64,000 nt of DNA, taken from Arthrobacter mangrovi. GTDB taxonomy: Bacteria; Actinomycetota; Actinomycetes; Actinomycetales; Micrococcaceae. Shown here piece after piece: positions 1 to 64,000 of this stretch. Within the stretch, counting starts at the first letter, position 1; each line of letters opens with the position of its first letter. Under the pieces are notes generated by a model. It made no database searches. It saw only the letters and a program-made list of their open reading frames with translations, and was not told the origin of the DNA. The translations under genes and the position numbers were made by a program. The stretch covers positions 1 through 64,000 of the forward strand of contig NZ_BRVS01000019.1 in NCBI RefSeq assembly GCF_026011795.1, written 5' to 3'.

Positions 1-83
1 CGGGGGTCCCCTCCTTGTCTTTGGCGGCGAGGCGTGTCCAGGCAGCCATGCCTAGTCGGCCTCGGCCGCCGTCACCGGACGGA

Positions 84-1922
84 TCAGGCGAAGCGCTCCT
101 TCAGTTCGTCCAGCTGCGAGGCCAGTTCGGCCGGCAGGGAGTCGCCGAAGCGGGCGAACCATTCCTCGATGCCCTTGACCTCTTCGTGCCACTCCTTCGG
201 ATCCACCTTCACGGCTTCCTCGACGTCGGCCGGAGTCATGTCCAGGCCGGTCAGGTCCAGCGAATCGGGGGTCGGGATGTAGCCGATCGGGGTCTCGACG
301 GCGTCCGCCTTGCCTTCAATGCGCTCGATGGCCCACTTCAGCACGCGCGAGTTGTCACCGAAGCCCGGCCAGGCAAAGCCGCCGTCGGCCGTGCGGCGGA
401 ACCAGTTGACCAGGAAGATCTTCGGCAGGTGCGCCGCGTCGCTCTTGCCCGAGACGGTGATCCAGTGCTTGAGGTAGTCGCCCGCGTCGTAGCCGATGAA
501 GGGCAGCATCGCCATCGGGTCGCGGCGGACCACGCCGACGGCGCCGGCGGCGGCGGCGGTCGTCTCCGAGGACAGCGTGGCGCCCATGAAGATGCCGTGC
601 GCCCAGTCGTGCGCCTCGGTGACCAGCGGAACGGTCGTCTTGCGGCGGCCGCCGAACAGGATCGCGTCGATCTTGACGCCCTCCGGGTCGTGGTAGTCGT
701 CGGCCAGCATGTCGATCTGTTCGATCGGCGTGCAGAACCGGGAGTTCGGGTGCGCGGCCGGACGGCCGGATTCCGGAGTCCAGTCGTTGCCCTGCCAGTC
801 GGTCAGGTGTGCCGGGGTCTCCTCGGTCATGCCCTCCCACCAGACGCCGCCGTCGTCGGTCAGCGCAACGTTGGTGAAGATGGAGTTGCCCTTGGCAATG
901 GCCCGCATGGCGTTCGGGTTGGTGCTCCAGCCGGTTCCGGGAGCAACGCCGAACAGCCCGGCCTCCGGGTTCACGCCGCGCAGCTCACCGTCCTTGCCGA
1001 AACGCATCCAGTTAATGTCGTCGCCCAGGGTCTCGGCCTTCCAGCCGTCGATGGTGGGGTCGAGCAGGGCCAGGTTCGTCTTGCCGCAGGCGGAAGGGAA
1101 GGCGGCAGCGATGTGGTAGCTCTTGTTCTCCGGGCTGGTCAGCTTGAGGATCAGCATGTGCTCGGCCAGCCAGCCCTCGTCGCGCGCCATCACGGAGGCG
1201 ATGCGCAGCGAGTAGCACTTCTTGCCCAGCAGCGCGTTGCCACCGTAGCCGGAGCCGTAGGACCAGATGGACCGCTCCTCCGGGAAGTGCACAATCCACT
1301 TCTCCTCATTGCAGGGCCACGGAACATCCTGCTCGCCCGGCTCCAGCGGGGCGCCGACGGAATGCAGGGCCGGAACAAAGAACGCGTCCGTCTCTTCCAT
1401 CTTCCGCAGCACGTCCGTGCCGATGCGGGCCATGATGCGCATGGACGCGACAACATAGGCGCTGTCGGTGATCTCCACGCCGAACTTGGGATCCTCGGCA
1501 TCCAGGTGGCCCATCACGAACGGAATCACGTACATCGTGCGTCCGCGCATGCTGCCCTTGAAGCGCTCCGTCAGGATGCCCTTCATTTCGGCAGGATCCA
1601 TCCAGTTGTTGGTGAATCCGGCATCGCGCTCGTTCTCCGAGCAGATGAACGTGCGCTCCTCGACCCGGGCCACGTCCTTCGGATCCGAAGAGCCGGCGAA
1701 GGAGTTGGGGAAGAGCTCGGGGTTCAGTCGCTTCAGCGTGCCGGCCTCGACAAGTTCGTCGGTGAGCCTGGTGTTCTCGGCTTCGGAACCGTCCACCCAG
1801 TAGACGGAGTCGGGCTGCGTCAGCTCGGAAACTTCGGCAACCCAGGCCAGAAGCTTGGCGTGTGTAGTTGGTGCGTTCTCGAGCGATTCGTCAAGAAGCG
1901 GCTGACGCGCGGTAATGCCCAT
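84..1922 (-). CDS. pckG: Phosphoenolpyruvate carboxykinase (GTP)
   Basis: Cytosolic gluconeogenic enzyme that converts oxaloacetate and GTP to phosphoenolpyruvate, CO2 and GDP. The 612 residues are the normal length for the GTP-dependent family. The P-loop PSACGKTN lies at residues 276-283 with the family's reactive cysteine at 279, and the PEPCK-specific [11 protein letters not shown] segment follows about 140 residues later. The start is ATG with a GGAAGGGAA ribosome site. It is transcribed away from the tRNA-Arg gene and has about 320 bp of upstream DNA holding possible operator palindromes. GTP-type PEPCK is normal for actinobacteria. Identification is secure. Confidence 0.97.
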
Positions 1923-2070
1923 GACTCTTCCCTTCCATCGGGCCAGTGGTGTTTATTGATGTTAGGGGGCGCGATGTTGGGCGGAATTGTTGTTGTCCGT
2001 CACATTCCGCCCTTCATTTTGCTTCGCCCCCGAGATTCCGCGGATTTACTGGTCTTCAGCGTACAGGTTA

Positions 2071-2098
2071 TGTGATTAAGGTCATATAGACCGGTCTA
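2071..2098. promoter_or_regulatory. Candidate CRP-like site and adjoining palindrome upstream of pckG
   Basis: TGTGATTAAGGTCATA at 2071-2086 matches the CRP/GlxR pattern TGTGA-N6-TCACA at 9 of 10 fixed positions. It runs into the perfect 12-bp palindrome TAGACCGGTCTA at 2087-2098. Both lie about 150 bp upstream of the pckG start, where carbon-source control would be expected. The match is seen by eye only; regulator identity is inference. Confidence 0.35.
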
Positions 2099-2240
2099 GT
2101 TCATATTGAGCCGCCGAGACCATAGAAGGGTCAAAAGTCCCGGAATTACGCGGCTGGACGAGGGCGGCGCAGATCACACCGCCGCCGATTTGGTGACTGG
2201 GAGGTAAACAGGCTAGAGTTATATCCGGCCGCGAGGCCAA

Positions 2241-2317
<77 letters not shown>

Positions 2318-2320
2318 ACA

Positions 2321-2356
2321 AGAAGGACCCGGCTTCGGCCGGGTCCTTCTGCTTTT
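2321..2356 (+). terminator. Intrinsic terminator after tRNA-Arg
   Basis: A perfect 13-bp stem (2321-2333 with 2338-2350) closes a TTCG tetraloop and is followed by GCTTTT. It sits 3 nt after the tRNA CCA end. This is a textbook Rho-independent terminator. Confidence 0.93.
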
Positions 2357-2457
2357 CCTGGCCTTCGGTTTTCCGGCCCGGAAACCAGGCAGTTCATCAG
2401 ACGGCGTCCGGCTGCCGGATCTTCGGTCCCGCCGCCGGCGCTGGGCGCCCGTGCGGC

Positions 2458-2979
2458 TCAGCGCTTCACGATAAAGGCCGTGACCTTCGCATCCCGGCCA
2501 TCCAGTTCCGCCCAGCTCTTCCTGTGCTCCAGGACCGTCAGACCCGAAGTCGGATAGTGCGAGGCCATGTTCATCACGGCTTCCTCGTCCGATTCCACCG
2601 AGGCCAGCCGCATCGCCAGGTCCTGCACCGCCGGCATATGGCTAATGACGAGCAGGCTGGTGATCGTGTCCGGCAACTGGTTGATCTCGCTGAGCACCTG
2701 CGTGGCCGTCGCGTCGTAGAGGGCGTCGGAGAGCATCGGCGTCGGGGCTTTGTCGCCGAGCTCGCTGCAGACCCACGTGCAGGTCTGGCGGGTCCGCAGC
2801 GCCGAGGAGCACAGGATGAAGTCCGGTACATGGTGGTGCCTGGCCATCCACCGCCCCACCATCGGCGCCTCGTTATGGCCGCGCTGGGCCAGCGGCCGTT
2901 CGTGGTCCTCCACGCCGAGCGGCCATGCCGACTTGGCATGGCGCATGATCATCAGTTTCCGCGGATGGTGGGCGCTCAT
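2458..2979 (-). CDS. SixA-like histidine phosphatase family protein
   Basis: A 173-residue member of the histidine phosphatase (phosphoglycerate mutase-like) superfamily, the size of SixA phosphohistidine phosphatases. The phospho-accepting histidine is in MRHAKSAWP near the N-terminus, the conserved LRTRQT arginine follows in the middle, and the second catalytic histidine is in ISHMPAV. A longer reading frame extends upstream, but ATG at 2979 is chosen because a TAGACT -10 element lies exactly 7 nt upstream on the minus strand, as in many genes here. It is divergent from the flavoenzyme at 3053. The substrate is unknown; it may dephosphorylate protein histidines or small phosphate esters. 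Confidence 0.85.
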   Translation of the reverse strand: MSAHHPRKLMIMRHAKSAWPLGVEDHERPLAQRGHNEAPMVGRWMARHHHVPDFILCSSALRTRQTCTWVCSELGDKAPTPMLSDALYDATATQVLSEINQLPDTITSLLVISHMPAVQDLAMRLASVESDEEAVMNMASHYPTSGLTVLEHRKSWAELDGRDAKVTAFIVKR

Positions 2980-3052
2980 GCCCGCCAGTCTATTCCGCCC
3001 CGCCTCCCGGCAGGGCCTTGTGCCGCCCTCCCCCACCTGCGAGGCTCGGTCC

Positions 3053-4510
3053 ATGACCAACCAGACACTGGCCGCGGACGTCGTGGTGGTCGGCGGCGGC
3101 GCCGTCGGCGAGAATCTCGCGGGACGCACCGCGGCGGCCGGCCTGAAGACCATCCTGGTAGAAAAGGACCTGGTCGGCGGGGAGTGCTCCTACTGGGCCT
3201 GCATGCCCTCCAAGGCCCTGCTGCGCCCTGGAACCGCCCTGGCGGCCGCCCGGCGGGTCGATGGGGCCAGGCAGGCCGCCACCGGCGTGCTGGACCGCGA
3301 GGCCGTGCTGGCACGCCGGACCGCCTTCACCTCCGACTGGAAGGACACGTCCCAAGTCGAATGGGTCCGCGGCGCCGGCATCGAACTCCTGCGCGGGACG
3401 GCGCGCCTGGCTGGCAGGAAGCAAGTCGAGGTGGCCACGGACGAAGGCGCCATTGCGATCGAGGCGCGCCACGCCGTCGTTCTGGCCACTGGCTCGGCCC
3501 CCTCGGTGCCTCCGGTACGGGGACTCGACGGGGTGCCGTTCTGGGGAACCCGGGAGGCTACCGCCGCCCGGGAAGTGCCGCGGAGCCTGCTGGTGCTTGG
3601 CGGCGGCGTCTCCGGCGTCGAGCTCGCGCAGGCCTTCGCGCGGCTCGGTTCCACCGTCACGCTCGTCGCACGGCGCGGCCTGCTGTCCGCCTACCCGAAG
3701 CCGGCGCAGCGGCTGGTCGAGGCGGGCCTCCGGGCAGATGGCGTGGACGTGCGCCTGCACACCGCGACGGAATCGGTGGCGCGGGAGGGAGACGGCGTCC
3801 GGGCGCAGTTCACGGCCGCCAACGACGGCGGTACGGGAGCCAGCGCGGTTAGCCCGGTCAGCGCGGAGCGGCTGCTGGTCGCCACCGGGCGGCGGCCGTC
3901 CCTGGCCGCCCTGGGCCTGGAACAGGTGGGCCTGGTGCCCGAGGAGCTGAGGACGGATGCCACCGGGCTCGTCGCCGGCTGTCCCGGGCAGTGGCTGTAC
4001 GCGGTCGGCGACGCCGCGGGCAAGGTGCTGCTGACCCACCAGGGTAAGTACGAGGCCAGGGCCGCCGGGGACGCGATCGCGGCGCGGGCCACCGGGAGCC
4101 TGGCCGCCGGCGGGGAACCGGAGCCGTGGAGCAAGTACACGGCGACGGCGGACGAGCGGGCCGTCCCGTCGGTCGTGTTCACGGATCCCGAGGTGGCGAT
4201 GGTCGGGCTGACGCTCGAAAAGGCCCGGGAGCGCGGCCTGGACGCCTCGGCCACCGAACTGCCGATCGCCGTCGCCGGCTCCGCGCTGCACGCGGACGGC
4301 TACGACGGCTGGGCGCAGCTGGTCGTGGACGAAGACCGCAAGGTGCTGCTCGGCGCCACGTTTGCCGGCCCGGACGTATCCGAGCTCCTGCATGCGGCCA
4401 CCATTGCCGTCGTCGGGGAGGTGCCGCTGGAGCGGCTCTGGCATGCCGTGCCCGCTTACCCGACGATCAGCGAAGTATGGCTCCGGCTGCTGGAGGAGTA
4501 CGGCCTTTAA
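3053..4510 (+). CDS. Dihydrolipoamide dehydrogenase-like NAD(P)/FAD disulfide oxidoreductase
   Basis: A 485-residue class I pyridine nucleotide-disulfide oxidoreductase with an N-terminal FAD fold (VVVGGGAVGE), a redox-active CxxxxC pair in GECSYWACMPSK, an NAD(P) fold (LVLGGGVSGVELA), a second FAD-binding segment ending in AVGDAAG, and a C-terminal dimerisation domain. In dihydrolipoamide dehydrogenase the interface carries HPTLSE; here it reads YPTISE, so the catalytic base histidine is replaced by tyrosine at about residue 469. Lipoamide activity is therefore doubtful, and the protein is better called a related flavoprotein of unknown electron acceptor. Lipoate-dependent complex genes are absent nearby. 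ATG 3053 is the first start that precedes the FAD fold closely. Confidence 0.85.
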   Translation: MTNQTLAADVVVVGGGAVGENLAGRTAAAGLKTILVEKDLVGGECSYWACMPSKALLRPGTALAAARRVDGARQAATGVLDREAVLARRTAFTSDWKDTSQVEWVRGAGIELLRGTARLAGRKQVEVATDEGAIAIEARHAVVLATGSAPSVPPVRGLDGVPFWGTREATAAREVPRSLLVLGGGVSGVELAQAFARLGSTVTLVARRGLLSAYPKPAQRLVEAGLRADGVDVRLHTATESVAREGDGVRAQFTAANDGGTGASAVSPVSAERLLVATGRRPSLAALGLEQVGLVPEELRTDATGLVAGCPGQWLYAVGDAAGKVLLTHQGKYEARAAGDAIAARATGSLAAGGEPEPWSKYTATADERAVPSVVFTDPEVAMVGLTLEKARERGLDASATELPIAVAGSALHADGYDGWAQLVVDEDRKVLLGATFAGPDVSELLHAATIAVVGEVPLERLWHAVPAYPTISEVWLRLLEEYGL

Positions 4511-4512
4511 GC

Positions 4513-4586
4513 GGACGCGCCCGCAGCACCGGCCCAGGCGGCCGGCTGTTGGAGCCGGTACCTGAAAGGGTGCTGCGGGCGGGTCC
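4513..4586. terminator. Long imperfect inverted repeat between convergent genes
   Basis: Arms 4513-4530 and 4569-4586 pair over 18 bp with one mismatch. The 38-nt loop holds a second small stem (CCGGCT/AGCCGG). It starts 3 nt after the flavoenzyme stop and ends 18 nt before the stop of the convergent regulator, so a bidirectional terminator is likely, although there is no T tract. Confidence 0.6.
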
Positions 4587-4604
4587 GGAAGGTTCGGGAC
4601 GGAC

Positions 4605-5459
4605 CTAGATGGAGTACTCGGGGGCTGCCCAGACGACAACCTCGGGGTGCTCATAGAAACGGTAGCCCTGGCCGCGAACGGTCCGCACCGTGTTAGCCAG
4701 GCGCCCCAGCTTGGACCGGAGGCGCCGGATGTGCACGTCGATGGTCCGTTCGTTCGGGACTTCCTCGGCGTTCTTCCACAGGCCGGAGAGCAGCTCATCG
4801 CGGCCGACGGTCCGGGAGGCGTTCTCGACCAGGTAGTTCAGCAGTTCGAATTCCTTGAACGTGAGGTTCAGGGACTCTCCGTCGAGGTGGACTTCGCGGC
4901 GGGACAGGTCGATCAGCACGCCGCTGGGACGGGCCGACTGCTGGGCGGGCTGCGGGGCTCGCTGCGTCTCGGTCCGGGGCCGGCGGCCGGCCGTCGGGTC
5001 GCCGAGGGCCTGGCGGACGACGTCGATATTCTCGCCGGGCGCATCCGCCGGCGCGATGGCGACGGCGGCGTGGCTCTGCGCTCCGGGCACCAGGCTCTGG
5101 ACATAGGAGCGGATCTGCGACGCGAGCTTGGTCAGCGAGGTTCCGGCCGCTGCCGCGGCGGACTCGTCAAGGCCCACATACAGGACGAATCCGCGGGCAA
5201 CCGTGTCCGCGGATACCGCCTGCGGGCCCGGGATGCCGTTGGGCGTCACGACCGGAGTCGGCGCGGTGGTGGGTGCGGCGCTGTCGCCGTCGTACTGTCC
5301 GGGAACAGAGCGCAGCACGCGGTACTGCTGCTGTCCGGGATGCCCGGCGGGTGGCTGGCCGCCGTAGGGCTGCCGGGCTACACCCTGGCGCTGCGCCGCG
5401 GCGGCGCGATTCTGGGCATTGCGTACGGAGATGTGGACGTATCCGGATGAAACTGACAT
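4605..5459 (-). CDS. Winged-helix transcriptional regulator without a receiver domain
   Basis: 284 residues. The C-terminal ~100 residues form an OmpR/PhoB-type winged helix: LIDLSRREVHLDGESLNLTFKEFELLNYLVENASRTVGRDELL is the recognisable first half, and RTIDVHIRRLRSKLG is the recognition helix, followed by VRTVRGQGYRF. The N-terminal half is not a phospho-receiver: it has a low-complexity Gln/Pro/Ala segment and then a domain of unknown type (GFVLYVGLDES onwards), with no Asp-Asp-Lys pattern. No sensor kinase gene is adjacent, so it is probably a single-component regulator. ATG 5459 is used, with AGGGAA upstream. The target is unknown. Confidence 0.8.
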   Translation of the reverse strand: MSVSSGYVHISVRNAQNRAAAAQRQGVARQPYGGQPPAGHPGQQQYRVLRSVPGQYDGDSAAPTTAPTPVVTPNGIPGPQAVSADTVARGFVLYVGLDESAAAAAGTSLTKLASQIRSYVQSLVPGAQSHAAVAIAPADAPGENIDVVRQALGDPTAGRRPRTETQRAPQPAQQSARPSGVLIDLSRREVHLDGESLNLTFKEFELLNYLVENASRTVGRDELLSGLWKNAEEVPNERTIDVHIRRLRSKLGRLANTVRTVRGQGYRFYEHPEVVVWAAPEYSI

Positions 5460-5972
5460 GTTCCCTAAAACCTTTGTGTGAATGGCCGTCATCGCGGCGC
5501 GAATGCATGGTGTGCCCCGCACGGGATGCTCTGTGCCCGCCATTGGGACGCTGGATTTTTTTGCCTGATTGATCTCGAAGGGGTGGTGAGGTCAGGCCTG
5601 CATTCGACAACAGCGCATGGTCCAGCCGGTATGGGGACCGGGATGGATTGCTGCCTGCGCAGGTGCGGCTGGAATGTTGTTCACGTCTCTGAGTTTCGCC
5701 GTAATATTCCGTACGTGCAAGTAACAATAGGGCGTTTGTCTCATTATGCGGACAGTTCAGCGCATAACGTGCCGCAAGTCACAATCAGCAAGCTGAATAA
5801 ATATTGGTCATTTTCGAATGAATCGCCCAGTCGCCGGTGAATAACTATGCATTGCTGCTGCGATAGCCGCTTCTTTGAACGATCACAAGTCGCCTTACCA
5901 TGCAATCAGTTCAATATGTGGACGCTCCGCGTCTGGCGGGCGTTTCCGCCGGTGCGGCGCTTCGGGCGGACC
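5460..5972. other. Long AT-richer intergenic region, no gene recognised
   Basis: About 510 bp between the regulator start and the upp stop, clearly richer in A/T than its surroundings. No convincing coding frame was found. It contains the inverted repeat TTATGCG-N10-CGCATAA (5744-5767), plausible as an operator. It presumably carries the promoter of the winged-helix regulator on the minus strand. Confidence 0.5.
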
Positions 5973-6608
5973 CTACCCGGCGACGCCGTAGAGCCGGTCG
6001 CCGGCATCCCCGAGACCCGGCACGATGTAGGCCTTCTCATCGAGCTTTTCGTCGATGGACGCCACCACGATGGTCACGTTCGTTCCGGCGAGCTCTTCCT
6101 CCAGCACCTTCAAACCCTCGGGGGCGGCCAGCAGGCAGATACAGGTCACGTCCGCGGCGCCGCGCCGGAAGAGGAACTTCACGGCCTCGCGCAGGGTGCC
6201 GCCGGTGGCAAGCATCGGATCCAGCACGAAGACCTGCCGGCCCGTGAGGTCGGCGGGCAGCCGCTCGGCGTAGGTGATGGCCTCGAGGGTTTCCTCGTTG
6301 CGGGCCATGCCCAGGAAGCCGACTTCGGCGGTGGGGACCAGCTTGGTCATGCCCTCGAGCATGCCCAGGCCGGCGCGGAGGATCGGCACGACCAGCGGGG
6401 TCGGCTTGGTGAAGGCCGTGCCCACGGTGCGGGTCACCGGCGTTTCGATTTCCACCGGCTCGGTGCGCACATCCCGGGTCGCCTCATAGGCCAGCAACGT
6501 GACGAGCTCTTCGGTCAGCTGGCGGAAGACCGGCGACGGGGTGGTCTTGTCGCGGAGCACCGTGAGTTTATGGGCAACAAGGGGGTGGTCCACTTCGAGA
6601 ACGCGCAT
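5973..6608 (-). CDS. upp: Uracil phosphoribosyltransferase
   Basis: Pyrimidine salvage enzyme that makes UMP from uracil and PRPP. The 211 residues are the standard length. The PRPP-binding loop [12 protein letters not shown] and the C-terminal uracil-binding stretch [15 protein letters not shown] are intact. The minus-strand element TAGTTT lies 6 nt before ATG 6608, with no ribosome site, indicating a leaderless transcript. It is divergent from tadA, 125 bp away, an arrangement seen in other actinobacteria. Confidence 0.97.
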
Positions 6609-6733
6609 GCCACAAAACTACCGGCGGCCCCTGTCCAGCACAAACATCGCCCTGGGGACGCAGACCTCACCGTTGGGCAACGACCGCTGTTGGAAGGGGG
6701 CCGGAAAGGCCGCGTAGGCGATGCTGAGCGAGA

Positions 6734-7219
6734 ATGGAGGCCATGACCGAAGTGGACCGCCGGCACGGCACCTGGATGGAATTGGCCCTGGCCGAGGCCC
6801 GCGCGGCGCTGGACACGGCAGACGTGCCGATCGGCGCCGTCGTTCTTGGCCCGGACGGTGCGGTGATCGGCACCGGGCGCAACGAGCGCGAGGCGCGCCA
6901 CGACCCCACGGCCCACGCCGAGGTGGTCGCCATCCGGGAGGCCGCCGGGGTGCTGGGTTCGTGGCGGCTCGACGGCTGCACCCTCGTGGTCACGCTGGAG
7001 CCGTGCGCGATGTGCGCCGGTGCTACCGTCCTGGCACGGATCCCCACGGTGGTCTTCGGCGCGTGGGACCCCAAGGCCGGGGCCGCGGGGAGCGTATTCG
7101 ACATCCTGCGCGAACGTCGGCTCAACCACTGGGTGGAGGTCTACCCCGGGGTGCGCGAAGACGAGTGCGGGGACGTCCTGCGCCGCTTCTTCGAGGCCCA
7201 GCGCGGCCAGTACAGCTAG
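6734..7219 (+). CDS. tadA: tRNA adenosine(34) deaminase
   Basis: Zinc-dependent deaminase that converts A34 of tRNA-Arg(ACG) to inosine; its substrate tRNA gene is in this window. The catalytic motif HAEV (zinc ligand His and proton-shuttling Glu) and the PCAMC cysteine pair are present, and the length of about 160 residues fits TadA. Two nearby ATG codons (6734 and 6743) are possible. The GGAGG at 6736-6740 is only 2 nt from the second, so neither has ideal spacing; the upstream one is reported. It is followed by tRNA-Ser on the same strand. Confidence 0.93.
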   Translation: MEAMTEVDRRHGTWMELALAEARAALDTADVPIGAVVLGPDGAVIGTGRNEREARHDPTAHAEVVAIREAAGVLGSWRLDGCTLVVTLEPCAMCAGATVLARIPTVVFGAWDPKAGAAGSVFDILRERRLNHWVEVYPGVREDECGDVLRRFFEAQRGQYS

Positions 7220-7274
7220 CCGATAAGGACGTTTTGGGCCAACGGGCCATCACCCGGTAAAGTGGGTCTGCGTT

Positions 7275-7364
7275 GGTGACGTGTCCGAGCGGCCGAAGGT
7301 GCAACACTCGAAATGTTGTTTGGTGTAACAGCCAACGTGGGTTCAAATCCCACCGTCACCGCCA
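7275..7364 (+). tRNA. tRNA-Ser (anticodon CGA)
   Basis: A class II tRNA of 90 nt. The acceptor GGTGACG pairs with CGTCACC, and the anticodon stem CAACA/TGTTG encloses loop CTCGAAA with anticodon CGA. A long variable arm follows, the T arm contains GGTTCAAATCC, and CCA is encoded. It reads the UCG codon. Confidence 0.96.
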
Positions 7365-7367
7365 GCT

Positions 7368-7413
7368 AAAGCAGCAGCCCCGTCCCGGTTATCCGCGGCG
7401 GGGCTGCTGCTTT
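7368..7413 (+). terminator. Intrinsic terminator after tRNA-Ser
   Basis: A perfect 15-bp inverted repeat: 7368-7382 pairs with 7399-7413, ending in TTTG. The loop is 16 nt. It lies 3 nt after the tRNA CCA end. Confidence 0.85.
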
Positions 7414-7439
7414 GTCCAGCGGCCTTTAGGCTGGGCTGC

Positions 7440-7568
7440 GTGGGTACAGGACTGCCGGGCCGGGTGGACGACGCCGTCGCATCGCTGGCGCCCGGCTATT
7501 TCGCGCTCGTCATGGGCAGCGGCATCGTTTCCATCGCGCTCCCGATCCGCGGCGGCCGCCACCCTTGA
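7440..7568 (+). pseudogene. N-terminal remnant of a TDT/TehA-type transporter gene
   Basis: A 42-codon frame beginning at GTG 7440 encodes LAPGYFALVMGSGIVSIAL, which matches the hallmark first membrane helix of the TDT family (tellurite-resistance TehA / C4-dicarboxylate exporters, typically PxxFALVMGTGIVS). Family members are 300-400 residues; here the frame breaks after this helix and ends at TGA 7566. A TAGGCT -10 element sits 7 nt upstream, so the remnant still has its promoter. The deletion removed everything else, and the thioesterase-like gene follows at once. The short reading frame could still be translated. Confidence 0.7.
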
Positions 7569-7603
7569 GCCGGCGCTGCCCCGTCCATCGCTACAGTGGG
7601 AGG

Positions 7604-8446
7604 ATGGCCGACTCGATCATGACCTCCGCCACCGAGCACATTGGCGCGCAGAGCGAACCTGTCCCGGATTCCTACTACATCCGGCTGGACGCCACCCGCT
7701 TCCACTCCACGATGCATTCGCAGGGCGCCTGGAACGACCACGAACAGCACATGGCGCCGGCCTCCGGCCTGCTGATCCACGCCGTGCAGCGGAACCATCC
7801 GCGTCCTGAAATGGCGCTGAGCCAGGTGACCTTCGAGATCCTGGGCATCATTCCGGGCGGCGAAGTCGAGATCACCACCGAAGTGGTCCGTCCGGGCCGG
7901 ACCATCGAACTGATCGAGGCCACGATGAGCGGCAATGGGCGCCCGGCCATCCGGGCCTTTGTCTGGCGGCTGCTGACCGGGGACACCGTGGAGGTCGCAG
8001 GCGGCGACGGCGGCGCCTTGCCTCCGCCGCAGGAGTGCCCGCCCGCCGCGGTCCGCTCCGTCTGGGACGGCGGGTTCATCCATTCGACCGAGTTCCGCAG
8101 CGTCGCGGACCGCGGTCCCGGGAACGCGGCGGTCTGGGTCCGCGGCCCGTATGCCCTGGTCGACGGCGAGGATTCCGATCCCGTGGCGCGGTTCCTGGCG
8201 TTCGTGGACACCGCCAACGGCATCGCCGTGCGCCAGGATCCCCGGGAGTACATGTTCCCCAACCTCGACCTGACCGTCCATCTCTTCCGCCAGCCCGCGG
8301 GCGGCTGGACGGGGCTGGACACGCGGGTGCATTTCGGGCCGGACGGGGTGGGGCTGACGGCCTCCGACCTCTTCGACGAACAGGGCCTGGTGGGACGCGC
8401 CGCGCAAATCCTCACGGTCCGGAAGTTCCCCTCGCCCGAAGGCTAG
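7604..8446 (+). CDS. Thioesterase family protein (double hot-dog type)
   Basis: 280 residues resembling acyl-CoA thioesterase-like proteins of actinobacteria, with two hot-dog halves. The first carries MHSQGAWNDHEQHMAPASGLL, and the second carries the DSDPVARFLAFVDTANGIAVRQDP segment and the YMFPNLDLTVHLFR strand typical of the family. ATG 7604 is chosen because TACAGT lies exactly 6 nt upstream (leaderless pattern); an upstream TTG at 7565 overlaps the transporter remnant. The acyl substrate cannot be predicted. It is probably a single-gene transcript, with flotillin 155 bp downstream. Confidence 0.8.
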   Translation: MADSIMTSATEHIGAQSEPVPDSYYIRLDATRFHSTMHSQGAWNDHEQHMAPASGLLIHAVQRNHPRPEMALSQVTFEILGIIPGGEVEITTEVVRPGRTIELIEATMSGNGRPAIRAFVWRLLTGDTVEVAGGDGGALPPPQECPPAAVRSVWDGGFIHSTEFRSVADRGPGNAAVWVRGPYALVDGEDSDPVARFLAFVDTANGIAVRQDPREYMFPNLDLTVHLFRQPAGGWTGLDTRVHFGPDGVGLTASDLFDEQGLVGRAAQILTVRKFPSPEG

Positions 8447-8601
8447 GAGACAGTAGGCGGGCAGCCCTTTCCACAGCCGGAATCACGGGACGGTAACGCC
8501 AATCCGCCGGCGGCTAGGATCGGAAGCGGGGGTACCGGCGTGATGCGAATCCGCGGCGGTCACCGCATCGTCCGTCCAGTCTCAAGGAAAGTCGCATCGC
8601 C

Positions 8602-9966
8602 ATGGAACTTGGCTATTTGGCCGCAATTGTCGTCATTGTCCTCGTCGTCCTGGTGGGCATCATGCGTGCCTACCGCGTCGCCGGCCCGTCCGAAGCACTC
8701 ATCATCACCGGCCGCGGCGGGCAGGAGGACCAGAAGGTCGTCTCCGGCGGCCGCGTCATCGTCTATCCGTTCGTGCAGCGCGCCTACAGCATGTCGCTGG
8801 CCTCCCGGCAGATCCGGGTGGACATCGAAGGCATTTCCAAGAACGGCATCCAGCTGCAGCTCACCGGCGTTGCCCAGGTCAAGGTCGGCGGAGACGACAT
8901 CTCCATCCGGCGGGCCGCCCAGCGCTTCCTCAACCAGCAGGACCAGATCGACCACTACACCCAGGAAATCCTCGCCGGCTCGCTGCGCGCCGTCGTCGGC
9001 ACCCTCACCGTGGAACAGATCATCCAGGACCGCGCCTCCTTTGCCGCCTCCGTCTCGGAGGAGGCGGAACATTCGATGAACAACCAGGGACTGGTCATCG
9101 ACACTTTTCAGATCTCTTCGGTCGACGACCAGGGCGACTACATCACCAACATGGGCCGCCCGCAGGCCGCCGAAGTCGCCAAGCTGGCCGCCATCGCCGA
9201 GGCCCAGGCGACGCGTGAAGCCGCCGAGGCCCAGGCACTGGCGGACGAGAAGGTCGCGGTGGCCCAGCAGACGCTGGCGCTGAAGCAGGCCGAGATCAAG
9301 GAAGAGACGGACGCCCGCCTGGCCAGCGCCAACGCCGCCGGGCCGCTGGCCGAAGCCGCCCAGCAGCAGCGCATCCTCGAGCAGGAAGAGCTGGTCGCCG
9401 TCCGGCAGGCCGAGCTGAAGGCCAAGCAGCTGGACACCGAGGTCCGCCGTCCGGCCGACGCCGAGCGTTACCGCCAGGTCCAGATTGCCGAAGCCGCGAA
9501 GGCCGCAGCGTTCCTGGCCGCCGAGGCCGAGCTGGCGCGCCGCCGGGCGGACGCGCAGGCGGTCGAGCTCGAAGGCGCCGCGCAGGCCGCGGCCGTCCGC
9601 GCCCAGGGCGAGGCCGAGGCATCCGCCACCCTGGCGAAGGCCGAGGCCTACAAGCAGTTCAACGATGCGGCCGTACTCGACCGGATGCTGGCCACGCTGC
9701 CGGAGGTCGCCCGCGAGCTCGCGGCTCCGTACGGCCAGATCAAGGACCTGACGGTCATCTCGAACGATGGGGCGGGCAAGCTCAGCCAGAGCGTGACCAC
9801 CAACCTCGCCGAGACGCTCTCCATGCTCAAGTCGCTGACCGGCGTCGACCTGGCCGACCTCGCGCGGAACGTCGCCTCGGAGCACAAGGATGGCAGCCGG
9901 AGCGCCGCGTCCGAGAACCTCATCGAAGCTTCGGCCCTTTCCGCGAACGGGGAAACGCACCGCTGA
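8602..9966 (+). CDS. Flotillin-like SPFH domain protein
   Basis: 454 residues anchored by one N-terminal membrane segment (LAAIVVIVLVVLVGIM). An SPFH/Band 7 domain follows (YRVAGPSEALIITG to about residue 170), then a long coiled coil very rich in Ala, Glu and Gln (about residues 190-360), and a C-terminal segment like flotillin (AAVLDRMLATLPEVARELAAPYGQI). Flotillins scaffold ordered membrane microdomains and oligomerise through the coiled coil. There is no NfeD-like partner gene beside it; rlmH follows after 38 nt. The ribosome site AAGGAAAG is rather distant (12 nt) from ATG. Confidence 0.9.
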   Translation: MELGYLAAIVVIVLVVLVGIMRAYRVAGPSEALIITGRGGQEDQKVVSGGRVIVYPFVQRAYSMSLASRQIRVDIEGISKNGIQLQLTGVAQVKVGGDDISIRRAAQRFLNQQDQIDHYTQEILAGSLRAVVGTLTVEQIIQDRASFAASVSEEAEHSMNNQGLVIDTFQISSVDDQGDYITNMGRPQAAEVAKLAAIAEAQATREAAEAQALADEKVAVAQQTLALKQAEIKEETDARLASANAAGPLAEAAQQQRILEQEELVAVRQAELKAKQLDTEVRRPADAERYRQVQIAEAAKAAAFLAAEAELARRRADAQAVELEGAAQAAAVRAQGEAEASATLAKAEAYKQFNDAAVLDRMLATLPEVARELAAPYGQIKDLTVISNDGAGKLSQSVTTNLAETLSMLKSLTGVDLADLARNVASEHKDGSRSAASENLIEASALSANGETHR

Positions 9967-10004
9967 CCGGCGGACCGGGTCCGGCGTGCTGGGACAATGG
10001 GTCC

Positions 10005-10472
10005 ATGTCCCTGCGCATCCTGACCATTGGCCGCAAGCATGAGAGCTGGGTGGCCGAAGGTATCGACCGCTACGAGAAACGGCTGAAGAAGCCCTTCGAT
10101 GTCACGTGGCTGCCGATCCCCCACTCCGCCCGCGAGAATGACGCGGCGCGGAAGGAAGAGTCCGCCCAGCTCCTGGCCAAGCTCTCCGGCAAGAACGCCG
10201 GCGACTTTGTCATCCTCCTGGACGAGCGCGGCAGGAACATCGATTCCCCCGCGCTCGCCCGGACGCTCCAGGCCCCGCTGGACAGTGCGCGCAACGTCAC
10301 CCTGATCATCGGCGGGGCCTACGGCGTGGACGAGACCATCCACCGCCGCGCGGATTTCGTCTGGTCCCTCTCCAAGCTTGTCTTTCCGCACCAGCTGGTG
10401 CGGCTGATCCTCATCGAACAGCTGTACCGGGCTCAGGAAATTGCAAGCGGCCGTCCTTACCATCACGAATAG
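10005..10472 (+). CDS. rlmH: 23S rRNA (pseudouridine(1915)-N3)-methyltransferase
   Basis: SPOUT-family methyltransferase that modifies pseudouridine 1915 in helix 69 of 23S rRNA using S-adenosylmethionine. The 155 residues are family length. The SAM-binding trefoil motifs LLDERGR and IIGGAYGVDE are intact, as is the C-terminal SKLVFPHQLVRLILIEQLYRA segment. GACAAT lies 6 nt before ATG 10005, consistent with a leaderless start. Identification is secure. Confidence 0.96.
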   Translation: MSLRILTIGRKHESWVAEGIDRYEKRLKKPFDVTWLPIPHSARENDAARKEESAQLLAKLSGKNAGDFVILLDERGRNIDSPALARTLQAPLDSARNVTLIIGGAYGVDETIHRRADFVWSLSKLVFPHQLVRLILIEQLYRAQEIASGRPYHHE

Positions 10473-10555
10473 CCTCGGTTTCCGCGACGGCGGATTCCCC
10501 GCGGGATACAGCTAGACTTTTACGCGATGTAGAAATTGGCGCAGAGGAGGCGGCC

Positions 10556-11143
10556 ATGAACGGCAAGGCACCGCTGCGCCTGCTGCGTGCCGGCGGATTC
10601 AGCACCGCAGCCTTCTGCCTCTCTGCCGCCGCGCACGTGGCCGGCGGAGGCACCCTGCCGGCAGCCGCCGTCGTCGTTGCCCTCGGCGCGCTGACCCTGC
10701 TGCCGGTCATGGTGCTGGCCGGGCGGAAACTCGGCCCCACGACCACGGCCGGCGTCCTCGGTGCCAGCCAGCTGCTCCTGCACCGCGCCTTTACCGTCCT
10801 GAGTACGACGTCGACCTGCACCGAGGCGGGCGGGCACAGCCACGCGGGGGCGGGGTCGCTCGATTGCGTCGCCGCGGCCTCGCATGCGGCGGCCGACCAC
10901 GGTGCCGGCATGCTCGCCGCCCACGTGCTCGCCACGGCGTTTATCGGGCTGCTGCTGGCCCGAGGCGAAGAGGCGCTCTGGGCGCTCGCCGCCTGGCTGC
11001 GCCCCTTGGTCCGGCTGCCCTCCCTTGTTGCGCGGCCTGTGCCCGGCCGGCCGAGCCCGGCCGCGACGCCGCGGCTGCTGCGCACGCTGTGCCAGCTCGA
11101 GCTCCGTCCGCTGCGCGGGCCGCCCGTCCCGTCCTTTCAGTAA
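10556..11143 (+). CDS. Hypothetical multi-pass membrane protein next to ycnI-like gene
   Basis: 195 residues with about four or five hydrophobic segments separated by a His-containing stretch (GGHSHAG). No known domain was recognised. It has a good GAGGAGG ribosome site 5 nt before ATG and lies 103 bp upstream of the YcnI-like gene in the same direction. Small membrane proteins commonly accompany YcnI and copper chaperone genes in actinobacteria, so a copper-related envelope role is possible but unproven. The C-terminal 40 residues are Pro/Arg-rich and cytoplasmic-looking. Confidence 0.65.
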   Translation: MNGKAPLRLLRAGGFSTAAFCLSAAAHVAGGGTLPAAAVVVALGALTLLPVMVLAGRKLGPTTTAGVLGASQLLLHRAFTVLSTTSTCTEAGGHSHAGAGSLDCVAAASHAAADHGAGMLAAHVLATAFIGLLLARGEEALWALAAWLRPLVRLPSLVARPVPGRPSPAATPRLLRTLCQLELRPLRGPPVPSFQ

Positions 11144-11246
11144 GCATTACCGCCCGTTCGGGCACCATCACCTGCGCCGCTTTGGCGCACCCTGCGCCGC
11201 TTCGGCCCGCCCCGGGCTGCCTCGGCGCACCCTGAAAGGACTTGCC

Positions 11247-11987
11247 ATGAAAACCACCCGCTTCGCTATCCGTACCTCCCTCGCCGCTGCCGCCACGATC
11301 GGCCTGGCCGGCCTCGGCGCAGGCGCAGCCTCCGCCCACGTCCACGTCAATCCGGACAGCACCGCCGCGGGATCCAGCTCCGTGCTCGGCTTCGACTTCG
11401 CCCACGGCTGCGAGGGGTCCCCCACCACCAAGATCGCCATCACCCTGCCGGACCAGTTGGATGACGCAACACCGACCGCCCACCCCGGCTGGAGCGTGGA
11501 GAAGGTAACCGAGAAGCTGGACGCACCCAAGAAGGTCGAGGGCGGCGCCTCCATCACCGAACGCGTCAGCCAGATTGTGTATACGGCCAAGGAGCCGCTT
11601 GCGGACGGCGTGCGGGACGTGCTCTCGCTGAAGGTCCAGCTGCCCGAGGCGGAGGGCGAGACGCTGGTCTTCCCCGTGCTGCAGACCTGCGAAAAGGGCT
11701 CCACCGACTGGGCCCAGGTGGCCGAAGAGGGACAGGACGGCCACGACCTCGAATCCCCGGCGCCGACCCTGACCGTCACCGCCGCGCAGCCCGAAGAACA
11801 CGGCCACGCCGCGGCGGAGCCCGCCGCCCAGGAAGGCGTTGGTACCGGCACCGAGGCGGCAGCGTCCACCAGCCCGGCGGGCGGCGGCGGCGCCGGCGCC
11901 GCGGGCTGGGTCGGGCTCGGCGCCGGCCTGCTGGGACTTGCCGCCGGCGGCACAGCGCTGGCACGGACCCGCGGGCTGAAGAAATAA
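11247..11987 (+). CDS. YcnI family (DUF1775) copper-binding envelope protein
   Basis: 246 residues. An N-terminal signal peptide ends in GAASA, leaving a mature N-terminus HVHVNPDS; the first histidine of the mature protein is the copper ligand described for YcnI. The DUF1775 domain (residues ~32-170) contains the conserved FxxxHGCEGSPTTKI and HPGWSV segments. An Ala/Gly-rich linker and a C-terminal membrane anchor (AAGWVGLGAGLLGLAAGGTAL) with a basic tail follow. The ribosome site GAAAGGA is well placed. The 100 bp upstream has repeated GCGCCGCTT(T/C)GGC blocks that could fold, perhaps attenuating expression. Confidence 0.9.
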   Translation: MKTTRFAIRTSLAAAATIGLAGLGAGAASAHVHVNPDSTAAGSSSVLGFDFAHGCEGSPTTKIAITLPDQLDDATPTAHPGWSVEKVTEKLDAPKKVEGGASITERVSQIVYTAKEPLADGVRDVLSLKVQLPEAEGETLVFPVLQTCEKGSTDWAQVAEEGQDGHDLESPAPTLTVTAAQPEEHGHAAAEPAAQEGVGTGTEAAASTSPAGGGGAGAAGWVGLGAGLLGLAAGGTALARTRGLKK

Positions 11988-12056
11988 TCCTCTCTTTCGG
12001 CGCGTCCCGGGTCCGCGTCCGTTGACTCGGGCCCGGGGCGCGGTAAGGGTGGAGGC

Positions 12057-12722
12057 ATGGTGAAACGAGTTATTGCGCAGGCGTCAGCCGCGGTATCGGT
12101 AGTCGGTCTGGCCCTGCTGCTCGGCGGCTGCGGCCAGCCTCAGGAAACCCCGGCCGAGACCGCGCCGGCATCGTCGCCTGCCTCCGCTCCTGCGGGGTCC
12201 GCCTCGTCCTCCGCGCCGGCCACAGAATCCGGCCCCGGCACGACTGCCGCCACGCCGGAAACCACCGCGGCTGCTCCGGAGACCACCTCGGCGGCGAAAA
12301 CCGGCGAGTGCAAGGCCGGCCAGCTGGCGGCGGAAATCCGCACGGAGCCGGGCGGCGGCGCGGCGGGCAGCGTCTACCGAAGCCTCGTCGTCACCAACAC
12401 CGGCTCGGCCGACTGCACGGTCCGCGGCTATCCCGGCGTTTCCTATGTGGGGGCCGCGGACCAGCAGATCGGCGCACCCGCGGACCGCGATCCGGCGGCC
12501 AAGCCGGTGACCGTGCCGCTGGCTCCAGGCGATTCTGCCGTGGCCCAATTGCAGCAGACCAACGCGGACAACTACGGCCCCGAATGCGACCGGACGGATG
12601 TCTCGGCGGTGCGCGTCTACCCGCCCAACGACACGGCCTGGCTGGAGGCCGCGCAGCAGACGGTCGGCTGCGCCAATGACGAGATCGTGCTGATGACCGT
12701 GGGAACCTTCCAGCCGGCCTGA
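12057..12722 (+). CDS. DUF4232 lipoprotein
   Basis: 221 residues with a lipoprotein signal peptide (lipobox LLGGC, cysteine about residue 24). A Thr/Ala/Ser/Pro-rich linker of about 55 residues follows, then a DUF4232 domain with its paired cysteines (GECKAGQLAAEI, SADCTVRGYPGVSYV, PECDRTDVSAVRVYPP, TVGCAN). DUF4232 proteins are secreted or cell-wall-associated in mycobacteria, streptomycetes and arthrobacters; function is unknown. It is a single gene between the YcnI-like gene and lhr. Confidence 0.85.
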   Translation: MVKRVIAQASAAVSVVGLALLLGGCGQPQETPAETAPASSPASAPAGSASSSAPATESGPGTTAATPETTAAAPETTSAAKTGECKAGQLAAEIRTEPGGGAAGSVYRSLVVTNTGSADCTVRGYPGVSYVGAADQQIGAPADRDPAAKPVTVPLAPGDSAVAQLQQTNADNYGPECDRTDVSAVRVYPPNDTAWLEAAQQTVGCANDEIVLMTVGTFQPA

Positions 12723-12810
12723 CCCGCCATGGAGCGCGGCCCCGCTTCTCCCGCTGTCGGCGGCCGGGAGAATCCGAATACTGTCGGTCGCCGGGCGTAG
12801 GCTGGGCACG

Positions 12811-15800
12811 ATGGGACAGCAGCCAGCCGCCGCAACGGTCCTGGACCGTTTCACGCCGGCCACCCGCGAGTGGTTCGCCGGCGCATTTCGTGCGCCCACG
12901 GACGCCCAGGCCGGCGCTTGGCAGGCCGTCTCCGCGGGTTCGCATGCCCTGGTCGTGGCGCCCACCGGCTCGGGAAAGACACTGGCCGCGTTCCTCTGGG
13001 CGCTGGACACGTTCATCGCGAAGGCGGAGGTTCCGCCGGAACTGCCGCTGGGGGACCTCAAGCCCGCCCGGAAGAAGCCGTCCCGGAACACCGGGACCCG
13101 GGTGCTGTACATCTCGCCGCTGAAAGCCCTCGGCGTGGACGTCGAACGGAACCTGCGTGCCCCGCTCATCGGCATCACGCAAACCGCCAAGCGCCTCGGC
13201 CTGCCCGCTCCGGACATCACCGTCGGCGTCCGCTCCGGGGACACGCCGGCCAACGAACGGCGCCGGCTGCTGACCCATCCGCCCGACATCCTGATTACGA
13301 CGCCGGAATCCCTGTTCCTGATGCTGACCTCCAAGGCACGGGAGACTTTGGCCGCGGTGGACACCATCATCATCGACGAGGTCCACGCCGTCGCCGGCAC
13401 CAAGCGCGGCGCCCACCTCGCGGTGTCCCTCGAGCGGCTGGACGCAATGCTGCCCGCCCGCGCGCAGCGGATCGGGCTGTCCGCCACCGTCGAACCCCTG
13501 GACACCGTCGCCCGGTTCCTCGGCGGCAGCGCACCGGTGGAAATTGTCGCGCCTCCGGCTAACAAGTCCTGGGACCTGACCGTCACCGTTCCGGTCGAGG
13601 ACATGACGGCCCTGGCCGCACCGACCCAGGAAGAGCTCGGGCCGGGCGCCCAGCCGGCGTCGATCTGGCCGCACGTCGAAGAGAAGATCGTGGACCTGAT
13701 CGCCGCCAACCGGTCGACGATTGTCTTCGCCAACTCCCGCCGGCTGGCCGAGCGGCTCACGGCACGGTTCAACGAAATCTGGGCCGAGCGGCTGGCTCCC
13801 TCCGTCTGGGATGAGCCGGCGCCGCCCTCCCCGAACGGGCAGGAGGCCGGGGCCGCCCCGGTCCCTGCCCCGGCCAAGCCGCCGGCGCAGATCATGGCGC
13901 AGGCCGGTTCGACGTCAGGCGCCGAGGCGGTGCTGGCGCGGGCGCACCACGGCTCGGTCAGCAAGGACCAGCGCGCCCAGATCGAGGATGACCTGAAGAC
14001 CGGGCGGCTGCGCTGCGTGGTGGCCACGTCCAGCCTGGAGCTCGGCATCGACATGGGCGCCGTGGACCTGGTGGTGCAGGTGGAGTCCCCGCAGTCGGTG
14101 GCCAGCGGCCTCCAGCGCGTGGGCCGCGCGGGGCACCAGGTCGGCGAGACCTCGCAGGGCGTGCTCTTCCCGAAGCACCGCCAGGACTTGGTCAACACCA
14201 CGGTCACGGTGGAGCGGATGCTCGCGGGCAGGATCGAGCCGCTCTTCATTCCCGCGAACCCGCTGGATATCCTGGCGCAGCAAACCGTGGCCGCCACCGC
14301 GCTGGGAAGCATCGACGTGGAGGAATGGTTCGACGTCGTTCGCCGCTCCGCGCCCTTCGCCACCCTGCCGCGCTCCGCCTATGAGGCCACCCTGGACCTG
14401 CTCGCCGGCCGCTACCCCAGCGACGAGTTCGCCGAGCTGCGCCCGCGGATCGTCTGGGACCGCGTCGCCGGCACCATCGCCGGCCGTCCGGGGGCGCAGC
14501 GGCTGGCCGTGACCTCCGGCGGCACGATCCCGGACCGCGGGCTCTTCGGCGTCTACCTCGTCGGTTCGGAGGACCCGGGGACGGTCGGGACCTCCAAGAG
14601 CAGGGGCGGCCGCCGGGTCGGCGAGCTCGACGAAGAGATGGTCTATGAGTCCCGGGTCGGCGACGTCTTCGCGCTCGGCGCCACCAGCTGGAAGATCGAG
14701 GACATCACGCACGACCGGGTGCTGGTCTCCCCCGCGTTCGGCCAGCCCGGCAAGCTGCCGTTCTGGAAGGGCGACTCCCTCGGCCGTCCGGTGGAGCTCG
14801 GCCGGGCCCTCGGCGCTTTCGTCCGGGAGGTGACCGCCGCGGCGCCGGAAACCGCGCTCGAGCGGCTGCGGGCCAGCGGCCTTGATGACTGGGCCGCGGA
14901 CAACCTGACCGCCTACCTGGCGGAGCAGCGCCAGGCCACGGACGTCATCCCGAGCGACCGAACGCTGGTGGTGGAGCGCTTCCACGACGAGCTGGGCGAC
15001 TGGCGGGTGGTGCTGCACAGCCCGTTCGGCCTGCCGGTCCACGCGCCGTGGGCCCTGGCCGTGGGCGCCCGGCTCCACCAGCGCTACGGGATGGACGGCT
15101 CCGCCATGGCCGCGGATGACGGGATCGTGCTCCGCGTGCCGATGATGGAGGATGAGCCGCCGGGCGCCGACCTGTTCCTCTTCGACCCGGAGGAGCTGGA
15201 CGCGATCGTGACGGCCGAGGTCGGCGGCTCGGCGCTGTTCGCCTCGCGCTTCCGCGAATGCGCCGCCCGCGCCCTGCTGCTGCCGCGGCAGAATCCGGCC
15301 AAGCGCACCCCGCTGTGGCAGCAGCGCCAGCGGTCGGCCCAGCTGCTGGACGTCGCCCGGAAGTACCCGACCTTCCCAATCGTGCTGGAAACCGTGCGCG
15401 AGTGCCTGCAGGATGTCTACGACCTGCCGGCGCTGAAGGACCTGGCCGCGGCAATCGGTCGGCGGGAACTGCGGATCGTGGAGACCGCCACGCCGCAGCC
15501 CTCGCCGTTCGCCCGCTCGCTGCTCTACGGCTACGTGGCCTCTTTCCTCTACGAGGGGGATTCGCCGCTGGCCGAGCGCCGCGCCGCCGCGCTCTCCCTG
15601 GACCCGACCCTGCTGAACGACCTGCTGGGCCGCGCGGAACTGCGGGAACTGCTGGACGCCGGCATCATCGCCCGGACGGAACGGGAGCTGCAGCGGCTCA
15701 CGGAGGACCGCAAGGTGCGCGGTGCGGAAGGCATCGCGGACCTCCTGCGGCTGCTGGGACCGCTAACGACGGCGGAGGTCGCCGAGCGCGTCCGGCCTCC

Positions 15801-17682
15801 GGAGGCTGAGGTGCCGCAAGGCGACGGGCCCGGTGGACCGGAGCTGGAGGGCGCCGGGCCGGGAGACATCGGACCGGAGGGCGCCGCGGCCGGCGCGGCC
15901 CATGCCGCCCCTGCCGACGTGGAACCGCTGCTGGCGGAACTCGCGCAGGCCAACCGCGCGCTCAAAGTGGGCATCGCCGGGGTCGAGCGGTGGGCCGCCA
16001 TCGAGGATGCGGCCCGGCTGCGCGACGCCATCGGCGTCCCGCTGCCCATGGGTGTGCCCCTGGCCTTCATCGAACCGGTCGCGGATCCGCTCGGCGACCT
16101 GGTGGGCAGGTACGCGCGCACGCACGGCCCGTTCACCGCGCCGGAATGCGCCGCGCGGCTCGGGCTGGGCGTGGCCGTGGTGGACACCGCGCTGCGCCGG
16201 CTCCTCAAGGACGGCCGGGTGGCGGACGGAGAGTTCCGGCCGCCGGACAGCGAGCGCCCGCCGCAGCCGGGCCTGACCGAATGGTGCGACGTGGAAGTGC
16301 TGCGCCGGATCCGCCGGCGTTCGCTGGCCGCGCTGCGCCAGGAAGTGGAGCCGGTGGAACCGGCCACCTACGGGCGGTTCCTGCCGGTGTGGCAGAACGT
16401 CGGCTCCGGCCTGCGCGGGCTGGACGGAATCGCCACGGTGGTGGACCAGCTCTCCGGGGTGCCGATCCCTGCCTCGGCCTGGGAGCCGCTGGTCCTCGGC
16501 TCCCGCGTGGCGAACTACGCGCCGGCGATGCTGGACGAGCTCATGGCCACCGGAGAGGTGCTCTGGTCCGGCGCCGGCTCGCTCCCCGGCAATGACGGCT
16601 GGATCAGCCTGCAGCTGGCCGAGAACGCCCCGCTGACGCTGAACCCGCAGCCGGACTTCGAGCCGAGCGTGCTGCAGTACGAGCTGCTGAACGTGCTCTC
16701 GGCCCAGGGGCAGTACGGCGGCGGGGCGTTCTTCTTCCGCCAGCTCGCGGACGCCCTCGCCGCGGCCGGCACCCAGGCCCCGGATACCGACGTCGTGACC
16801 GCCCTCTGGGAGCTGGTCTGGGCCGGACGGATCACCAATGACACCTTCGCACCGGTGCGGGCGCTGCTCGCCGGCGGGAGCACGGCGCACCGGCAGCGGC
16901 CGTCCGCGCCGCGGGCACGCTCCGCCCGGCTGGGACGGATCGGGCGGATGCACGCACTCGGCGGGTCCGGGCCGCGGCCGGGCCAGCCGGGCGGCCAGGC
17001 GCCCCGGGGTGCGCCCCCGCTGGCCGGCGGGCGCTGGTCGCTCCTGCCCTCCCCGGAACCGGATACGACGGTCCACGCCCACGCGACCGCCGAGCTCCTG
17101 CTGGACCGCTACGGCGTGGTAACCCGCGGGTCGGTAGCCAGCGAGGGGGTCCCGGGCGGCTTCGGGCTGCTGTACAAGGTGCTGGCGAGGCTGGAAGAGA
17201 CCGGGCGCTGCCGCCGGGGCTACTTCATCGAGCACCTCGGCGCCGCGCAGTTCGCGGTCCCGGCGACGGTGGACCGGCTGCGGTCCTTCAACCGGGACGC
17301 GCAGCTGGACGAACAGCCGCGGGCCGCCGTCGCGCTGGCCGCCACGGACCCGGCGAACCCCTACGGTGCCGCGCTGCCCTGGCCGGCGCAGGACGGCGGG
17401 CACCGGCCCGGCCGCAAGGCGGGCGCCCTGGTGGTGCTCGTCGACGGCGAACTGGTGCTCTACGTGGAGCGCGGCGGCAAGACGCTGCTGACCTTCACCG
17501 AGGATCCGGAGGATCTCTCGCTCTGCGCCGCGGCGCTGGTGGCGGTGATCCGCCGCGGGGCGGCGGACAAGATGGCCGTGGAGAAGGTCAACGGCGTCCC
17601 GGTGCTGGACACCGAGGTGGCGCGGGCGTTGACCGGCGCCGGTTTCTACACCACGCCGCGGGGACTGAGGTTCCGTGCCTGA
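12811..17682 (+). CDS. lhr: Long-form Lhr DNA repair helicase
   Basis: A 1623-residue superfamily 2 helicase. The Walker A motif APTGSGKT is at residues 50-57, the DEVH box at 189-192, and the helicase motif VI region QRVGRAGH at about 434. The Lhr winged helix and core domains follow, then the long C-terminal region found only in the bacterial long form. Flexible Gly/Pro/Ala-rich linkers occur around residues 1005-1035 and 1365-1415. Lhr translocates 3' to 5' on single-stranded DNA and unwinds RNA:DNA hybrids; in mycobacteria it is DNA-damage-induced. TAGGCT lies 7 nt before ATG. The stop overlaps the nei2-like start by 8 nt, so the two are translationally coupled. Confidence 0.95.
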   Translation: MGQQPAAATVLDRFTPATREWFAGAFRAPTDAQAGAWQAVSAGSHALVVAPTGSGKTLAAFLWALDTFIAKAEVPPELPLGDLKPARKKPSRNTGTRVLYISPLKALGVDVERNLRAPLIGITQTAKRLGLPAPDITVGVRSGDTPANERRRLLTHPPDILITTPESLFLMLTSKARETLAAVDTIIIDEVHAVAGTKRGAHLAVSLERLDAMLPARAQRIGLSATVEPLDTVARFLGGSAPVEIVAPPANKSWDLTVTVPVEDMTALAAPTQEELGPGAQPASIWPHVEEKIVDLIAANRSTIVFANSRRLAERLTARFNEIWAERLAPSVWDEPAPPSPNGQEAGAAPVPAPAKPPAQIMAQAGSTSGAEAVLARAHHGSVSKDQRAQIEDDLKTGRLRCVVATSSLELGIDMGAVDLVVQVESPQSVASGLQRVGRAGHQVGETSQGVLFPKHRQDLVNTTVTVERMLAGRIEPLFIPANPLDILAQQTVAATALGSIDVEEWFDVVRRSAPFATLPRSAYEATLDLLAGRYPSDEFAELRPRIVWDRVAGTIAGRPGAQRLAVTSGGTIPDRGLFGVYLVGSEDPGTVGTSKSRGGRRVGELDEEMVYESRVGDVFALGATSWKIEDITHDRVLVSPAFGQPGKLPFWKGDSLGRPVELGRALGAFVREVTAAAPETALERLRASGLDDWAADNLTAYLAEQRQATDVIPSDRTLVVERFHDELGDWRVVLHSPFGLPVHAPWALAVGARLHQRYGMDGSAMAADDGIVLRVPMMEDEPPGADLFLFDPEELDAIVTAEVGGSALFASRFRECAARALLLPRQNPAKRTPLWQQRQRSAQLLDVARKYPTFPIVLETVRECLQDVYDLPALKDLAAAIGRRELRIVETATPQPSPFARSLLYGYVASFLYEGDSPLAERRAAALSLDPTLLNDLLGRAELRELLDAGIIARTERELQRLTEDRKVRGAEGIADLLRLLGPLTTAEVAERVRPPEAEVPQGDGPGGPELEGAGPGDIGPEGAAAGAAHAAPADVEPLLAELAQANRALKVGIAGVERWAAIEDAARLRDAIGVPLPMGVPLAFIEPVADPLGDLVGRYARTHGPFTAPECAARLGLGVAVVDTALRRLLKDGRVADGEFRPPDSERPPQPGLTEWCDVEVLRRIRRRSLAALRQEVEPVEPATYGRFLPVWQNVGSGLRGLDGIATVVDQLSGVPIPASAWEPLVLGSRVANYAPAMLDELMATGEVLWSGAGSLPGNDGWISLQLAENAPLTLNPQPDFEPSVLQYELLNVLSAQGQYGGGAFFFRQLADALAAAGTQAPDTDVVTALWELVWAGRITNDTFAPVRALLAGGSTAHRQRPSAPRARSARLGRIGRMHALGGSGPRPGQPGGQAPRGAPPLAGGRWSLLPSPEPDTTVHAHATAELLLDRYGVVTRGSVASEGVPGGFGLLYKVLARLEETGRCRRGYFIEHLGAAQFAVPATVDRLRSFNRDAQLDEQPRAAVALAATDPANPYGAALPWPAQDGGHRPGRKAGALVVLVDGELVLYVERGGKTLLTFTEDPEDLSLCAAALVAVIRRGAADKMAVEKVNGVPVLDTEVARALTGAGFYTTPRGLRFRA

Positions 17683-18481
17683 AGGGGACACCGTCTGGCG
17701 AACGGCGCGGGTCCTGCACCGTGCACTCGCCGGACAGGAGCTGACGGCGTCGGACTTCCGCGTGCCGCGTTATGCCACGGCGGACCTGGCGGGCAACACG
17801 GTGGACGAGGCGGTCTCGCGCGGCAAGCACCTGCTCATCCGCACCAGCGGGCCGGCCGGCGCCCTGAGCATCCACTCGCACCTGAAGATGGAGGGCAGCT
17901 GGCGGATCTACGCGCCGGACCAGCGCTGGAACAAGCCGGCCTTCCAGGCACGGATCGTGCTGCGGACGGCGCAGGCCACCGCCGTCGGCTTCCTGCTCGG
18001 GATCCTGGACCTGCTGCCCACGGCGGAGGAAGGCAGCGCCGTCGGATATCTGGGCCCGGACCTGCTGGGCCCGGATTGGGACGCTGGGGAGGCGCTCCGC
18101 CGGCTGGTGGCCCAGCCGGACCGCGCCGTCGGCCTTGCACTGCTGGACCAGCGGAATCTGGCCGGGATCGGCAATGTCTACCGGGCGGAGCTGTGCTTCC
18201 TGGCCCGGGTCCACCCGCTGGCCCCGGTCGGCCGGGTGGAGGAACTGCCCCGGATCGTGCAGCTGGCCAAGACCCTGCTCGAAGCGAACAAGGACCGCAG
18301 CCGCCGCAACACCGTCGGGGGGCCGGGCGGACGGAACGCCAGCCCGGTCTGGGTCTACGGGCGGGCCGGAAAACCCTGCCTGCGCTGCGGAACGCCCGTA
18401 GTCCACACCTTGCTCGGCGATACCGAGCTCACCGAGCGCGACCTGTACTTCTGTCCGCGCTGCCAGCCCGAGACCATATGA
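17675..18481 (+). CDS. Endonuclease VIII-type DNA glycosylase (Nei2-like)
   Basis: 268 residues of the Fpg/Nei family. The protein begins MPEGDTVWRT, with the catalytic proline and glutamate of the family directly after the initiator, and a conserved lysine in GKHLLIRT. The helix-two-turn-helix motif is LLDQRNLAGIGNVYRAE, and the C-terminal zinc finger is CLRC...CPRC. The start is GTG 17675, inside the last codons of lhr. The lhr-nei pairing is also found in mycobacteria and suggests a joint base-excision and unwinding repair unit. MPEGDTVWRT is typical of the Nei2 subgroup rather than Fpg (MPELPE). Confidence 0.93.
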   Translation: MPEGDTVWRTARVLHRALAGQELTASDFRVPRYATADLAGNTVDEAVSRGKHLLIRTSGPAGALSIHSHLKMEGSWRIYAPDQRWNKPAFQARIVLRTAQATAVGFLLGILDLLPTAEEGSAVGYLGPDLLGPDWDAGEALRRLVAQPDRAVGLALLDQRNLAGIGNVYRAELCFLARVHPLAPVGRVEELPRIVQLAKTLLEANKDRSRRNTVGGPGGRNASPVWVYGRAGKPCLRCGTPVVHTLLGDTELTERDLYFCPRCQPETI

Positions 18482-18509
18482 TGAGCAGCAGAAACGTACG
18501 AGGGGGACA

Positions 18510-20462
18510 ATGACCTGGGTCGAGACCATTCCGGCCTTTGTGGTGGCCGTGGTGCTCATCTTCGGTCCCGGCTTGCTGTGGGGCGCGGTCCTCGGCCTGC
18601 GCCGCCTGGCGCTAGTGGCGCTGGCCGGGCCGTTCAGCGTCACCGCGATTGTCATAGCGGCAGAGCTGGGCAATGTGACCGGGCTGCCCTGGTCGTGGCC
18701 GCTGGTGCTGGCCGTCACCGTCCTGGGCGCGGCCGCGCTCTGGCTGCTCCGGCGGCTGATGCGGCACCGGCTGCACCACGCCCACGCTGACGCCGCGAGA
18801 CCGGCTCCGTGGCGGACCGTGCTCCTCACCTGGGCCGTCTCCGCCCTCCCGCTGGCCGGCTACATGCTGTGGATCATCGGGGCCCCTGAGAACATCGCGC
18901 AGTCGCACGACAACATCTTCCATCTCAACGCCATCCGCTACATCGCGGACACTGCCAACGCTTCCTCGCTGGAGCTGGGCTACCTGGGCGCCACCGATGC
19001 AGGCATCTTCTACCCGGCGGGCTGGCACGACGTCGTCTCGCTCGTCATGATCACCAGCGGTGCGACGATTCCGGTGGCCATCAACGTGACGAACCTGGTC
19101 ATCATCACCGGCATCTGGAGCACCGGCTGCCTCTTCCTCGTCAGCCGGCTCACCGGCGAGCGCATGATGCCGCTGCTCGTGGCCGCGGTCCTCAGCACCG
19201 CCTACAGCAGCTTCCCGTACCTGCTGCTGGAATTCGGCGTCGTGTATCCGTTCATGCTGTCCATCGCGATGCTGCCGGTGGCGCTCGGCCTGGTCATCCA
19301 GCTGCTGCGGCTAGGGCAGCCGTCGTCCATCTCGGTGGAGGGCAACCTCGTCCTGCTCGCCGGCCTGCTGCCCGGCCTGGCGCTGGCGCACCCCGCCACC
19401 GTCATGGGACTGCTGGCCCTGGCCACGCCCATGGTCATCGCTGCCGCCTACGGCCTCTACCGCCAGGGCAGCCGCCGCCAGAAACGCAACGCCGCGCTCG
19501 GTGCCGTCGCGTACCTGGTCGTCGCCGGATTCCTCTGGGGCGTGCTGCGCCCCGCCCGGAGCAGTTCCACCAACTGGGACGACATGGGCAACGCCCTGCG
19601 GGCCCTCTACGAAGTCGTGTTCCATGCTCCGCTCGACCACCCGATGGGCATCCTGGTGACCGCGCTGACCATCGTCGGCGCCGCCGTCGTCCTCAATGTC
19701 CGCAGGCACCGCTGGACCATCGGCGTCTACCTGGTGGCGGCGGTGCTCTTCGTGGTGGGGAACTGGAAGGAAGCGCCGGAGTTCCGCTGGCTGGTCTCCG
19801 GCATCTGGTACAACGACTTCTTCCGTATCAGCGCCATGCTGCCGGTGGCCGGAATCCTCATCGCCGCCCTCGGCGGCGTCGCCCTGGCCGGGACGGCCAG
19901 GTCCTTCTTCCGCGCCTGGCTCGCACGCCGCGACAAAAAGCAGCCCCCGTGGCTCCGGCCGGTGGCCGCGGCGGCCCTCACCGTCGTCGCGCTGGCGGCC
20001 GCCCCGCTCTTCGCCGCCCAGCGCAGCATCCAGGACGCGGAGTTCAAGTACCGCTTCACCGACAACTCGTACCTGCTGACCACGGACGAACTCGCCCTGG
20101 TCAAGCGCATCCCCGAACATGTTCCGCCGGGTGCCGTGATCGCGGGCAACCCGATGACCGGCGCGTCCCTCTCGTACTCCTACACGGACCGTCCCGCCCT
20201 GGTGCCCTCCGGCCAGAGCTCCCCCACCCCGGAAGGCCAGCTCATCATGGGCCGGCTCGACGAGATGACCAGGGATCCGGCAGTCTGCAAGGCCGTCCGC
20301 GACCAGGGCGTCCGGTACGTCCTGGACTTCGGCAACAGCTCCGTGCACCCGGGCGAGACCTCCGTCGCCGCCGGGCTGCAGGACCTCACCGAAGCCAACG
20401 GTTTCAAGCTCGTCGATTCCCAGGGCCGGGCCGCCCTGTACCAGGTGGTCGGCTGCGGCTGA
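18510..20462 (+). CDS. Large polytopic membrane protein, DUF6541-like
   Basis: 650 residues with roughly a dozen hydrophobic helices over the first 500 and a C-terminal soluble domain of about 140 residues after a final helix (residues ~490-510). The overall plan resembles actinobacterial DUF6541 proteins, which look like multi-helix GT-C-type glycosyltransferases but are uncharacterised. The first loop contains NIAQSHDNIFHLNAIRYI, an acidic/His stretch that in GT-C enzymes would sit at the active site. It follows the glycosylase by 28 nt with ribosome site GAGGGGG, so it may be co-transcribed with lhr-nei2, although a functional link is not obvious. Confidence 0.7.
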   Translation: MTWVETIPAFVVAVVLIFGPGLLWGAVLGLRRLALVALAGPFSVTAIVIAAELGNVTGLPWSWPLVLAVTVLGAAALWLLRRLMRHRLHHAHADAARPAPWRTVLLTWAVSALPLAGYMLWIIGAPENIAQSHDNIFHLNAIRYIADTANASSLELGYLGATDAGIFYPAGWHDVVSLVMITSGATIPVAINVTNLVIITGIWSTGCLFLVSRLTGERMMPLLVAAVLSTAYSSFPYLLLEFGVVYPFMLSIAMLPVALGLVIQLLRLGQPSSISVEGNLVLLAGLLPGLALAHPATVMGLLALATPMVIAAAYGLYRQGSRRQKRNAALGAVAYLVVAGFLWGVLRPARSSSTNWDDMGNALRALYEVVFHAPLDHPMGILVTALTIVGAAVVLNVRRHRWTIGVYLVAAVLFVVGNWKEAPEFRWLVSGIWYNDFFRISAMLPVAGILIAALGGVALAGTARSFFRAWLARRDKKQPPWLRPVAAAALTVVALAAAPLFAAQRSIQDAEFKYRFTDNSYLLTTDELALVKRIPEHVPPGAVIAGNPMTGASLSYSYTDRPALVPSGQSSPTPEGQLIMGRLDEMTRDPAVCKAVRDQGVRYVLDFGNSSVHPGETSVAAGLQDLTEANGFKLVDSQGRAALYQVVGCG

Positions 20463-20493
20463 AGCGCACGGGCCGAGCCGGTACCCTTGATGG

Positions 20494-21429
20494 GTGATGG
20501 AATCCCCGCTTCCCGTGCGCGATGGCGTCAATGCCACCCGCCTGCGCCTGCCCGCAGCGGGTCCGTGGGAGACGGCGCTGGACTACATGCTGCACCGCTG
20601 GGGCCACGTCGACCCGGACGGGATCCGGGACCGCTTCGACCGCGGCGAGATCGTCGGCGAAGGCGGTGTCCGGCTCGACCGCAGCACGCCGCTCGAAGCC
20701 CATACCTTCATCTGGTACTACCGCACCCTGCCGGCCGAGGAGCGCCTGCCGGTGGAGCTGGACATTCTGCACCAGGACGAGAACATCCTGGTCGTGGACA
20801 AGCCGCACTTCCTGCCCACCACCCCGGGCGGCACCTACATCCAGGAGTCGGCTCTCGTCCGGCTCCGCCGCCAGCTCGACCTGCCGGACCTGATTCCCAT
20901 GCACCGGCTGGACCGGCTGACCGCCGGGGTGCTGCTGTTCTCCACCAATCCGGCCACGCGCGGCAAGTACCAGGTACTGTTCGAGAAGCGCCGGGTTTCC
21001 AAGGAATACGAGGCGATCGCCCCCGTCTCCGGGGAGCTGGAGTTCCCGCGGATCGTCCGGAACCGCATGGTGAAGTCGCGGACCTACCTGCTCGCCGAGG
21101 TCGTCGACGGCGAACCGAACGCCGAAACGCGCCTGGAACTTGCCGCCGAGCGCCAGGGGCTGGGCCGCTACCGGCTGCTGCCGCACACGGGCAAGACGCA
21201 CCAGCTCCGCGTCCACATGGCCTCGCTGGGCATCGGCATCCTGCATGACCCGTTCTACCCGGTGCTGCTCGACAAGGCGCCGGACGACTTCGCCCGCCCG
21301 CTGCAGCTGCTGGCCCGCGGCATCGAATTCACGGACCCGCTCACCGGCCGCGAAACCGGTTTCCGCAGCCGGCTCGAACTCTCCGAGTGGACCCGGGCCG
21401 CAGCGCCTGAGCCTGCCCTGGCAGGCTGA
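20494..21429 (+). CDS. RluA-family RNA pseudouridine synthase
   Basis: 311 residues. An S4-like N-terminal segment precedes the catalytic PseudoU_synth_2 domain, whose motif HRLDRLTAGVLLF contains the catalytic aspartate. YQVLFEKRRVSKEYEAI and GKTHQLRVHMASLG are the other family signatures. TACCCT lies 6 nt upstream of GTG 20494, which favours the GTG over the ATG three bases later and indicates a leaderless transcript. The RNA target (rRNA or tRNA) cannot be fixed from sequence alone. A triple 26-bp repeat lies just downstream. Confidence 0.9.
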   Translation: MMESPLPVRDGVNATRLRLPAAGPWETALDYMLHRWGHVDPDGIRDRFDRGEIVGEGGVRLDRSTPLEAHTFIWYYRTLPAEERLPVELDILHQDENILVVDKPHFLPTTPGGTYIQESALVRLRRQLDLPDLIPMHRLDRLTAGVLLFSTNPATRGKYQVLFEKRRVSKEYEAIAPVSGELEFPRIVRNRMVKSRTYLLAEVVDGEPNAETRLELAAERQGLGRYRLLPHTGKTHQLRVHMASLGIGILHDPFYPVLLDKAPDDFARPLQLLARGIEFTDPLTGRETGFRSRLELSEWTRAAAPEPALAG

Positions 21430-21458
21430 CCTTCCGGGGAACTAACGACGGCGGCGCC

Positions 21459-21536
21459 CGGGTTTGGGTGCCCGAGATGCCGTCCGGGTTTGGGTGCCCG
21501 AGATGCCGTCCGGGTTTGGGTGCCCGGGATGCCGTC
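21459..21536. repeat. Three tandem copies of a 26-bp repeat
   Basis: Units at 21459-21484, 21485-21510 and 21511-21536 are identical except for one A-to-G change in the third. Each contains the short dyad GGGTTTGGGTGCCC. The array lies between the pseudouridine synthase and macrodomain genes, which converge. It is too short and lacks spacers, so it is not a CRISPR array. Confidence 0.95.
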
Positions 21537-21587
21537 CGCCCCGCGATAGCGCAGGTCACTCCACAAGCACCCGGGTGCACCCGTGGC

Positions 21588-22106
21588 CTAAGTGGCGAGC
21601 TCGGCGTGCACCGAGCGGAATACCTCGGCCAGCCCGGCCGAAAACAGCACGAACTCCACGACCTGCACGCCGCCGTCGTACGCCAAAACCTCCGTCAGCC
21701 CGACCCGCGCCACGGTGTCCGGCTGCCAGCCGTAGATGCCGGCGCTGATGGCCGGGAACGCGATGGAGAGCGCGCCGATCCGGTCCGCGACCTCAAGGCT
21801 GCCGCGGAAGCAGGAGGCGAGCAGCGCCGGGTCGGTCTCGCCGGCATGCCGGTTGGGCCCCACGGTGTGGATGACCCAGCGGGCCGGCAGGTTGAACGCG
21901 TCCGTGTGCACCGCGCCGCCCGTGGGCAGGCCCTGCGGATACGGGCCGCTCCGCAGTTCGCGGCAGGCTGCGAGCAGTTCGGGCCCGGCAGCGCGGTGGA
22001 TGGCGCCGTCCACTCCCCCGCCGCCGAGCAGCGACGAGTTGGCTGCGTTGACGATAGCGTCCACGCGCCGCCGGGTGATGTCGTCTTCGAGGATCCGGAT
22101 CTCCAC
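21588..22106 (-). CDS. Macrodomain protein, O-acetyl-ADP-ribose deacetylase type
   Basis: 172 residues making up a single macrodomain. The signatures are DAIVNAANSSLLGGGGVDGAIHRAAG (ADP-ribose binding, catalytic Asn and the Gly-rich loop) and SIAFPAISAGIYGWQPD (phosphate-binding loop). Such proteins remove ADP-ribose or acetyl groups from ADP-ribose adducts. The start is GTG 22106 with CAGACT 7 nt upstream on the minus strand (leaderless). It is divergent from the DedA gene. No ADP-ribosyltransferase or sirtuin gene is adjacent. Confidence 0.93.
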   Translation of the reverse strand: MEIRILEDDITRRRVDAIVNAANSSLLGGGGVDGAIHRAAGPELLAACRELRSGPYPQGLPTGGAVHTDAFNLPARWVIHTVGPNRHAGETDPALLASCFRGSLEVADRIGALSIAFPAISAGIYGWQPDTVARVGLTEVLAYDGGVQVVEFVLFSAGLAEVFRSVHAELAT

Positions 22107-22152
22107 GCTCCCCAGTCTGTCACCGCGCCGGGCCGCGGGGTAGATTGTTGGG

Positions 22153-22857
22153 GTGGAGATCCCCGAGGGGCCGTGGCAATGGCTCTACTACCCGATGACC
22201 TTGGTGCTGGTCATCGCGGACGCGCCCGTGCCGGCGTCGCCCTCGGAAGTCCTGGTGATCGGCGGCGGCACGCTGCTGGCCCACGGCGAGCTCCTCTTGC
22301 CGCTGGTGGTGCTGACCGCCTTCGCGGGCAGCTTCGGCGGCGACGCGCTCCTGTTCCTGCTGTTCCGGGGCGGCCTCAATTCCTGGCTCAACCGCTGGCG
22401 CTGGGGCCGGCTGGTTGACCGCGGCGTGACCGCCGCCCTGCAGAAGGCCGGCGAGTCCTCCACCTATGCCGCCATCGTCGCGGCCCGCTTCATTCCCGGA
22501 GGCCGGACCGCGTCGGTCGCGGCCGCGGGGCTGGCCGACGTGCCGCTGAAGCCGTTCCTGGTTTCCTCGGCATTCGGCTCGGCCATCTGGGCTGCCTGGA
22601 TGACCGGGCTGGGGCTCGCGAGCGGGCTTGCCACCGACCTGCCGCTGTGGGCCAATGTTGCGCTGGGGACGCTGGTCGGCATACTGGTGGGCATGGTCCT
22701 CGCCGCCGTCATCCGCCTGCGCCGCCGGCCCGCTGTCCTCCGGGCGGTGCCGGCCGAAGCTCCCGTCAGCGCGGCCACCGTCCTTTCCTCCGCCGCCGAG
22801 ACCGTCCCTTCCTCCGCCCCAGCCATCGTCCCTTCCTCCGCCGTCGAGCCGCGGTAG
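22153..22857 (+). CDS. DedA/VTT family membrane protein
   Basis: 234 residues. The VTT (SNARE-associated) domain carries APVPASPSEVLVIGGGTLLAHG and the conserved arginine stretch VAARFIPGGRTASVAAAGLADVPLKPFL, followed by membrane helices. DedA proteins are proton-linked flippases or carriers for phospholipid and undecaprenyl phosphate recycling. The last 30 residues contain three copies of an 8-residue unit of the type TVPSSAPA, encoded by a 24-bp tandem repeat (22777-22848). TAGATT lies 6 nt before GTG 22153. The next gene starts 11 nt later. Confidence 0.9.
   Translation: MEIPEGPWQWLYYPMTLVLVIADAPVPASPSEVLVIGGGTLLAHGELLLPLVVLTAFAGSFGGDALLFLLFRGGLNSWLNRWRWGRLVDRGVTAALQKAGESSTYAAIVAARFIPGGRTASVAAAGLADVPLKPFLVSSAFGSAIWAAWMTGLGLASGLATDLPLWANVALGTLVGILVGMVLAAVIRLRRRPAVLRAVPAEAPVSAATVLSSAAETVPSSAPAIVPSSAVEPR
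22777..22848 (+). repeat. 24-bp tandem repeat, three copies, inside the DedA coding tail
   Basis: Units 22777-22800, 22801-22824 and 22825-22848 encode TVLSSAAE, TVPSSAPA and IVPSSAVE. The period is a multiple of three, so copy-number change would keep the reading frame and only alter the length of the cytoplasmic tail. Confidence 0.9.
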
Positions 22858-22868
22858 CCGCTTCCACC

Positions 22869-23741
22869 GTGTTCCTCCGCGCCCTTGACTCCGTGACGCC
22901 GTACTTCCAGCGGGCCCGCGGCGTCCTGGCTACGGACGATACCCGCCGGGCGGCGGTGACGCTGGGCCTGGTGCTCTGCCTGCTGGCCGGCGCCCGCGGT
23001 GCGGGGCTGCTCGGCGGAAGCCCGGTCGCGGAGGCCGCCGAGGGAGCCTACGCGGCTGGTTCCACCCTGCTGGCGCCGTCGAGCCAGGCCTTCCTGATCT
23101 GGCCCCTGATCTACCTGGGCCTGCTGGCCTTCACCGCGTTCCAGTGGCTGCCGGGCCAGCGGATCAGCCCGTGGCAGCGCGCGGTCGGCTGGTATGCGGC
23201 CGCCGCGATGCTGCTCCATGCCGCTTGGGTGGCCGCCGCGGCGGCAGGCCTGGTCGGCCTGAGCCTGCTCATCATGCTTGCCCTGGCCGCCGCGCTGGCC
23301 GGTGGCATCTCGGCCCTGAGCCGCCTGCCCGCGGCGTCGCGGGCAGAGGCGGTCTTCATGGATGTACCCCTGGGAATCTACCTCGGCTGGATCCTGCTCG
23401 CCGCCGGCGCCAACGCGGCGAGCTGGCTGGCGGCGCTTGGCGGCGACCTGTTCGGTTGGGGTCCGCACGTCTGGGGCGTCCTCGCGACGGGTCTGGTCGC
23501 CTTCGCCGGCGCCGTGGCGGCGATGACCGGCCGCGGCCGGATGTCGGTAGCGGCGGCACTGTGCTGGGGCCTGTTCTGGCTTGCGCTCGCACGCGTGACG
23601 GGCGAGCCGGCCTCGGTTCCCGTGGCCGTCACCGCCGGATTCGGCTTCCTGTTCGTCCTGGTCTGCGGTGGATCGCGCACGTTCCAGGTCGCGCATGAGG
23701 AACGCCGCGCCTTCCGGCAGGGCTACCTGCCCGGGGCCTGA
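22869..23741 (+). CDS. TspO/MBR-like membrane protein
   Basis: 290 residues with about eight hydrophobic segments. SSQAFLIWPLIYLGLLAFTAFQWLPGQR and LGIYLGWILLAAGANAASWLAAL resemble the tryptophan-containing helices of TspO/MBR-related proteins (usual length 150-280 residues). That family binds porphyrins or other hydrophobic ligands in membranes; a specific role here is unknown. GTG 22869 is the first start after the DedA stop (11 nt gap), and no strong ribosome site is seen, so co-translation with DedA is plausible. The C-terminus is a short basic tail. Confidence 0.65.
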   Translation: MFLRALDSVTPYFQRARGVLATDDTRRAAVTLGLVLCLLAGARGAGLLGGSPVAEAAEGAYAAGSTLLAPSSQAFLIWPLIYLGLLAFTAFQWLPGQRISPWQRAVGWYAAAAMLLHAAWVAAAAAGLVGLSLLIMLALAAALAGGISALSRLPAASRAEAVFMDVPLGIYLGWILLAAGANAASWLAALGGDLFGWGPHVWGVLATGLVAFAGAVAAMTGRGRMSVAAALCWGLFWLALARVTGEPASVPVAVTAGFGFLFVLVCGGSRTFQVAHEERRAFRQGYLPGA

Positions 23742-23790
23742 TCCCCCTCGGCCGTGCACGGGGCCGGGGCAGCGGCGTAGACTGCCGCGC

Positions 23791-24528
23791 ATGTACACAC
23801 CGGAGCCTTTCGCCGAACCCTCCCCGCGCCGGATCCGGGTCCGCCTGGGCGGGTCCCTGGTCGCCGACAGTTCCCGCGCCCTGCTGCTGGTCCAGTACGG
23901 CAAATCCGGCCTGCCGACCTACTACCTGCCGCTGGAGGATGTCCGTCCGGGCGCCCTGGCCGGGGAATCGACCGAGGGCGGCCAGACGCGCTGGACCGTT
24001 ACTGCCGGGAACAAGCACGCCGAGGCGGCGGCGTGGACCTATCCCGATCCGGGCGGCCCCACCGCGGCGCTGGCCGGACACATCACCTTCTCCTGGCGCC
24101 AGCTGGAGTGGTACGAGGAGGACGAGCGTGTCCTCGTCCACGCCCGGGATCCCTACAAGCGCGTGGACACCCTACGCAGCTCGCGGCGGGTCCAGGTCTA
24201 CGCCGGGGACACGCTGATCGCCGACAGCATCCGGCCGCTGCTGCTCTTCGAAACGCACCTGCCGACCCGCTACTATCTGCCCTTCGAGGACGTGCGCACC
24301 GAGCTTCTCGAACCCAGCGACACCGTGACCAGCTGCCCATACAAGGGCGAGGCGCGCTACTGGTCCGTCAGGGCCGGGAACACGTTTGTCCGCGACGCCG
24401 CGTGGAGCTACCCGGCGCCCATCCCGGAGAACCCGAAGATCAAGGACCTGCTGGCCTTCTTCAATGAACGCACTGACTTGGTAGTGGACGGCGAACGCCT
24501 CGAACACCCGGACACAGCCTGGTCATAG
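23791..24528 (+). CDS. Tandem DUF427 domain protein
   Basis: 245 residues containing two DUF427 domains. The first spans about residues 14-115 (RIRVRLGGSLVADSSRALLLV ... YYLPLEDV) and the second about 130-232 (RRVQVYAGDTLIADSIRPLLLFE ... YYLPFEDV). The conserved SCPYKGEARYWSV motif is intact only in the second; the first reads EGGQTRWTV and has lost the Cys-Pro-Tyr-Lys core. Function is unknown. TAGACT lies 7 nt upstream of ATG 23791 (leaderless pattern). Confidence 0.88.
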   Translation: MYTPEPFAEPSPRRIRVRLGGSLVADSSRALLLVQYGKSGLPTYYLPLEDVRPGALAGESTEGGQTRWTVTAGNKHAEAAAWTYPDPGGPTAALAGHITFSWRQLEWYEEDERVLVHARDPYKRVDTLRSSRRVQVYAGDTLIADSIRPLLLFETHLPTRYYLPFEDVRTELLEPSDTVTSCPYKGEARYWSVRAGNTFVRDAAWSYPAPIPENPKIKDLLAFFNERTDLVVDGERLEHPDTAWS

Positions 24529-24601
24529 CCGCAATAACGACGGCGGCGCCGGCCGGGGTGCGCCGACGTCCCAGCCCGCCCCGGCGCGGCAAGGGCGTCC
24601 G

Positions 24602-24910
24602 TCAGGCCAGCGGATGCCAGCGGCCGCGGATCCGGCGCAGCACCATCAGGTTCCGGCTGTGCGCGACCTCTTCCACGGCGTCCTGCAGATGCCGGGCGGC
24701 CCGGAGCGCCTGCCGGTTCTCGTCGTCGTACGCCCCCGGCTCCACCGTGAACCGCACCGTGATCCGCGGGACTCCGCCCACCACGTCCAGCTGGTGCCCC
24801 TCCACCACGTGCGAGGAGCCGACGGCGGCAGTGGCCGCCTCCATCACACTGGGCGGCGCAAAACCCGGACGCAGCCCGGTGATGTCGAGGCGGGCTCGGA
24901 AGGACGGCAT
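24602..24910 (-). CDS. Small conserved-looking hypothetical protein
   Basis: 102 residues, predicted alpha/beta, with no recognised domain. The central region (GGVPRITVRFTVEPGAYDDENRQALRAARHLQDAVEEVA) looks like a strand followed by a long helix. Support for it being real comes from codon-position GC bias and a TAGCAT element 6 nt before ATG 24910 on the minus strand, matching the other leaderless genes here. It ends 74 bp from the convergent DUF427 gene. Confidence 0.6.
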   Translation of the reverse strand: MPSFRARLDITGLRPGFAPPSVMEAATAAVGSSHVVEGHQLDVVGGVPRITVRFTVEPGAYDDENRQALRAARHLQDAVEEVAHSRNLMVLRRIRGRWHPLA

Positions 24911-24929
24911 GCGCTCATGCTAACGAACG

Positions 24930-25048
24930 CGCCTGCGCTGGAAAGCGCAGGCGAGCTACCGAGCCGACAGGTGCCCGGACCAGCGCCGCTCCATTCCGTG
25001 CGCAGATCAGCACCGTGCGGGAGTGCGGCACCGTCTTGATCTGCGCAC
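24930..25048. repeat. Two strong inverted repeats in the gap before creC
   Basis: A 10-bp perfect hairpin with GGAA loop lies at 24930-24953. A 12-bp perfect inverted repeat has arms GTGCGCAGATCA (24998-25009) and TGATCTGCGCAC (25037-25048), with a 27-nt loop containing GCACCGT twice. They lie downstream of creC, so they could end the cre transcript, but there are no T tracts. Confidence 0.7.
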
Positions 25049-25114
25049 ACAATCCGAGCGCAAGGCCGAACCAGGCATTATCCGCGCACGCGATCGGGGG
25101 GCGCGGTGTCTGCC

Positions 25115-26656
25115 CTACCGGCGGTGGATGGACTTGTAGCTCAGGTAGGCGTTCAGCCCCTCGATCCCGTATTCGGTGCCGAGGCCGGAATCGTGCCGGC
25201 CGCCGAAGGGTGCCGAGTGGTTCGAGGCGAAGAAGTTGATGCCCACCGAGCCGGTGTCCATCCGGTCCGCCACCGCCAGCGCCGCGTCCTCGTCCTTCCC
25301 GAACACGAGCCCGCCGAGTCCGAACTCCGTGTTGTTGGCGAGCGCGACGGCGTCGTCCACGCCGGAGTACTTCAGCACGGAGATCACGGGGCCGAAGATC
25401 TCTTCGCGGGAGATCCGCATGTCCGGGGTGACGTCGGCGAAGACCGTGGGCTCCACGAAGTAGCCGTGCTCCAGTCCGCCGCCGAGCCGGGCCGCGCGGC
25501 CGCCGGTGGTGGCGCGGGCGCCTTCGGCCAGGCCGGACTCCACGTACTCGAGCACCGTCCGGTACTGCGAGGCGGTGGCCGCCGGGCCGAAGACCGTGGC
25601 TGGATCCAGCGGGTCGCCCTGCCGGCCGGCGGCGATGGTCGCCGTGACCATGTCGACCACCTCGTCATAACGCCCGGCGGGCGCGAGGATGCGGGTGGAG
25701 ATGTAGCAGGTCTGCCCGGTATTGCGCATGCAGGACCGCACCAGCACCTGCGACATGGCGTCCAGGTCGGCATCCGGCAGGACCACGGCGCTGGACTTGC
25801 CGCCGAGCTCCAGCGTGACCGGGCGCAGCAGCTCGCCGCAGGCCGCGGCGATCTTGCGGCCCACCGGGGTCGAACCGGTGAACGCCACCTTGTCCACGCC
25901 CGGGTGCCTGACCAGCGCGTCGCCGAGCCTGCCGGAGCCGGTGACCAGGTTGACCACGCCGGCCGGCACGCCCGCGGCGGCCACAGCGTCGACGATGATC
26001 CGGAAGGACAGCGGCGTCGGGGACGCCGGCTTCATCACCACGGTGCAGCCGGCCAGCAGCGCCGGCGCCAGCTTGATCACCATCAGGTTGATCGGGAAGT
26101 TCCACGGCGCAATCAGCGCGCAGACGCCGACCGGATCCCGGCGGACCACGGATTCGCCCCCGCCGCGCGGGAAGGGCCGCACGTCTTCGCGCTCGAGGTA
26201 GTCCGCGAGCGAGGCGAAGTAGCGGAAGATGCCGGCGGCGTTGGCGGCGGCGCCGGAGGACTCGGAAACCGGCGAGCCGTTCTCGCGGGTGTTCGTCAGC
26301 GACAGCTCGGTGGCCCGCTTCTCTACCTCGTCCGCGATCCGCAGCAGGTAGCCGGCGCGCTCCGAGGGCGCCAACCGCGCCCAGTCTCCGTCGAAGGCCC
26401 GGCGGGCGGCCGCGACGGCGGCGTCGAGATCCTCTGCCGTGCCGTCCGGCACGGAGCCCCAGACCTGGCCGGTCGCAGGGTCGGTGACGTCGTTGCGGCC
26501 GGTGCCCGCCGCCGTCGTCCACGCGCCGTCGATGAACACGTCGTCGACGTGGGTGTACGGCAGCGACAGCGCGGCGCGCGCGTCGATTGCCGGGCCGGAG
26601 AACGACGACGGCGCCTGGCCGGGTGTCGCGGGTGCGGTCTGCGGCGTGGTGGTCAT
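25115..26656 (-). CDS. creC: Aldehyde dehydrogenase, CreC-like (hydroxybenzaldehyde oxidation)
   Basis: 513-residue NAD(P)-dependent aldehyde dehydrogenase. The catalytic cysteine is at 317 (NTGQTCYIS), the general base glutamate at 283 (LELGGKSS), and the cofactor motifs APWNFP at 183-188 and GSTPVG at 261-266. It is the last gene of a minus-strand operon, and its ATG overlaps the end of the HD gene by 4 nt. Position and partners match creC of the C. glutamicum p-cresol cluster, where it oxidises 4-hydroxybenzaldehyde to 4-hydroxybenzoate. The family is certain; the substrate is inferred from synteny. Confidence 0.85.
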   Translation of the reverse strand: MTTTPQTAPATPGQAPSSFSGPAIDARAALSLPYTHVDDVFIDGAWTTAAGTGRNDVTDPATGQVWGSVPDGTAEDLDAAVAAARRAFDGDWARLAPSERAGYLLRIADEVEKRATELSLTNTRENGSPVSESSGAAANAAGIFRYFASLADYLEREDVRPFPRGGGESVVRRDPVGVCALIAPWNFPINLMVIKLAPALLAGCTVVMKPASPTPLSFRIIVDAVAAAGVPAGVVNLVTGSGRLGDALVRHPGVDKVAFTGSTPVGRKIAAACGELLRPVTLELGGKSSAVVLPDADLDAMSQVLVRSCMRNTGQTCYISTRILAPAGRYDEVVDMVTATIAAGRQGDPLDPATVFGPAATASQYRTVLEYVESGLAEGARATTGGRAARLGGGLEHGYFVEPTVFADVTPDMRISREEIFGPVISVLKYSGVDDAVALANNTEFGLGGLVFGKDEDAALAVADRMDTGSVGINFFASNHSAPFGGRHDSGLGTEYGIEGLNAYLSYKSIHRR

Positions 26657-27417
26657 CGGATCACTCCAGTCTTGAGCAGCGCGTTGGAGCGCGCCAGGTC
26701 CGCCGTGCCCATCTGCACCGCGGCATCGGTAATGAGTTCCGGGATGATTTCCGCGGCGAGCCGGTCCGTGTACACATCAGGGGTCATGCCGAACCAGGAC
26801 GAGGCCAGCGCGATGCCGGCGTGGTCGAACCGCCACAGCCGGTCGGCGTCGCGGACCAGGGCGTCTTCGATCGAGTAGGCCACGTGGCGGGTGTCGTGTC
26901 CGTCGATGATCTCGCAGACACGGTCGATGAATTCCGCCGGGTAGCCGAGGCCGGGCAGCACGCGCCGGGCGACCTTGCAGCCCTCGGCCTCGTGCTCGTA
27001 CCGGATTGCCGCCTTGCGCCAGTCGCCGGTGAAGCCCTCGGACAGGATGCGCGACTCGTCCACATGCGCCCAGCCGGTATCGTGCAGCACGATGGTCACG
27101 CGCACCAGCTCCGCGTCCGCCTCCGGGTGGGCCCGGCAGAGGCGCTCGGCGTAGGCGAGCGAAATGGGCAGGTGGATGTCGTTGCCGCGGGCGCGGGTCT
27201 CGGACACCACGCTCTTCCACAGCCGGTCGAGGTCCGCCCCGGCAGGGGTCAGCGATGCGGGCCGGGTGTCCACCGGGCCGGTGGCAGGAACCGGGCGGAC
27301 CGGGTGCGCGGCGGCGAAGGCTTCGGCGCGGGGGTCCGACGCGTGCGCGCCGGGGTCCTGCCCGGGCCAGGCCGGGGCGCCGTCGTTGGTTTGCGTCTGC
27401 GTTTCGGGGGTGCTCAT
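26653..27417 (-). CDS. creD: HD-domain phosphohydrolase, CreD-like
   Basis: 254 residues. An HD domain spans about residues 80-215, with metal ligands in LHDTGWAH (HD at 112-113), a histidine in YEHEAEGCKVARRV, a second HD in EIIDGHDTR and an aspartate in VRDADRLWRFD. The N-terminal 55 residues are Pro/Ala-rich and probably disordered. In the C. glutamicum pathway CreD hydrolyses the aryl phosphate of the oxidised intermediate, releasing the free hydroxybenzyl alcohol or later product. The gene follows the reductase by 7 nt and overlaps creC by 4 nt. A paralogue lies at 35443-36129. Confidence 0.83.
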   Translation of the reverse strand: MSTPETQTQTNDGAPAWPGQDPGAHASDPRAEAFAAAHPVRPVPATGPVDTRPASLTPAGADLDRLWKSVVSETRARGNDIHLPISLAYAERLCRAHPEADAELVRVTIVLHDTGWAHVDESRILSEGFTGDWRKAAIRYEHEAEGCKVARRVLPGLGYPAEFIDRVCEIIDGHDTRHVAYSIEDALVRDADRLWRFDHAGIALASSWFGMTPDVYTDRLAAEIIPELITDAAVQMGTADLARSNALLKTGVIR

Positions 27418-27424
27418 CAGTTCC

Positions 27425-28750
27425 TCAGCCGTCCGTGACGATGGTTTTCAGGACCACGGCGGGGTCTGCCGCCGCGTCCGCGGGAATGTTCTGGCCCTTG
27501 GCGAGGGCATTCTTGACAGCCATGAAGTCCAGCGGCGCGTTCACGCAGTCCGCGGCGATGATTCGTCCGTCCCGGTAGTACAGGACGGAGAACTTGCCCC
27601 GCTCGTCGTCACGCCGGACCACAGTGCTGTCGTAGCCGAGCGTCAGCCCGGCGATCTGGAGTTTCAGGTCCGCCTGGTTGGACCAGAACCACGGGATGCC
27701 GGCGTAGTCCTCGCTGCGGCCCATCAGCGAATAGGCGGCGACCTTCGCGTGCTCGATCGCGTTGTTGACGCTCTCGAGCCGGATGCGCTCGCCCTCCGGC
27801 GCCCCGGGCAGCGGGTTCGGGATGTTGGCGACGTCCCCGACCGCCACGGTGGTGCCGTCGGAGGCCACGGCATGGCGGTCCACGACGATCCCGTTGTCCA
27901 CGTCGAGGCCCAGCTGTTCGGCCAGCTCGGTGTTCGGTACCACGCCGATGCCGACCAGCACCAGCTGCGCCGGCACCACGCTGCCATCGGCAAGTTCGAC
28001 GCCGGCCACGCGGCTTCCGTCTCCGGCCGGCACCAGGCGGTTCATCCGGGCGTCCAGCCGGATGTCCAGCCCGCGTTCGCGGTGCGCGTTGAGGAAGTAC
28101 TCGCTGGTTTCTTCGCCGACCGCGCGGCCGATCAGCCGCGGCCCGTACTCCAGGACGGTGACGGCCTTGCCCATCTTGTGCAGGCTGGACGCGGCCTCGA
28201 GCCCGATGAATCCGCCGCCGATGACCACGGCCTCGCGGACGCCGTCCAGCTGCGCCTTCAGGGCCAGCGCGTCGTCCGCGTTGCGCAGGTACACCACGCC
28301 GTCCAGTTCCGCACCGGGCAGGTCCAGTTTGCGGGCCCGGGCACCGACGGTCAGGGCCAGCCGCTTGAACGGGAACCGTGCGCCGGAGGCGGCATGCGCC
28401 ACGCCGGAGCCATCGGATTCGCGTTCGATCCGCTCGATCCGCTGGCCCTTGACCAGGGCGACGTTGTGCTCCTGCCAGTACTCGTTGGAGCGGAAGATCA
28501 GCGACTCGCTCTCCACCGTGCCCTGCAGGAATTCCTTGGACAGCGCCGGGCGCTGGTAGGGCCGGTGGTCTTCCTCGCCGAGCAGCGTGATGTGCTCGTC
28601 GAAACCCAGCGCCCGCAGCGACACCGCCAGCTGCACGCCGGACTGGCTCGCGCCGATGATCAGCAGCCCCGTGCGCACGGCACCCTCGACGGCGGTAGCG
28701 TCCGCCGAGACGGAGTGTGCCGCCGTCGTGCCTGTCTTGGTGGCGTCCAT
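27425..28750 (-). CDS. creE: FAD-dependent ferredoxin reductase, CreE-like
   Basis: 441-residue NADH-dependent reductase of the putidaredoxin/rubredoxin reductase family. The FAD motif is GASQSG at 33-38 (a GxSxxG variant), followed by YQRPALSKEFL, the NAD fold VVIGGGFIGLEAA and the AVGDVAN segment. The start at ATG 28750 leaves 2 nt after the ferredoxin stop. It passes electrons to the [2Fe-2S] ferredoxin encoded just upstream and so to the P450 of the same operon. The first 28 residues are poorly conserved-looking Thr/Ala sequence. Confidence 0.87.
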   Translation of the reverse strand: MDATKTGTTAAHSVSADATAVEGAVRTGLLIIGASQSGVQLAVSLRALGFDEHITLLGEEDHRPYQRPALSKEFLQGTVESESLIFRSNEYWQEHNVALVKGQRIERIERESDGSGVAHAASGARFPFKRLALTVGARARKLDLPGAELDGVVYLRNADDALALKAQLDGVREAVVIGGGFIGLEAASSLHKMGKAVTVLEYGPRLIGRAVGEETSEYFLNAHRERGLDIRLDARMNRLVPAGDGSRVAGVELADGSVVPAQLVLVGIGVVPNTELAEQLGLDVDNGIVVDRHAVASDGTTVAVGDVANIPNPLPGAPEGERIRLESVNNAIEHAKVAAYSLMGRSEDYAGIPWFWSNQADLKLQIAGLTLGYDSTVVRRDDERGKFSVLYYRDGRIIAADCVNAPLDFMAVKNALAKGQNIPADAAADPAVVLKTIVTDG

Positions 28751-28752
28751 GG

Positions 28753-29073
28753 TCAGACCTGGGCTTCCGGTGTGGTCACGTACAGGTCCGTGTCCTCGGC
28801 CAGGCGCAGCTGGCAGGACAGGCGGGAGTTGTCCTCGCGGTCCACGACGGTGCCGTAGAGCATCTCGTCCTCCATCTCCTCCATCTCGGGGAGCTGGTCG
28901 AGGCAGTCCTCGCGGACGAAGACGTGGCAGGTGGCGCAGGACAGCGAGCCGCCGCATTCGGCGACGATGCCGGGCACGCCGTTGCGCACCGCGGTCTCCA
29001 TGACCGAGTCGCCGGCGTTGCCTTCGATGTCGCGGACGGTGCCTTCAGCGTCGGTGAAATGAACCGTAGGCAT
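28753..29073 (-). CDS. creF: [2Fe-2S] ferredoxin, CreF-like
   Basis: 106 residues of the adrenodoxin/putidaredoxin type. The cluster ligands are Cys40, Cys46, Cys49 (ECGGSLSCATC) and Cys87 (RLSCQL). The acidic helix around residues 56-72 (DCLDQLPEMEEMEDEM) is the usual partner-binding surface. It carries electrons from the reductase encoded 2 nt downstream to the P450. It lies 27 nt after the SDR gene, with ribosome site AAGGAGAT. Confidence 0.93.
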   Translation of the reverse strand: MPTVHFTDAEGTVRDIEGNAGDSVMETAVRNGVPGIVAECGGSLSCATCHVFVREDCLDQLPEMEEMEDEMLYGTVVDREDNSRLSCQLRLAEDTDLYVTTPEAQV

Positions 29074-29100
29074 GGGGATCTCCTTCTCGGTTGTGTAGGT

Positions 29101-29880
29101 CTAGATGAACTGCCGGCCGCCGTCGACCACGAGGGTCTGGCCGGTGATGTAGGAGGAGTCGGGTCCCGCGAGGAACAGCGCGGCGCCGACGATGTCTTCG
29201 GGCTGGCTGGCCCGCTTGAGGGCGCCGCGGTCCACGCCGTAGCTCTCCGCGTTTTCCATCAGCGAGTAGCTGGCCTCGGTGAGCGTGAAGCCGGGGGCGA
29301 TCGCGTTGACCGTGATGCCGCGCCGGCCGAGTTCCTTGGCCAGCACCCGGGTCATCGCGACCACGCCGCCCTTCGAGGCCACGTAGTGGAGCCACTGCTC
29401 GGAGCCGGAGAAGATGGTCGCCGAGGAGAGGTTGATGACGCGGCCGCCGTCGGCCAGGTACTTGCTCGCGGCGCGGGTGACCAGCCAGGGACCCTTGAGG
29501 TTCACGTTCATTACCAGGTCCCACTCGTCCGGGTCGATGTCCTCGAACGGGCTGCGGGTCACCGTCGCGTAGATCGCGGCGTTATTAAGGACGACGTCGA
29601 TCCCTCCGTTGCCGAATTCGGCGCACTTTTCGGCGAGTGCCGTGGTGGATTCGGCGCTGGTGACGTCGGCCTCGAAGGCCGCCGCCTCGGCGCCGGTTTC
29701 CCGGACGAGGCGGGCGGTCTCCTCCGCGCCGGCGAGGTTGACGTCCGCCACCGCCACGCGGTAGCCGCGGCCGGCGAAGCCGAGCGCGAAGGCCCGGCCG
29801 AGTCCGCCGGCGGCGCCGGTGATCAGCACCGTGCGCGCGCCCTGCTGTCCGGGGGCGGTCGGGGTGGTTTCCTGCGTCAT
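29101..29880 (-). CDS. creG: Short-chain dehydrogenase, CreG-like
   Basis: 259-residue SDR. The Rossmann glycine motif TGAAGGLG is at residues 21-28, the NNAA motif is present, and the catalytic YVASK follows an LSSAT serine region. The end (VDGGRQFI) is typical of classical SDRs. By position it corresponds to creG, which in the C. glutamicum pathway oxidises the hydroxybenzyl alcohol to the aldehyde for CreC. ATG 29880 is chosen; the 86-nt gap to the preceding synthase gene has no terminator. The substrate is inferred from context. Confidence 0.85.
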   Translation of the reverse strand: MTQETTPTAPGQQGARTVLITGAAGGLGRAFALGFAGRGYRVAVADVNLAGAEETARLVRETGAEAAAFEADVTSAESTTALAEKCAEFGNGGIDVVLNNAAIYATVTRSPFEDIDPDEWDLVMNVNLKGPWLVTRAASKYLADGGRVINLSSATIFSGSEQWLHYVASKGGVVAMTRVLAKELGRRGITVNAIAPGFTLTEASYSLMENAESYGVDRGALKRASQPEDIVGAALFLAGPDSSYITGQTLVVDGGRQFI

Positions 29881-29966
29881 GTCAGATCTTTCGGTAAGGG
29901 CCGGACCGGGGCGATGGGGGTAGGCCCCGGTCCGGCGGGGAACGCCTGGCCGTTTGGGGAGACAGC

Positions 29967-31841
29967 TCAGACGTGGCTGTGGCTGTGCGCGCCCGGGCCG
30001 GCGATGGCCGGTTCTGCGGCTTCCTCGGCATCCAGGATCTGCACGGTGCCCTTGGTGCCGTCCACCCTCAGGCGCTGGCCCGTCTTGATCGTGGTGGAAC
30101 CGGAACCTGTGCCGGTGACCGCGGGCAGCCCGTACTCGCGGCAGACGATCGCGGCGTGGCTCATCATGCCGCCGATGTCCGTGACGGTGGCCTTGATCTT
30201 GCCGAAGATCGGGCCCCAGCTGGGCGCGGTTACGGTGGCCACCAGGATCTCGCCCTGCTGGACCTCGGAGAGCTGGTCCGAGTCCGTCACGACGCGGGCG
30301 ATGCCCTCCACGACGCCCGGAGAGGCCGCCATCCCGCGCAGGCCGCCGCCTTCGACTTCCTCTCCGGCGCCGAGCCACTGCTGGACCTGTTCGGTGGTGA
30401 TGCCCCAGAGCATCCGGGTGAACGGCTCGGTGATGGAGGCCGGCGGGGTGTTCAGGGCCGGCTGCGGGCGGGCCGTCTTGAGCGCGTCGATGATGCCGCG
30501 GCGGCGTTCGATCTCCTCGGGCCAGTAGGTCGGGCCGATCGGCTGTGCGCCCACGCCCCAGCCGGTGACCAGGTCGAAGAGCGCGTCGCGGACCTCGTTG
30601 CGGCCCAGGTAGAGCAGGTCGTCCGGCTCGTTCCAGAAGCCCTCGGCGTGCATCATCCGGGAGAGCTCGCGGATCTTGCGCCAGAAAACTCCCATGGTCC
30701 AGTGCTCGATGTAGAAGTTGTGGTTCTCCACGTACGGGTAGGCGGTAGCGGCCAACTGGCGCTTGGCGTCGAAGACGGCCTGGGTCTCGCCCTCGAGCAG
30801 GTCCCGGTATTCCTCGACGATGCGGTCCTTCTCCGCGATGAGCTCCTCGGTGGGCCGCATGATCTCCTGGCCCTCGTCGAGCCGGCGGATGTAATCGGCG
30901 ATGTAGCCGAGCGGAATCTCCTGGTGTTCCTTCCAGTACTTGTCGTGGCCGTAGAAGCCGTTGCCCACGGTGAAGTTGAACCACGGGTCCTGGGCTTCCT
31001 CATACTGCCTGATCCACCGCTCTCCCCCGCTCGAGGCGCGGACCGCGCCCAGGGTGGCTTCGACGTCGTCGGTGTTGGCGAAGGCGGACTGGATGCCCAG
31101 TTCCACGGCCAGCTTGGCCAGCTGCTTGAGCTCGTCGTCCGGGCGGAACAGCTCCATGTCCACGCCCTGGACCATGGTCGCGATCGACTGGTCCGGAATG
31201 TTCGGGAAGACTTCCTTGCAGAAGTTGAAGAAGTCCAGGTAGGCGATGTAGCCCAGGTTCAGGAACTCGAAGTGGTACTGCCAGTTCTGGTAGGCCAGCT
31301 GGATCAACCGGTCGTAGTTCTCCAGCAGCACCTCCGAACCGTCCTTCGCCTTGCCGGTGGTGATGTCCTCCATCGGAACCATGTCCGGCAGCTTGGCGAA
31401 GGACAGCGTCTCCATCTCGTCGATGGTGCCGCGGACCTTGACGTGCCACTGCTTGAGCAGCTCCTCCCAGTTCTGGAAGTAGTGGCCGACGCGCTGTTCG
31501 AACAAAGGCACGCGCGCGGCGATCTGGTCTTCGGGGACCGGGATCGGCGACATGTACAGGTAGCCGAGGTGGATGCGGAATTCGATGCCGTTGGCGTTCG
31601 GAATCATCAGGTGCCGGGCGTTGTACTGGCCCAGGCACTTGACCGCGAACTCGCCGCCGATGGTCTCGAAGGGCTTGAAGACCGTGGGCCAGTGCTGGCT
31701 GTCGCAGAACCAGAACTTGGCGTCCTCGGCTTCCTTGAGCTTGTCCTGGAAGACCAGGTAGTACGGGTACAGCTTCTCCCAGCCCTCGGCGCCGGCGGGA
31801 ACCGGCAGCTCGGAAGGCTTCGGGAACGACTTCATGGACAT
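29967..31841 (-). CDS. creH: PEP-utilising phosphohistidine subunit of aryl phosphate synthase, CreH-like
   Basis: 624 residues. The C-terminal ~100 residues are a PEP-utilising mobile (swivelling) domain with the phospho-carrier histidine at about 562 in GGMMSHAAIV. The large N-terminal part (residues 1-500) has no PEP-binding barrel as in PEP synthase; it is rich in aromatic residues and likely holds the phenol acceptor. With the ATP-grasp subunit encoded upstream it mirrors the split phenylphosphate synthase and C. glutamicum CreHI, which phosphorylate the phenol hydroxyl. The start at ATG 31841 has AAAGGA 8 nt upstream; an in-frame ATG lies 6 nt further in. The His-rich tail HSHSHV is odd. 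Confidence 0.8.
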   Translation of the reverse strand: MSMKSFPKPSELPVPAGAEGWEKLYPYYLVFQDKLKEAEDAKFWFCDSQHWPTVFKPFETIGGEFAVKCLGQYNARHLMIPNANGIEFRIHLGYLYMSPIPVPEDQIAARVPLFEQRVGHYFQNWEELLKQWHVKVRGTIDEMETLSFAKLPDMVPMEDITTGKAKDGSEVLLENYDRLIQLAYQNWQYHFEFLNLGYIAYLDFFNFCKEVFPNIPDQSIATMVQGVDMELFRPDDELKQLAKLAVELGIQSAFANTDDVEATLGAVRASSGGERWIRQYEEAQDPWFNFTVGNGFYGHDKYWKEHQEIPLGYIADYIRRLDEGQEIMRPTEELIAEKDRIVEEYRDLLEGETQAVFDAKRQLAATAYPYVENHNFYIEHWTMGVFWRKIRELSRMMHAEGFWNEPDDLLYLGRNEVRDALFDLVTGWGVGAQPIGPTYWPEEIERRRGIIDALKTARPQPALNTPPASITEPFTRMLWGITTEQVQQWLGAGEEVEGGGLRGMAASPGVVEGIARVVTDSDQLSEVQQGEILVATVTAPSWGPIFGKIKATVTDIGGMMSHAAIVCREYGLPAVTGTGSGSTTIKTGQRLRVDGTKGTVQILDAEEAAEPAIAGPGAHSHSHV

Positions 31842-31892
31842 GGGCGTCCTTTCGGTGCGGGCTCGACGTCGGGCCCTGGCTGACAACTTTCA

Positions 31893-31928
31893 GTGCAGTG
31901 GTGCAGTGGTGCCGTAGTGCTGTGGTGC
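31893..31928. repeat. Short 8-nt direct repeats between creI and creH
   Basis: Four successive 8-mers of the type GTGCAGTG, GTGCAGTG, GTGCCGTA, GTGCTGTG followed by GTGC lie in the 118-bp gap between the two synthase subunits. No gene was recognised there. The repeat may simply be slippage-generated. Confidence 0.6.
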
Positions 31929-31959
31929 GGGTCGGACGGTGCTGCTCAGGCGGTGCTGG

Positions 31960-33117
31960 TCAGGCAGTGGTCTTGAGCAGCGAGGCGGTGATGCTGCCCA
32001 GGCTGAAACCGGTGGCCGCGGCCGTGGTTCCGGAGGCAGCGTCGCCGCTGGCCGCGGAACCGCCGGACGCGGGGATGCCGAGCGAGGCCGCGTAGCCTCC
32101 CGTGGAGGCCTTGGGCGCGGCCGGCTTGGAGGAGTGCACGGTTTCCGGGCGGGACTGGAGCAGCAGGAGGTTTTCGCCGTCGGGCAGGTCGGCGTCGAGC
32201 GCCCACTCGATGTCCTGCGGGCACTTGTAGTGCTTCTCCGCCCGCTTGGCCATGGAGGCAACCGCGGCGAGTTCCTCGTCCGTCAGGCTGCGGCGGCCGC
32301 GGCGCTCCTCGTCGACCTCGCGCTCCACCAGGGTGTGGGCGGAGCGGTCCGGAACCAGTTCGGCATGCTTGTCGCCGAGGTGTTCGCTGACGACGGTCAG
32401 GGTCACCTTGTCCAGCACGATGTTGTCCGGTGTGACCTGGCCGGAGACAACCATCTCGCCGACACCGTAGGAGGAGTCGATGGTGATCTTCGAGCGGTCC
32501 CCGTTGGCCGGATCGAGCGTCATAGCGACCCCGGAGACCTTCGAGTTGACCATCTTCTGGACCACGACGGCCATGGAGAGGCCCTCGTTGGGGATCCCGT
32601 TCTTCAGCCGGTAGATGATGGCCCGGGCGGTGAAGAGCGAGGCCCAGCACTGGCGGATGTGGTCGGTGACGGCCTTGGCGCCCTCGAGCCACAGGTAGGT
32701 GTCCTGCTGGCCGGCGAAGGAGGCGTCCGGCAGGTCTTCCGCCGTGGCGCTGGAGCGGACCGCTACCGGGACGGGTTCCTCGAACCGGGCCATCAGCGCC
32801 TCGTAGGCCGCCAGGGTCTGGGCCCGCAGGCCCTCCGGCACGGGCTTGGAGCAGATGTCGGCGCGGATCCCGGCGGAGACCTTCTCCATCTCGGCGACGT
32901 CTTCCGGGTCCAGGCCTTCCAGGAGGTCGTGGATCTCCCGGGTGATGCCGGCCGCGGACATGAACTCGTCGAATGCGGCGGTGGTGACGACGAACCCGGG
33001 CGGGACGGGCATGCCGGCCGAGGTCATGGTGACCAGGGACGAGCCCTTGCCGCCGAGCGCCTCGAGGGTGGGCTCGATGCCGCCGTCGAAGAACTGGATG
33101 TACTCGTTGCTTTCCAT
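31960..33117 (-). CDS. creI: PEP/pyruvate-binding (ATP-grasp) subunit of aryl phosphate synthase, CreI-like
   Basis: 385 residues corresponding to the N-terminal ATP-binding domain of PEP synthase. It starts with GGKGSSLVTMTSAGMPVPPGFVVTT and contains the core VRSSATAEDLPDASFAGQQDTYL, the motif MAVVVQKMV, and QDIEWALD and LLQSRPET near residue 330. It ends in about 50 residues of Ala/Gly/Ser-rich sequence, so the phosphohistidine domain is supplied by the separate CreH-like subunit. It transfers phosphate from ATP to that histidine. It lies 5 nt downstream of the P450 gene, clearly in the same operon. Confidence 0.82.
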   Translation of the reverse strand: MESNEYIQFFDGGIEPTLEALGGKGSSLVTMTSAGMPVPPGFVVTTAAFDEFMSAAGITREIHDLLEGLDPEDVAEMEKVSAGIRADICSKPVPEGLRAQTLAAYEALMARFEEPVPVAVRSSATAEDLPDASFAGQQDTYLWLEGAKAVTDHIRQCWASLFTARAIIYRLKNGIPNEGLSMAVVVQKMVNSKVSGVAMTLDPANGDRSKITIDSSYGVGEMVVSGQVTPDNIVLDKVTLTVVSEHLGDKHAELVPDRSAHTLVEREVDEERRGRRSLTDEELAAVASMAKRAEKHYKCPQDIEWALDADLPDGENLLLLQSRPETVHSSKPAAPKASTGGYAASLGIPASGGSAASGDAASGTTAAATGFSLGSITASLLKTTA

Positions 33118-33122
33118 GGTGC

Positions 33123-34400
33123 TTAGGCCTCCCAAGCCACGGGGACGGATTCGGGGACGCGGAAGGAGAGGTTCTCGCGGAACTCGATTGCTTCCGGGTT
33201 GTCCAGCTTCAGGTTGGGTGCCAGCCGGACGATTTCCTCCAAGGCGATCTTCGCCTGGAGCTTGGCGAGCATGTTGCCGAGGCAGTAGTGGATGCCGTAG
33301 CCGAAGGAGAGATGCTCGCGGGCGTTGGGGCGGGAGATGTCGAACTCCTCGCCGCCGGTGAAGCGGGTCTCGTCGCGGTTGGCCGAGCCCATCAGCAGCA
33401 GCAGGCCGGCGCCTTCGGGGATCTTGACCCCACCCACCTCGGCGTCCTTCAGGGCCTTGCGGCGCCACCCGACGATGGAGCCGGAGTAGCGCAGGACCTC
33501 GTCGATCGCCGCCGGAATCTTCTTGGGGTCCTCCACCAGCTGCTGCCACTGCTCCGGGTGGGCCAGCAGCACGCGCACTGCGTTGGAGATCAGCGTGGTG
33601 GTGGTCTCGTGGCCGGCGAAGAGCATGCTGTAGAGGACCGAGGCGATTTCGTGGTCGCTGATCTCGGCGCCGTCCTGCTGGGCCTTGACGAGGTCCGCGG
33701 TGAGGTTATCTCCGCCCTCCTCGTGGGCCACGCGGACCAGCCGCTGGCATTCCTGCCAGTACTCGACGAGGTTGTGGGCGTGCGGGATCTGTTCCTCGTC
33801 GGACAGGTCGCCCCAGGTCATCGCCGCACGCGAGTCGCTCCAGCGCTTGAACTTGTCCACCTCGGCCACGTCGGCGCCGATCAGCGTCAGGATGGTGACC
33901 GTCGGGACGTCGTAGGCGAGGTCGCGGAAGATGTCGCCGCGGCGCTCCGGATTGGCCAGCATCCGTTCCAGCTGGTCCACGACGTTCTGCCGAATGAACG
34001 GCTCCAGCACTTTAAACCGGCGCGGGGTGAAGGCCTTCTGGACCACGGAGCGGATCCGGGTGTGCTCCGGAGGGCGCCGGGCGGAGAGGCCGGAGTAGGC
34101 GGTGAAGCCGCCCTCTTCCATGATCTTCCTGGCGGCCGGGCCGCGTTCGCGCACCGGTGCCTGCGCGTTCTCGCTGGAGAAGGTCTCCCAGTCGTCGAAG
34201 ACTGCCTTGATGTCGTCGTAGCGCGTGACCACGTAGTAGCCAATGCGCTCGTCGAACATGACCGGCTGCTCTGCCCGGAGTTCGGCGTAGGCCGGGAACG
34301 GATCCTTCATCTGGAACGGCTGGTAGCCGTGGTGCCCGGCGGGGGCCTCGGCGCCGTGGCCGAACGGGCAACGGGGGGCCGCCTCAGTCGAGGGTGACAT
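33123..34400 (-). CDS. creJ: Cytochrome P450, CreJ-like
   Basis: 425-residue soluble bacterial P450. The I-helix oxygen-binding motif AGHETT is at 262-267, the K-helix ExxR at 301-304 (EVLR), and the heme-ligand loop FGYGIHYCLG has its cysteine at about 373. In the C. glutamicum system CreJ, fed by CreE and CreF, oxidises the benzylic carbon of aryl-phosphorylated alkylphenols, using the phosphate as an anchoring group. It is the first gene of the cre operon, with an AAGGAG ribosome site and 157 bp of upstream DNA holding a possible IclR operator. Confidence 0.87.
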   Translation of the reverse strand: MSPSTEAAPRCPFGHGAEAPAGHHGYQPFQMKDPFPAYAELRAEQPVMFDERIGYYVVTRYDDIKAVFDDWETFSSENAQAPVRERGPAARKIMEEGGFTAYSGLSARRPPEHTRIRSVVQKAFTPRRFKVLEPFIRQNVVDQLERMLANPERRGDIFRDLAYDVPTVTILTLIGADVAEVDKFKRWSDSRAAMTWGDLSDEEQIPHAHNLVEYWQECQRLVRVAHEEGGDNLTADLVKAQQDGAEISDHEIASVLYSMLFAGHETTTTLISNAVRVLLAHPEQWQQLVEDPKKIPAAIDEVLRYSGSIVGWRRKALKDAEVGGVKIPEGAGLLLLMGSANRDETRFTGGEEFDISRPNAREHLSFGYGIHYCLGNMLAKLQAKIALEEIVRLAPNLKLDNPEAIEFRENLSFRVPESVPVAWEA

Positions 34401-34498
34401 CTGTGCTCCTTGGATATCGTCTCCCGCTTCCGGCCGGGGAGGCCGTCGGCGGTTCGTTCGCTATCCAGTGTTGCGCATGTCACCCTGTAATGTGCACC

Positions 34499-34532
34499 AC
34501 AGTATTCCACTGAGTAGAAGCCGGATTACTGT
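34499..34532. promoter_or_regulatory. Candidate operator upstream of creJ
   Basis: Inverted repeat with arms ACAGTATTCC (34499-34508) and GGATTACTGT (34523-34532), 9 of 10 positions complementary, and a 14-nt spacer. It lies about 100 bp upstream of creJ and 26 bp beyond the end of the IclR gene. This is a natural place for control of the cre operon; binding by the adjacent IclR protein is inference. Confidence 0.4.
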
Positions 34533-34557
34533 ACGGTAGCACCGCAGGGCCGCGGGG

Positions 34558-35343
34558 TCACCGCCGGCTCATGCCCAGCAGCGATTCCAGCGGGATGTGC
34601 GCCGTCGCCCGTTCGATCTGGGCGGATACACCCCGCAGGACCGGCAGGTGCCGGGTCATCGAGGCGGACTGCGCCGAGGCCAGCACCAGCCCGAGGCCCG
34701 CCCCGATCCGCTTCGTGTGGAATACCGGGACGGCGATCGAGCAGGACCCCAGCCGCACCTCCTCCAAGGTGGTGGCGTAGCCCTGCCCGCGGATCTGCAT
34801 CAGCTCCTCCGCCAGCCGGCGCGGATTTGTGTGCGTATGCGCGGTGGCCTGCTCCAGCTCGCGGTGCAAGTACGCGTCGCGGACCCATTCCTCTTCGTAC
34901 GCCAGGATCACCTTTCCCACCGCCGTCGCGTGCATGGGCAACCGACCCCCGACCCGCGAGGCCCGCGGCACCCGCTTGGTCCCGTAGATGCGCTCGATGT
35001 AGAGCACCTCGTTGCCGGCCCGGACGGCCAGCTGCGCGGTCTCGCCGGTCAGCGAGAAGAGGTCCTGCACGAACGGCCGCGCAGCCTCGCGCAGCTGCCG
35101 TCCCGTATTCTGCGCCAGTTCCCAGACGCGGATGCCCAGCTGGTACCGGCCCGTGGCGCTGCGGGAGAGGAAGCCCCAGTCGGTGAGTTCGGTGACCAGC
35201 CGGTGCGTTGTGCTCAGCGGCAGCCCGGAGCCCTCGGCAATTTCGGTCAGGCTCAGGGCGCCGCGGGACTTCTCGAACGCCTCCAGGACGGCAAGGACCT
35301 TGGACGTTACCGTCCGCCCGGGTTCCCGGTTTCCGCCCGCCAC
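34558..35343 (-). CDS. IclR family transcriptional regulator
   Basis: 261 residues. The N-terminal winged helix is SKVLAVLEAFEKSRGALSLTEIAEGSGLPLSTTHRLVTELTDWGFLSRS (residues ~14-62), and a C-terminal IclR effector-binding domain follows (VLYIERIYGTKRVPRASRVGGRLPMHATAVGKVILA and the GSCSIAVPVF loop). The start is GTG with a strong AAGGAGG 5 nt upstream. IclR proteins commonly control aromatic catabolism and bind small aromatic effectors, so it is the likely cre regulator. It is on the same strand directly upstream of creJ. Confidence 0.9.
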   Translation of the reverse strand: MAGGNREPGRTVTSKVLAVLEAFEKSRGALSLTEIAEGSGLPLSTTHRLVTELTDWGFLSRSATGRYQLGIRVWELAQNTGRQLREAARPFVQDLFSLTGETAQLAVRAGNEVLYIERIYGTKRVPRASRVGGRLPMHATAVGKVILAYEEEWVRDAYLHRELEQATAHTHTNPRRLAEELMQIRGQGYATTLEEVRLGSCSIAVPVFHTKRIGAGLGLVLASAQSASMTRHLPVLRGVSAQIERATAHIPLESLLGMSRR

Positions 35344-35442
35344 GCAGCCTCCTTCTCCGTCGCCGTTTTCGCCGGCACGACGAGTCTAGCCGCGGACAAT
35401 GCCCGGGCGCCGCCCTCGGACGGAACGCTGATCAGCTACCTG

Positions 35443-36129
35443 TCAGCTCCCCGCGAGCAGCTCCTGCCGTTCGGGCCACAGGGTCACGGACTCCAGCGCA
35501 GAGAGCGCCCGGGCGATCGTCGCCGCTTCCTCGGTGAACAGGTGCCCGTGCACGCGCTGGCTGCACAGCCGCAGCGCCTGCCCGCGCTCCAGGCCGAACC
35601 ACTCCATGACGGTGTCGATGCCGTGCGTGCTCAGCCGCCAGGTCTTGTCCGAGTCCTTCACGATGGCGTCCTCAATGGACAGCGCCTCCTTGCGCGAGTC
35701 ATGGCCGTCGATGATCTCCAGGATCTGCGGCACCCGCGCGGCGTCCCACCCGACCTGCTCCAGGATCCCGGCGGCCAGCCGGGCGCCCTCCTTCTCGTGC
35801 AGCAGCACCAGGTCGGGCCGCCCGCCGCCGGGCGCGATGGCCGCCAGCACTTCCTCCGGCGGCACCTGGGACCAGCCGATATCGTGCAGCATCATGGCGG
35901 GAAGTACGACGGCGGGATCCGCCTCGGGGTGCGCGTGCAGCAGGGTGCGGGCCAGGCCCAGGGCGTAGAGCGTGTGGGCATCATTGTCCCGCACCGCCAG
36001 CAGCGGCGCCGCCAGCTTCCATATGCGGGCCAGTTCGGGCTCCAGCGTAATGACGCCGTCCGGTTGTTCTTCAATCCCGGCGGACACATCGCTGCCGAAC
36101 TGGTTCGCAGCCGGCCTCATCTTCGTCAT
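35443..36129 (-). CDS. Second HD-domain protein, paralogue of the CreD-like hydrolase
   Basis: 228 residues from ATG 36129; starts at 36147 and 36120 are also possible and none has a strong ribosome site. The HD motifs parallel those of creD in order and wording: MMLHDIGWSQV, LLHEKEGARLA, EIIDGHDSR and VKDSDKTWRLS. The flanking sequence differs enough to show old divergence. It lies 99 nt upstream of the IclR gene on the same strand. A second phosphohydrolase beside an aryl-phosphate pathway suggests a different phosphorylated substrate or product, but that is inference. Confidence 0.78.
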   Translation of the reverse strand: MTKMRPAANQFGSDVSAGIEEQPDGVITLEPELARIWKLAAPLLAVRDNDAHTLYALGLARTLLHAHPEADPAVVLPAMMLHDIGWSQVPPEEVLAAIAPGGGRPDLVLLHEKEGARLAAGILEQVGWDAARVPQILEIIDGHDSRKEALSIEDAIVKDSDKTWRLSTHGIDTVMEWFGLERGQALRLCSQRVHGHLFTEEAATIARALSALESVTLWPERQELLAGS

Positions 36130-36320
36130 GCCCTCACGCTGGACCATGCGCTCCCGCCGCGCAACCCGCGTCTTCCGCTGGCCGGAACCCGGCTCGGCCA
36201 TCGACTGGGCAACAGATGCCCTTTTCCGCGCAGGAACGGGCGGCTGCTGCACAGTCGACGGGTAGGTCGTGAGTAAGGGTCGACGGGTGAGGGTCGTGGG
36301 TGAGGGGCGGGCAGCAGCGC

Positions 36321-37097
36321 CTACTTGGGTGCCATCCGGATGGCGCCGTCGAGCCGGATGGTTTCGCCGTTGAGCATGGCGTTGTCGACGATGTGGGCCG
36401 CCAGGCTGGCGTACTCCGCAGGCCGGCCGAGGCGCGAGGGGTGCGGAACCTGGTGCCCCAGGGATTCCTGCGCCTCCCGCGGCAGCCCTGCCATCATGGG
36501 CGTTTCGAAAATCCCGGGAGCGATGGTCACAACCCGGATCAGCGAGCGCGCCAACTCGCGGGCGAGCGGCAGGGTCATGGCCGCCACGCCGCCCTTCGAG
36601 GCGGCATAGGCGGGCTGGCCGATCTGGCCGTCGAACGCGGCGACGGAGGCGGTGTTGATGATGACGCCGCGTTCCGGCCCGCCGGTTTCGGTGGCCACCG
36701 GCTCGGTTTCCGCCATCGCGGCGGCCGCCAGGCGGACCACATTGAAGGTGCCGACCAGGTTGATCTGCACGACCCGGGCGAAGTCGGCCAGCGGGAGCAC
36801 CCCGTTGCGCCCCAGCACCTTCCCGGGCGTGCCCACGCCGGCGCAGTTCACCGCCACCCGCAGCGGTCCGAGTCCCGCAGCCGCCTCCACTGCCGCCTGG
36901 ACGTCGGGTTCGCTCGTCACGTCGGCGGGCACGAAGAGCGCACGTCCGCCGAGTTCCTTCGCGTAGGCCTCGCCGGCGGACTGCGGCAGATCCACCAGCA
37001 CCACGGAGGCACCGCCGTCGTACAACCGCCGGGCGGTCGCGGCCCCCAGGCCCGACGCGCCTCCGGTGATCAGGGCTACGGCTCCGGTCAGCTCCAA
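36321..37097 (-). CDS. SDR dehydrogenase, 3-hydroxyacyl-CoA/HSD17B10-like
   Basis: 258-residue classical SDR. The cofactor motif TGGASGLG is near residue 11, NCAGVG follows, and the catalytic stretch is [23 protein letters not shown], whose wording is typical of type II 3-hydroxyacyl-CoA (2-methyl-3-hydroxybutyryl-CoA) dehydrogenases. The C-terminal [15 protein letters not shown] also fits that subgroup. The start is TTG with AGGAGG 4 nt upstream. It is first on the strand leading into HD2, IclR and cre, but a 191-nt gap leaves co-transcription open. Confidence 0.82.
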
Positions 37098-37318
37098 GGT
37101 TCCTCCTCAGTTCGGCGGGTCAGGCGGTTTCGCCCGTTCCGGGCGGCCACACTGCCAGCATAGTGTGGCCCGGCCCACGGTTCCGGCGGGCCGGCCAAGG
37201 AACCGGCGGGAAACGGCGCCGGGCAGGGCCAGTCCGCGGACCAGCCGGCAGACCAGCCCGCCGCGGCGCAGGCCCGATGCCCCTCCGGCAGCCTGCGGCC
37301 AGCCGCTAGGCTGGGGCC

Positions 37319-38467
37319 ATGGCCGCCGAAATCCCTCCGCCCGCTCCGCCAACTCCCGGCACCATCCGTTCGTCCGGCCGCGCGGACGAGGCGGCGGACG
37401 CCGTCATCCGCCACTTCGGCCACCGCCTCTTCGGCCTGCCCTTCACGCACATCGGCGAGGTCCGCCGGCCCGCCGCCGGGCTCTGGCCCTTCGGGCGGCC
37501 CTGGCATTACTGGTGGCAGGCCCACTACCTGGACTGTTTGGTGGACGCGGGCTGGCGGGAACTGGAGCGAAGCCAGCATTACGACGGCGGCTTCGGCCCA
37601 AGCGCCGGGGCCCTCGGCTCCCGGCTCCTGCGCACCATCCGGGTGCGCAACCTGCTGCGCTTCACGAACTCCTACTACGACGACATGGCCTGGCTGGCCC
37701 TCGCGGCCGGACGCCTGGACGCGCTGGCGGAGGCGGCCGGGAAGCCGCGGCACCGCAACCGTGCGGCGCTGCGCGCGCTGGGCCCGGCGCTCGAATCTGC
37801 GCACACCGAGGACCTGGGCGGCGGCCTGTTCTGGAACACCCAGCGGAACTTCAAGAACGTCCCGGCGACGGCGCCGGCGTCGCTCTTCTTCGCCCGCTCC
37901 GGGCAGCGGGAGCGGGCAGAGGCACTGGTGGACTGGCTGCGGGAGAAACTTTACGACGGCGGCGCCGGGCTTTACCTCGACGGGCTGCGGCTGGGCGGCG
38001 GCCAGGCCGTGCCGGTGTCCGACATCTACACCTACAACCAGGGGCCGGTGCTCGGGACACTGCTCGAGCTCGGCCGGCCGCAGGACCTGGACCATGCCGC
38101 GGCGCTGGTCGATGCCGTCGCCCGGCGGCTGACGGTGCGGCACGAGGACAGGCCGGTGCTGCGCACGCACGGGGACGGGGACGGCGGGCTCTTCACCGGC
38201 ATCCTGGCCCGATACCTGGCGCTGGCGGCGAACTCGGCCCGGCTGCCCGACGCCACGCGGACGCTCGCCCGGTCGCTGGTGGCCAGCACCGCCGACGCGT
38301 TCTGGGCCGGCCGCCGGTTCGAGAACCACCGCAGTTGGGAGGTGCTGGTCTTCGCCAAGGATCCGGCGCTCCCGGCCAAGCGGTCCTACCCGCCCGGGGA
38401 ACCGGTAGAGCTGTCCACGCAGCTGCAGGCCTGGATGGTGCTGGAGGCCGCGGCGGCGCTCGCTTGA
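37319..38467 (+). CDS. Glycoside hydrolase family 76-like protein
   Basis: 382 residues of (alpha/alpha)6 barrel type. The GH76 catalytic pair of aspartates is in NSYYDDMAWLALA, and GGGLFWNTQRNFKNVPATAPASLFFAR and SDIYTYNQGPVLGTLLEL are other family signatures. GH76 enzymes are endo-alpha-1,6-mannanases. There is no signal peptide, so this member seems cytoplasmic, which is common in actinobacterial relatives of unclear substrate. TAGGCT lies 6 nt before ATG 37319. It is divergent from the SDR; a 9-bp inverted repeat (37145-37153 / 37162-37170) lies between them. Confidence 0.88.
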   Translation: MAAEIPPPAPPTPGTIRSSGRADEAADAVIRHFGHRLFGLPFTHIGEVRRPAAGLWPFGRPWHYWWQAHYLDCLVDAGWRELERSQHYDGGFGPSAGALGSRLLRTIRVRNLLRFTNSYYDDMAWLALAAGRLDALAEAAGKPRHRNRAALRALGPALESAHTEDLGGGLFWNTQRNFKNVPATAPASLFFARSGQRERAEALVDWLREKLYDGGAGLYLDGLRLGGGQAVPVSDIYTYNQGPVLGTLLELGRPQDLDHAAALVDAVARRLTVRHEDRPVLRTHGDGDGGLFTGILARYLALAANSARLPDATRTLARSLVASTADAFWAGRRFENHRSWEVLVFAKDPALPAKRSYPPGEPVELSTQLQAWMVLEAAAALA

Positions 38468-38525
38468 CGTCATTACGTAACATCCGTGTTGTGTATTGCC
38501 CGGGCCGTGGTCCACAATGACTGGG

Positions 38526-38544
38526 CAAGCGAAGGCTTGCCTTA
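38526..38544. promoter_or_regulatory. Candidate DtxR/IdeR-type iron box upstream of the ferric transporter
   Basis: CAAGCGAAGGCTTGCCTTA agrees at 11 of 19 positions with the DtxR consensus TTAGGTTAGGCTAACCTAA; the right half is the better match. It lies about 60 bp upstream of the iron-binding protein gene, where iron repression would be expected. The segment also forms a 7-bp hairpin, so the match could be coincidental. Confidence 0.35.
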
Positions 38545-38601
38545 CTCCCGCAGCGGGGTCCGGCCGGGCCCGCTGCGGCCCGCATTCCCGAAAGGCTTTC
38601 C

Positions 38602-39651
38602 ATGAAGATCCGCTTCCCGAAGTTGCCTGCGGCGGCCATCGCCGCGGCGGCGGCCCTCACGCTCAGCGCCTGCGGCTCCGGCTCCTCGGCCCCCGAGGGT
38701 TCCTCCGCGGCCGAAGGCTCGGCCGGCGAACTCACCGTCTACAACGCCCAGCACGAGTCCATGACGCAGGCCTGGATCGATGAATTCACCGCTGATACCG
38801 GCATCAAGGTCAACGTCCGCCAGGGCAGCGACACGGAGATGAGCAACCAGATCATCCAGGAAGGCGACGCCTCCCCCGCCGACGTGTTCATCACCGAGAA
38901 CTCCCCCGCGATGACGCAGGTGGAGAACGCCGGGCTGTTCACCGAGGTCTCCCCCGCGGTGCAGGAGAACGTCCCGGAGCAGTACCGCCCGTCGTCGAAC
39001 ATGTGGACCGGCGTCGCCGCCCGCTCCACGGTCTTCGTCTACAACAAGGAAGCGGTCAAGGAAGGCGACCTGCCGGCGTCGATCATGGACTTGGCGAAGC
39101 CGGAGTGGGCCGGCAAGTGGGGCGCGGCTCCGGGTGGCGCCGACTTCCAGGCGATCGTCTCCGCGATGCTCGAACTCGAGGGCGAGCAGGCCACGGCCGA
39201 CTGGCTCAAGGCGATGAAGGAAAACGCCAAGATCTACCCGAAGAACGGCGCGGCCATGAAGGCCGTGAATTCCGGCGAGGTCGACGGCGCCGTCATCTAC
39301 CACTACTACTACGCGGCGGACCAGGCGAAGACCGGCGAGAACTCCGGCAACGTCGCCCCGCACTACTTCAAGAACGAAGACCCGGGCGCTTTCGTGAGCA
39401 TCTCGGGCGGCGGCGTGCTGAAGTCCTCGGAGAACCAGGAGGCCGCCATGCAGTTCCTGGAGTTCATCACTTCCAAGAAGGGCCAGGAGCTCCTGGGCAC
39501 CGGAGAGGACTACGAGTACCCGGTGGGCAAGGACGTCGCTCCGCGCGAGGGCCTGGTCCCGCTGGACGAACTGCAGGCTCCCCCGGTCGACGCGGCCAAG
39601 CTGAACAGCGAGAAGGTCGTCGAACTGATGACCAACGCAGGCCTGCTCTAA
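38602..39651 (+). CDS. Ferric iron ABC transporter substrate-binding lipoprotein (FbpA-like)
   Basis: 349 residues with a lipoprotein signal peptide (lipobox LSAC, cysteine near residue 20), then a type 2 periplasmic-binding fold. LTVYNAQHESMTQAWIDEF at the start and the tyrosine cluster HYYYAADQ around residue 235 match ferric-binding proteins, in which adjacent tyrosines ligate Fe(III). The three genes that follow the same strand complete the transporter. The ribosome site CGAAAGG precedes ATG. A 15-bp hairpin separates it from the permease gene, which would favour higher expression of the binding protein. Confidence 0.9.
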   Translation: MKIRFPKLPAAAIAAAAALTLSACGSGSSAPEGSSAAEGSAGELTVYNAQHESMTQAWIDEFTADTGIKVNVRQGSDTEMSNQIIQEGDASPADVFITENSPAMTQVENAGLFTEVSPAVQENVPEQYRPSSNMWTGVAARSTVFVYNKEAVKEGDLPASIMDLAKPEWAGKWGAAPGGADFQAIVSAMLELEGEQATADWLKAMKENAKIYPKNGAAMKAVNSGEVDGAVIYHYYYAADQAKTGENSGNVAPHYFKNEDPGAFVSISGGGVLKSSENQEAAMQFLEFITSKKGQELLGTGEDYEYPVGKDVAPREGLVPLDELQAPPVDAAKLNSEKVVELMTNAGLL

Positions 39652-39685
39652 GCCGGAGTAGTCTATTTCGGTGAGCATTTCCCTA

Positions 39686-39719
39686 CCGGTAGCCGGGGTC
39701 CGATGACCCCGGCTACCGG
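39686..39719 (+). terminator. Perfect 15-bp hairpin between binding-protein and permease genes
   Basis: 39686-39700 pairs perfectly with 39705-39719 around a CGAT loop. It begins 34 nt after the binding-protein stop and ends one base before ATG 39721. There is no T tract, so it is more likely a partial terminator or 3' mRNA stabiliser than a full stop. The alternative permease start ATG 39703 lies in the loop. Confidence 0.75.
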
Positions 39720-39720
39720 C

Positions 39721-41286
39721 ATGTCCAGCGACCCCTCGAACATCCGGTCCAAGGCGCGCAGCCCCCGCTCCCGACCTCCGGCACCCGTAGTGGCCGCCGC
39801 CGTCGTTATTTCCCTGGCGACGCTCATCCCGCTGGGCTTCGTCATCATCATGACCGCCGCCACCGGCTGGGACACCGCCGTGAAGCTCATCTTCCGGCCG
39901 CGCGTGGGCGAGCTGCTGTTCAACACCGTGGGCCTGGTGCTGGCCACCATTCCGCTGTGCATTGTCATCGGCGTCGCCGCGGCGTGGCTGGTGGAGCGCA
40001 CGCAGCTGCCGGGCGCCCGCTTCTGGTCGCTCGTGCTGGCGGCGCCGCTGGCCGTGCCCGCGTTCGTCAACAGCTACGCCTGGGTCAGCACCATTCCGTC
40101 GCTGGGCGGCATCGCCGGCGGCACGCTGGTCTCGGTGCTCTCCTACTATCCCCTCGTCTATATTCCGGCAGCCGCCGCGCTGCGCCGGATGGATCCCGCG
40201 CTGGAGCAGTCGGCCGCCTCGCTGGGCCTGGACCGCTGGCGGGCGTTCTTCCGCGTCATCCTCCCCCAGCTCTGGCTGCCGATCACGGGCGGCTCGCTGC
40301 TGGTGGGGCTGCACCTGCTGGCCGAATTCGGCGCCTTCTCGATGATCCGGTTCAACACGTTCACCACGGCGATCATGGAGCAGTACCAGTCCACCTTCAA
40401 CGGCGTGGCCGCCAACATGCTGGCCAGCGTGCTGGTGCTGCTGTGCCTGGTCATGCTGCTGTTCGAGTCCCGCATCCGCGGCAACGCCCGCTACGCCCGG
40501 ATCGGCTCCGGCGTCGCCAGCCGCCCGCCCATCCTGCCGCTCGGGCGCTACCGCCCGGTCGCCGTCGTCGGTGTCCTCGGCCTGGCCGCGCTGGCGCTCG
40601 GCGTGCCGCTGGGGAACGTGGTGCGCTGGCTGGTCGCCGGCGGGGCGGACATTTGGGACCTGCCGGAGATCGCCCGCACGCTGGCCCAGACCCTCGCCTT
40701 CGGCCTGGCCGGCGCGCTGCTGACGGTGCTGCTGGCCTTCCCGATCGCCTGGCTCGCGGTGCGGTATCCGAGCTGGTTCACCAAGCTGCTCGAGGGCACC
40801 AACTACATCACCTCCTCGCTGCCCGGGATCGTGGTGGCGCTGGCATTCGTCACCGTGGCCGTCGGCTACCTGCGGCCGCTGTACCAGACGGTTCCGCTGG
40901 TCATCGCCGCGTACGTGCTGCTGTTCCTGCCGCGCGCGCTGGTCAACCTGCGCGCCGGGCTGGCGCAGGCCCCGCGCGAGCTGGAGGAGGCGGCGCAGTC
41001 CCTGGGCAATCCGCCGCTGAAGACGTTCCTCCGGGTGACCCTGCGGCTGACCGCGCCGGCAGCCGCAGGCGGTGCGGCGCTGGTGTTCCTGGGCATCGCC
41101 AACGAGCTGACCGCCACGCTGCTGCTGGCCCCCACCGGCGTCAACACCCTGGCCACCCGGTTCTGGTCGCTGAGCTCCGAGATCGACTACGGCGGGGCGG
41201 CGCCCTACGCGCTCATCCTGATCCTGCTCTCGCTGCCCATGACGTACCTGCTGTACACCCAGTCGCAGAAGGCGGCCGGCCAATGA
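39721..41286 (+). CDS. Ferric iron ABC transporter permease (fused FbpB-type)
   Basis: 521 residues from ATG 39721, with about twelve membrane helices arranged as two binding-protein-dependent transport modules. The EAA-like loops are [25 protein letters not shown] and [23 protein letters not shown]. Tandem permease modules in one chain are typical of Fe(III) importers. ATG 39703 is in frame but would sit in the loop of a very stable hairpin, so the next ATG, just past the hairpin, is preferred. No good ribosome site is visible for either. Confidence 0.88.
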
Positions 41287-41308
41287 CCCCTGGAAGGAGC
41301 TGCAGCGC

Positions 41309-42400
41309 GTGAGCCCGGCCTCGGCTGATACCCCCACCCCGGACAGCCATCTCATCATCGACAACGTCACGAAGTCCTTCGGCAGCACCCAGGTCCTGCG
41401 CGGCGTGAGCCTCTCGGTGCACCGGGGAATTACGACGGCGATCGTCGGGCCCTCGGGCAGCGGCAAGACGACGCTGCTGCGGTTGATCGCCGGGTTCGAG
41501 GCGCCCGATTCCGGGTCCATCATGCTCGACGGCAAGGTCGTGGCCGACGGCACGACGCTGGTGCCCGCGCACCGCAGGAACGTGGGCTACGTGGCGCAGG
41601 ACGGCGCCCTCTTCCCGCACCTGAGCGTCGGCGAGAACGTCGCGTTCGGGCTGGACCGGCGCAAGTTCGGCGGCCGCGCCGCCGTCCGGAAGCGGGTGGC
41701 GGAGCTGCTGGCGATGGTCTCGCTCGATCCCGACTACGCCGGCCGGCGGCCGGACGAACTCTCCGGCGGCCAGCAGCAGCGGGTCGCCCTCGCGAGGGCG
41801 CTGGCCCGCGAGCCCGAGCTGATGCTGCTGGACGAGCCGTTCAGCGCGCTGGATGCGGGCCTGCGCGTCGCCACCCGCAAGGCCGTGGCCGCCACCCTGG
41901 CCGCCGCCGGCGTCACCACCATCCTGGTCACGCACGACCAGGGCGAGGCGCTCTCCTTCGCCGACCAGGTGGCCGTCATGCGCCGCGGCGTGCTGGCGCA
42001 GATCGGCAACCCGTTCGTGGTGTACACCCGGCCGAGCGACCGGGAGACCGCGGAGTTCCTAGGCGATGCCGTGATCCTGGACGCGGACCTGCAGGGGTCG
42101 CTGGCCACCTGTGCCCTGGGCGGTATCCCCGTGCGGCGCCCCACCTGCCAGGGCCGGGTGCATCTGATGCTCCGGCCCGAGCAGATCCGCATCGCCGAGA
42201 CCGGCGCCATCCGCGGCACCGTGCTGGAGACCGACTTCTTCGGCCCCGAGGTCACGGTCAAGCTGGAACTCCACGGCCCCGCCGCCAGCAACGGACTCAA
42301 GCAGACCATCACGATCCGGCACTGGAACGCCACCCTGACCAAACCCGGCACCGAGCTGTACCTGCGCGTGATCGGCGAAGGCGTCGCCTTCCCTGCCTGA
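41309..42400 (+). CDS. Ferric iron ABC transporter ATP-binding protein (FbpC-like)
   Basis: 363 residues. The Walker A is GPSGSGKTT, the signature LSGGQQQRVALARAL, the Walker B LMLLDEPFSALD and the H-loop VTHDQGEA. A C-terminal TOBE-type regulatory domain (residues ~245-360) follows, as in FbpC/PotA-type ATPases. The start is GTG 41309 with AGGAGC upstream, 22 nt after the permease stop. Together with the two preceding genes it forms one importer operon. Confidence 0.92.
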   Translation: MSPASADTPTPDSHLIIDNVTKSFGSTQVLRGVSLSVHRGITTAIVGPSGSGKTTLLRLIAGFEAPDSGSIMLDGKVVADGTTLVPAHRRNVGYVAQDGALFPHLSVGENVAFGLDRRKFGGRAAVRKRVAELLAMVSLDPDYAGRRPDELSGGQQQRVALARALAREPELMLLDEPFSALDAGLRVATRKAVAATLAAAGVTTILVTHDQGEALSFADQVAVMRRGVLAQIGNPFVVYTRPSDRETAEFLGDAVILDADLQGSLATCALGGIPVRRPTCQGRVHLMLRPEQIRIAETGAIRGTVLETDFFGPEVTVKLELHGPAASNGLKQTITIRHWNATLTKPGTELYLRVIGEGVAFPA

Positions 42401-42407
42401 CGCCTGG

Positions 42408-42998
42408 CTATGGCTTCTTCCGCTGCGGATGCGGCGCCTCGTGCCGGGCCAGCATCTCGACGAAGCCGGCGATCTTCCGCTCCCGCGCTGCCGCCGTGCG
42501 CAGCTGGCTAAGCCGGAAAATGAGCGCGAAACGGTTCTGCGAGGTCAGCACGTCGAACATCGCCTGCGCCTCCGGCACGACCGCGATCGCCGCGGCCAGG
42601 TCCTCGGGCACTTCCGCGGTGGCCGGCCCGGCATAGGCCAGCTCCCAGCGTCCGTCTGCCTTGGCCGAGGCAACCGCCGCGCGGCCGGCGTCGCGCATCC
42701 TCCCGTCGGCCTCCAGCCGCTCAATCCGTTCCACGTTCCGCAGCGACCAGACGCTGCGCTTGGTCCGCGGGCCGAACCGCTGGAAGGAGGACTCGCCGTC
42801 GCGCCGGCGGGCCTGTCCGTCGATCCAGCCGAAGCACAAGGCCTCCTCAAGGGCAGCGGCATAGTCCAGCGCGGTCACGGTGCCGCCCTTCTTGTGCAGC
42901 ACCAGCCAGACCCCGCCCGAGGCCTCGTGGTGCTCTTCCAGCCAGGCGCGCCAGGCATCGGCGTCCGGCAGCAACAGCTCGGGAAGTTCCGCAGGCAT
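42408..42998 (-). CDS. YdeI/OmpD-associated family protein
   Basis: 196 residues. The N-terminal part (DADAWRAWLEEHHEASGGVWLVLHKKG ... ALCFGWIDGQARRRD) and the C-terminal AIVVPEAQAMFDVLTSQNRFALIFRLSQLRTAAARERKIAGFVEMLARHE are the usual YdeI/OmdA signatures. Members are small cytosolic proteins linked to stress or peptide resistance; biochemistry is not settled. ATG 42998 is used because TAGTGT lies 6 nt upstream on the minus strand; a TTG two codons earlier overlaps that spacer. It converges on the ABC ATPase gene with only 7 nt between stops. Confidence 0.88.
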   Translation of the reverse strand: MPAELPELLLPDADAWRAWLEEHHEASGGVWLVLHKKGGTVTALDYAAALEEALCFGWIDGQARRRDGESSFQRFGPRTKRSVWSLRNVERIERLEADGRMRDAGRAAVASAKADGRWELAYAGPATAEVPEDLAAAIAVVPEAQAMFDVLTSQNRFALIFRLSQLRTAAARERKIAGFVEMLARHEAPHPQRKKP

Positions 42999-43130
42999 GG
43001 ACAAACACTAGCGGCGGATCCGGCTTCCGCACCATAGGCTGGAAGCACGCGAGGCCGGCAGCAGGCGCCGGCCTCGGAAGCACGCCAGGCCGCAGCCCGG
43101 ATGCGGCCAACAGACTACCCAGGAGGAGCC

Positions 43131-43826
43131 ATGCTGCGAGTCCGCCCGGTCCACTACACGTCCCGCCCGGAGGAGTTCAGGCAGCTGCTGACGGCGCTCG
43201 GCATGGCCGTCACCGCGGACTACGGCACCTGGATCGAACTAGACGCCGGCCACGGACGCCTGGCCCTGCATGCCATGCCCGCCGCTTCGCGCTCGGATGC
43301 CACCACCGCCCTCGGCTTCGAGGCCCGGGACCTGGAGACCTTCCGCCGGCGGACCGAGGAGGCCGGTACCCACGCCGCGCCCTTCTCCGCGGACCACGGT
43401 GTCCGGGTCAAAGTCATGCCGCCGGACGGCCTCGAGTTCATCGTCGACCCCGTCAACGAGTCCGCCGACGAGCACAATGCGGACCCCGCGCTGACCGTGG
43501 CCGCCGTCTGGTTCACCCCGGACGTCGCCGGAGCCGCGAAGGTGCTCGCGGACATCGGCGCCCGGGAACGCAGCTCGGACCCCGATGCGGCGGACTTCAC
43601 CGCCAAGAACGGCGGCGTCGTGCACGTGCGCCGGGCGCAGGCGCCGGACGCGGATCTGGCCTTCGAGTACGACGGCGACCTGGCCGCCCTGCAGCGCAGA
43701 CTCACCGATGCGGGGCTGGCGGCAACCCTGTCCGATACCCCGGCCGGACCGGTGCTGGACGTGCCGGATCCGGACGGACCCGGGTCCGCCGGCGGAGGGA
43801 AGCTACGCATTACCCGCCCCCGCTGA
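43131..43826 (+). CDS. VOC family (glyoxalase/bleomycin resistance-like) protein with two domains
   Basis: 231 residues holding two paired vicinal-oxygen-chelate modules, about residues 1-115 (LRVRPVHYTSRPEEFRQLLTALGM ... VKVMPPDGLEFIVDPV) and 125-228 (VAAVWFTPDVAGAAKVLADIGAR). The metal-ligand pattern is incomplete by eye, so a binding or resistance role is as likely as catalysis. ATG 43131 has a strong GGAGGAG 5 nt upstream, so the in-frame ATG 30 nt earlier is rejected. A single-gene unit, followed by the NUDIX gene. Confidence 0.8.
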   Translation: MLRVRPVHYTSRPEEFRQLLTALGMAVTADYGTWIELDAGHGRLALHAMPAASRSDATTALGFEARDLETFRRRTEEAGTHAAPFSADHGVRVKVMPPDGLEFIVDPVNESADEHNADPALTVAAVWFTPDVAGAAKVLADIGARERSSDPDAADFTAKNGGVVHVRRAQAPDADLAFEYDGDLAALQRRLTDAGLAATLSDTPAGPVLDVPDPDGPGSAGGGKLRITRPR

Positions 43827-43908
43827 GGCTTACGCTCTCGGGAGAAACCGCATTGCCACCGGCGGTTCCGGCGTGACCTCGACCTCAGCCGTGCGATACA
43901 ACAAGTAC

Positions 43909-44448
43909 ATGAATGTGCGCACTCCGGACCCGAACCCAGGCTGGCTCTCCGAAGAGGACCTCTACGAAGCCAGGCGGCGGCTGCCCATGGTCTACGTGGA
44001 GGCCATCCCGGTCCGGCTGGACGCCCTGGGCTACGTCACCGACGTCGGCCTCCTGCTGCAGGCCTCGGATGAGGGCCAGATGGTGCGCTCGTTCGTCTCG
44101 GGGCGCGTAATGTACCGCGAGACGATTCGCGCCGCGCTGATCCGGCACCTCGAAAAGGACCTCGGGCCGCTCGCCTTCCCCCAGCTGCCGGCCTCCCCCA
44201 TTCCGTTCACCGTGGCCGAATATTTCCCCTCCCCCTCGGAAACCGGCCTGACGGACGACCGCCAGCACTGCGTCGCGCTGGCCTACCTCATCCCCGTCAC
44301 CGGCGAGTGCGACCCTCGGCAGGACGCGCTGGAGCTGACCTGGATGAGCCCCGAAGATGCCCTCAGCCCCGAAGTCCAGTCGGAGTTCACCGGTGGCCGC
44401 GGCAACCTCCTGCGCCAGGCCCTCGCGCACGCCGGCTGGTGCCGCTGA
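43909..44448 (+). CDS. NUDIX hydrolase family protein (DUF4916-like)
   Basis: 179 residues similar to actinobacterial NUDIX-fold proteins of the DUF4916 type. The sequence MYRETIRAALIRHLEKDLG occupies the Nudix box position, but it departs from the GX5EX7REUXEEXGU consensus, so catalytic activity on nucleoside diphosphates is uncertain. The rest (ARRRLPMVYVEAIPVRLDALGYVTDVGLLLQ, HCVALAYLIPVTGE, LELTWMSPEDAL) fits the fold. ATG 43909 follows TACAAC at 6 nt; no ribosome site is present. Confidence 0.75.
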   Translation: MNVRTPDPNPGWLSEEDLYEARRRLPMVYVEAIPVRLDALGYVTDVGLLLQASDEGQMVRSFVSGRVMYRETIRAALIRHLEKDLGPLAFPQLPASPIPFTVAEYFPSPSETGLTDDRQHCVALAYLIPVTGECDPRQDALELTWMSPEDALSPEVQSEFTGGRGNLLRQALAHAGWCR

Positions 44449-44558
44449 GGAAACAGGCAGCAGGTTCCCTAACCACATCCCCGCCGCGCGGCGCAACTTC
44501 GGAAAACGAGGTAACGAATTCATATACTGTGGTCTGAGCCTGAGCCAGGGAGGACCGG

Positions 44559-45458
44559 ATGACCGATCAGCAGCGAACGTATGTCCATACGATCAAAGCG
44601 GAGATGATCGCACCCGGGCACATGTTCCTCCGCCGCGGAGGAAAGCATTCCGCGGAGGTGGCGGGCACCGCCGTCGTCAATGACGATTTCGGCACCCCTG
44701 CCCTGGTGATTGCCACGTTGACGGACGGCAAGAAGGTGCGGATCGCCCACGGCTCGAGCCTCCGCGTCGCTTCCAACCGCCCGGGCCCCGGTCCCGCCAG
44801 CGCGCTCGCGCTGGATGACCTGGAGCTGATTCCCGCCGAGGAAGGCACCCCGGAGGCCGTGATTGTCGACGTCGCGCGGGCCCACCCCAAGGACATGGAC
44901 ATCCAGCGCATCGCCGCGCGGCTGAGCAAGGGCCTGAACCTCAAGTCCGGCAGCAACCTGCAGGACGTGCGGGACCTGGCCCACCGGCTGTTCGTCTACG
45001 TGGATGACCGGGACAACGCGCTGCGGGTCTGCCAGCTGATCACGGACGTTCCCTTCGACGGTAATTTCGGCCGCTGGAAGTCGATCCAGGGCGCCCTGGC
45101 GATGTCGTCCTTCATCCAGCACGAGGCCGGCAATACCGAGGAATCCGAGCGGCTGGCCAAGGCGATGCGTGCCCCGGACGAGGTCGAGGAGAAGGACCCG
45201 CTGCGGGCGAAGATGAACGCCATCGTGCTGCAGCGCCAGCTCAACGAGCCGAACCTCTACGACAAGGAAATCCACCGGGCCATGGCCGCGGCGGACAAGC
45301 CCGCCGAGCGGGACTGGCGGGTCGAGCGGCTGGCCGTGCTGACCTACCTGCGCACGCACGGCGGATCGGAGACCCTGGAGCCTGCCGAACTCGAGCGCCG
45401 CATCGCCAACGAAATCGTCGCGGTCCGCGCCCTCAACGAGCAGCTCACCGCGGGCTGA
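44559..45458 (+). CDS. Hypothetical protein, DUF6707-like
   Basis: 299 residues. An N-terminal beta-rich module of about 75 residues (GHMFLRRGGKHSAEVAGTAVVNDDF ... KKVRIAHGSSLRV) is followed by a mostly helical region (residues ~110-290) with repeated helix pairs resembling tetratricopeptide-like packing (NALRVCQLITDVPFDGNFGRWKSIQGALAMSSFIQHE). No catalytic motif is seen. The ribosome site GGGAGGA is 5 nt before ATG. Function is unknown. Confidence 0.7.
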   Translation: MTDQQRTYVHTIKAEMIAPGHMFLRRGGKHSAEVAGTAVVNDDFGTPALVIATLTDGKKVRIAHGSSLRVASNRPGPGPASALALDDLELIPAEEGTPEAVIVDVARAHPKDMDIQRIAARLSKGLNLKSGSNLQDVRDLAHRLFVYVDDRDNALRVCQLITDVPFDGNFGRWKSIQGALAMSSFIQHEAGNTEESERLAKAMRAPDEVEEKDPLRAKMNAIVLQRQLNEPNLYDKEIHRAMAAADKPAERDWRVERLAVLTYLRTHGGSETLEPAELERRIANEIVAVRALNEQLTAG

Positions 45459-45583
45459 GCGCTGCCTCCGGCCGGGATCCAGGCGCCAAAATTCTGTCGC
45501 CGGCCATGATCCGGCCAGCCGGCCACCCCCCTCGGCACCGGGCTCTGGCCAGCCGTCGGCGGCCGGGAGTAGAGTCCTCTGAC

Positions 45584-46333
45584 ATGACGGAGAACCGTAA
45601 TCCGCTAAGCGTCCATATCAATGCCGATGCCCAGCAGGTCTGGGTCATGCTGCGCGAGCCGAGCAGGATTGCGCAGTGGCACGGCTGGGAGCTGGACAGC
45701 CTCGAGGACGAGATCAACGAAATCTACTTCACGAACGCGACCGAGGGTGCCGACCACCGCAAGCTGGTGACCAACGGAGGCGACACGTTCACCCTCGAGC
45801 CGGTGGGTGACGGCACGCAGGTCACCCTGGAGCGCGGAACAATCGAGCCAGGCTCGGAGATGGCTGACTGGGACCAGGACATCACCGAGGGTTGGACCAG
45901 CTTCCTGCAGCAGCTGCGCTTCGCGCTCGAACGGCACCCCAACATGCCGCGCCAGACCACGTACTTCGCGCACGATGCGGTGCCCGAGGGCGGCGTCCTG
46001 GCCAGCCTCGGCCTGGCGGACATGCCGGAGCCGGGCGAGGACTACGAAGCCGAGCTGAGCACCGGCGAAACCATCAGCGGCAAGGTCTGGTTCCGCACGG
46101 ACACGCAGCTCGGCCTGACGGTCCGGACCTATGCCGAGCACGGGGACGGGCTGCTGATCGTCGCCACCCAGCCCAAGCATGAGCGGCTAAGGCCCGACGG
46201 CGGCACGCAGGTCCTGATCACGACGTACGGCCTGGGTGCCAGGCGGCTGGGCGAGATCCGGGGGGCGTGGGATTCCTGGCGCACCCGGCATTTCCCCTCC
46301 TCCGAGGAGCTGACGGTAGGCCGGCCGCTCTGA
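45584..46333 (+). CDS. SRPBCC/START-like family protein
   Basis: 249 residues. The N-terminal ~125 residues resemble the AHSA1/SRPBCC ligand-binding fold (SVHINADAQQVWVMLREPSRIAQWHGWELDSLEDEINEIYF ... WTSFLQQLRFALERHP). A second module of about 115 residues follows (TYFAHDAVPEGGVLASLGLADMP onwards) that may be a degenerate repeat of the fold. TAGAGT lies 8 nt before ATG 45584, again without a ribosome site. Ligand unknown. Confidence 0.78.
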   Translation: MTENRNPLSVHINADAQQVWVMLREPSRIAQWHGWELDSLEDEINEIYFTNATEGADHRKLVTNGGDTFTLEPVGDGTQVTLERGTIEPGSEMADWDQDITEGWTSFLQQLRFALERHPNMPRQTTYFAHDAVPEGGVLASLGLADMPEPGEDYEAELSTGETISGKVWFRTDTQLGLTVRTYAEHGDGLLIVATQPKHERLRPDGGTQVLITTYGLGARRLGEIRGAWDSWRTRHFPSSEELTVGRPL

Positions 46334-46420
46334 CGCGCGGCCCCGCTGCGGGTTCTTCGGCACAGGCGGCCTCCCGCTGGAGGATCTGCAGGACGCAGCC
46401 GGCTGCGCCGGGACCCCGTG

Positions 46421-47485
46421 CTAATCCTGCCCCGGGTTTCCTCCACGGCTCTTGAGGAACCGGCGCCGGTTCTTCTCCCGCAGGGTGCGCTGGTGCATGA
46501 GGTAGACGAGGCTGATGCCCACCAGAGCCCCAATGGCTGTCTGCAGCGCCCGGTCCACCATCAGCTCCTGCGGGTTGGTCGGCGCCGCCAGTTCCGTCAT
46601 GATCAGCGCCAGCGGCGTGATGAAGATCAGGGCCAGGGCGTAGTGCCGCAGGACGAACATCTCGGCCGCGAACTGCAGCACGATCACCATCAGCACCAGG
46701 GCCCACGGCGCCGGGTGCGGCGCCAGCAGCAGCCCGGCCGCGACCACGCCCGCGAAGGTTCCCAGGATGCGGTGGACGCCCTTCTTGATCCGTTGGGCCA
46801 GGCTAGGACCGGCAATGGGCGCCACCGCGGCGACCATAGCCCAGTAGTTGTGTCCGAGGCCGACTATCGTGGCGATGGTTCCGGCGGCGAGCGCCGCGAC
46901 CGCGTTCGCCGCTGCCTCGACCCTGAACTCCCGCCAGTGGTCGGGCGTCAGGACGCGCTTGGGCGGCGGCGCCATCGACGTCCGCCATGACGGGACCAGT
47001 CGGCTGCTCACCCCGATCAGCATCGCCAGCAGCACGCTGACCAGTCCGGTCAGCATCGCCTGCCAGAGCGGCGGCGTCGGCTGGATGGAGCCGATCGCGG
47101 CATAGCCGAAGGTAAAGAAGATGACGCCCGCCGGGCGCAGGCCGAAGTAGTTCACCGCGAGTGACAACAACCCGGCCACCACGGTGGTGCCGATGACGAT
47201 GCCCCAAGGTCCGGCGTCGGCCGCTGCCGTCAGGGCACCGGCCAGCATGACCAGCAGCATCAGGACGCCGAACTCGGCCTGGTGGCGCAGCCTGGCCCCA
47301 TGGGGTTCGCCGCGGCCGTAGATCCCGGTGAATGCGCCGAAGGCGGCGAAAACCATAAGGTCGAAGCAGTCCATCGCGAGCAGGGCGAGCAGCGGCAGGC
47401 CGACGCTCGCGGCGCAGCGGATCCCGACGATGTGGTCCTGCCGGGCGGGGCCGACGCGGAAGAACTCCCGCACGTGCTCTTTCAA
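46421..47485 (-). CDS. FUSC family inner-membrane protein (aromatic acid exporter-like)
   Basis: 354 residues with two blocks of membrane helices (residues ~20-165 and ~210-325) separated by a cytoplasmic stretch (SWRTSMAPPPKRVLTPDHWREFRVEA). The second block contains the FUSC_2 signature (GHNYWAMVAAVAPIAGPSLAQRIKKGVHRILGTFAGVVAA). FUSC/AaeB proteins export aromatic carboxylic acids in enterobacteria, and an aromatic degradation cluster is in this window, but a link is speculative. The start is TTG 47485 with a weak GCAGG; a GTG four codons in is an alternative. The tail is very basic. Confidence 0.82.
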   Translation of the reverse strand: MKEHVREFFRVGPARQDHIVGIRCAASVGLPLLALLAMDCFDLMVFAAFGAFTGIYGRGEPHGARLRHQAEFGVLMLLVMLAGALTAAADAGPWGIVIGTTVVAGLLSLAVNYFGLRPAGVIFFTFGYAAIGSIQPTPPLWQAMLTGLVSVLLAMLIGVSSRLVPSWRTSMAPPPKRVLTPDHWREFRVEAAANAVAALAAGTIATIVGLGHNYWAMVAAVAPIAGPSLAQRIKKGVHRILGTFAGVVAAGLLLAPHPAPWALVLMVIVLQFAAEMFVLRHYALALIFITPLALIMTELAAPTNPQELMVDRALQTAIGALVGISLVYLMHQRTLREKNRRRFLKSRGGNPGQD

Positions 47486-47613
47486 ACGCGGAACCTGCTT
47501 TCGGTCGGACGGGATAATGCCACTATGGCCGCATTTCCGACCACAAGCCGGGAGGCATTTGCCACTCTACGGCCGCTTGGCGCCCCCGAGTCGGGGAGAG
47601 GGCGATTCTGTGA

Positions 47614-49525
<1,912 letters not shown>

Positions 49526-49617
49526 AGGTCAAGAGTAAGCCTGCGGACTGGCTGCCGGGCCCGGGAGAGCTGCCCGCGACCGGGCAAAGCGTTGGTGGCG
49601 CCGACTAGAGTGCAGGG

Positions 49618-50232
49618 ATGGACGACAAAGCGGTTCTTCACCACTACCTGCGATCCCGGCGCGCCGACCTGCTCGCGAAGCTCGACGGCCTCAGCGAGTA
49701 TGACGTCAGGCGGCCCCTGACCCCGACCGGCACCAATCTCCTTGGGCTGGTGAAGCACGTGGCGAGTGTCGAGCTCGACTACTTGGGCGAGGTCTTCGGG
49801 CGGCCCGCCGACCGCAGCCTGCCGTGGTTCGACGATGATGCGGAACCGGACGCGGACCTGTGGGCCGCCGCGGATGAGACGCGCGAGGAGATTATCGAAC
49901 TGCACCGGTTCTCGGCCGCCCATAGCGATGCCACCATCCAAGCCCTGCCCCTCAACGCCGTCGGCGAGGTGCCTTGGTGGCCGCAAGAACGCCGGCGCGT
50001 AACCCTCCACCAGATCCTCGTGCACATGTGCGTCGAGACGGCCCAGCACCTCGGCCACGCGGACATCCTCCGCGAACTGATCGACGGCAGCGCCGGCCAG
50101 CGCCCCGGAGACCCGAACCTGTCGGTGCGCAGCGCAGACGAGTGGTCCGGCCACCGGGCCCGCATCGAGGCGGCCGCCCGGCAGGCCGAAGAGACTGCCC
50201 GGCAGGCCGCGGAGGCTGCGCAGCGGGCCTAG
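49618..50232 (+). CDS. DinB family protein (DUF664-type)
   Basis: 204 residues of the DinB/YfiT four-helix bundle type. LRSRRADLLAKLDGLSEYDVRRPLTPTGTNLLGLVKHVASVELDYLGEVFG carries the first metal-ligand histidine (VKHV), and TLHQILVHMCVETAQHLGHADILRELIDG carries the others (HMCVETAQHLGH). Relatives include mycothiol-dependent enzymes, though many are uncharacterised. TAGAGT lies 6 nt before ATG 49618. The stop codon shares its bases with the stop of the convergent transporter gene. Confidence 0.88.
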   Translation: MDDKAVLHHYLRSRRADLLAKLDGLSEYDVRRPLTPTGTNLLGLVKHVASVELDYLGEVFGRPADRSLPWFDDDAEPDADLWAAADETREEIIELHRFSAAHSDATIQALPLNAVGEVPWWPQERRRVTLHQILVHMCVETAQHLGHADILRELIDGSAGQRPGDPNLSVRSADEWSGHRARIEAAARQAEETARQAAEAAQRA

Positions 50233-50927
50233 GCGGCCACCCCGTACGAGGGCTCGCGCCGCTTGACCGCGCCGATCACCGCCGTCGTGACGGGGACGAA
50301 GAGGAACTCGACCAGCGTCTTGTAGACGAACCCGGCAACCACGTAGTTCACGAAGGTGGCGAAGTCCCCGATGCCGATGACGGAGGCCGCGATGGAGCAG
50401 AAGATCAGGGTGTCGGCGAACTCGCCCACGCCGGTGGAACCCATCAGCCGGGCCCACAGCCGCTGCTCGCCGAAGCGCTCCTTCATCCGCACCAGGACCC
50501 AGGAGTTCAGCGTCTGGCCCACCAGGAAACCAAGCAGGCTGGCCAGCACGATCAGCGGCACCGGCCCCAGCGCCCCCTCCAGCGCCGCCTGCTTGGACGC
50601 ACCGAACTCGTCATCGAAACCGGGGAGCATGATGATGACCCAGTAGCACAGCGACGCGAAGACGGAGAGCGCGAACGTGGTCACGATGGCCCGCCGCGCC
50701 ACCCGGAAGCCGTAGACCTCGCTGACCACGTCGCCGAGGATATAGGCCAGCGGGAAAAGGAAGAAGCCGCCGTCCGTGACAATGGGGCCGATCACCACGC
50801 CCTTCGCCGCCCCGATGTTCGACAGGATTAGCACCACGGCCATGGCCGCCAGCATGATGCCGAAGTAGGGGCTGCCGATCGATGCGAAGCGGGCGCGGGG
50901 GTGGGCGGGCTTTTGCAGGTCTTGCAT
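50229..50927 (-). CDS. Queuosine precursor transporter (YhhQ/VUT family)
   Basis: 232 residues with about six membrane helices. The family signatures LILSNIGAAKGV, FLFPLAYILGDVVSEVYGFRVARRAI, FLVGQTLNSWVLVRMKER and STGVGEFADTLIFCSIAA are all clear. YhhQ-type proteins import preQ0/preQ1 or related bases. With tgt nearby this gives the minimal kit for queuosine salvage. ATG 50927 has GAAGGTG 6 nt upstream. The upstream 390 bp carries a 12-bp tandem repeat; no preQ1 riboswitch fold could be recognised by eye. Confidence 0.9.
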   Translation of the reverse strand: MQDLQKPAHPRARFASIGSPYFGIMLAAMAVVLILSNIGAAKGVVIGPIVTDGGFFLFPLAYILGDVVSEVYGFRVARRAIVTTFALSVFASLCYWVIIMLPGFDDEFGASKQAALEGALGPVPLIVLASLLGFLVGQTLNSWVLVRMKERFGEQRLWARLMGSTGVGEFADTLIFCSIAASVIGIGDFATFVNYVVAGFVYKTLVEFLFVPVTTAVIGAVKRREPSYGVAA

Positions 50928-51058
50928 GGGGGGCACCTTCGAAAGTAGTGGTTCGCGCAACGCAAGGCAGGTCCGTGGGATCCTAAGCGGCGTCCGCTGT
51001 ATTAGCACTGGGCGGCCCGTCTGCACCGGACCGCCTCCTATTCTCCCACGGCTCCTTG

Positions 51059-51190
51059 CACACGTTCTTCCGCGCCGTCTTCCGTGCCTTCTTCCGTGTC
51101 TTCTTCCGTGTCTTCTTCCGTGCCTTTTGCGTGCCTTCTTCCGTGCCTTTTTGCGCACGCCTTTCCACACCTTCCCGCGCACCCTTGCGA
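51059..51190. repeat. Degenerate 12-bp tandem repeat array
   Basis: About ten to eleven imperfect units of the type CGTGCCTTCTTC run through this stretch; the central five are nearly identical. It fills the divergent intergenic region (50928-51318) between the queuosine-precursor transporter and a membrane protein gene. The minus-strand reading is purine-rich. Apart from this array and presumed promoters, nothing else was recognised in the region. Confidence 0.85.
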
Positions 51191-51318
51191 TCTGCCCGGC
51201 GCCACCTATTCTGGACTTACGCAACCAACCCGGGCGGACGTTCCAGGGAGTCGGGGCCACGTGGGCGCTGCCGCCGGGTGCTGCGCAGGGCGGACCCGGC
51301 CGCAAGAGGGAGCAAGCC

Positions 51319-51906
51319 ATGACGCAGGACAACGACGACGGCGCCACGCCTTCCCGCCGCGAGCCGCCGGAGATTCCCCTCGGCCCGTCGGGGCGGGTTC
51401 CGCGCGAGCCCCTGGGACCGGTTCCGTCGACGGCCGGCATGCCGCTCGAGGCGGACGAAGAGTTCGCCGACGAACTGCTCGGCGCCCAAAATCCTCGCCA
51501 CCGCGTCACGTTCGGCCCGCTGGCCTTCTTCACCGGCTTCCTCGCCGCCATTGCGACGTTCTCGCTCGCCGTCATACTGATCTCGGTGCTCGGCGGAACC
51601 TTCAGCTGGCGCCAGGTCCTGCCCACATTCGGCATGGCCATCGTGGTGCTGCTCTACGCCGGAGCCATCGGGCTGGTCGTCGGCGCCCCCATCGCCTTCC
51701 TGCTGGGCCTGGCCCTGCGCCCGGTACGCAACCAGGGCCTGCACGTGCTTGCCTTCTTCCTGGTCATCTCCGCCGTGGCCTGGCTGATCTTCAGCGCGAT
51801 GTACGGCGGGGCGGCGTGGGAAACCGTCTGGCTGTCCTGCCTGATCGGCGCCTGCGCGGCGGTGGGCCGGGCCTCCGTCTGGAAGCTCGTGGACGTCTAC
51901 GACTGA
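51319..51906 (+). CDS. Hypothetical membrane protein
   Basis: 195 residues. The N-terminal 65 are cytoplasmic, Pro- and acid-rich, and four membrane helices follow (FFTGFLAAIATFSLAVILISVLG, VLLYAGAIGLVVGAPIAFLLGLAL, LHVLAFFLVISAVAWLIFSAMY, VWLSCLIGACAAVGRASVWKLV). No known domain was recognised. ATG 51319 has a good GAGGGAG ribosome site. The pdxK-like gene follows after 111 bp. Similar small proteins are common in Arthrobacter-type genomes, but the function is unknown. Confidence 0.68.
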   Translation: MTQDNDDGATPSRREPPEIPLGPSGRVPREPLGPVPSTAGMPLEADEEFADELLGAQNPRHRVTFGPLAFFTGFLAAIATFSLAVILISVLGGTFSWRQVLPTFGMAIVVLLYAGAIGLVVGAPIAFLLGLALRPVRNQGLHVLAFFLVISAVAWLIFSAMYGGAAWETVWLSCLIGACAAVGRASVWKLVDVYD

Positions 51907-52017
51907 CCTCAGCCGCATCCCGGCCGGGGCATGAACCCGCCCGCTCCGAGCCGGACCGATCGCCCGCCAGGCCTAGCCGGTTTCACTCCTGCCCGGGCGG
52001 GTGTGGACAATGGAGGC

Positions 52018-52848
52018 ATGTCTGTTTCAGCTGGAACCACCGCCCCACGTCCCGCCGTCACCCTGACCATCGCCGGATCGGAAGCCACCGGCGGCGCGGG
52101 CGCACAGGCGGATCTGAAGACCTTCCAGGAGCTGGGCACGTACGGCATCACGGCGCTGACGTGCATCGTCTCCTTCGATCCGAAGGACAACTGGAACCAT
52201 CGCTTCACTCCGATGGACGCCCAGGTCATCGCGGACCAGCTTGAGGCCATCCAAACCTGCTACGCCGGCAGCCTGGACACCGTCAAGATCGGTATGCTCG
52301 GCTCACCCGCCACCATCAGGACCGTCTCCGACGCCCTGAAGTCCCAGCAGTGGAAGAACGTTGTGTTGGATCCCGTGCTGATCTGCAAGGGCCAGGAACC
52401 GGGCCACGCACTGGATACCGACCAGGCCCTCAAGGCGGAGGTCCTGCCGCTGGCCACGTTCGTCACGCCCAACCACTTCGAGTCCGAGTCGCTGTCCGGC
52501 ATCGCGATCAACGACCTCGAGGACCTGAAGGAAGCCGCACGCCTGATCCACCAGGCCTCCGGCGCCGTCGTACTGGCCAAGGGCGGCGTGCGGCTGGAAG
52601 GCCCCGACGCCGTGGACGTCTACTTCGACGGCGAGACCCTCGAGGTTCTGAGCGCCCCCAAGGTCGGCGAGGTTGCCGTGTCCGGTGCCGGCTGCTCGCT
52701 TGCCGCGGCCATCACCGCCGAACTCGCCAAGGGCGCCGCACCGCTGGAGGCTGCCCGGACGGCTAAGGCCTTCGTCACCGAGGGGATCAAGGCCCGCGTC
52801 TCCTCCAACGCCCCCTTCGACGCACTCTGGCAGGGCTTCGCCGGCTAG
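52018..52848 (+). CDS. pdxK: Pyridoxine/pyridoxal kinase of the ThiD-like type
   Basis: 276-residue ribokinase-fold enzyme. TLTIAGSEATGGAGAQADLKTFQELGTYG opens the domain, DPVLICKGQE lies mid-chain, and the anion hole/catalytic GAGCSLAAAITAELAKG is near residue 222, with the usual catalytic aspartate replaced by the cysteine of the GAGC type. WNHRFTPMDAQ and the GAGC variant match the Bacillus-type PdxK, which phosphorylates pyridoxine vitamers, more than HMP kinase ThiD. GACAAT lies 6 nt before ATG 52018. HMP kinase activity remains an alternative. Confidence 0.82.
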   Translation: MSVSAGTTAPRPAVTLTIAGSEATGGAGAQADLKTFQELGTYGITALTCIVSFDPKDNWNHRFTPMDAQVIADQLEAIQTCYAGSLDTVKIGMLGSPATIRTVSDALKSQQWKNVVLDPVLICKGQEPGHALDTDQALKAEVLPLATFVTPNHFESESLSGIAINDLEDLKEAARLIHQASGAVVLAKGGVRLEGPDAVDVYFDGETLEVLSAPKVGEVAVSGAGCSLAAAITAELAKGAAPLEAARTAKAFVTEGIKARVSSNAPFDALWQGFAG

Positions 52849-52884
52849 CAGGGCCTCCCCGGCCCTGTCCCCGCCCCGCCCTGT

Positions 52885-52929
52885 CCCTGCCCTGCCCTGC
52901 CCTGCCCTGCCCTGCCCTGCCCTGCCCTG
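52885..52929. repeat. CCCTG pentanucleotide microsatellite, nine units
   Basis: Nine uninterrupted copies of CCCTG, flanked by degenerate copies (CCCTGTCC, CCCCG) on both sides, begin 36 nt after the pdxK-like stop. It is noncoding, in the 238-bp gap before the solute-binding lipoprotein gene. Such runs are prone to replication slippage. Confidence 0.95.
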
Positions 52930-53086
52930 CCCCCGCCCTGTACAGCTTTACCCTTCAAGTTCCGCAAATCACCACGTCAGCGGCTTGCTTGTAAGTTAAA
53001 GCTGTGCAGCAGGGCCTAAACGTGGGCAGGCCGGCCACCCGAGTCCGGATTCCCAAAAAGTCAGCATGCTTAGCTATGGTCGCTGT

Positions 53087-53611
53087 ATGCGCACCAAATT
53101 CGTATTCCTCGCGGCCCTGCTCGTGCCGCTGCTGGCCGGATGCGGACTGAAGATGCCTTCCGATCCGGAAGGGACGCTGGACCGGGTGGCCGGCGGAACC
53201 CTCAGGGTCGGCATCTCGCACAATCCCCCGTGGACCGAGACCGGCACCGGGTCCGGCCCGGCCAACGCCAACGCCAACGCCGCCACCGGCACCAGCTCAG
53301 CCGGCACCGGCCCGGCCGGCACCGAGGCGGAACTCGTCCGGGCCTTTGCCGCCGAGCACAACGCTCGGGTCGAGTGGGTCTCCGGCGGCGAATCCAACCT
53401 CGTCAGGCGGCTCGAACGCGGCGAGCTGGACCTGGTCGTCGGCGGGCTAACGAAGGATTCGCCGTGGTCCAAGCACGCCGCCCTGACGCAGCCGTACCTG
53501 GAAACCAGCAACGGCCAGGGCGACAAGGAACAGCACGTCATGGCGGCCCGGATGGGCGAGAACGCGTTCCTGGTGGAGCTGGAACGGTTCCTGCGGGAGG
53601 AGGTCCAATGA
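53087..53611 (+). CDS. Shortened solute-binding-like lipoprotein upstream of CDF transporter
   Basis: 174 residues with a lipobox (LLAGC, cysteine about residue 19). The first lobe of a family 3 solute-binding fold is recognisable (GGTLRVGISHNPPWTE, then TEAELVRAFAAEHNARVEWVSGGESNLVRRLERGELDLVVGGLTKDSPWSKHAALTQPYLE). The second lobe is missing and the chain goes straight to what looks like the C-terminal helix (ENAFLVELERFLREE). Complete relatives are about 250-280 residues. TATGGT lies 6 nt before ATG 53087. Its stop overlaps the start of the cation transporter (ATGA), so the two are coupled. Confidence 0.75.
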   Translation: MRTKFVFLAALLVPLLAGCGLKMPSDPEGTLDRVAGGTLRVGISHNPPWTETGTGSGPANANANAATGTSSAGTGPAGTEAELVRAFAAEHNARVEWVSGGESNLVRRLERGELDLVVGGLTKDSPWSKHAALTQPYLETSNGQGDKEQHVMAARMGENAFLVELERFLREEVQ

Positions 53612-54600
53612 CGGCGCGCTTCGGCCGGACCGAACTGCCCGAGGATCTGGAGCGTGTGCTGCGCAAAGCCATCCGGCTCCAGTGGACCACCCTCGCCATC
53701 CTCGCCGTCTCCGTCACCCTGGTGTTCCTCACCATGGGCAACTCCCAGGCGATGAAGGCGGCGTGGATCGAGGACATGCTCTCCTTCGCGCCGCCTCTGG
53801 CCTTCCTGATCGCGGTGCGGATCGTCAACAAGCCGCCGTCCGAGGGCTATCCGTACGGCTACCATCGGGCCACCGGCGTCGGCCATCTGGTGGCCGCCGT
53901 GGCCCTGTGCGCGATGGGCACCTTCCTGCTGATCGACTCCGGCATGGGCCTGCTCAAGGGCGAGCACCCTCCCATCGGCTCCGTCGAACTGCTCGGACAG
54001 ACGGTCTGGCTGGGCTGGCTGATGATGGCGGTCATGGCCCTCACGGCGGTCCCGCCTGTGATTCTCGGCCGGATCAAGATCAAGCTCGCCAAGGACCTGC
54101 ATAACAAGGTGCTCTACGCCGATGCGGACATGAACAAGGCGGACTGGATGACCGCCGTCGGCAGCATCCTCGGCGTCGCCGGCATCGGCATCGGCCTCTG
54201 GTGGGCGGACGCCGCAGCAGCGATCTTCATCGCCGGCAGCATCCTGCACGACGGCTGGAAGAACATGCGCGGGGCAGTGACCGACCTGATGGACACCCGG
54301 GCCATGACCTTCGACGACGGCAAGCCCCACCCGCTCATCGGGAAAGTCGACGACTACCTGCGCGGCCTGCCATGGGTCGAATCCGCCGGCTCGCGGGTCC
54401 GGGACCAGGGACATGTCTTCCACGTCGAGGCGTTCGTTGTGCCGCGGGACCAGTTGCCCCCGCTCCAAGCGCTCGAAGCGGCCCGCGACGGCTGCATCGA
54501 CCTGGACTGGAAGATCCAAGACCTCGTGATGGTCCCCGTCGCAGAGCTTCCCGCCGAGGTGGGCGGCCGGCGCCGGCACCAGTCGGAGCGCAGCCTCTAG
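53608..54600 (+). CDS. Cation diffusion facilitator family transporter
   Basis: 330 residues with six membrane helices. The CDF helix 5 metal motif is present in the form DADMNKADWMTAVGSI, and helix 2 carries the charged pattern IEDMLSFAPPLAFLIAVRIVNK with the Y(G)YHRATG loop. A cytoplasmic C-terminal domain follows (residues ~235-330). Members export divalent cations such as Zn(II), Mn(II) or Fe(II) in exchange for protons. Helix 5 has D...D rather than HxxxD, so metal preference cannot be told. Coupled to the lipoprotein gene upstream by an ATGA overlap. Confidence 0.87.
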   Translation: MTARFGRTELPEDLERVLRKAIRLQWTTLAILAVSVTLVFLTMGNSQAMKAAWIEDMLSFAPPLAFLIAVRIVNKPPSEGYPYGYHRATGVGHLVAAVALCAMGTFLLIDSGMGLLKGEHPPIGSVELLGQTVWLGWLMMAVMALTAVPPVILGRIKIKLAKDLHNKVLYADADMNKADWMTAVGSILGVAGIGIGLWWADAAAAIFIAGSILHDGWKNMRGAVTDLMDTRAMTFDDGKPHPLIGKVDDYLRGLPWVESAGSRVRDQGHVFHVEAFVVPRDQLPPLQALEAARDGCIDLDWKIQDLVMVPVAELPAEVGGRRRHQSERSL

Positions 54601-54626
54601 CGGGGCCTGACGGCAACGGCGGGGCG

Positions 54627-54674
54627 TAACGACGGCGGGGGCTAACGACGGCGGGGGCTAACGACGGCGGGCGC
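54627..54674. repeat. Three tandem 16-bp repeats of a dispersed motif
   Basis: Units TAACGACGGCGGGGGC at 54627-54642 and 54643-54658 and a near-copy at 54659-54674 lie just after the CDF stop. The core TAACGACGGCGG also occurs singly at 21443, 24535 and 57104, and as part of the terminator at 56312. The rest of the 186-bp gap (54601-54786) shows no gene. Confidence 0.9.
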
Positions 54675-54786
54675 CTCCCCCAGTGCCGATGCCGCCGTGT
54701 CGGCCGCGTCACAGTCCGGGCCCGATGCCGCCATCCGGCCGGCTGCGGATAGTCTTTACGCCGGGCGGATCCGAGGTGGGGGTGCA

Positions 54787-56019
54787 ATGGCGACGGCAAC
54801 AACAGCGATGACGAAACAGCGCGTGGACGCGGCGTGGATCGTCGTCGTTCTCGCCGGAATCACCGCGGCCATGCACATCTGGAAGCTCCCCGCCGCCGTC
54901 CCGCAGATCCAGGCCGAACTCGGCCTGTCACTGGTCCAGGCGGGGCTGCTCCTCGGCCTGGTCCAGGTGGCCGGCATGGTGGGCGGACTGGCTGTATCCC
55001 TGCTCGCCGAGCTCATCGGGGCGCGCCGCTGCCTGCTGATCGGGCTGGGACTGCTCTTTGCCGGCTCCCTGCTCGGCGGTTTCTCCGCCGGCGCCGGCCT
55101 CCTCATGGCCTGCCGAGCAATCGAAGGCGCCGGCTTCCAGCTCGCGACCGTCGTGGCGCCCGGACTGATCCGCGCCAACACGCCGCCGCGCCGGGTCAAT
55201 ACCGCCGTCGGCTTCTGGAGTGCGTACCAGGGCTGCGCCACCTTCGTCGGACTGATGGCGAGCGCACTGATCCTGCAGGTCACGGGCTGGCAGGCCTGGT
55301 GGTGGATCATGGCCGCCGTGACCTTGCTGCCGGTGCCGCTGATCCTGAAGTTCGTTCCCCGCGACCCGCCGCGGGACGGCAGCGGCGCGGGCGCGGCCAC
55401 CAGGCGGATCGGCGTGACCGTCCGCTCGCTCAAGCCCTGGATCGCCGGACTGGTCTTCGGCTGCTACACCATCCAGTGGATGGCCGTCGTCGGCTTCCTG
55501 CCGACCATCTACGAGCAGAACGGCGTCACCGGCATCTGGCCGGGAGTGCTCAGCGCCGTGGTCGGCGGCCTCAACGCGGTCGGCGCCATCGCCACCGCCC
55601 CGCTGCTGCAGCGCGGCGCTACCCCGCGGCAACTGATCATTCCCACCTTTATCTTCATGGGCACGACGTCGTTGCTCACCTTCGCCGTGGACTGGACCGC
55701 GGTGCCGGGCGGGACCGCGCTGCAGTTCGCGTGCGTCGCCGCCTTCTCGCTGACCGGGGCCGTGGTTCCGTCGACGCTGACCCGGCTCGCCGTGGACCTC
55801 GCCCCGCCGGGCGGCTCCGCGCCGGCCGCGATGGGGCTGATGCAGCAGATCTTCAACGTCGGCAACTTCACCGGCCCCGCGCTGGTCGCATGGCTCGCCA
55901 CCGCCACGGGCGGCTGGGACTCGACCTGGTGGATGACCTGCGGCTTCGCGACGCTCGGGATACTCCTGAGCCTGTACCTGAGCAGGCGGCGCCTCGGTCT
56001 GGACTTCGCGCACCGCTGA
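54787..56019 (+). CDS. MFS transporter, CynX/NimT-like
   Basis: 410 residues with twelve predicted helices of the major facilitator superfamily. The sequence AAMHIWKLPAAVPQIQAELGLSLVQAGLLLGLVQVAGMVGGLAVSLLAELIGARRCLLIG holds helices 1-3 with the loop 2-3 signature, and the protein resembles the cyanate/nitroimidazole permease branch. ATG 54787 follows a GAGGTGGGGG ribosome site. Substrate unknown. No catabolic partner gene is adjacent. Confidence 0.85.
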   Translation: MATATTAMTKQRVDAAWIVVVLAGITAAMHIWKLPAAVPQIQAELGLSLVQAGLLLGLVQVAGMVGGLAVSLLAELIGARRCLLIGLGLLFAGSLLGGFSAGAGLLMACRAIEGAGFQLATVVAPGLIRANTPPRRVNTAVGFWSAYQGCATFVGLMASALILQVTGWQAWWWIMAAVTLLPVPLILKFVPRDPPRDGSGAGAATRRIGVTVRSLKPWIAGLVFGCYTIQWMAVVGFLPTIYEQNGVTGIWPGVLSAVVGGLNAVGAIATAPLLQRGATPRQLIIPTFIFMGTTSLLTFAVDWTAVPGGTALQFACVAAFSLTGAVVPSTLTRLAVDLAPPGGSAPAAMGLMQQIFNVGNFTGPALVAWLATATGGWDSTWWMTCGFATLGILLSLYLSRRRLGLDFAHR

Positions 56020-56096
56020 GGGCTGCCCGGGCGTAGGGTGGGCTTAGGCCCGCAGCCCCAGCCGGGCAGTAGTCCGACCCTCGAGAAGGAGCATCC

Positions 56097-56300
56097 ATGG
56101 ACCCGAACGAGAAACTGCACCCGCAGCATGCCGACGACTCCGCAACTTCCGCAGCAGGCACCGGCCGCGACGAAGTCCACGAGGGCAACATCCCCGTAAA
56201 GGGCAGCGAAGCGAAGGCCGACGAGCTGGCCAAGGAGGCCTACGGGGACAAGGACGCCGACGGCGAGGGCGACACCCCCAACGTCCCCTTCCCCGGCTAG
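56097..56300 (+). CDS. Small acidic hydrophilic protein
   Basis: 67 residues, strongly acidic (many Asp and Glu), with no hydrophobic core and no signal peptide, so probably intrinsically disordered. A good GAGAAGGAG ribosome site and a strong terminator after the stop support it as a real gene. Short proteins of this composition are common in Micrococcaceae genomes; function unknown. Confidence 0.65.
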   Translation: MDPNEKLHPQHADDSATSAAGTGRDEVHEGNIPVKGSEAKADELAKEAYGDKDADGEGDTPNVPFPG

Positions 56301-56311
56301 CTCCGCAACGC

Positions 56312-56347
56312 AACGACGGCGCCACCCAACCGGGTGCCGCCGTCGTT
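56312..56347. terminator. Bidirectional terminator
   Basis: Arms 56312-56327 and 56332-56347 pair over 16 positions with one mismatch around an AACC loop, followed by CTTG on the plus side. The 5' arm contains AACGACGGCG, the core of the dispersed intergenic motif. It separates the small acidic gene from the convergent nitroreductase gene. Confidence 0.85.
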
Positions 56348-56441
56348 CTTGCCCTGCGGGCCGCTGCGTCGGGCCGCCAGCCGGCCAGCTGGCAGCCGGC
56401 CCGTTTGCAGCCCGCCCGCCGGGAGCAGGGCCGCCAAAGGA

Positions 56442-57068
56442 TCAGACGGTGCGGGTTGCGACCTCTGCATCGAGCCTCGGCAGCCGCGGGAACCACGGGT
56501 TCTCGCCCGGGGAACCGACATTGACGACCATGAACGCCTTCTGGCTGGTGCCCGCATTGAAGTCGGCGTCGATACCGGCCGCGTCGAAACCGCCCATGGG
56601 GCCGGCGTGCAGGCCCACGGCGCGGACGGCCTGGATGAAGAAGCCGGACTGCAGCCACGCGTTGTTCTTGCCCACCTCAGCGCGCATGGCGGCGTTGTCG
56701 TCGAACATGGCCTTGCGCTCGGCCGCGTGCGGGAAGAAAGTACCGAAGTGCTCATGCCAATCGGCGTCGTAGCTGAGGATGGCGACCACCGGGGCCGTGC
56801 GGGTCTTCTCCCGGTTGGCCTCCGCCATGTGCCCGGCGAGGCGTTCCCGGGCTTCCGCGGAGCGGACCCAGGTGATGCGCAGCGGCTGGTTGTTCATCAT
56901 GGTCGGGGCCATCTTGGTGAGTTCGTAGATGGCCTCCAGCTTCTCGTCGGACACCGGCTCGGCGGAGAAGGTGTTGGCGGTGCGCGCCTCGAGGAACAGG
57001 TGGTCCGCGGCAGCGCGGTCCAGGGTCAGTTCGTCGGTCAGGCTGGTTTCGGTGGTTGCGAGGCTCAT
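56442..57068 (-). CDS. Nitroreductase family protein, malonic semialdehyde reductase (RutE/YdfG)-like
   Basis: 208 residues of the FMN-dependent nitroreductase fold. LFLEARTANTFSAEPVSDEKLEAIYELTKMAPTMMNNQPLRITWV has the FMN-binding arginine region and the MAPTMMNNQP loop typical of the RutE/HadB branch. GFFIQAVRAVGLHAGPMGGFDAAGID and VNVGSPGENPWFPRLPRL complete the signature. RutE reduces malonic semialdehyde in pyrimidine catabolism, but no rut genes are visible, so the substrate is open. ATG 57068 has AAGGAG 5 nt upstream. Confidence 0.88.
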   Translation of the reverse strand: MSLATTETSLTDELTLDRAAADHLFLEARTANTFSAEPVSDEKLEAIYELTKMAPTMMNNQPLRITWVRSAEARERLAGHMAEANREKTRTAPVVAILSYDADWHEHFGTFFPHAAERKAMFDDNAAMRAEVGKNNAWLQSGFFIQAVRAVGLHAGPMGGFDAAGIDADFNAGTSQKAFMVVNVGSPGENPWFPRLPRLDAEVATRTV

Positions 57069-57217
57069 CAGGCTCCTTAGCTGCAGTTCGCTTCTCTTCG
57101 GAATAACGACGGCGGGACGCGGCACCATTCCGTAACGGACCGTGATCTGGCCCACGGTGCTTCCCCGCGCTGTAATGCCGGGTTCGGCAAAGCGCAGCGC
57201 CGGTCTACCATCATCGG

Positions 57218-58510
57218 GTGAGCATCCGAGTCCGCAGCATCCACCTGGCATGGATCGTCGCCGCCCTGACCATGCTGGCCTTGGTCGCGGGTGCCGCCTT
57301 CCGTTCGACCACCGGGGCCCTGTTCGAGCCGATGGAGACCGAGTTCGGCTGGAGCCGTTCGGGGACCAGCGGCGCCGTGACGCTCAACCTGATCGTGTAC
57401 GGGTTGACGGCTCCGTTTGCCGCCGCGGCCATGGAGCGCCTGGGCGTGAAGCGCGTGGTGCTGGCCGGGCTCGGGCTGACGGCGCTGGGCAGCGGACTCA
57501 CCGTGTTCATGACCTCGCTCTGGCAGCTCTGGGTCCTCTGGGGCCTGTTCGTCGGGGTCGGCACGGGGGTGATGGCGCTGGTGTTCGGCTCCATCGTGGC
57601 CAACCGCTGGTTCGTCCGCCACCGCGGCCTCGTGATGGGCATCTTCTCCGGCGGCAACGCCTGCGGACAGCTGGTCTTCCTGCCGCTGATCGTGGCCCTG
57701 GCCGAGCACGAGGGCTGGCGCGCGGCTGCCCTCGCGACGGCCCTCGTGGCCGCCGCGATCATTCCCTTCGTGGCCCGCTACTTCGCGGACAGCCCGCATG
57801 CCGTAGGGCTCCGGCCGTACGGCGAAGAGGCGGATAATCCCGTGCCGGTGCCGGCGAAGCCGCAGGTCTCCCCCGCCCGGCTCGCGCTGCGGGTGCTGCG
57901 CGAGAGCCTGGCCCGGCGTCCGTTCTGGATCCTGCTCTTCACGTTCTGGGTCTGCGGCTGGTCCACCAACGGCCTGATCCAGACCCACTTCATTCCCGCG
58001 GCGCATGACCACGGGATGCCGGCGACGACGGCGGCCGGCCTCCTGGCTCTGATCGGAGTCTTCGACCTGATCGGTACCGTGGCCTCGGGCTGGCTGACGG
58101 ACCGGTTCAACCCGGCCATGCTCCTGGTCTGCTACTACGGGCTCCGCGGCCTCTCGCTGGTCTTCGTCAACTCCCTTCTGGGACCGAGCATCGAGCCGCC
58201 GCTGTGGGTCTTCATCGTCTTCTATGGCCTGGACTGGGTCGCCACGGTGCCGCCTACCGCGGCACTATGCCGTGAACACTTCGGCATCGAACGAGCCGGC
58301 GTCGTTTTCGGCTGGGTCTTTGCCTCCCACATGGTCGGCGCCGGCGTGGCCGCAGCCACCGCCGGCTGGCTGCGGGAAACCACCGGCAGCTACCACCCGG
58401 CCTGGATCTCGGCCGCCGTGCTCTGCTGGCTGGCCGCCGCCTCGCTGTTCTGGCTGCGCAAGGCCCCGGTCCCGCAGGAAAGCCGGCCCTCGCCCAACCC
58501 GGTCCGCTGA
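57218..58510 (+). CDS. MFS transporter, OxlT/monocarboxylate-like
   Basis: 430 residues with twelve membrane helices. The FRSTTGALFEPMETEFGWSRSGTSGAVTLNLIVYGLTAPFAAAAMERLGVKR stretch and SIVANRWFVRHRGLVMGIFSGGNACGQLVFLPLI loop are typical of the oxalate/monocarboxylate branch of the superfamily. GTG 57218 is used: TACCAT lies 6 nt upstream and there is no ribosome site. A convergent P450 gene ends 13 nt after its stop. Substrate unknown. Confidence 0.85.
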   Translation: MSIRVRSIHLAWIVAALTMLALVAGAAFRSTTGALFEPMETEFGWSRSGTSGAVTLNLIVYGLTAPFAAAAMERLGVKRVVLAGLGLTALGSGLTVFMTSLWQLWVLWGLFVGVGTGVMALVFGSIVANRWFVRHRGLVMGIFSGGNACGQLVFLPLIVALAEHEGWRAAALATALVAAAIIPFVARYFADSPHAVGLRPYGEEADNPVPVPAKPQVSPARLALRVLRESLARRPFWILLFTFWVCGWSTNGLIQTHFIPAAHDHGMPATTAAGLLALIGVFDLIGTVASGWLTDRFNPAMLLVCYYGLRGLSLVFVNSLLGPSIEPPLWVFIVFYGLDWVATVPPTAALCREHFGIERAGVVFGWVFASHMVGAGVAAATAGWLRETTGSYHPAWISAAVLCWLAAASLFWLRKAPVPQESRPSPNPVR

Positions 58511-58523
58511 CCTGCCCGGGCCG

Positions 58524-59738
58524 TCAGTCCGGATCGATGTCCACCGGCAGGTGCAGCGGGCCCCGGAGGATCGGGCTGGGCCGGTACGGCGGCGGGTCTT
58601 CGGCCAGCCGCGGATTCCGGATCCGGCGTGCGAACTCCGTGAGCGCGACCTGGGTCTCGAGCCTGGCGAGCGGGGCACCGAAGCACAGATGGATGCCGCT
58701 GCCGAACCCCAGGTGCTGATTGTCCGGCCGGTCCGGAATGAACCGGTCGGCCTCGGCGAACCGGCCCGGGTCCCGGTTGGCTGCGGCCAGGACCAGGGTG
58801 ACCGGAGACCCGGCGGCGATCGTGGTGCCCGCTATCTCGATGTCGTCCAAGGCCGTCCTGATCGGCACGAAGTGCACCGGCGGCTCGAACCGCAGCAGTT
58901 CCTCGGTCATGGGGATTACCAGCTCGGGATCCTGGCGCAGCCGGTCCAGCGCCTGGGGATGCCGGAGCAGCGTAAGGATGCCGTTGGAGATGAGATTGAC
59001 GGTGGTTTCATGGCCGGCGATGAGCAGCAGCAGCCCGGTGCTCGCCAACTCCCCGGTGGACAGCCTGCCCTCCGAGCCGTCGTCCGCCACCATCGCCGAG
59101 AGCAGGTCGTCTCCCGGCGACTGCCGATGCCGTTCCACCAGGTTGCTGATGAAGTTGAACAGCTCGGTGCTGGCTTCCTTCCGCTTCTCCTGCTGCGTTT
59201 CGGGATCCAGGCCCGGGTCGATGGTCTCGATCGCCAGGTCCACCCATTTCCGGAATTCGGACCGGTCTTCCGGCGGCACCCCGAGCAGCTCGCAGATCAC
59301 CGAGACGGGAAAGGGGTAGGCCAGTTCATCGACGACGTCGATCCGGTCCTTGCCGGCCATGCCGTCGATCAGTCCGGTGACGATTTCGATCATCCTCGGT
59401 TCGAGCCCCGCGATCCTTTCCGGCTGATGGGGAGGGCCGAAATGCCGCATGGCCAGCCTCCGCTGCCGGTCGTGTTCGGGGGGATCCATTTGCAGGAAAC
59501 TCGGCTGCATGTCCTCGGACAGCTCCTCCATCGCCGCAGCGAACTGCGGATTGTGGCTCGGATCCGAGCTCAGCCGCGGGTCGTGCAGCAGCGCAAGGTT
59601 CTCCGCGTACGTGGTGACCAAGTAGCTGCCGTCCTCCAGGCGGCTCACCGGGGTGCGGCGGAGTTCTGTGTAGAGGGGGTAGGGATCCGGGCGGCGGGAG
59701 TAGTCCAGGACCTGCTCCCAGGGGGTCGGCTCGGCCAT
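58524..59738 (-). CDS. Cytochrome P450 (second)
   Basis: 404-residue soluble bacterial P450. The I-helix motif is IAGHETTV, the ExxR is in EELLRFE, and the heme loop FGSGIHLCFG has its cysteine at about 352. It is distinct from the CreJ-like enzyme (different I-helix and heme-loop sequence) and resembles CYP families of Streptomyces/Arthrobacter with broad or unknown substrates. ATG 59738 is preceded by AAGGAG at 8 nt. The redox partner gene just upstream overlaps it by 94 nt, so the pair is coupled. Confidence 0.88.
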   Translation of the reverse strand: MAEPTPWEQVLDYSRRPDPYPLYTELRRTPVSRLEDGSYLVTTYAENLALLHDPRLSSDPSHNPQFAAAMEELSEDMQPSFLQMDPPEHDRQRRLAMRHFGPPHQPERIAGLEPRMIEIVTGLIDGMAGKDRIDVVDELAYPFPVSVICELLGVPPEDRSEFRKWVDLAIETIDPGLDPETQQEKRKEASTELFNFISNLVERHRQSPGDDLLSAMVADDGSEGRLSTGELASTGLLLLIAGHETTVNLISNGILTLLRHPQALDRLRQDPELVIPMTEELLRFEPPVHFVPIRTALDDIEIAGTTIAAGSPVTLVLAAANRDPGRFAEADRFIPDRPDNQHLGFGSGIHLCFGAPLARLETQVALTEFARRIRNPRLAEDPPPYRPSPILRGPLHLPVDIDPD

Positions 59739-61324
59739 GGCGGTGGCTCCTTGATGGGCGGGAGGACGGGCGGATTGGGGAACGCCGCCGCGAACGGCTG
59801 GTGCCTTTCCGCCTCGTCGATCTGGTGGAAGGCCGGCGGGAACGCAGCCCCCTGGCGGATGAGTCGTTCGTAGAAATCCAGCCACTTGTTCTGGTTGAAG
59901 CCCACAGCCCCGACGATGCGTCCGTCGCAGCCGTAGGCGGCAACAAACCTGCGCGGCTCCACCGAGCCCTGGGCAATCACGACCTCCGCACCGAGGGAAG
60001 GCACCCCGACACTCTTGATCTCGCAGCCGAACTGGGTGGACCAGAACATCGGCATGGCCAGATGGGGCAGTTGGGCGTCCGGCCGGCTGACCATGTTGTG
60101 TGCCGCGGTCTCGGCCTGCGCCACGGCGTCGCCCCAGTGCTCGAGACGGACAAACCTATTGCCGAAGAGCGGGTGGGCCGCGCAGGCAACGTCACCCGCC
60201 ACGAAGATGCCCGGCACAACATTCCCGTCGGCGTCCAGGGCCCGGCAGCCGGCGTCGCAGGCGACGCCCCAGGGTCCATACGCCAGCGGTGACCCAACCA
60301 GCCATTCGCTATTGCTGATGCCGCCGAGAGCCGCGACCGCAACCTCTGTTTCGAGGACCGTCCCGTCCGACAAGTGCGCTCTCCGCAGGCGCCCGGCATC
60401 GTCGCCCTCCAGCGCCAGGACCCAGACTCCGCAGCGTAGGTCGACGCCGTTTTCGCGCTGCATCCCGCCGGCGATGGCCCCGATCGACTCGCCGAGGGCC
60501 GCGCGCAGCGGCGCCGGCCCGGCCTCCGCCACGGTCACTGGCAGGCCGAGTTCGCAGCAGGCGGAGGCAATTTCGGAGCCAATGAAGCCTGCCCCGATCA
60601 CCAGCACACGTTCCGGCATAGCGGCGAGCCGCCGCCGCAGCCGGGCGGCATCCTTGCTCGTCCGCAGCGTCAGCACGCCATCGAGTGCCGCCTCCGCCGG
60701 ATTGGGCCAGGGCCGTGCCCGCATGCCTGTCGCAATCAGCAGCCGGTCGAAGCCAATGGCACTCCCGTCCGCCAACTGCACCCGCCGGCCGGCCACGTCC
60801 AGTCCCGCGGCGGCCACACCGAGCCGCCATTCCGCGTCGACGCCGAGCTGCCGCGGCAGCGCCGTCCGGTCCGGACGGACCCAGCCCGACAGCACCTGCT
60901 TGGATAGCGGCACCCGGTCATACGGCTCGTACGGTTCGTCGCCGACCAGCGTCAGCTTCCCCTCGAAGCCGTTCCGGCGCAGATTCTCCGCCGCGCGCAG
61001 CCCGGCCAGGGACGCGCCGACAATCACGATGCGGCCGGTCGGCAGACCCTCATCTACTTTCCCGGAGTCCGCGGACTTCCCGGCCACAGGGCGCACCGAG
61101 GCCGTCGATCCCTCGGCCTGCCGCCGCAGATTCCGTGGCTGGTCAAGCTCGATCGCCTGGACCGGGCAGGCCGCTGCCGCCCGCAGGATGCGCTTGCGCT
61201 GCCCGTCGTCCGGGTCCGGATCGTAGACCAGCGCCTCGTCGCCCTGCATGGTGAAAACACCCGGGGCCAGGAAGGCGCACTGGCCATAACCCTGGCATTT
61301 GGTGAGGTCGACGGCGAGTCGCAT
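59645..61324 (-). CDS. Fused ferredoxin-ferredoxin reductase, P450 redox partner
   Basis: 559 residues. An N-terminal [3Fe-4S]-type ferredoxin domain (residues 1-60, CQGYGQC and AACPVQAIEL cysteines) is joined by a Ser/Ala-rich linker to a putidaredoxin-reductase-like flavoprotein: FAD fold IVIVGASLAGLRAAENLRRNGF at ~97, NAD fold VLVIGAGFIGSEIASACCELG at ~242, and IFVAGDVACAAHP near 375. Ferredoxin plus reductase plus adjacent P450 makes a self-contained electron chain. The reading frame runs 94 nt into the P450 gene; the last 31 residues (Pro/Arg-rich) look like out-of-frame sequence, so a lost stop codon or frameshift near 59740 is possible. Confidence 0.83.
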   Translation of the reverse strand: MRLAVDLTKCQGYGQCAFLAPGVFTMQGDEALVYDPDPDDGQRKRILRAAAACPVQAIELDQPRNLRRQAEGSTASVRPVAGKSADSGKVDEGLPTGRIVIVGASLAGLRAAENLRRNGFEGKLTLVGDEPYEPYDRVPLSKQVLSGWVRPDRTALPRQLGVDAEWRLGVAAAGLDVAGRRVQLADGSAIGFDRLLIATGMRARPWPNPAEAALDGVLTLRTSKDAARLRRRLAAMPERVLVIGAGFIGSEIASACCELGLPVTVAEAGPAPLRAALGESIGAIAGGMQRENGVDLRCGVWVLALEGDDAGRLRRAHLSDGTVLETEVAVAALGGISNSEWLVGSPLAYGPWGVACDAGCRALDADGNVVPGIFVAGDVACAAHPLFGNRFVRLEHWGDAVAQAETAAHNMVSRPDAQLPHLAMPMFWSTQFGCEIKSVGVPSLGAEVVIAQGSVEPRRFVAAYGCDGRIVGAVGFNQNKWLDFYERLIRQGAAFPPAFHQIDEAERHQPFAAAFPNPPVLPPIKEPPPWPSRPPGSRSWTTPAARIPTPSTQNSAAPR

Positions 61325-61494
61325 GCCGGTCTTCCCCTTTGGCGGGAACCGCCCGGACAGGCGGAGGCTTGATGGAGTGAATCGAGCTTAAGCCCGTTTC
61401 CCGCGGCGGCGGAAGGGCCGATGAGCCGGCCGCTTGAGCCGTTGCAGGTCCAATGCCGGAGGCTCCGGTGCGCGCCCCTTGCCGGGCCGCCCCC

Positions 61495-62811
61495 TCAGGC
61501 CCGGACCACCGGCAGCTCCGACCAATCCGTCGTGTACTTCGGCGAGGAGAACTCGCGCTTCATCGACCACGCCGCCGGCTCGGCCATCCCGCCCTGCCCC
61601 AGCCCGATGGCCGCCTCCCCGAACTTCGCCCGGACGCTGCCCAGCAGGTCCCCGATGTGCCGCTGTTCCAGCTCGCTGACGAACGGGTCGAAGGCCTCCT
61701 GCGCGTCCGCCGGCTCCAGCCCGCTGAACAGCACGCCCGCGCGCACGTATTTCTGCCCCGGCTCGAAACACCCCCGCATCGCGGCAACGGCAGCCCGGGT
61801 GAGCTGGATCGGATCCTGTGTGGGTGCCGGCAACTGCACGCTCGCGGACGGAAACGACGACTCGCCCCCGGAGAAGCGGCTGGTCCCCGCCGTCACCGTC
61901 AGCACCGTCGCCCGCAGGCCGTCCTCCGCCATCCGCGCCGCCGCGCGCTGCGCGTAAACCGCCATCACCTGGTCCATCTGCTCGGACGAAGTCACCGGCG
62001 TGGAAAAGCTGCGCGAGAACATGATCTGCTGCTTGTCGGCCCGCTCATCGATCGGCGGGATGCACGGCGTCCCGTTCAGCTCCAGCACCGTACGCTGCAG
62101 CACCACGGAGAACCGCTTCCGGATCATCAGCGGATCCGCCGCCTTCAGGTCCGCGATCGAATCGATCCCCAGCGCCGCTAGCCGCTGCCCGGTCTTGCGC
62201 CCCACGCCCCACAGGCCGGTGGCCGGAACGCGGGACTGGATCCGTTCGATCTCGCCCGCCGGCATCGAATCCAGCGAGCAGACCCCGCCCATCCCCGGAT
62301 TCCGCTTGGCGATATGGTTGGCGAACTTTGCGAGCGTCTTCGTCGGCGCCACCCCCACACAAACCGGGACGCCGACATACCGGCCGACGGCGGCACGGAC
62401 ACGGGCGGCCGTCTCCCGCAGTTGCGCCTCGGAGCCGGGCAGCCCGAGGAAGCACTCGTCGATCGAGTAGACCTCCTGCCACACGCCGAACCTTCCGAGC
62501 ACCTCCATCACCCGCGAACTCAGGTCCCCGTACAGCTCGTAATTGCTCGAACGCGCCACCAGCCCCCAGCGCCGCGCCAGCGGCGCCACCTGGAACCACG
62601 GCGTTCCCGTCGCGATCCCCAGCGCCTTCGCCTCCTCGGACCTGGCCACCACGCAGCCGTCGTTATTGGAAAGAACGACGACGGGGCGTCCTTCCAGCCT
62701 CGGGTCAAAGACTCGTTCGCAGGAGACATAGAAGTTATTGACGTCCACCAGGGCGATCCGGTTGGCGGACAGGCTTCCCTGCCGCGGGGACTGCCCGCCG
62801 CCGTCAGACAT
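61495..62811 (-). CDS. umuC: Y-family DNA polymerase, UmuC-like
   Basis: 438 residues. The catalytic palm motifs are [13 protein letters not shown] and YSIDECFL (metal-binding Asp/Glu), the fingers carry [17 protein letters not shown], and a UmuC C-terminal region (DUF4113-like [26 protein letters not shown]) ends the chain. It performs error-prone bypass of DNA lesions when activated by UmuD. It overlaps the preceding umuD-like gene by 8 nt in the same operon. Being on an SOS-boxed operon, it should be damage-inducible. Confidence 0.93.
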
Positions 62812-63223
62812 GGTGCAGGCAGCGGGTGACGACGCCCCAAATCTGCAGGTCCGCGAGTTCCGGCACCTCGGTGGGGACGCCGCCGTCGTCCGTCTGCAGG
62901 CTCACCCTCCCGTGGCCCGTGCGAAGCCGGCGCACCGCCAGGTCCCCCTCCAGCACGGCAATGACGACGGATCCGTCCCGCGGCGCCAGCGAGCGGTCCA
63001 CGATCAGCTCGTCCCCGTCACTAATCCCGGCCGCAGCCATTGAATTGCCGGCCACCCGCATGATGAACGTGCTGGTGCGGTCACGAATCAGGTGCCGGTT
63101 CAGGTCGATACCGCCGTGGAAATAGTCGCGGGCCGGAGAGGGGAAACCGCTCGCCTGGGCCGTCGAGCCGGCCCCGCCGGAAGGCAGCGCCGATGCCGCG
63201 AAGTGTTCTCCTGAATCCCCCAC
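62804..63223 (-). CDS. umuD: UmuD-like S24 family protein with altered catalytic lysine
   Basis: 139 residues from GTG 63223 (AGAGGTG 5 nt upstream). Aligns along its length with E. coli Umu[12 protein letters not shown] covers the Cys-Gly cleavage region, [18 protein letters not shown] carries the nucleophile serine (Ser61), and [10 protein letters not shown] ends the chain. The catalytic lysine of UmuD (K97, in TVKKL) aligns with Arg98 in LAVRRL, so the Ser-Lys dyad seems broken. Self-cleavage, which needs that lysine, is therefore in doubt. The SOS box lies 13 bp upstream. The gene overlaps umuC. Confidence 0.87.
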
Positions 63224-63235
63224 GGGGCACCTCTT

Positions 63236-63251
63236 TCGAATATCTATTCGA
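63236..63251. promoter_or_regulatory. LexA (SOS) box of umuDC
   Basis: TCGAATATCTATTCGA is a perfect 6-4-6 inverted repeat of the actinobacterial/Bacillus LexA-box type (GAAC-N4-GTTC class, here with T/A at the inner C/G). It lies 13 bp before the umuD-like start, at the promoter. DNA-damage induction of umuDC is the expected result. Confidence 0.75.
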
Positions 63252-63381
63252 CACTTTACACTACCGTTGACCCCCCCGTTTTGGGCGTTTCTGGGGCTGG
63301 CACCCGGCCGTAGAATTGGCGCATCACGCACACCATGGGACAGTCTGGCAACATCCAACTCAGCAGGCCGGGAGGAAGGCC

Positions 63382-63774
63382 ATGGACTTTTGGGAAAACT
63401 TCTGGGACGTCATCTGGTGGTTCTTCTGGTGCTTCGTCTTTGTCTCCTACCTGTTCGCCCTGTTCGGTGTCATTACGGATCTGTTCCGTGACCGGTTCCT
63501 CAGCGGCTGGTGGAAAGCCGTCTGGATCTTCTTCCTGATCTTCGTGCCGTTCCTGACCGTGCTGATCTACCTGATCGCCCGGGGCCGCTCGATGGCAGAA
63601 CGGTCCCGCGAGGCCGCGCTCGCCCAGGCTGAGGCGACCGAGGCGTACATCCGCCAGACTGCGGGGACCAGCGCCAGCCCGGCCGATGAAATCGCGAAGG
63701 CCCAGGATCTGCTGGACCGCCAGCTGATCCGGCCCGACGAGTTCGAGAGGATCAAGGCCAAGGCCTTGGCCTGA
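63382..63774 (+). CDS. SHOCT/PLDc_N-like membrane protein
   Basis: 130 residues. Two membrane helices (WDVIWWFFWCFVFVSYLFALFGVI and WKAVWIFFLIFVPFLTVLIYLIARG) resemble the PLDc_N membrane module. A helical linker and a C-terminal SHOCT motif (ADEIAKAQDLLDRQLIRPDEFERIKAKAL) follow. SHOCT segments are short oligomerisation tails. ATG 63382 follows GGAGGAAGG; an upstream in-frame ATG at 63316 lacks that support. Function unknown. It is divergent from umuD. Confidence 0.8.
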   Translation: MDFWENFWDVIWWFFWCFVFVSYLFALFGVITDLFRDRFLSGWWKAVWIFFLIFVPFLTVLIYLIARGRSMAERSREAALAQAEATEAYIRQTAGTSASPADEIAKAQDLLDRQLIRPDEFERIKAKALA

Positions 63775-63788
63775 CTAGGCTAAGCCGT

Positions 63789-64000
63789 TCAGGCCGGGTG
63801 CCCGCCGGGCGCCCGGCCTGCTGGCTGCGTTGGGGGCGGAAGAAGAGGCTCCGGCGAGCGCAGCGGGGCTTCTGCCGGCAAGCCGGGAGCGACGGCGTAC
63901 TCCGTTCCGTCAATCGTCAGCCGGACCTCCGGGCCGGATTCCGTGCCGTCTGCACCCTGGGATGCACCGCCGCCTGTACCGGCGTCGAGCAGCCGGACGA
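63789..64000 (-). CDS. C-terminal part of an unidentified gene running off the window
   Basis: An open frame of 69 residues enters from the right edge and stops at TGA (63789-63791). The visible part reads VRLLDAGTGGGASQGADGT, then a strand-like EVRLTIDGTEYAVAPG, and a Pro-rich tail. It resembles the end of a secreted or regulatory domain, but it cannot be identified from this fragment. A strong hairpin lies at its very end. Confidence 0.5.
   Translation of the reverse strand, partial: VRLLDAGTGGGASQGADGTESGPEVRLTIDGTEYAVAPGLPAEAPLRSPEPLLPPPTQPAGRAPGGHPA
63790..63820. terminator. GC-rich hairpin between convergent genes
   Basis: CAGGCCGGGTGCCC pairs with GGGCGCCCGGCCTG around a 3-nt GCC loop, giving 14 bp with one T.G wobble. 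It follows the SHOCT gene by 15 nt and overlaps the last codons of the minus-strand gene. No T tract is present. Confidence 0.65.

Follow-up and report, generated by a model that had tools for sequence, protein, structure and literature searches.

The eight genes at positions 25115-34400 of a 64,000-nucleotide stretch of Arthrobacter mangrovi DNA, which will be referred to as the window, raise the question whether they form a cre operon for the degradation of p-cresol, orthologous to the one of Corynebacterium, and whether the genes located directly upstream belong to the same system.

The eight-gene cluster and its counterparts in Corynebacterium

All eight frames are open on the minus strand, and the gaps between them (J-I 5, I-H 118, H-G 86, G-F 27, F-E 2, E-D 7 and D-C -4 nt) are those of -4 to 118 nt given in an earlier note on this DNA. 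The first gene (33123..34400) encodes a creJ-like cytochrome P450 of 425 aa. It is followed by genes for a creI-like ATP-grasp phenol kinase subunit with a variable linker and a short C-terminal tip (31960..33117, 385 aa; PF01326, 374 bits; 68% identity to the Corynebacterium copy) and a creH-like phosphohistidine (swivel) subunit (29967..31841, 624 aa; NF006150, ~1290 bits; 78%). The remaining genes encode a creG-like SDR, the putative 4-hydroxybenzyl alcohol dehydrogenase (29101..29880, 259 aa; PF13561; 75%), a creF-like [2Fe-2S] ferredoxin (28753..29073, 106 aa; PF00111; 71%), a creE-like ferredoxin reductase (27425..28750, 441 aa; PF07992 and PF14759; 72%), a creD-like HD phosphohydrolase (26653..27417, 254 aa; PF01966; 64%) and a creC-like aldehyde dehydrogenase (25115..26656, 513 aa; PF00171, 524 bits; 72%). 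The Pfam families of all eight proteins agree with the cre roles. The key motifs described earlier as intact were all located, namely Cys373 of the P450, Cys40/46/49/87 of the ferredoxin, Cys317 of the aldehyde dehydrogenase, His562 of the CreH-like subunit and the HD motif (112-113).

An alignment of 404 residues (733 bits) gives 78% identity between the window P450 and a P450 with solved structure (PDB entries), which we take to be CreJ of C. glutamicum; the next-best P450 reached 253 bits. A P450 with 94% identity to that of the window is encoded on a contig of Arthrobacter crystallopoietes (L048). In a Corynebacterium genome with a CreJ of 96% identity to the solved P450, all eight genes recur in unchanged order, with 64-78% identity to those of the window; the gene-by-gene values given above were obtained against this genome. 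Both this genome and a second one (CreJ 91%) carry the eight genes together with an IclR gene.

For C. glutamicum, an excerpt of a gene table (PMC7764795) lists cg0637 creC under benzylaldehyde dehydrogenases, creD as phosphohydrolase, creE and creF as subunits of the P450 system and creG as 4-hydroxybenzyl alcohol dehydrogenase, followed by creH, creI and creJ; a passage of PMC9549646 specifies CreE as the ferredoxin reductase and CreF as the ferredoxin. The window is collinear with creC-creJ as listed in the table excerpt, in line with the earlier proposal that content and order correspond to creJ to creC of C. glutamicum. The cluster does not fit the picture named as contrary to this proposal, in which a PEP synthase pair would lie next to a P450 operon of another kind. 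The observation of a cre-type cluster is confirmed, and its interpretation is supported by the eight cre counterparts in the right order and by the 78% identity of the P450 to the presumed CreJ.

The order J-I-H-G-F-E-D-C is kept in 71 of 80 named loci, which were collected via the P450, and two Rhodococcus plasmids also hold a cre-ordered cluster. A class-wide search with NF006150 yielded 21 of 394 genomes above the cut-off, as well as one of 14 control genomes. Most of these matches scored 666-878 bits, far below the 1292 bits of the window protein, and the family is therefore wider than Cre. None of the viral contigs searched with CreH patterns matched.

It is rather unlikely, though a chance to be taken seriously, that p-cresol is just a side substrate and that the same machinery serves mainly another para-substituted phenol, e.g., 4-ethylphenol or a lignin-derived alkylguaiacol. 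The substrate cannot be fixed from sequence, the window P450 differs from the solved P450 at 22% of positions, and kinases of this family accept several phenols, as reported for HpeHI (Table 3 of PMC12167813). However, conservation with Corynebacterium spans the whole operon, not the kinase alone, and in the two Rhodococcus plasmids the cluster has neighbours with the annotation toluene-4-monooxygenase, an enzyme expected to yield p-cresol.

The earlier note had placed the lower pathway elsewhere in the genome, and pobA- and pca-like genes were indeed found on contig C8. The pobA-like gene scored 526 bits against NF006091 (cut-off 351) but 415 bits against TIGR02360 (cut-off 538.7); a TIGR02422 match on the same contig reached 351 bits (cut-off 296.4), and the pcaB-like gene remained below its cut-offs (310 versus 355.75 bits). 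Thus, predicted genes for both the conversion of 4-hydroxybenzoate to protocatechuate and ring cleavage are present in the genome. That the pca genes beside pobA lie partly below the curated cut-offs was counted against the explanation we prefer.

The IclR regulator, the palindrome and a second HD-domain gene

Three elements just upstream of creJ had been absent from the earlier note: an IclR gene, a palindrome and a second HD-domain gene, D2. The IclR-family regulator (34558..35343, minus strand; 261 aa, start uncertain; PF01614 and PF09339) is encoded by the gene immediately preceding creJ in 61 of the 71 loci that are complete. Between both genes lies the palindrome TTCTACTCAGTGGAA (34505..34519, given for the minus strand), a candidate operator. 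With at most one mismatch it occurs upstream of creJ in 69 of the 82 regions compared to 0.6% of other places, and before each of the seven downstream cre genes in 0 of 73-81 regions. As the pattern was drawn up after viewing the creJ upstream regions, these counts describe rather than test it, and the counts for D2 serve as the out-of-sample test. Binding of the IclR protein to the palindrome before creJ is proposed from their co-occurrence across loci. Four exact palindromes are present elsewhere in the genome, all on contig C6, compared to one per strand for a reversed-pattern control. Three of the four lie in one stretch (L125), together with MFS transporter genes and a further P450 gene, so that the motif may not be specific to this regulator. 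A promoter scan restricted to the sigma-70 consensus yielded no match and a terminator scan yielded one, neither being above shuffled sequences.

D2 encodes a second predicted HD-domain phosphohydrolase (35443..36129, minus strand, with the frame open to 36252 and the start at 36129 chosen; PF01966, 33 bits). The D2 proteins form their own clade, in which the HD residues are kept. Upstream of the chosen start lies the palindrome with one mismatch (36173..36187), at the same position relative to D2 as in the relatives; by chance, 0.45 such matches would be expected in the window. D2 accompanies cre in Arthrobacter, Glutamicibacter, Paeniglutamicibacter, Leucobacter, Microbacterium, Kocuria, Rhodococcus and others. 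In 14 of 14 Corynebacterium and Brevibacterium genomes with cre that were searched, the only D2 relative was a 33-36% match; this includes all 12 CreJ-holding genomes among 201 Corynebacterium genomes searched, and in two mapped Corynebacterium genomes the relative is CreD itself.

We tentatively suggest, as a possibility of somewhat less than even chance, that D2 represents an unreported cre enzyme, a second aryl-phosphate hydrolase of the same regulon. It might free phenols which were phosphorylated by the broad kinase but which the P450 cannot oxidise, or cleave a later ester than CreD, thereby preventing clogging by dead-end aryl phosphates. That D2 is a mere neighbour, a general HD hydrolase outside the cre system, appears improbable to us. 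This reading draws on the 38 of 82 loci without D2 (41 have it, and three contain too little upstream sequence), on the 15 of 40 D2 loci without a palindrome (≤1 mismatch) before D2, and on the one mismatch in the site of the window itself; the activity of D2 is, moreover, a prediction. Against it, the palindrome precedes D2 in the other 25 of 40 loci compared to 12 of 2775 random places. Six of the 15 palindrome-less loci have D2 as part of the creJ operon, where it either separates H from G (L105-L107) or follows creC as the last gene (L075, L077, L082). In L090 and L104, in which D2 is located between the IclR gene and creJ, the site is present before D2 and not before creJ.

The kinase subunits CreH and CreI

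The window CreH contains the sequence GGMMSHAA with Ser561 directly before the catalytic His562; the phosphohistidine site is intact, and the protein scores above the NF006150 cut-off. According to a portion of PMC12167813, the residue at this position is Ser in CreH and PpsA and Cys in HpeH. Identity to the window CreH amounts to 77-98% for those relatives which have a CreI-like gene as neighbour within the same family or which stem from the cre-ordered Rhodococcus plasmids. Four more distant plasmid relatives show 38-47% identity, one of which (44%) adjoins phenylphosphate carboxylase (ppc) genes. That a different phenol-kinase pathway, of the hydroxyphenylethanone or phenylphosphate type, lies here beside an unrelated P450 operon is very hard to believe: CreH, HpeH and PpsA are homologous (~45%, as given in the same portion of PMC12167813), but the clustered genes identified include no carboxylase genes, Ser rather than Cys precedes the catalytic His, and the kinase is surrounded by genes for the P450, redox proteins and dehydrogenases, of which the P450 and redox genes accompany it in 71 of 80 loci, found through the P450.

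The C-terminus of CreI consists of a short tip and, before it, a linker whose length varies greatly. With L065, L091, L101 and an unreadable L103 piece left out, SIT was present within the last 35 residues in 41 of 77 readable tails; a looser pattern, which was chosen after viewing the tails, matched 47 of 77, the other 30 showing no match. In L091, CreI and CreH are fused in a single open frame (985 aa) which lacks the tip. A role of the tip as docking peptide is tempting, because HpeH and HpeI are reported to form no stable complex (PMC12167813) and the L091 fusion does without the tip. Two AlphaFold runs on read-through pairs yielded mean pLDDT values of 58.5 and 63.6 and pTM values of 0.43 and 0.42, with the tail at ~25-30.

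In L035, the tip also somewhat resembled the end of a cargo protein whose gene adjoins the encapsulin gene of that genome. A function as encapsulin cargo signal was rejected because the tip occurs in genomes without encapsulin, e.g., those of L047, L050, L053, L055 and L061; among the genomes of 50 of the 80 loci, which were covered by the search, just 15 had an encapsulin gene.

Proposed pathway and comparison with known systems

Very probably, the cluster represents a cre operon orthologous to the known one, which serves the degradation of p-cresol and probably of further short p-alkylphenols; its control would be exerted via IclR and the palindrome, with D2 under the same control. The analysis established gene content, order, motifs, conservation and the palindrome statistics; the functions of all cluster genes are predicted from their sequences, and we infer the cre chemistry from published work on C. 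glutamicum. CreI would transfer phosphate from ATP to His562 of CreH, which would hand it to the phenol OH. CreJ, supplied by CreE and CreF, would then oxidise the alkyl carbon of the phosphate ester, and CreD would strip the phosphate. CreG and CreC would convert the alcohol and then the aldehyde to 4-hydroxybenzoate, to be consumed by PobA and a protocatechuate 3,4-dioxygenase route encoded elsewhere in the genome. The IclR regulator would control the operon at the palindrome before creJ, and D2 would act as additional phosphohydrolase under this control. In many Actinobacteria, the genes for the phosphorylate-oxidise-dephosphorylate route, which was characterised in one Corynebacterium, are seen here to form an operon of rigid order. 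The common palindrome before the first gene provides a handle to find and induce the cre system and further members. D2 offers a directly testable prediction on how cells handle aryl phosphates that they do not want, a matter also of relevance when Cre enzymes are employed as biocatalysts.

Two-part phenol kinases are likewise found in other pathways. HpeHI of the Hpe pathway of Rhodococcus rhodochrous GD02 also combines an ATP-grasp and a phosphohistidine subunit, as described in parts of PMC9618137 and PMC12167813; there, phosphorylation is followed by a biotin carboxylase and Cys precedes the His, whereas the window has P450 oxidation and Ser. The homologous phenylphosphate synthase PpsAB leads to carboxylation in anaerobic phenol degradation without a P450, in contrast to the window. 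The swivel domain of rifampin phosphotransferase (RPH) matches residues 499-604 of the window CreH (95 bits), but RPH is a single chain with an antibiotic as substrate, unlike the two-part phenol kinase of the window. The closest system is the cre cluster creC-creJ (cg0637-cg0645) of C. glutamicum, which agrees with the window in all eight gene families and in their order. D2 adjoins the IclR gene in the window, whereas the Corynebacterium cre genomes searched have just the distant relative (33-36%). By sequence, the window thus contains an ordinary orthologous cre operon with one further linked gene, D2.

The cre operon and its distribution

On the minus strand at 25115-34400, genes for a P450, an ATP-grasp protein, a phosphohistidine (swivel) protein, an SDR, a [2Fe-2S] ferredoxin, a ferredoxin reductase, an HD protein and an aldehyde dehydrogenase follow one another in transcription order with spacings of -4 to 118 nt. 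This confirmed the content, order and gaps claimed in the earlier note, and the residues it had named were found where it placed them. The P450 matched the sequence of PDB 5gwe/5xjn with 78% identity over 404 residues (733 bits vs 253 bits for the second-best P450 match); these entries, labelled just "Cytochrome P450" and not named as CreJ in the one accessible paper that mentions 5GWE, are presumably CreJ of C. glutamicum. The swivel protein scored 1290 bits for NCBIfam NF006150, a family still titled "hypothetical protein". The proposed match to creJ through creC held as well, the eight genes being collinear with the C. glutamicum cre operon as far as its order and gene names are given in the table of PMC7764795 and the accessible part of PMC9549646.

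Within the window's family, CreH with at least 67% identity was present in 49 of 295 sampled genomes, and one further genome held a relative at 46% only. One genome per species was then scanned with a four-row CreJ alignment, yielding 96 relatives, and 80 loci were retained from these. The order J-I-H-G-F-E-D-C was found in 71 of the 80; matches of at most 45% identity were excluded before this count, so loci L105-L107, in which the second HD gene (D2) lies between H and G, fall within the 71. An IclR-family gene directly precedes creJ in 61 of these 71. Of the nine loci outside the 71, six run off the end of their contig (L040, L048, L065, L101, L109 and L112), two (L103 and L104) have split matches, and L108 has lost most of the genes. 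Several cre genes matched in two pieces in Cryobacterium breve and Prescottella defluvii (L103, L104), representing either decaying copies or assembly errors. Two Rhodococcus plasmids carry the same nine genes. Arthrobacter sp. C2 holds two cre loci (L049 and L060), one of which has close upstream a pair of another type, CreH-like (50%) and CreI-like (39%).

Since C. glutamicum was absent from the 80 loci, the genus of C. hylobatis (201 genomes) was searched with the solved P450 sequence. Twelve genomes matched, the top match at 96%, and both best genomes (P450 96% and 91%) showed the order IclR-J-I-H-G-F-E-D-C. Identities between the window and the best genome were 59% for IclR, 76, 68, 78 and 75% for J, I, H and G, and 71, 72, 64 and 72% for F, E, D and C.

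CreI ends (31960-32130) in a short tip (GFSLGSITASLLK) that follows a linker rich in Ala, Ser and Gly, whose length varies widely; related tips occur in many lineages, Corynebacterium included. The tip is absent in Kocuria dechangensis, where CreI and CreH form one open frame of 985 aa (L091:11219-14173), the architecture of rifampin phosphotransferase. The window's genome also encodes, before an encapsulin gene (L035:1115-2310), a small protein ending in SLGIGSLKGQQSWR that resembles an encapsulin cargo. Elsewhere in the window, a large Lhr-type helicase gene overlaps the formamidopyrimidine-DNA glycosylase-like gene that comes after it (12811-18481).

A palindrome before creJ

The IclR-family gene (34558-35343) is separated from creJ by 157 nt containing the palindrome TTCTACTCAGTGGAA (34505-34519, minus strand). 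The pattern TTCYRYTNRRYRGAA, derived from the creJ upstream regions themselves, was sought in the 250 nt preceding creJ (in the window, 300 nt) across 82 regions, the window and 81 loci, and was exact in 48, present with at most one mismatch in 69 and with at most two in 76. At one mismatch, the chance level was 0.1% of two-base-block shuffles and 0.6% of other places in the same loci. Counted per gene (300 nt upstream, one mismatch, gene matches below 50% identity left out), the site preceded J in 68/82 and the IclR gene in 4/70, and it was found before none of I (0/81), H (0/81), G (0/76), F (0/73), E (0/78), D (0/75) or C (0/76); random places had it in 12 of 2775. Both mapped Corynebacterium clusters carry an exact site. 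No site within two mismatches precedes creJ in L090, L100, L104, L105, L106 and L108. The last, from Streptomyces sp. SID13031, retains creJ, creI and a creH fragment alone, with neither an IclR gene match before creJ nor a palindrome there within three mismatches. In the window's own genome (contig C6:82000-96000), three exact copies lie close to genes for MFS transporters and for a further P450; they may mark another IclR-type regulon.

A second HD gene

D2 (open frame 35443-36252, start taken as 36129) precedes the IclR gene by 99 nt. It shares 37% identity with CreD over 163 residues and 57% with the gene that occupies this position on the R. ruber plasmid. D2 was present in 41 of 82 loci, in one of them (L059) at just 38% identity, and was missing from the DNA examined in 38; three more have too little upstream sequence. 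In a midpoint-rooted tree of 76 CreD and 41 D2 rows, D2 formed one clade (support 1.0), the CreD side being weakly supported (0.25). Both share the HD residues H82, H112, D113, H142, H174, D175 and D192 (CreD numbering), and 13 positions distinguish them. In the 12 Corynebacterium and 2 Brevibacterium cre genomes, the sole genome-wide D2 match, at 33-36%, is CreD by position in the two genomes mapped; the window genome's CreD matched D2 at 34% in the same search.

The palindrome occurs within 300 nt before D2, at one mismatch, in 25 of 40 loci. D2 is divergent in four of these (L043, L093, L094, L098); three of the four have it pointing away from the neighbouring IclR gene, so that either gene could be served by the site. 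Where D2 lies between the IclR gene and creJ (L090, L104), the site precedes D2 with none before creJ. Of the 15 D2 genes that lack the site, six are within the operon: D2 separates H from G in L105-L107 and comes immediately after creC in L075, L077 and L082. The other nine (L054, L059, L060, L063, L071, L074, L084, L091, L100) have neither the site nor such a position.

D2 might be a second aryl-phosphate hydrolase freeing phenols stuck as dead-end esters, to which we would give somewhat less than an even chance. The idea arises because HpeHI, a relative of the CreHI kinase, accepts many phenols according to a table in PMC12167813, while a P450 is likely more substrate-selective.

Predicted pathway and relation to the known system

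By analogy with published C. glutamicum work, CreHI would phosphorylate the phenol, CreJ with CreE and CreF would oxidise the resulting phosphate ester at its alkyl carbon, CreD would take the phosphate off, and CreG and CreC would oxidise the product to 4-hydroxybenzoate. PMC9618137, which mentions both 4-cresol catabolism and Arthrobacter, reports that predicted 4-alkylphenol kinases form a clade of their own.

The lower pathway, as had been predicted, lies outside the window: contig C8 of the same genome carries a 4-hydroxybenzoate 3-monooxygenase gene that scores 526 bits against a cut-off of 351 for NF006091, and 415 bits for TIGR02360, below the cut-off of 538.7. Beside it are a protocatechuate 3,4-dioxygenase beta gene with 351 bits against a cut-off of 296.4, a pcaB-like gene that at 310 bits stays below its cut-off of 355.75, and an alpha-like gene. 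Because of these monooxygenase and dioxygenase genes, 4-hydroxybenzoate can be expected to reach ring cleavage in this genome.

On two Rhodococcus plasmids, one typed as conjugative and one as mobilizable, genes annotated as a toluene-4-monooxygenase system adjoin the cre cluster (L029:15667-19803 and L030:967-5451), the only such cases among the 82 loci in the DNA examined. This enzyme would make p-cresol from toluene, possibly giving a complete toluene route.

No description of D2 or of the creJ palindrome was found in the accessible literature covered. The enzyme operon itself is simply orthologous to the characterised cre system, and the novelty lies in the palindrome and D2.
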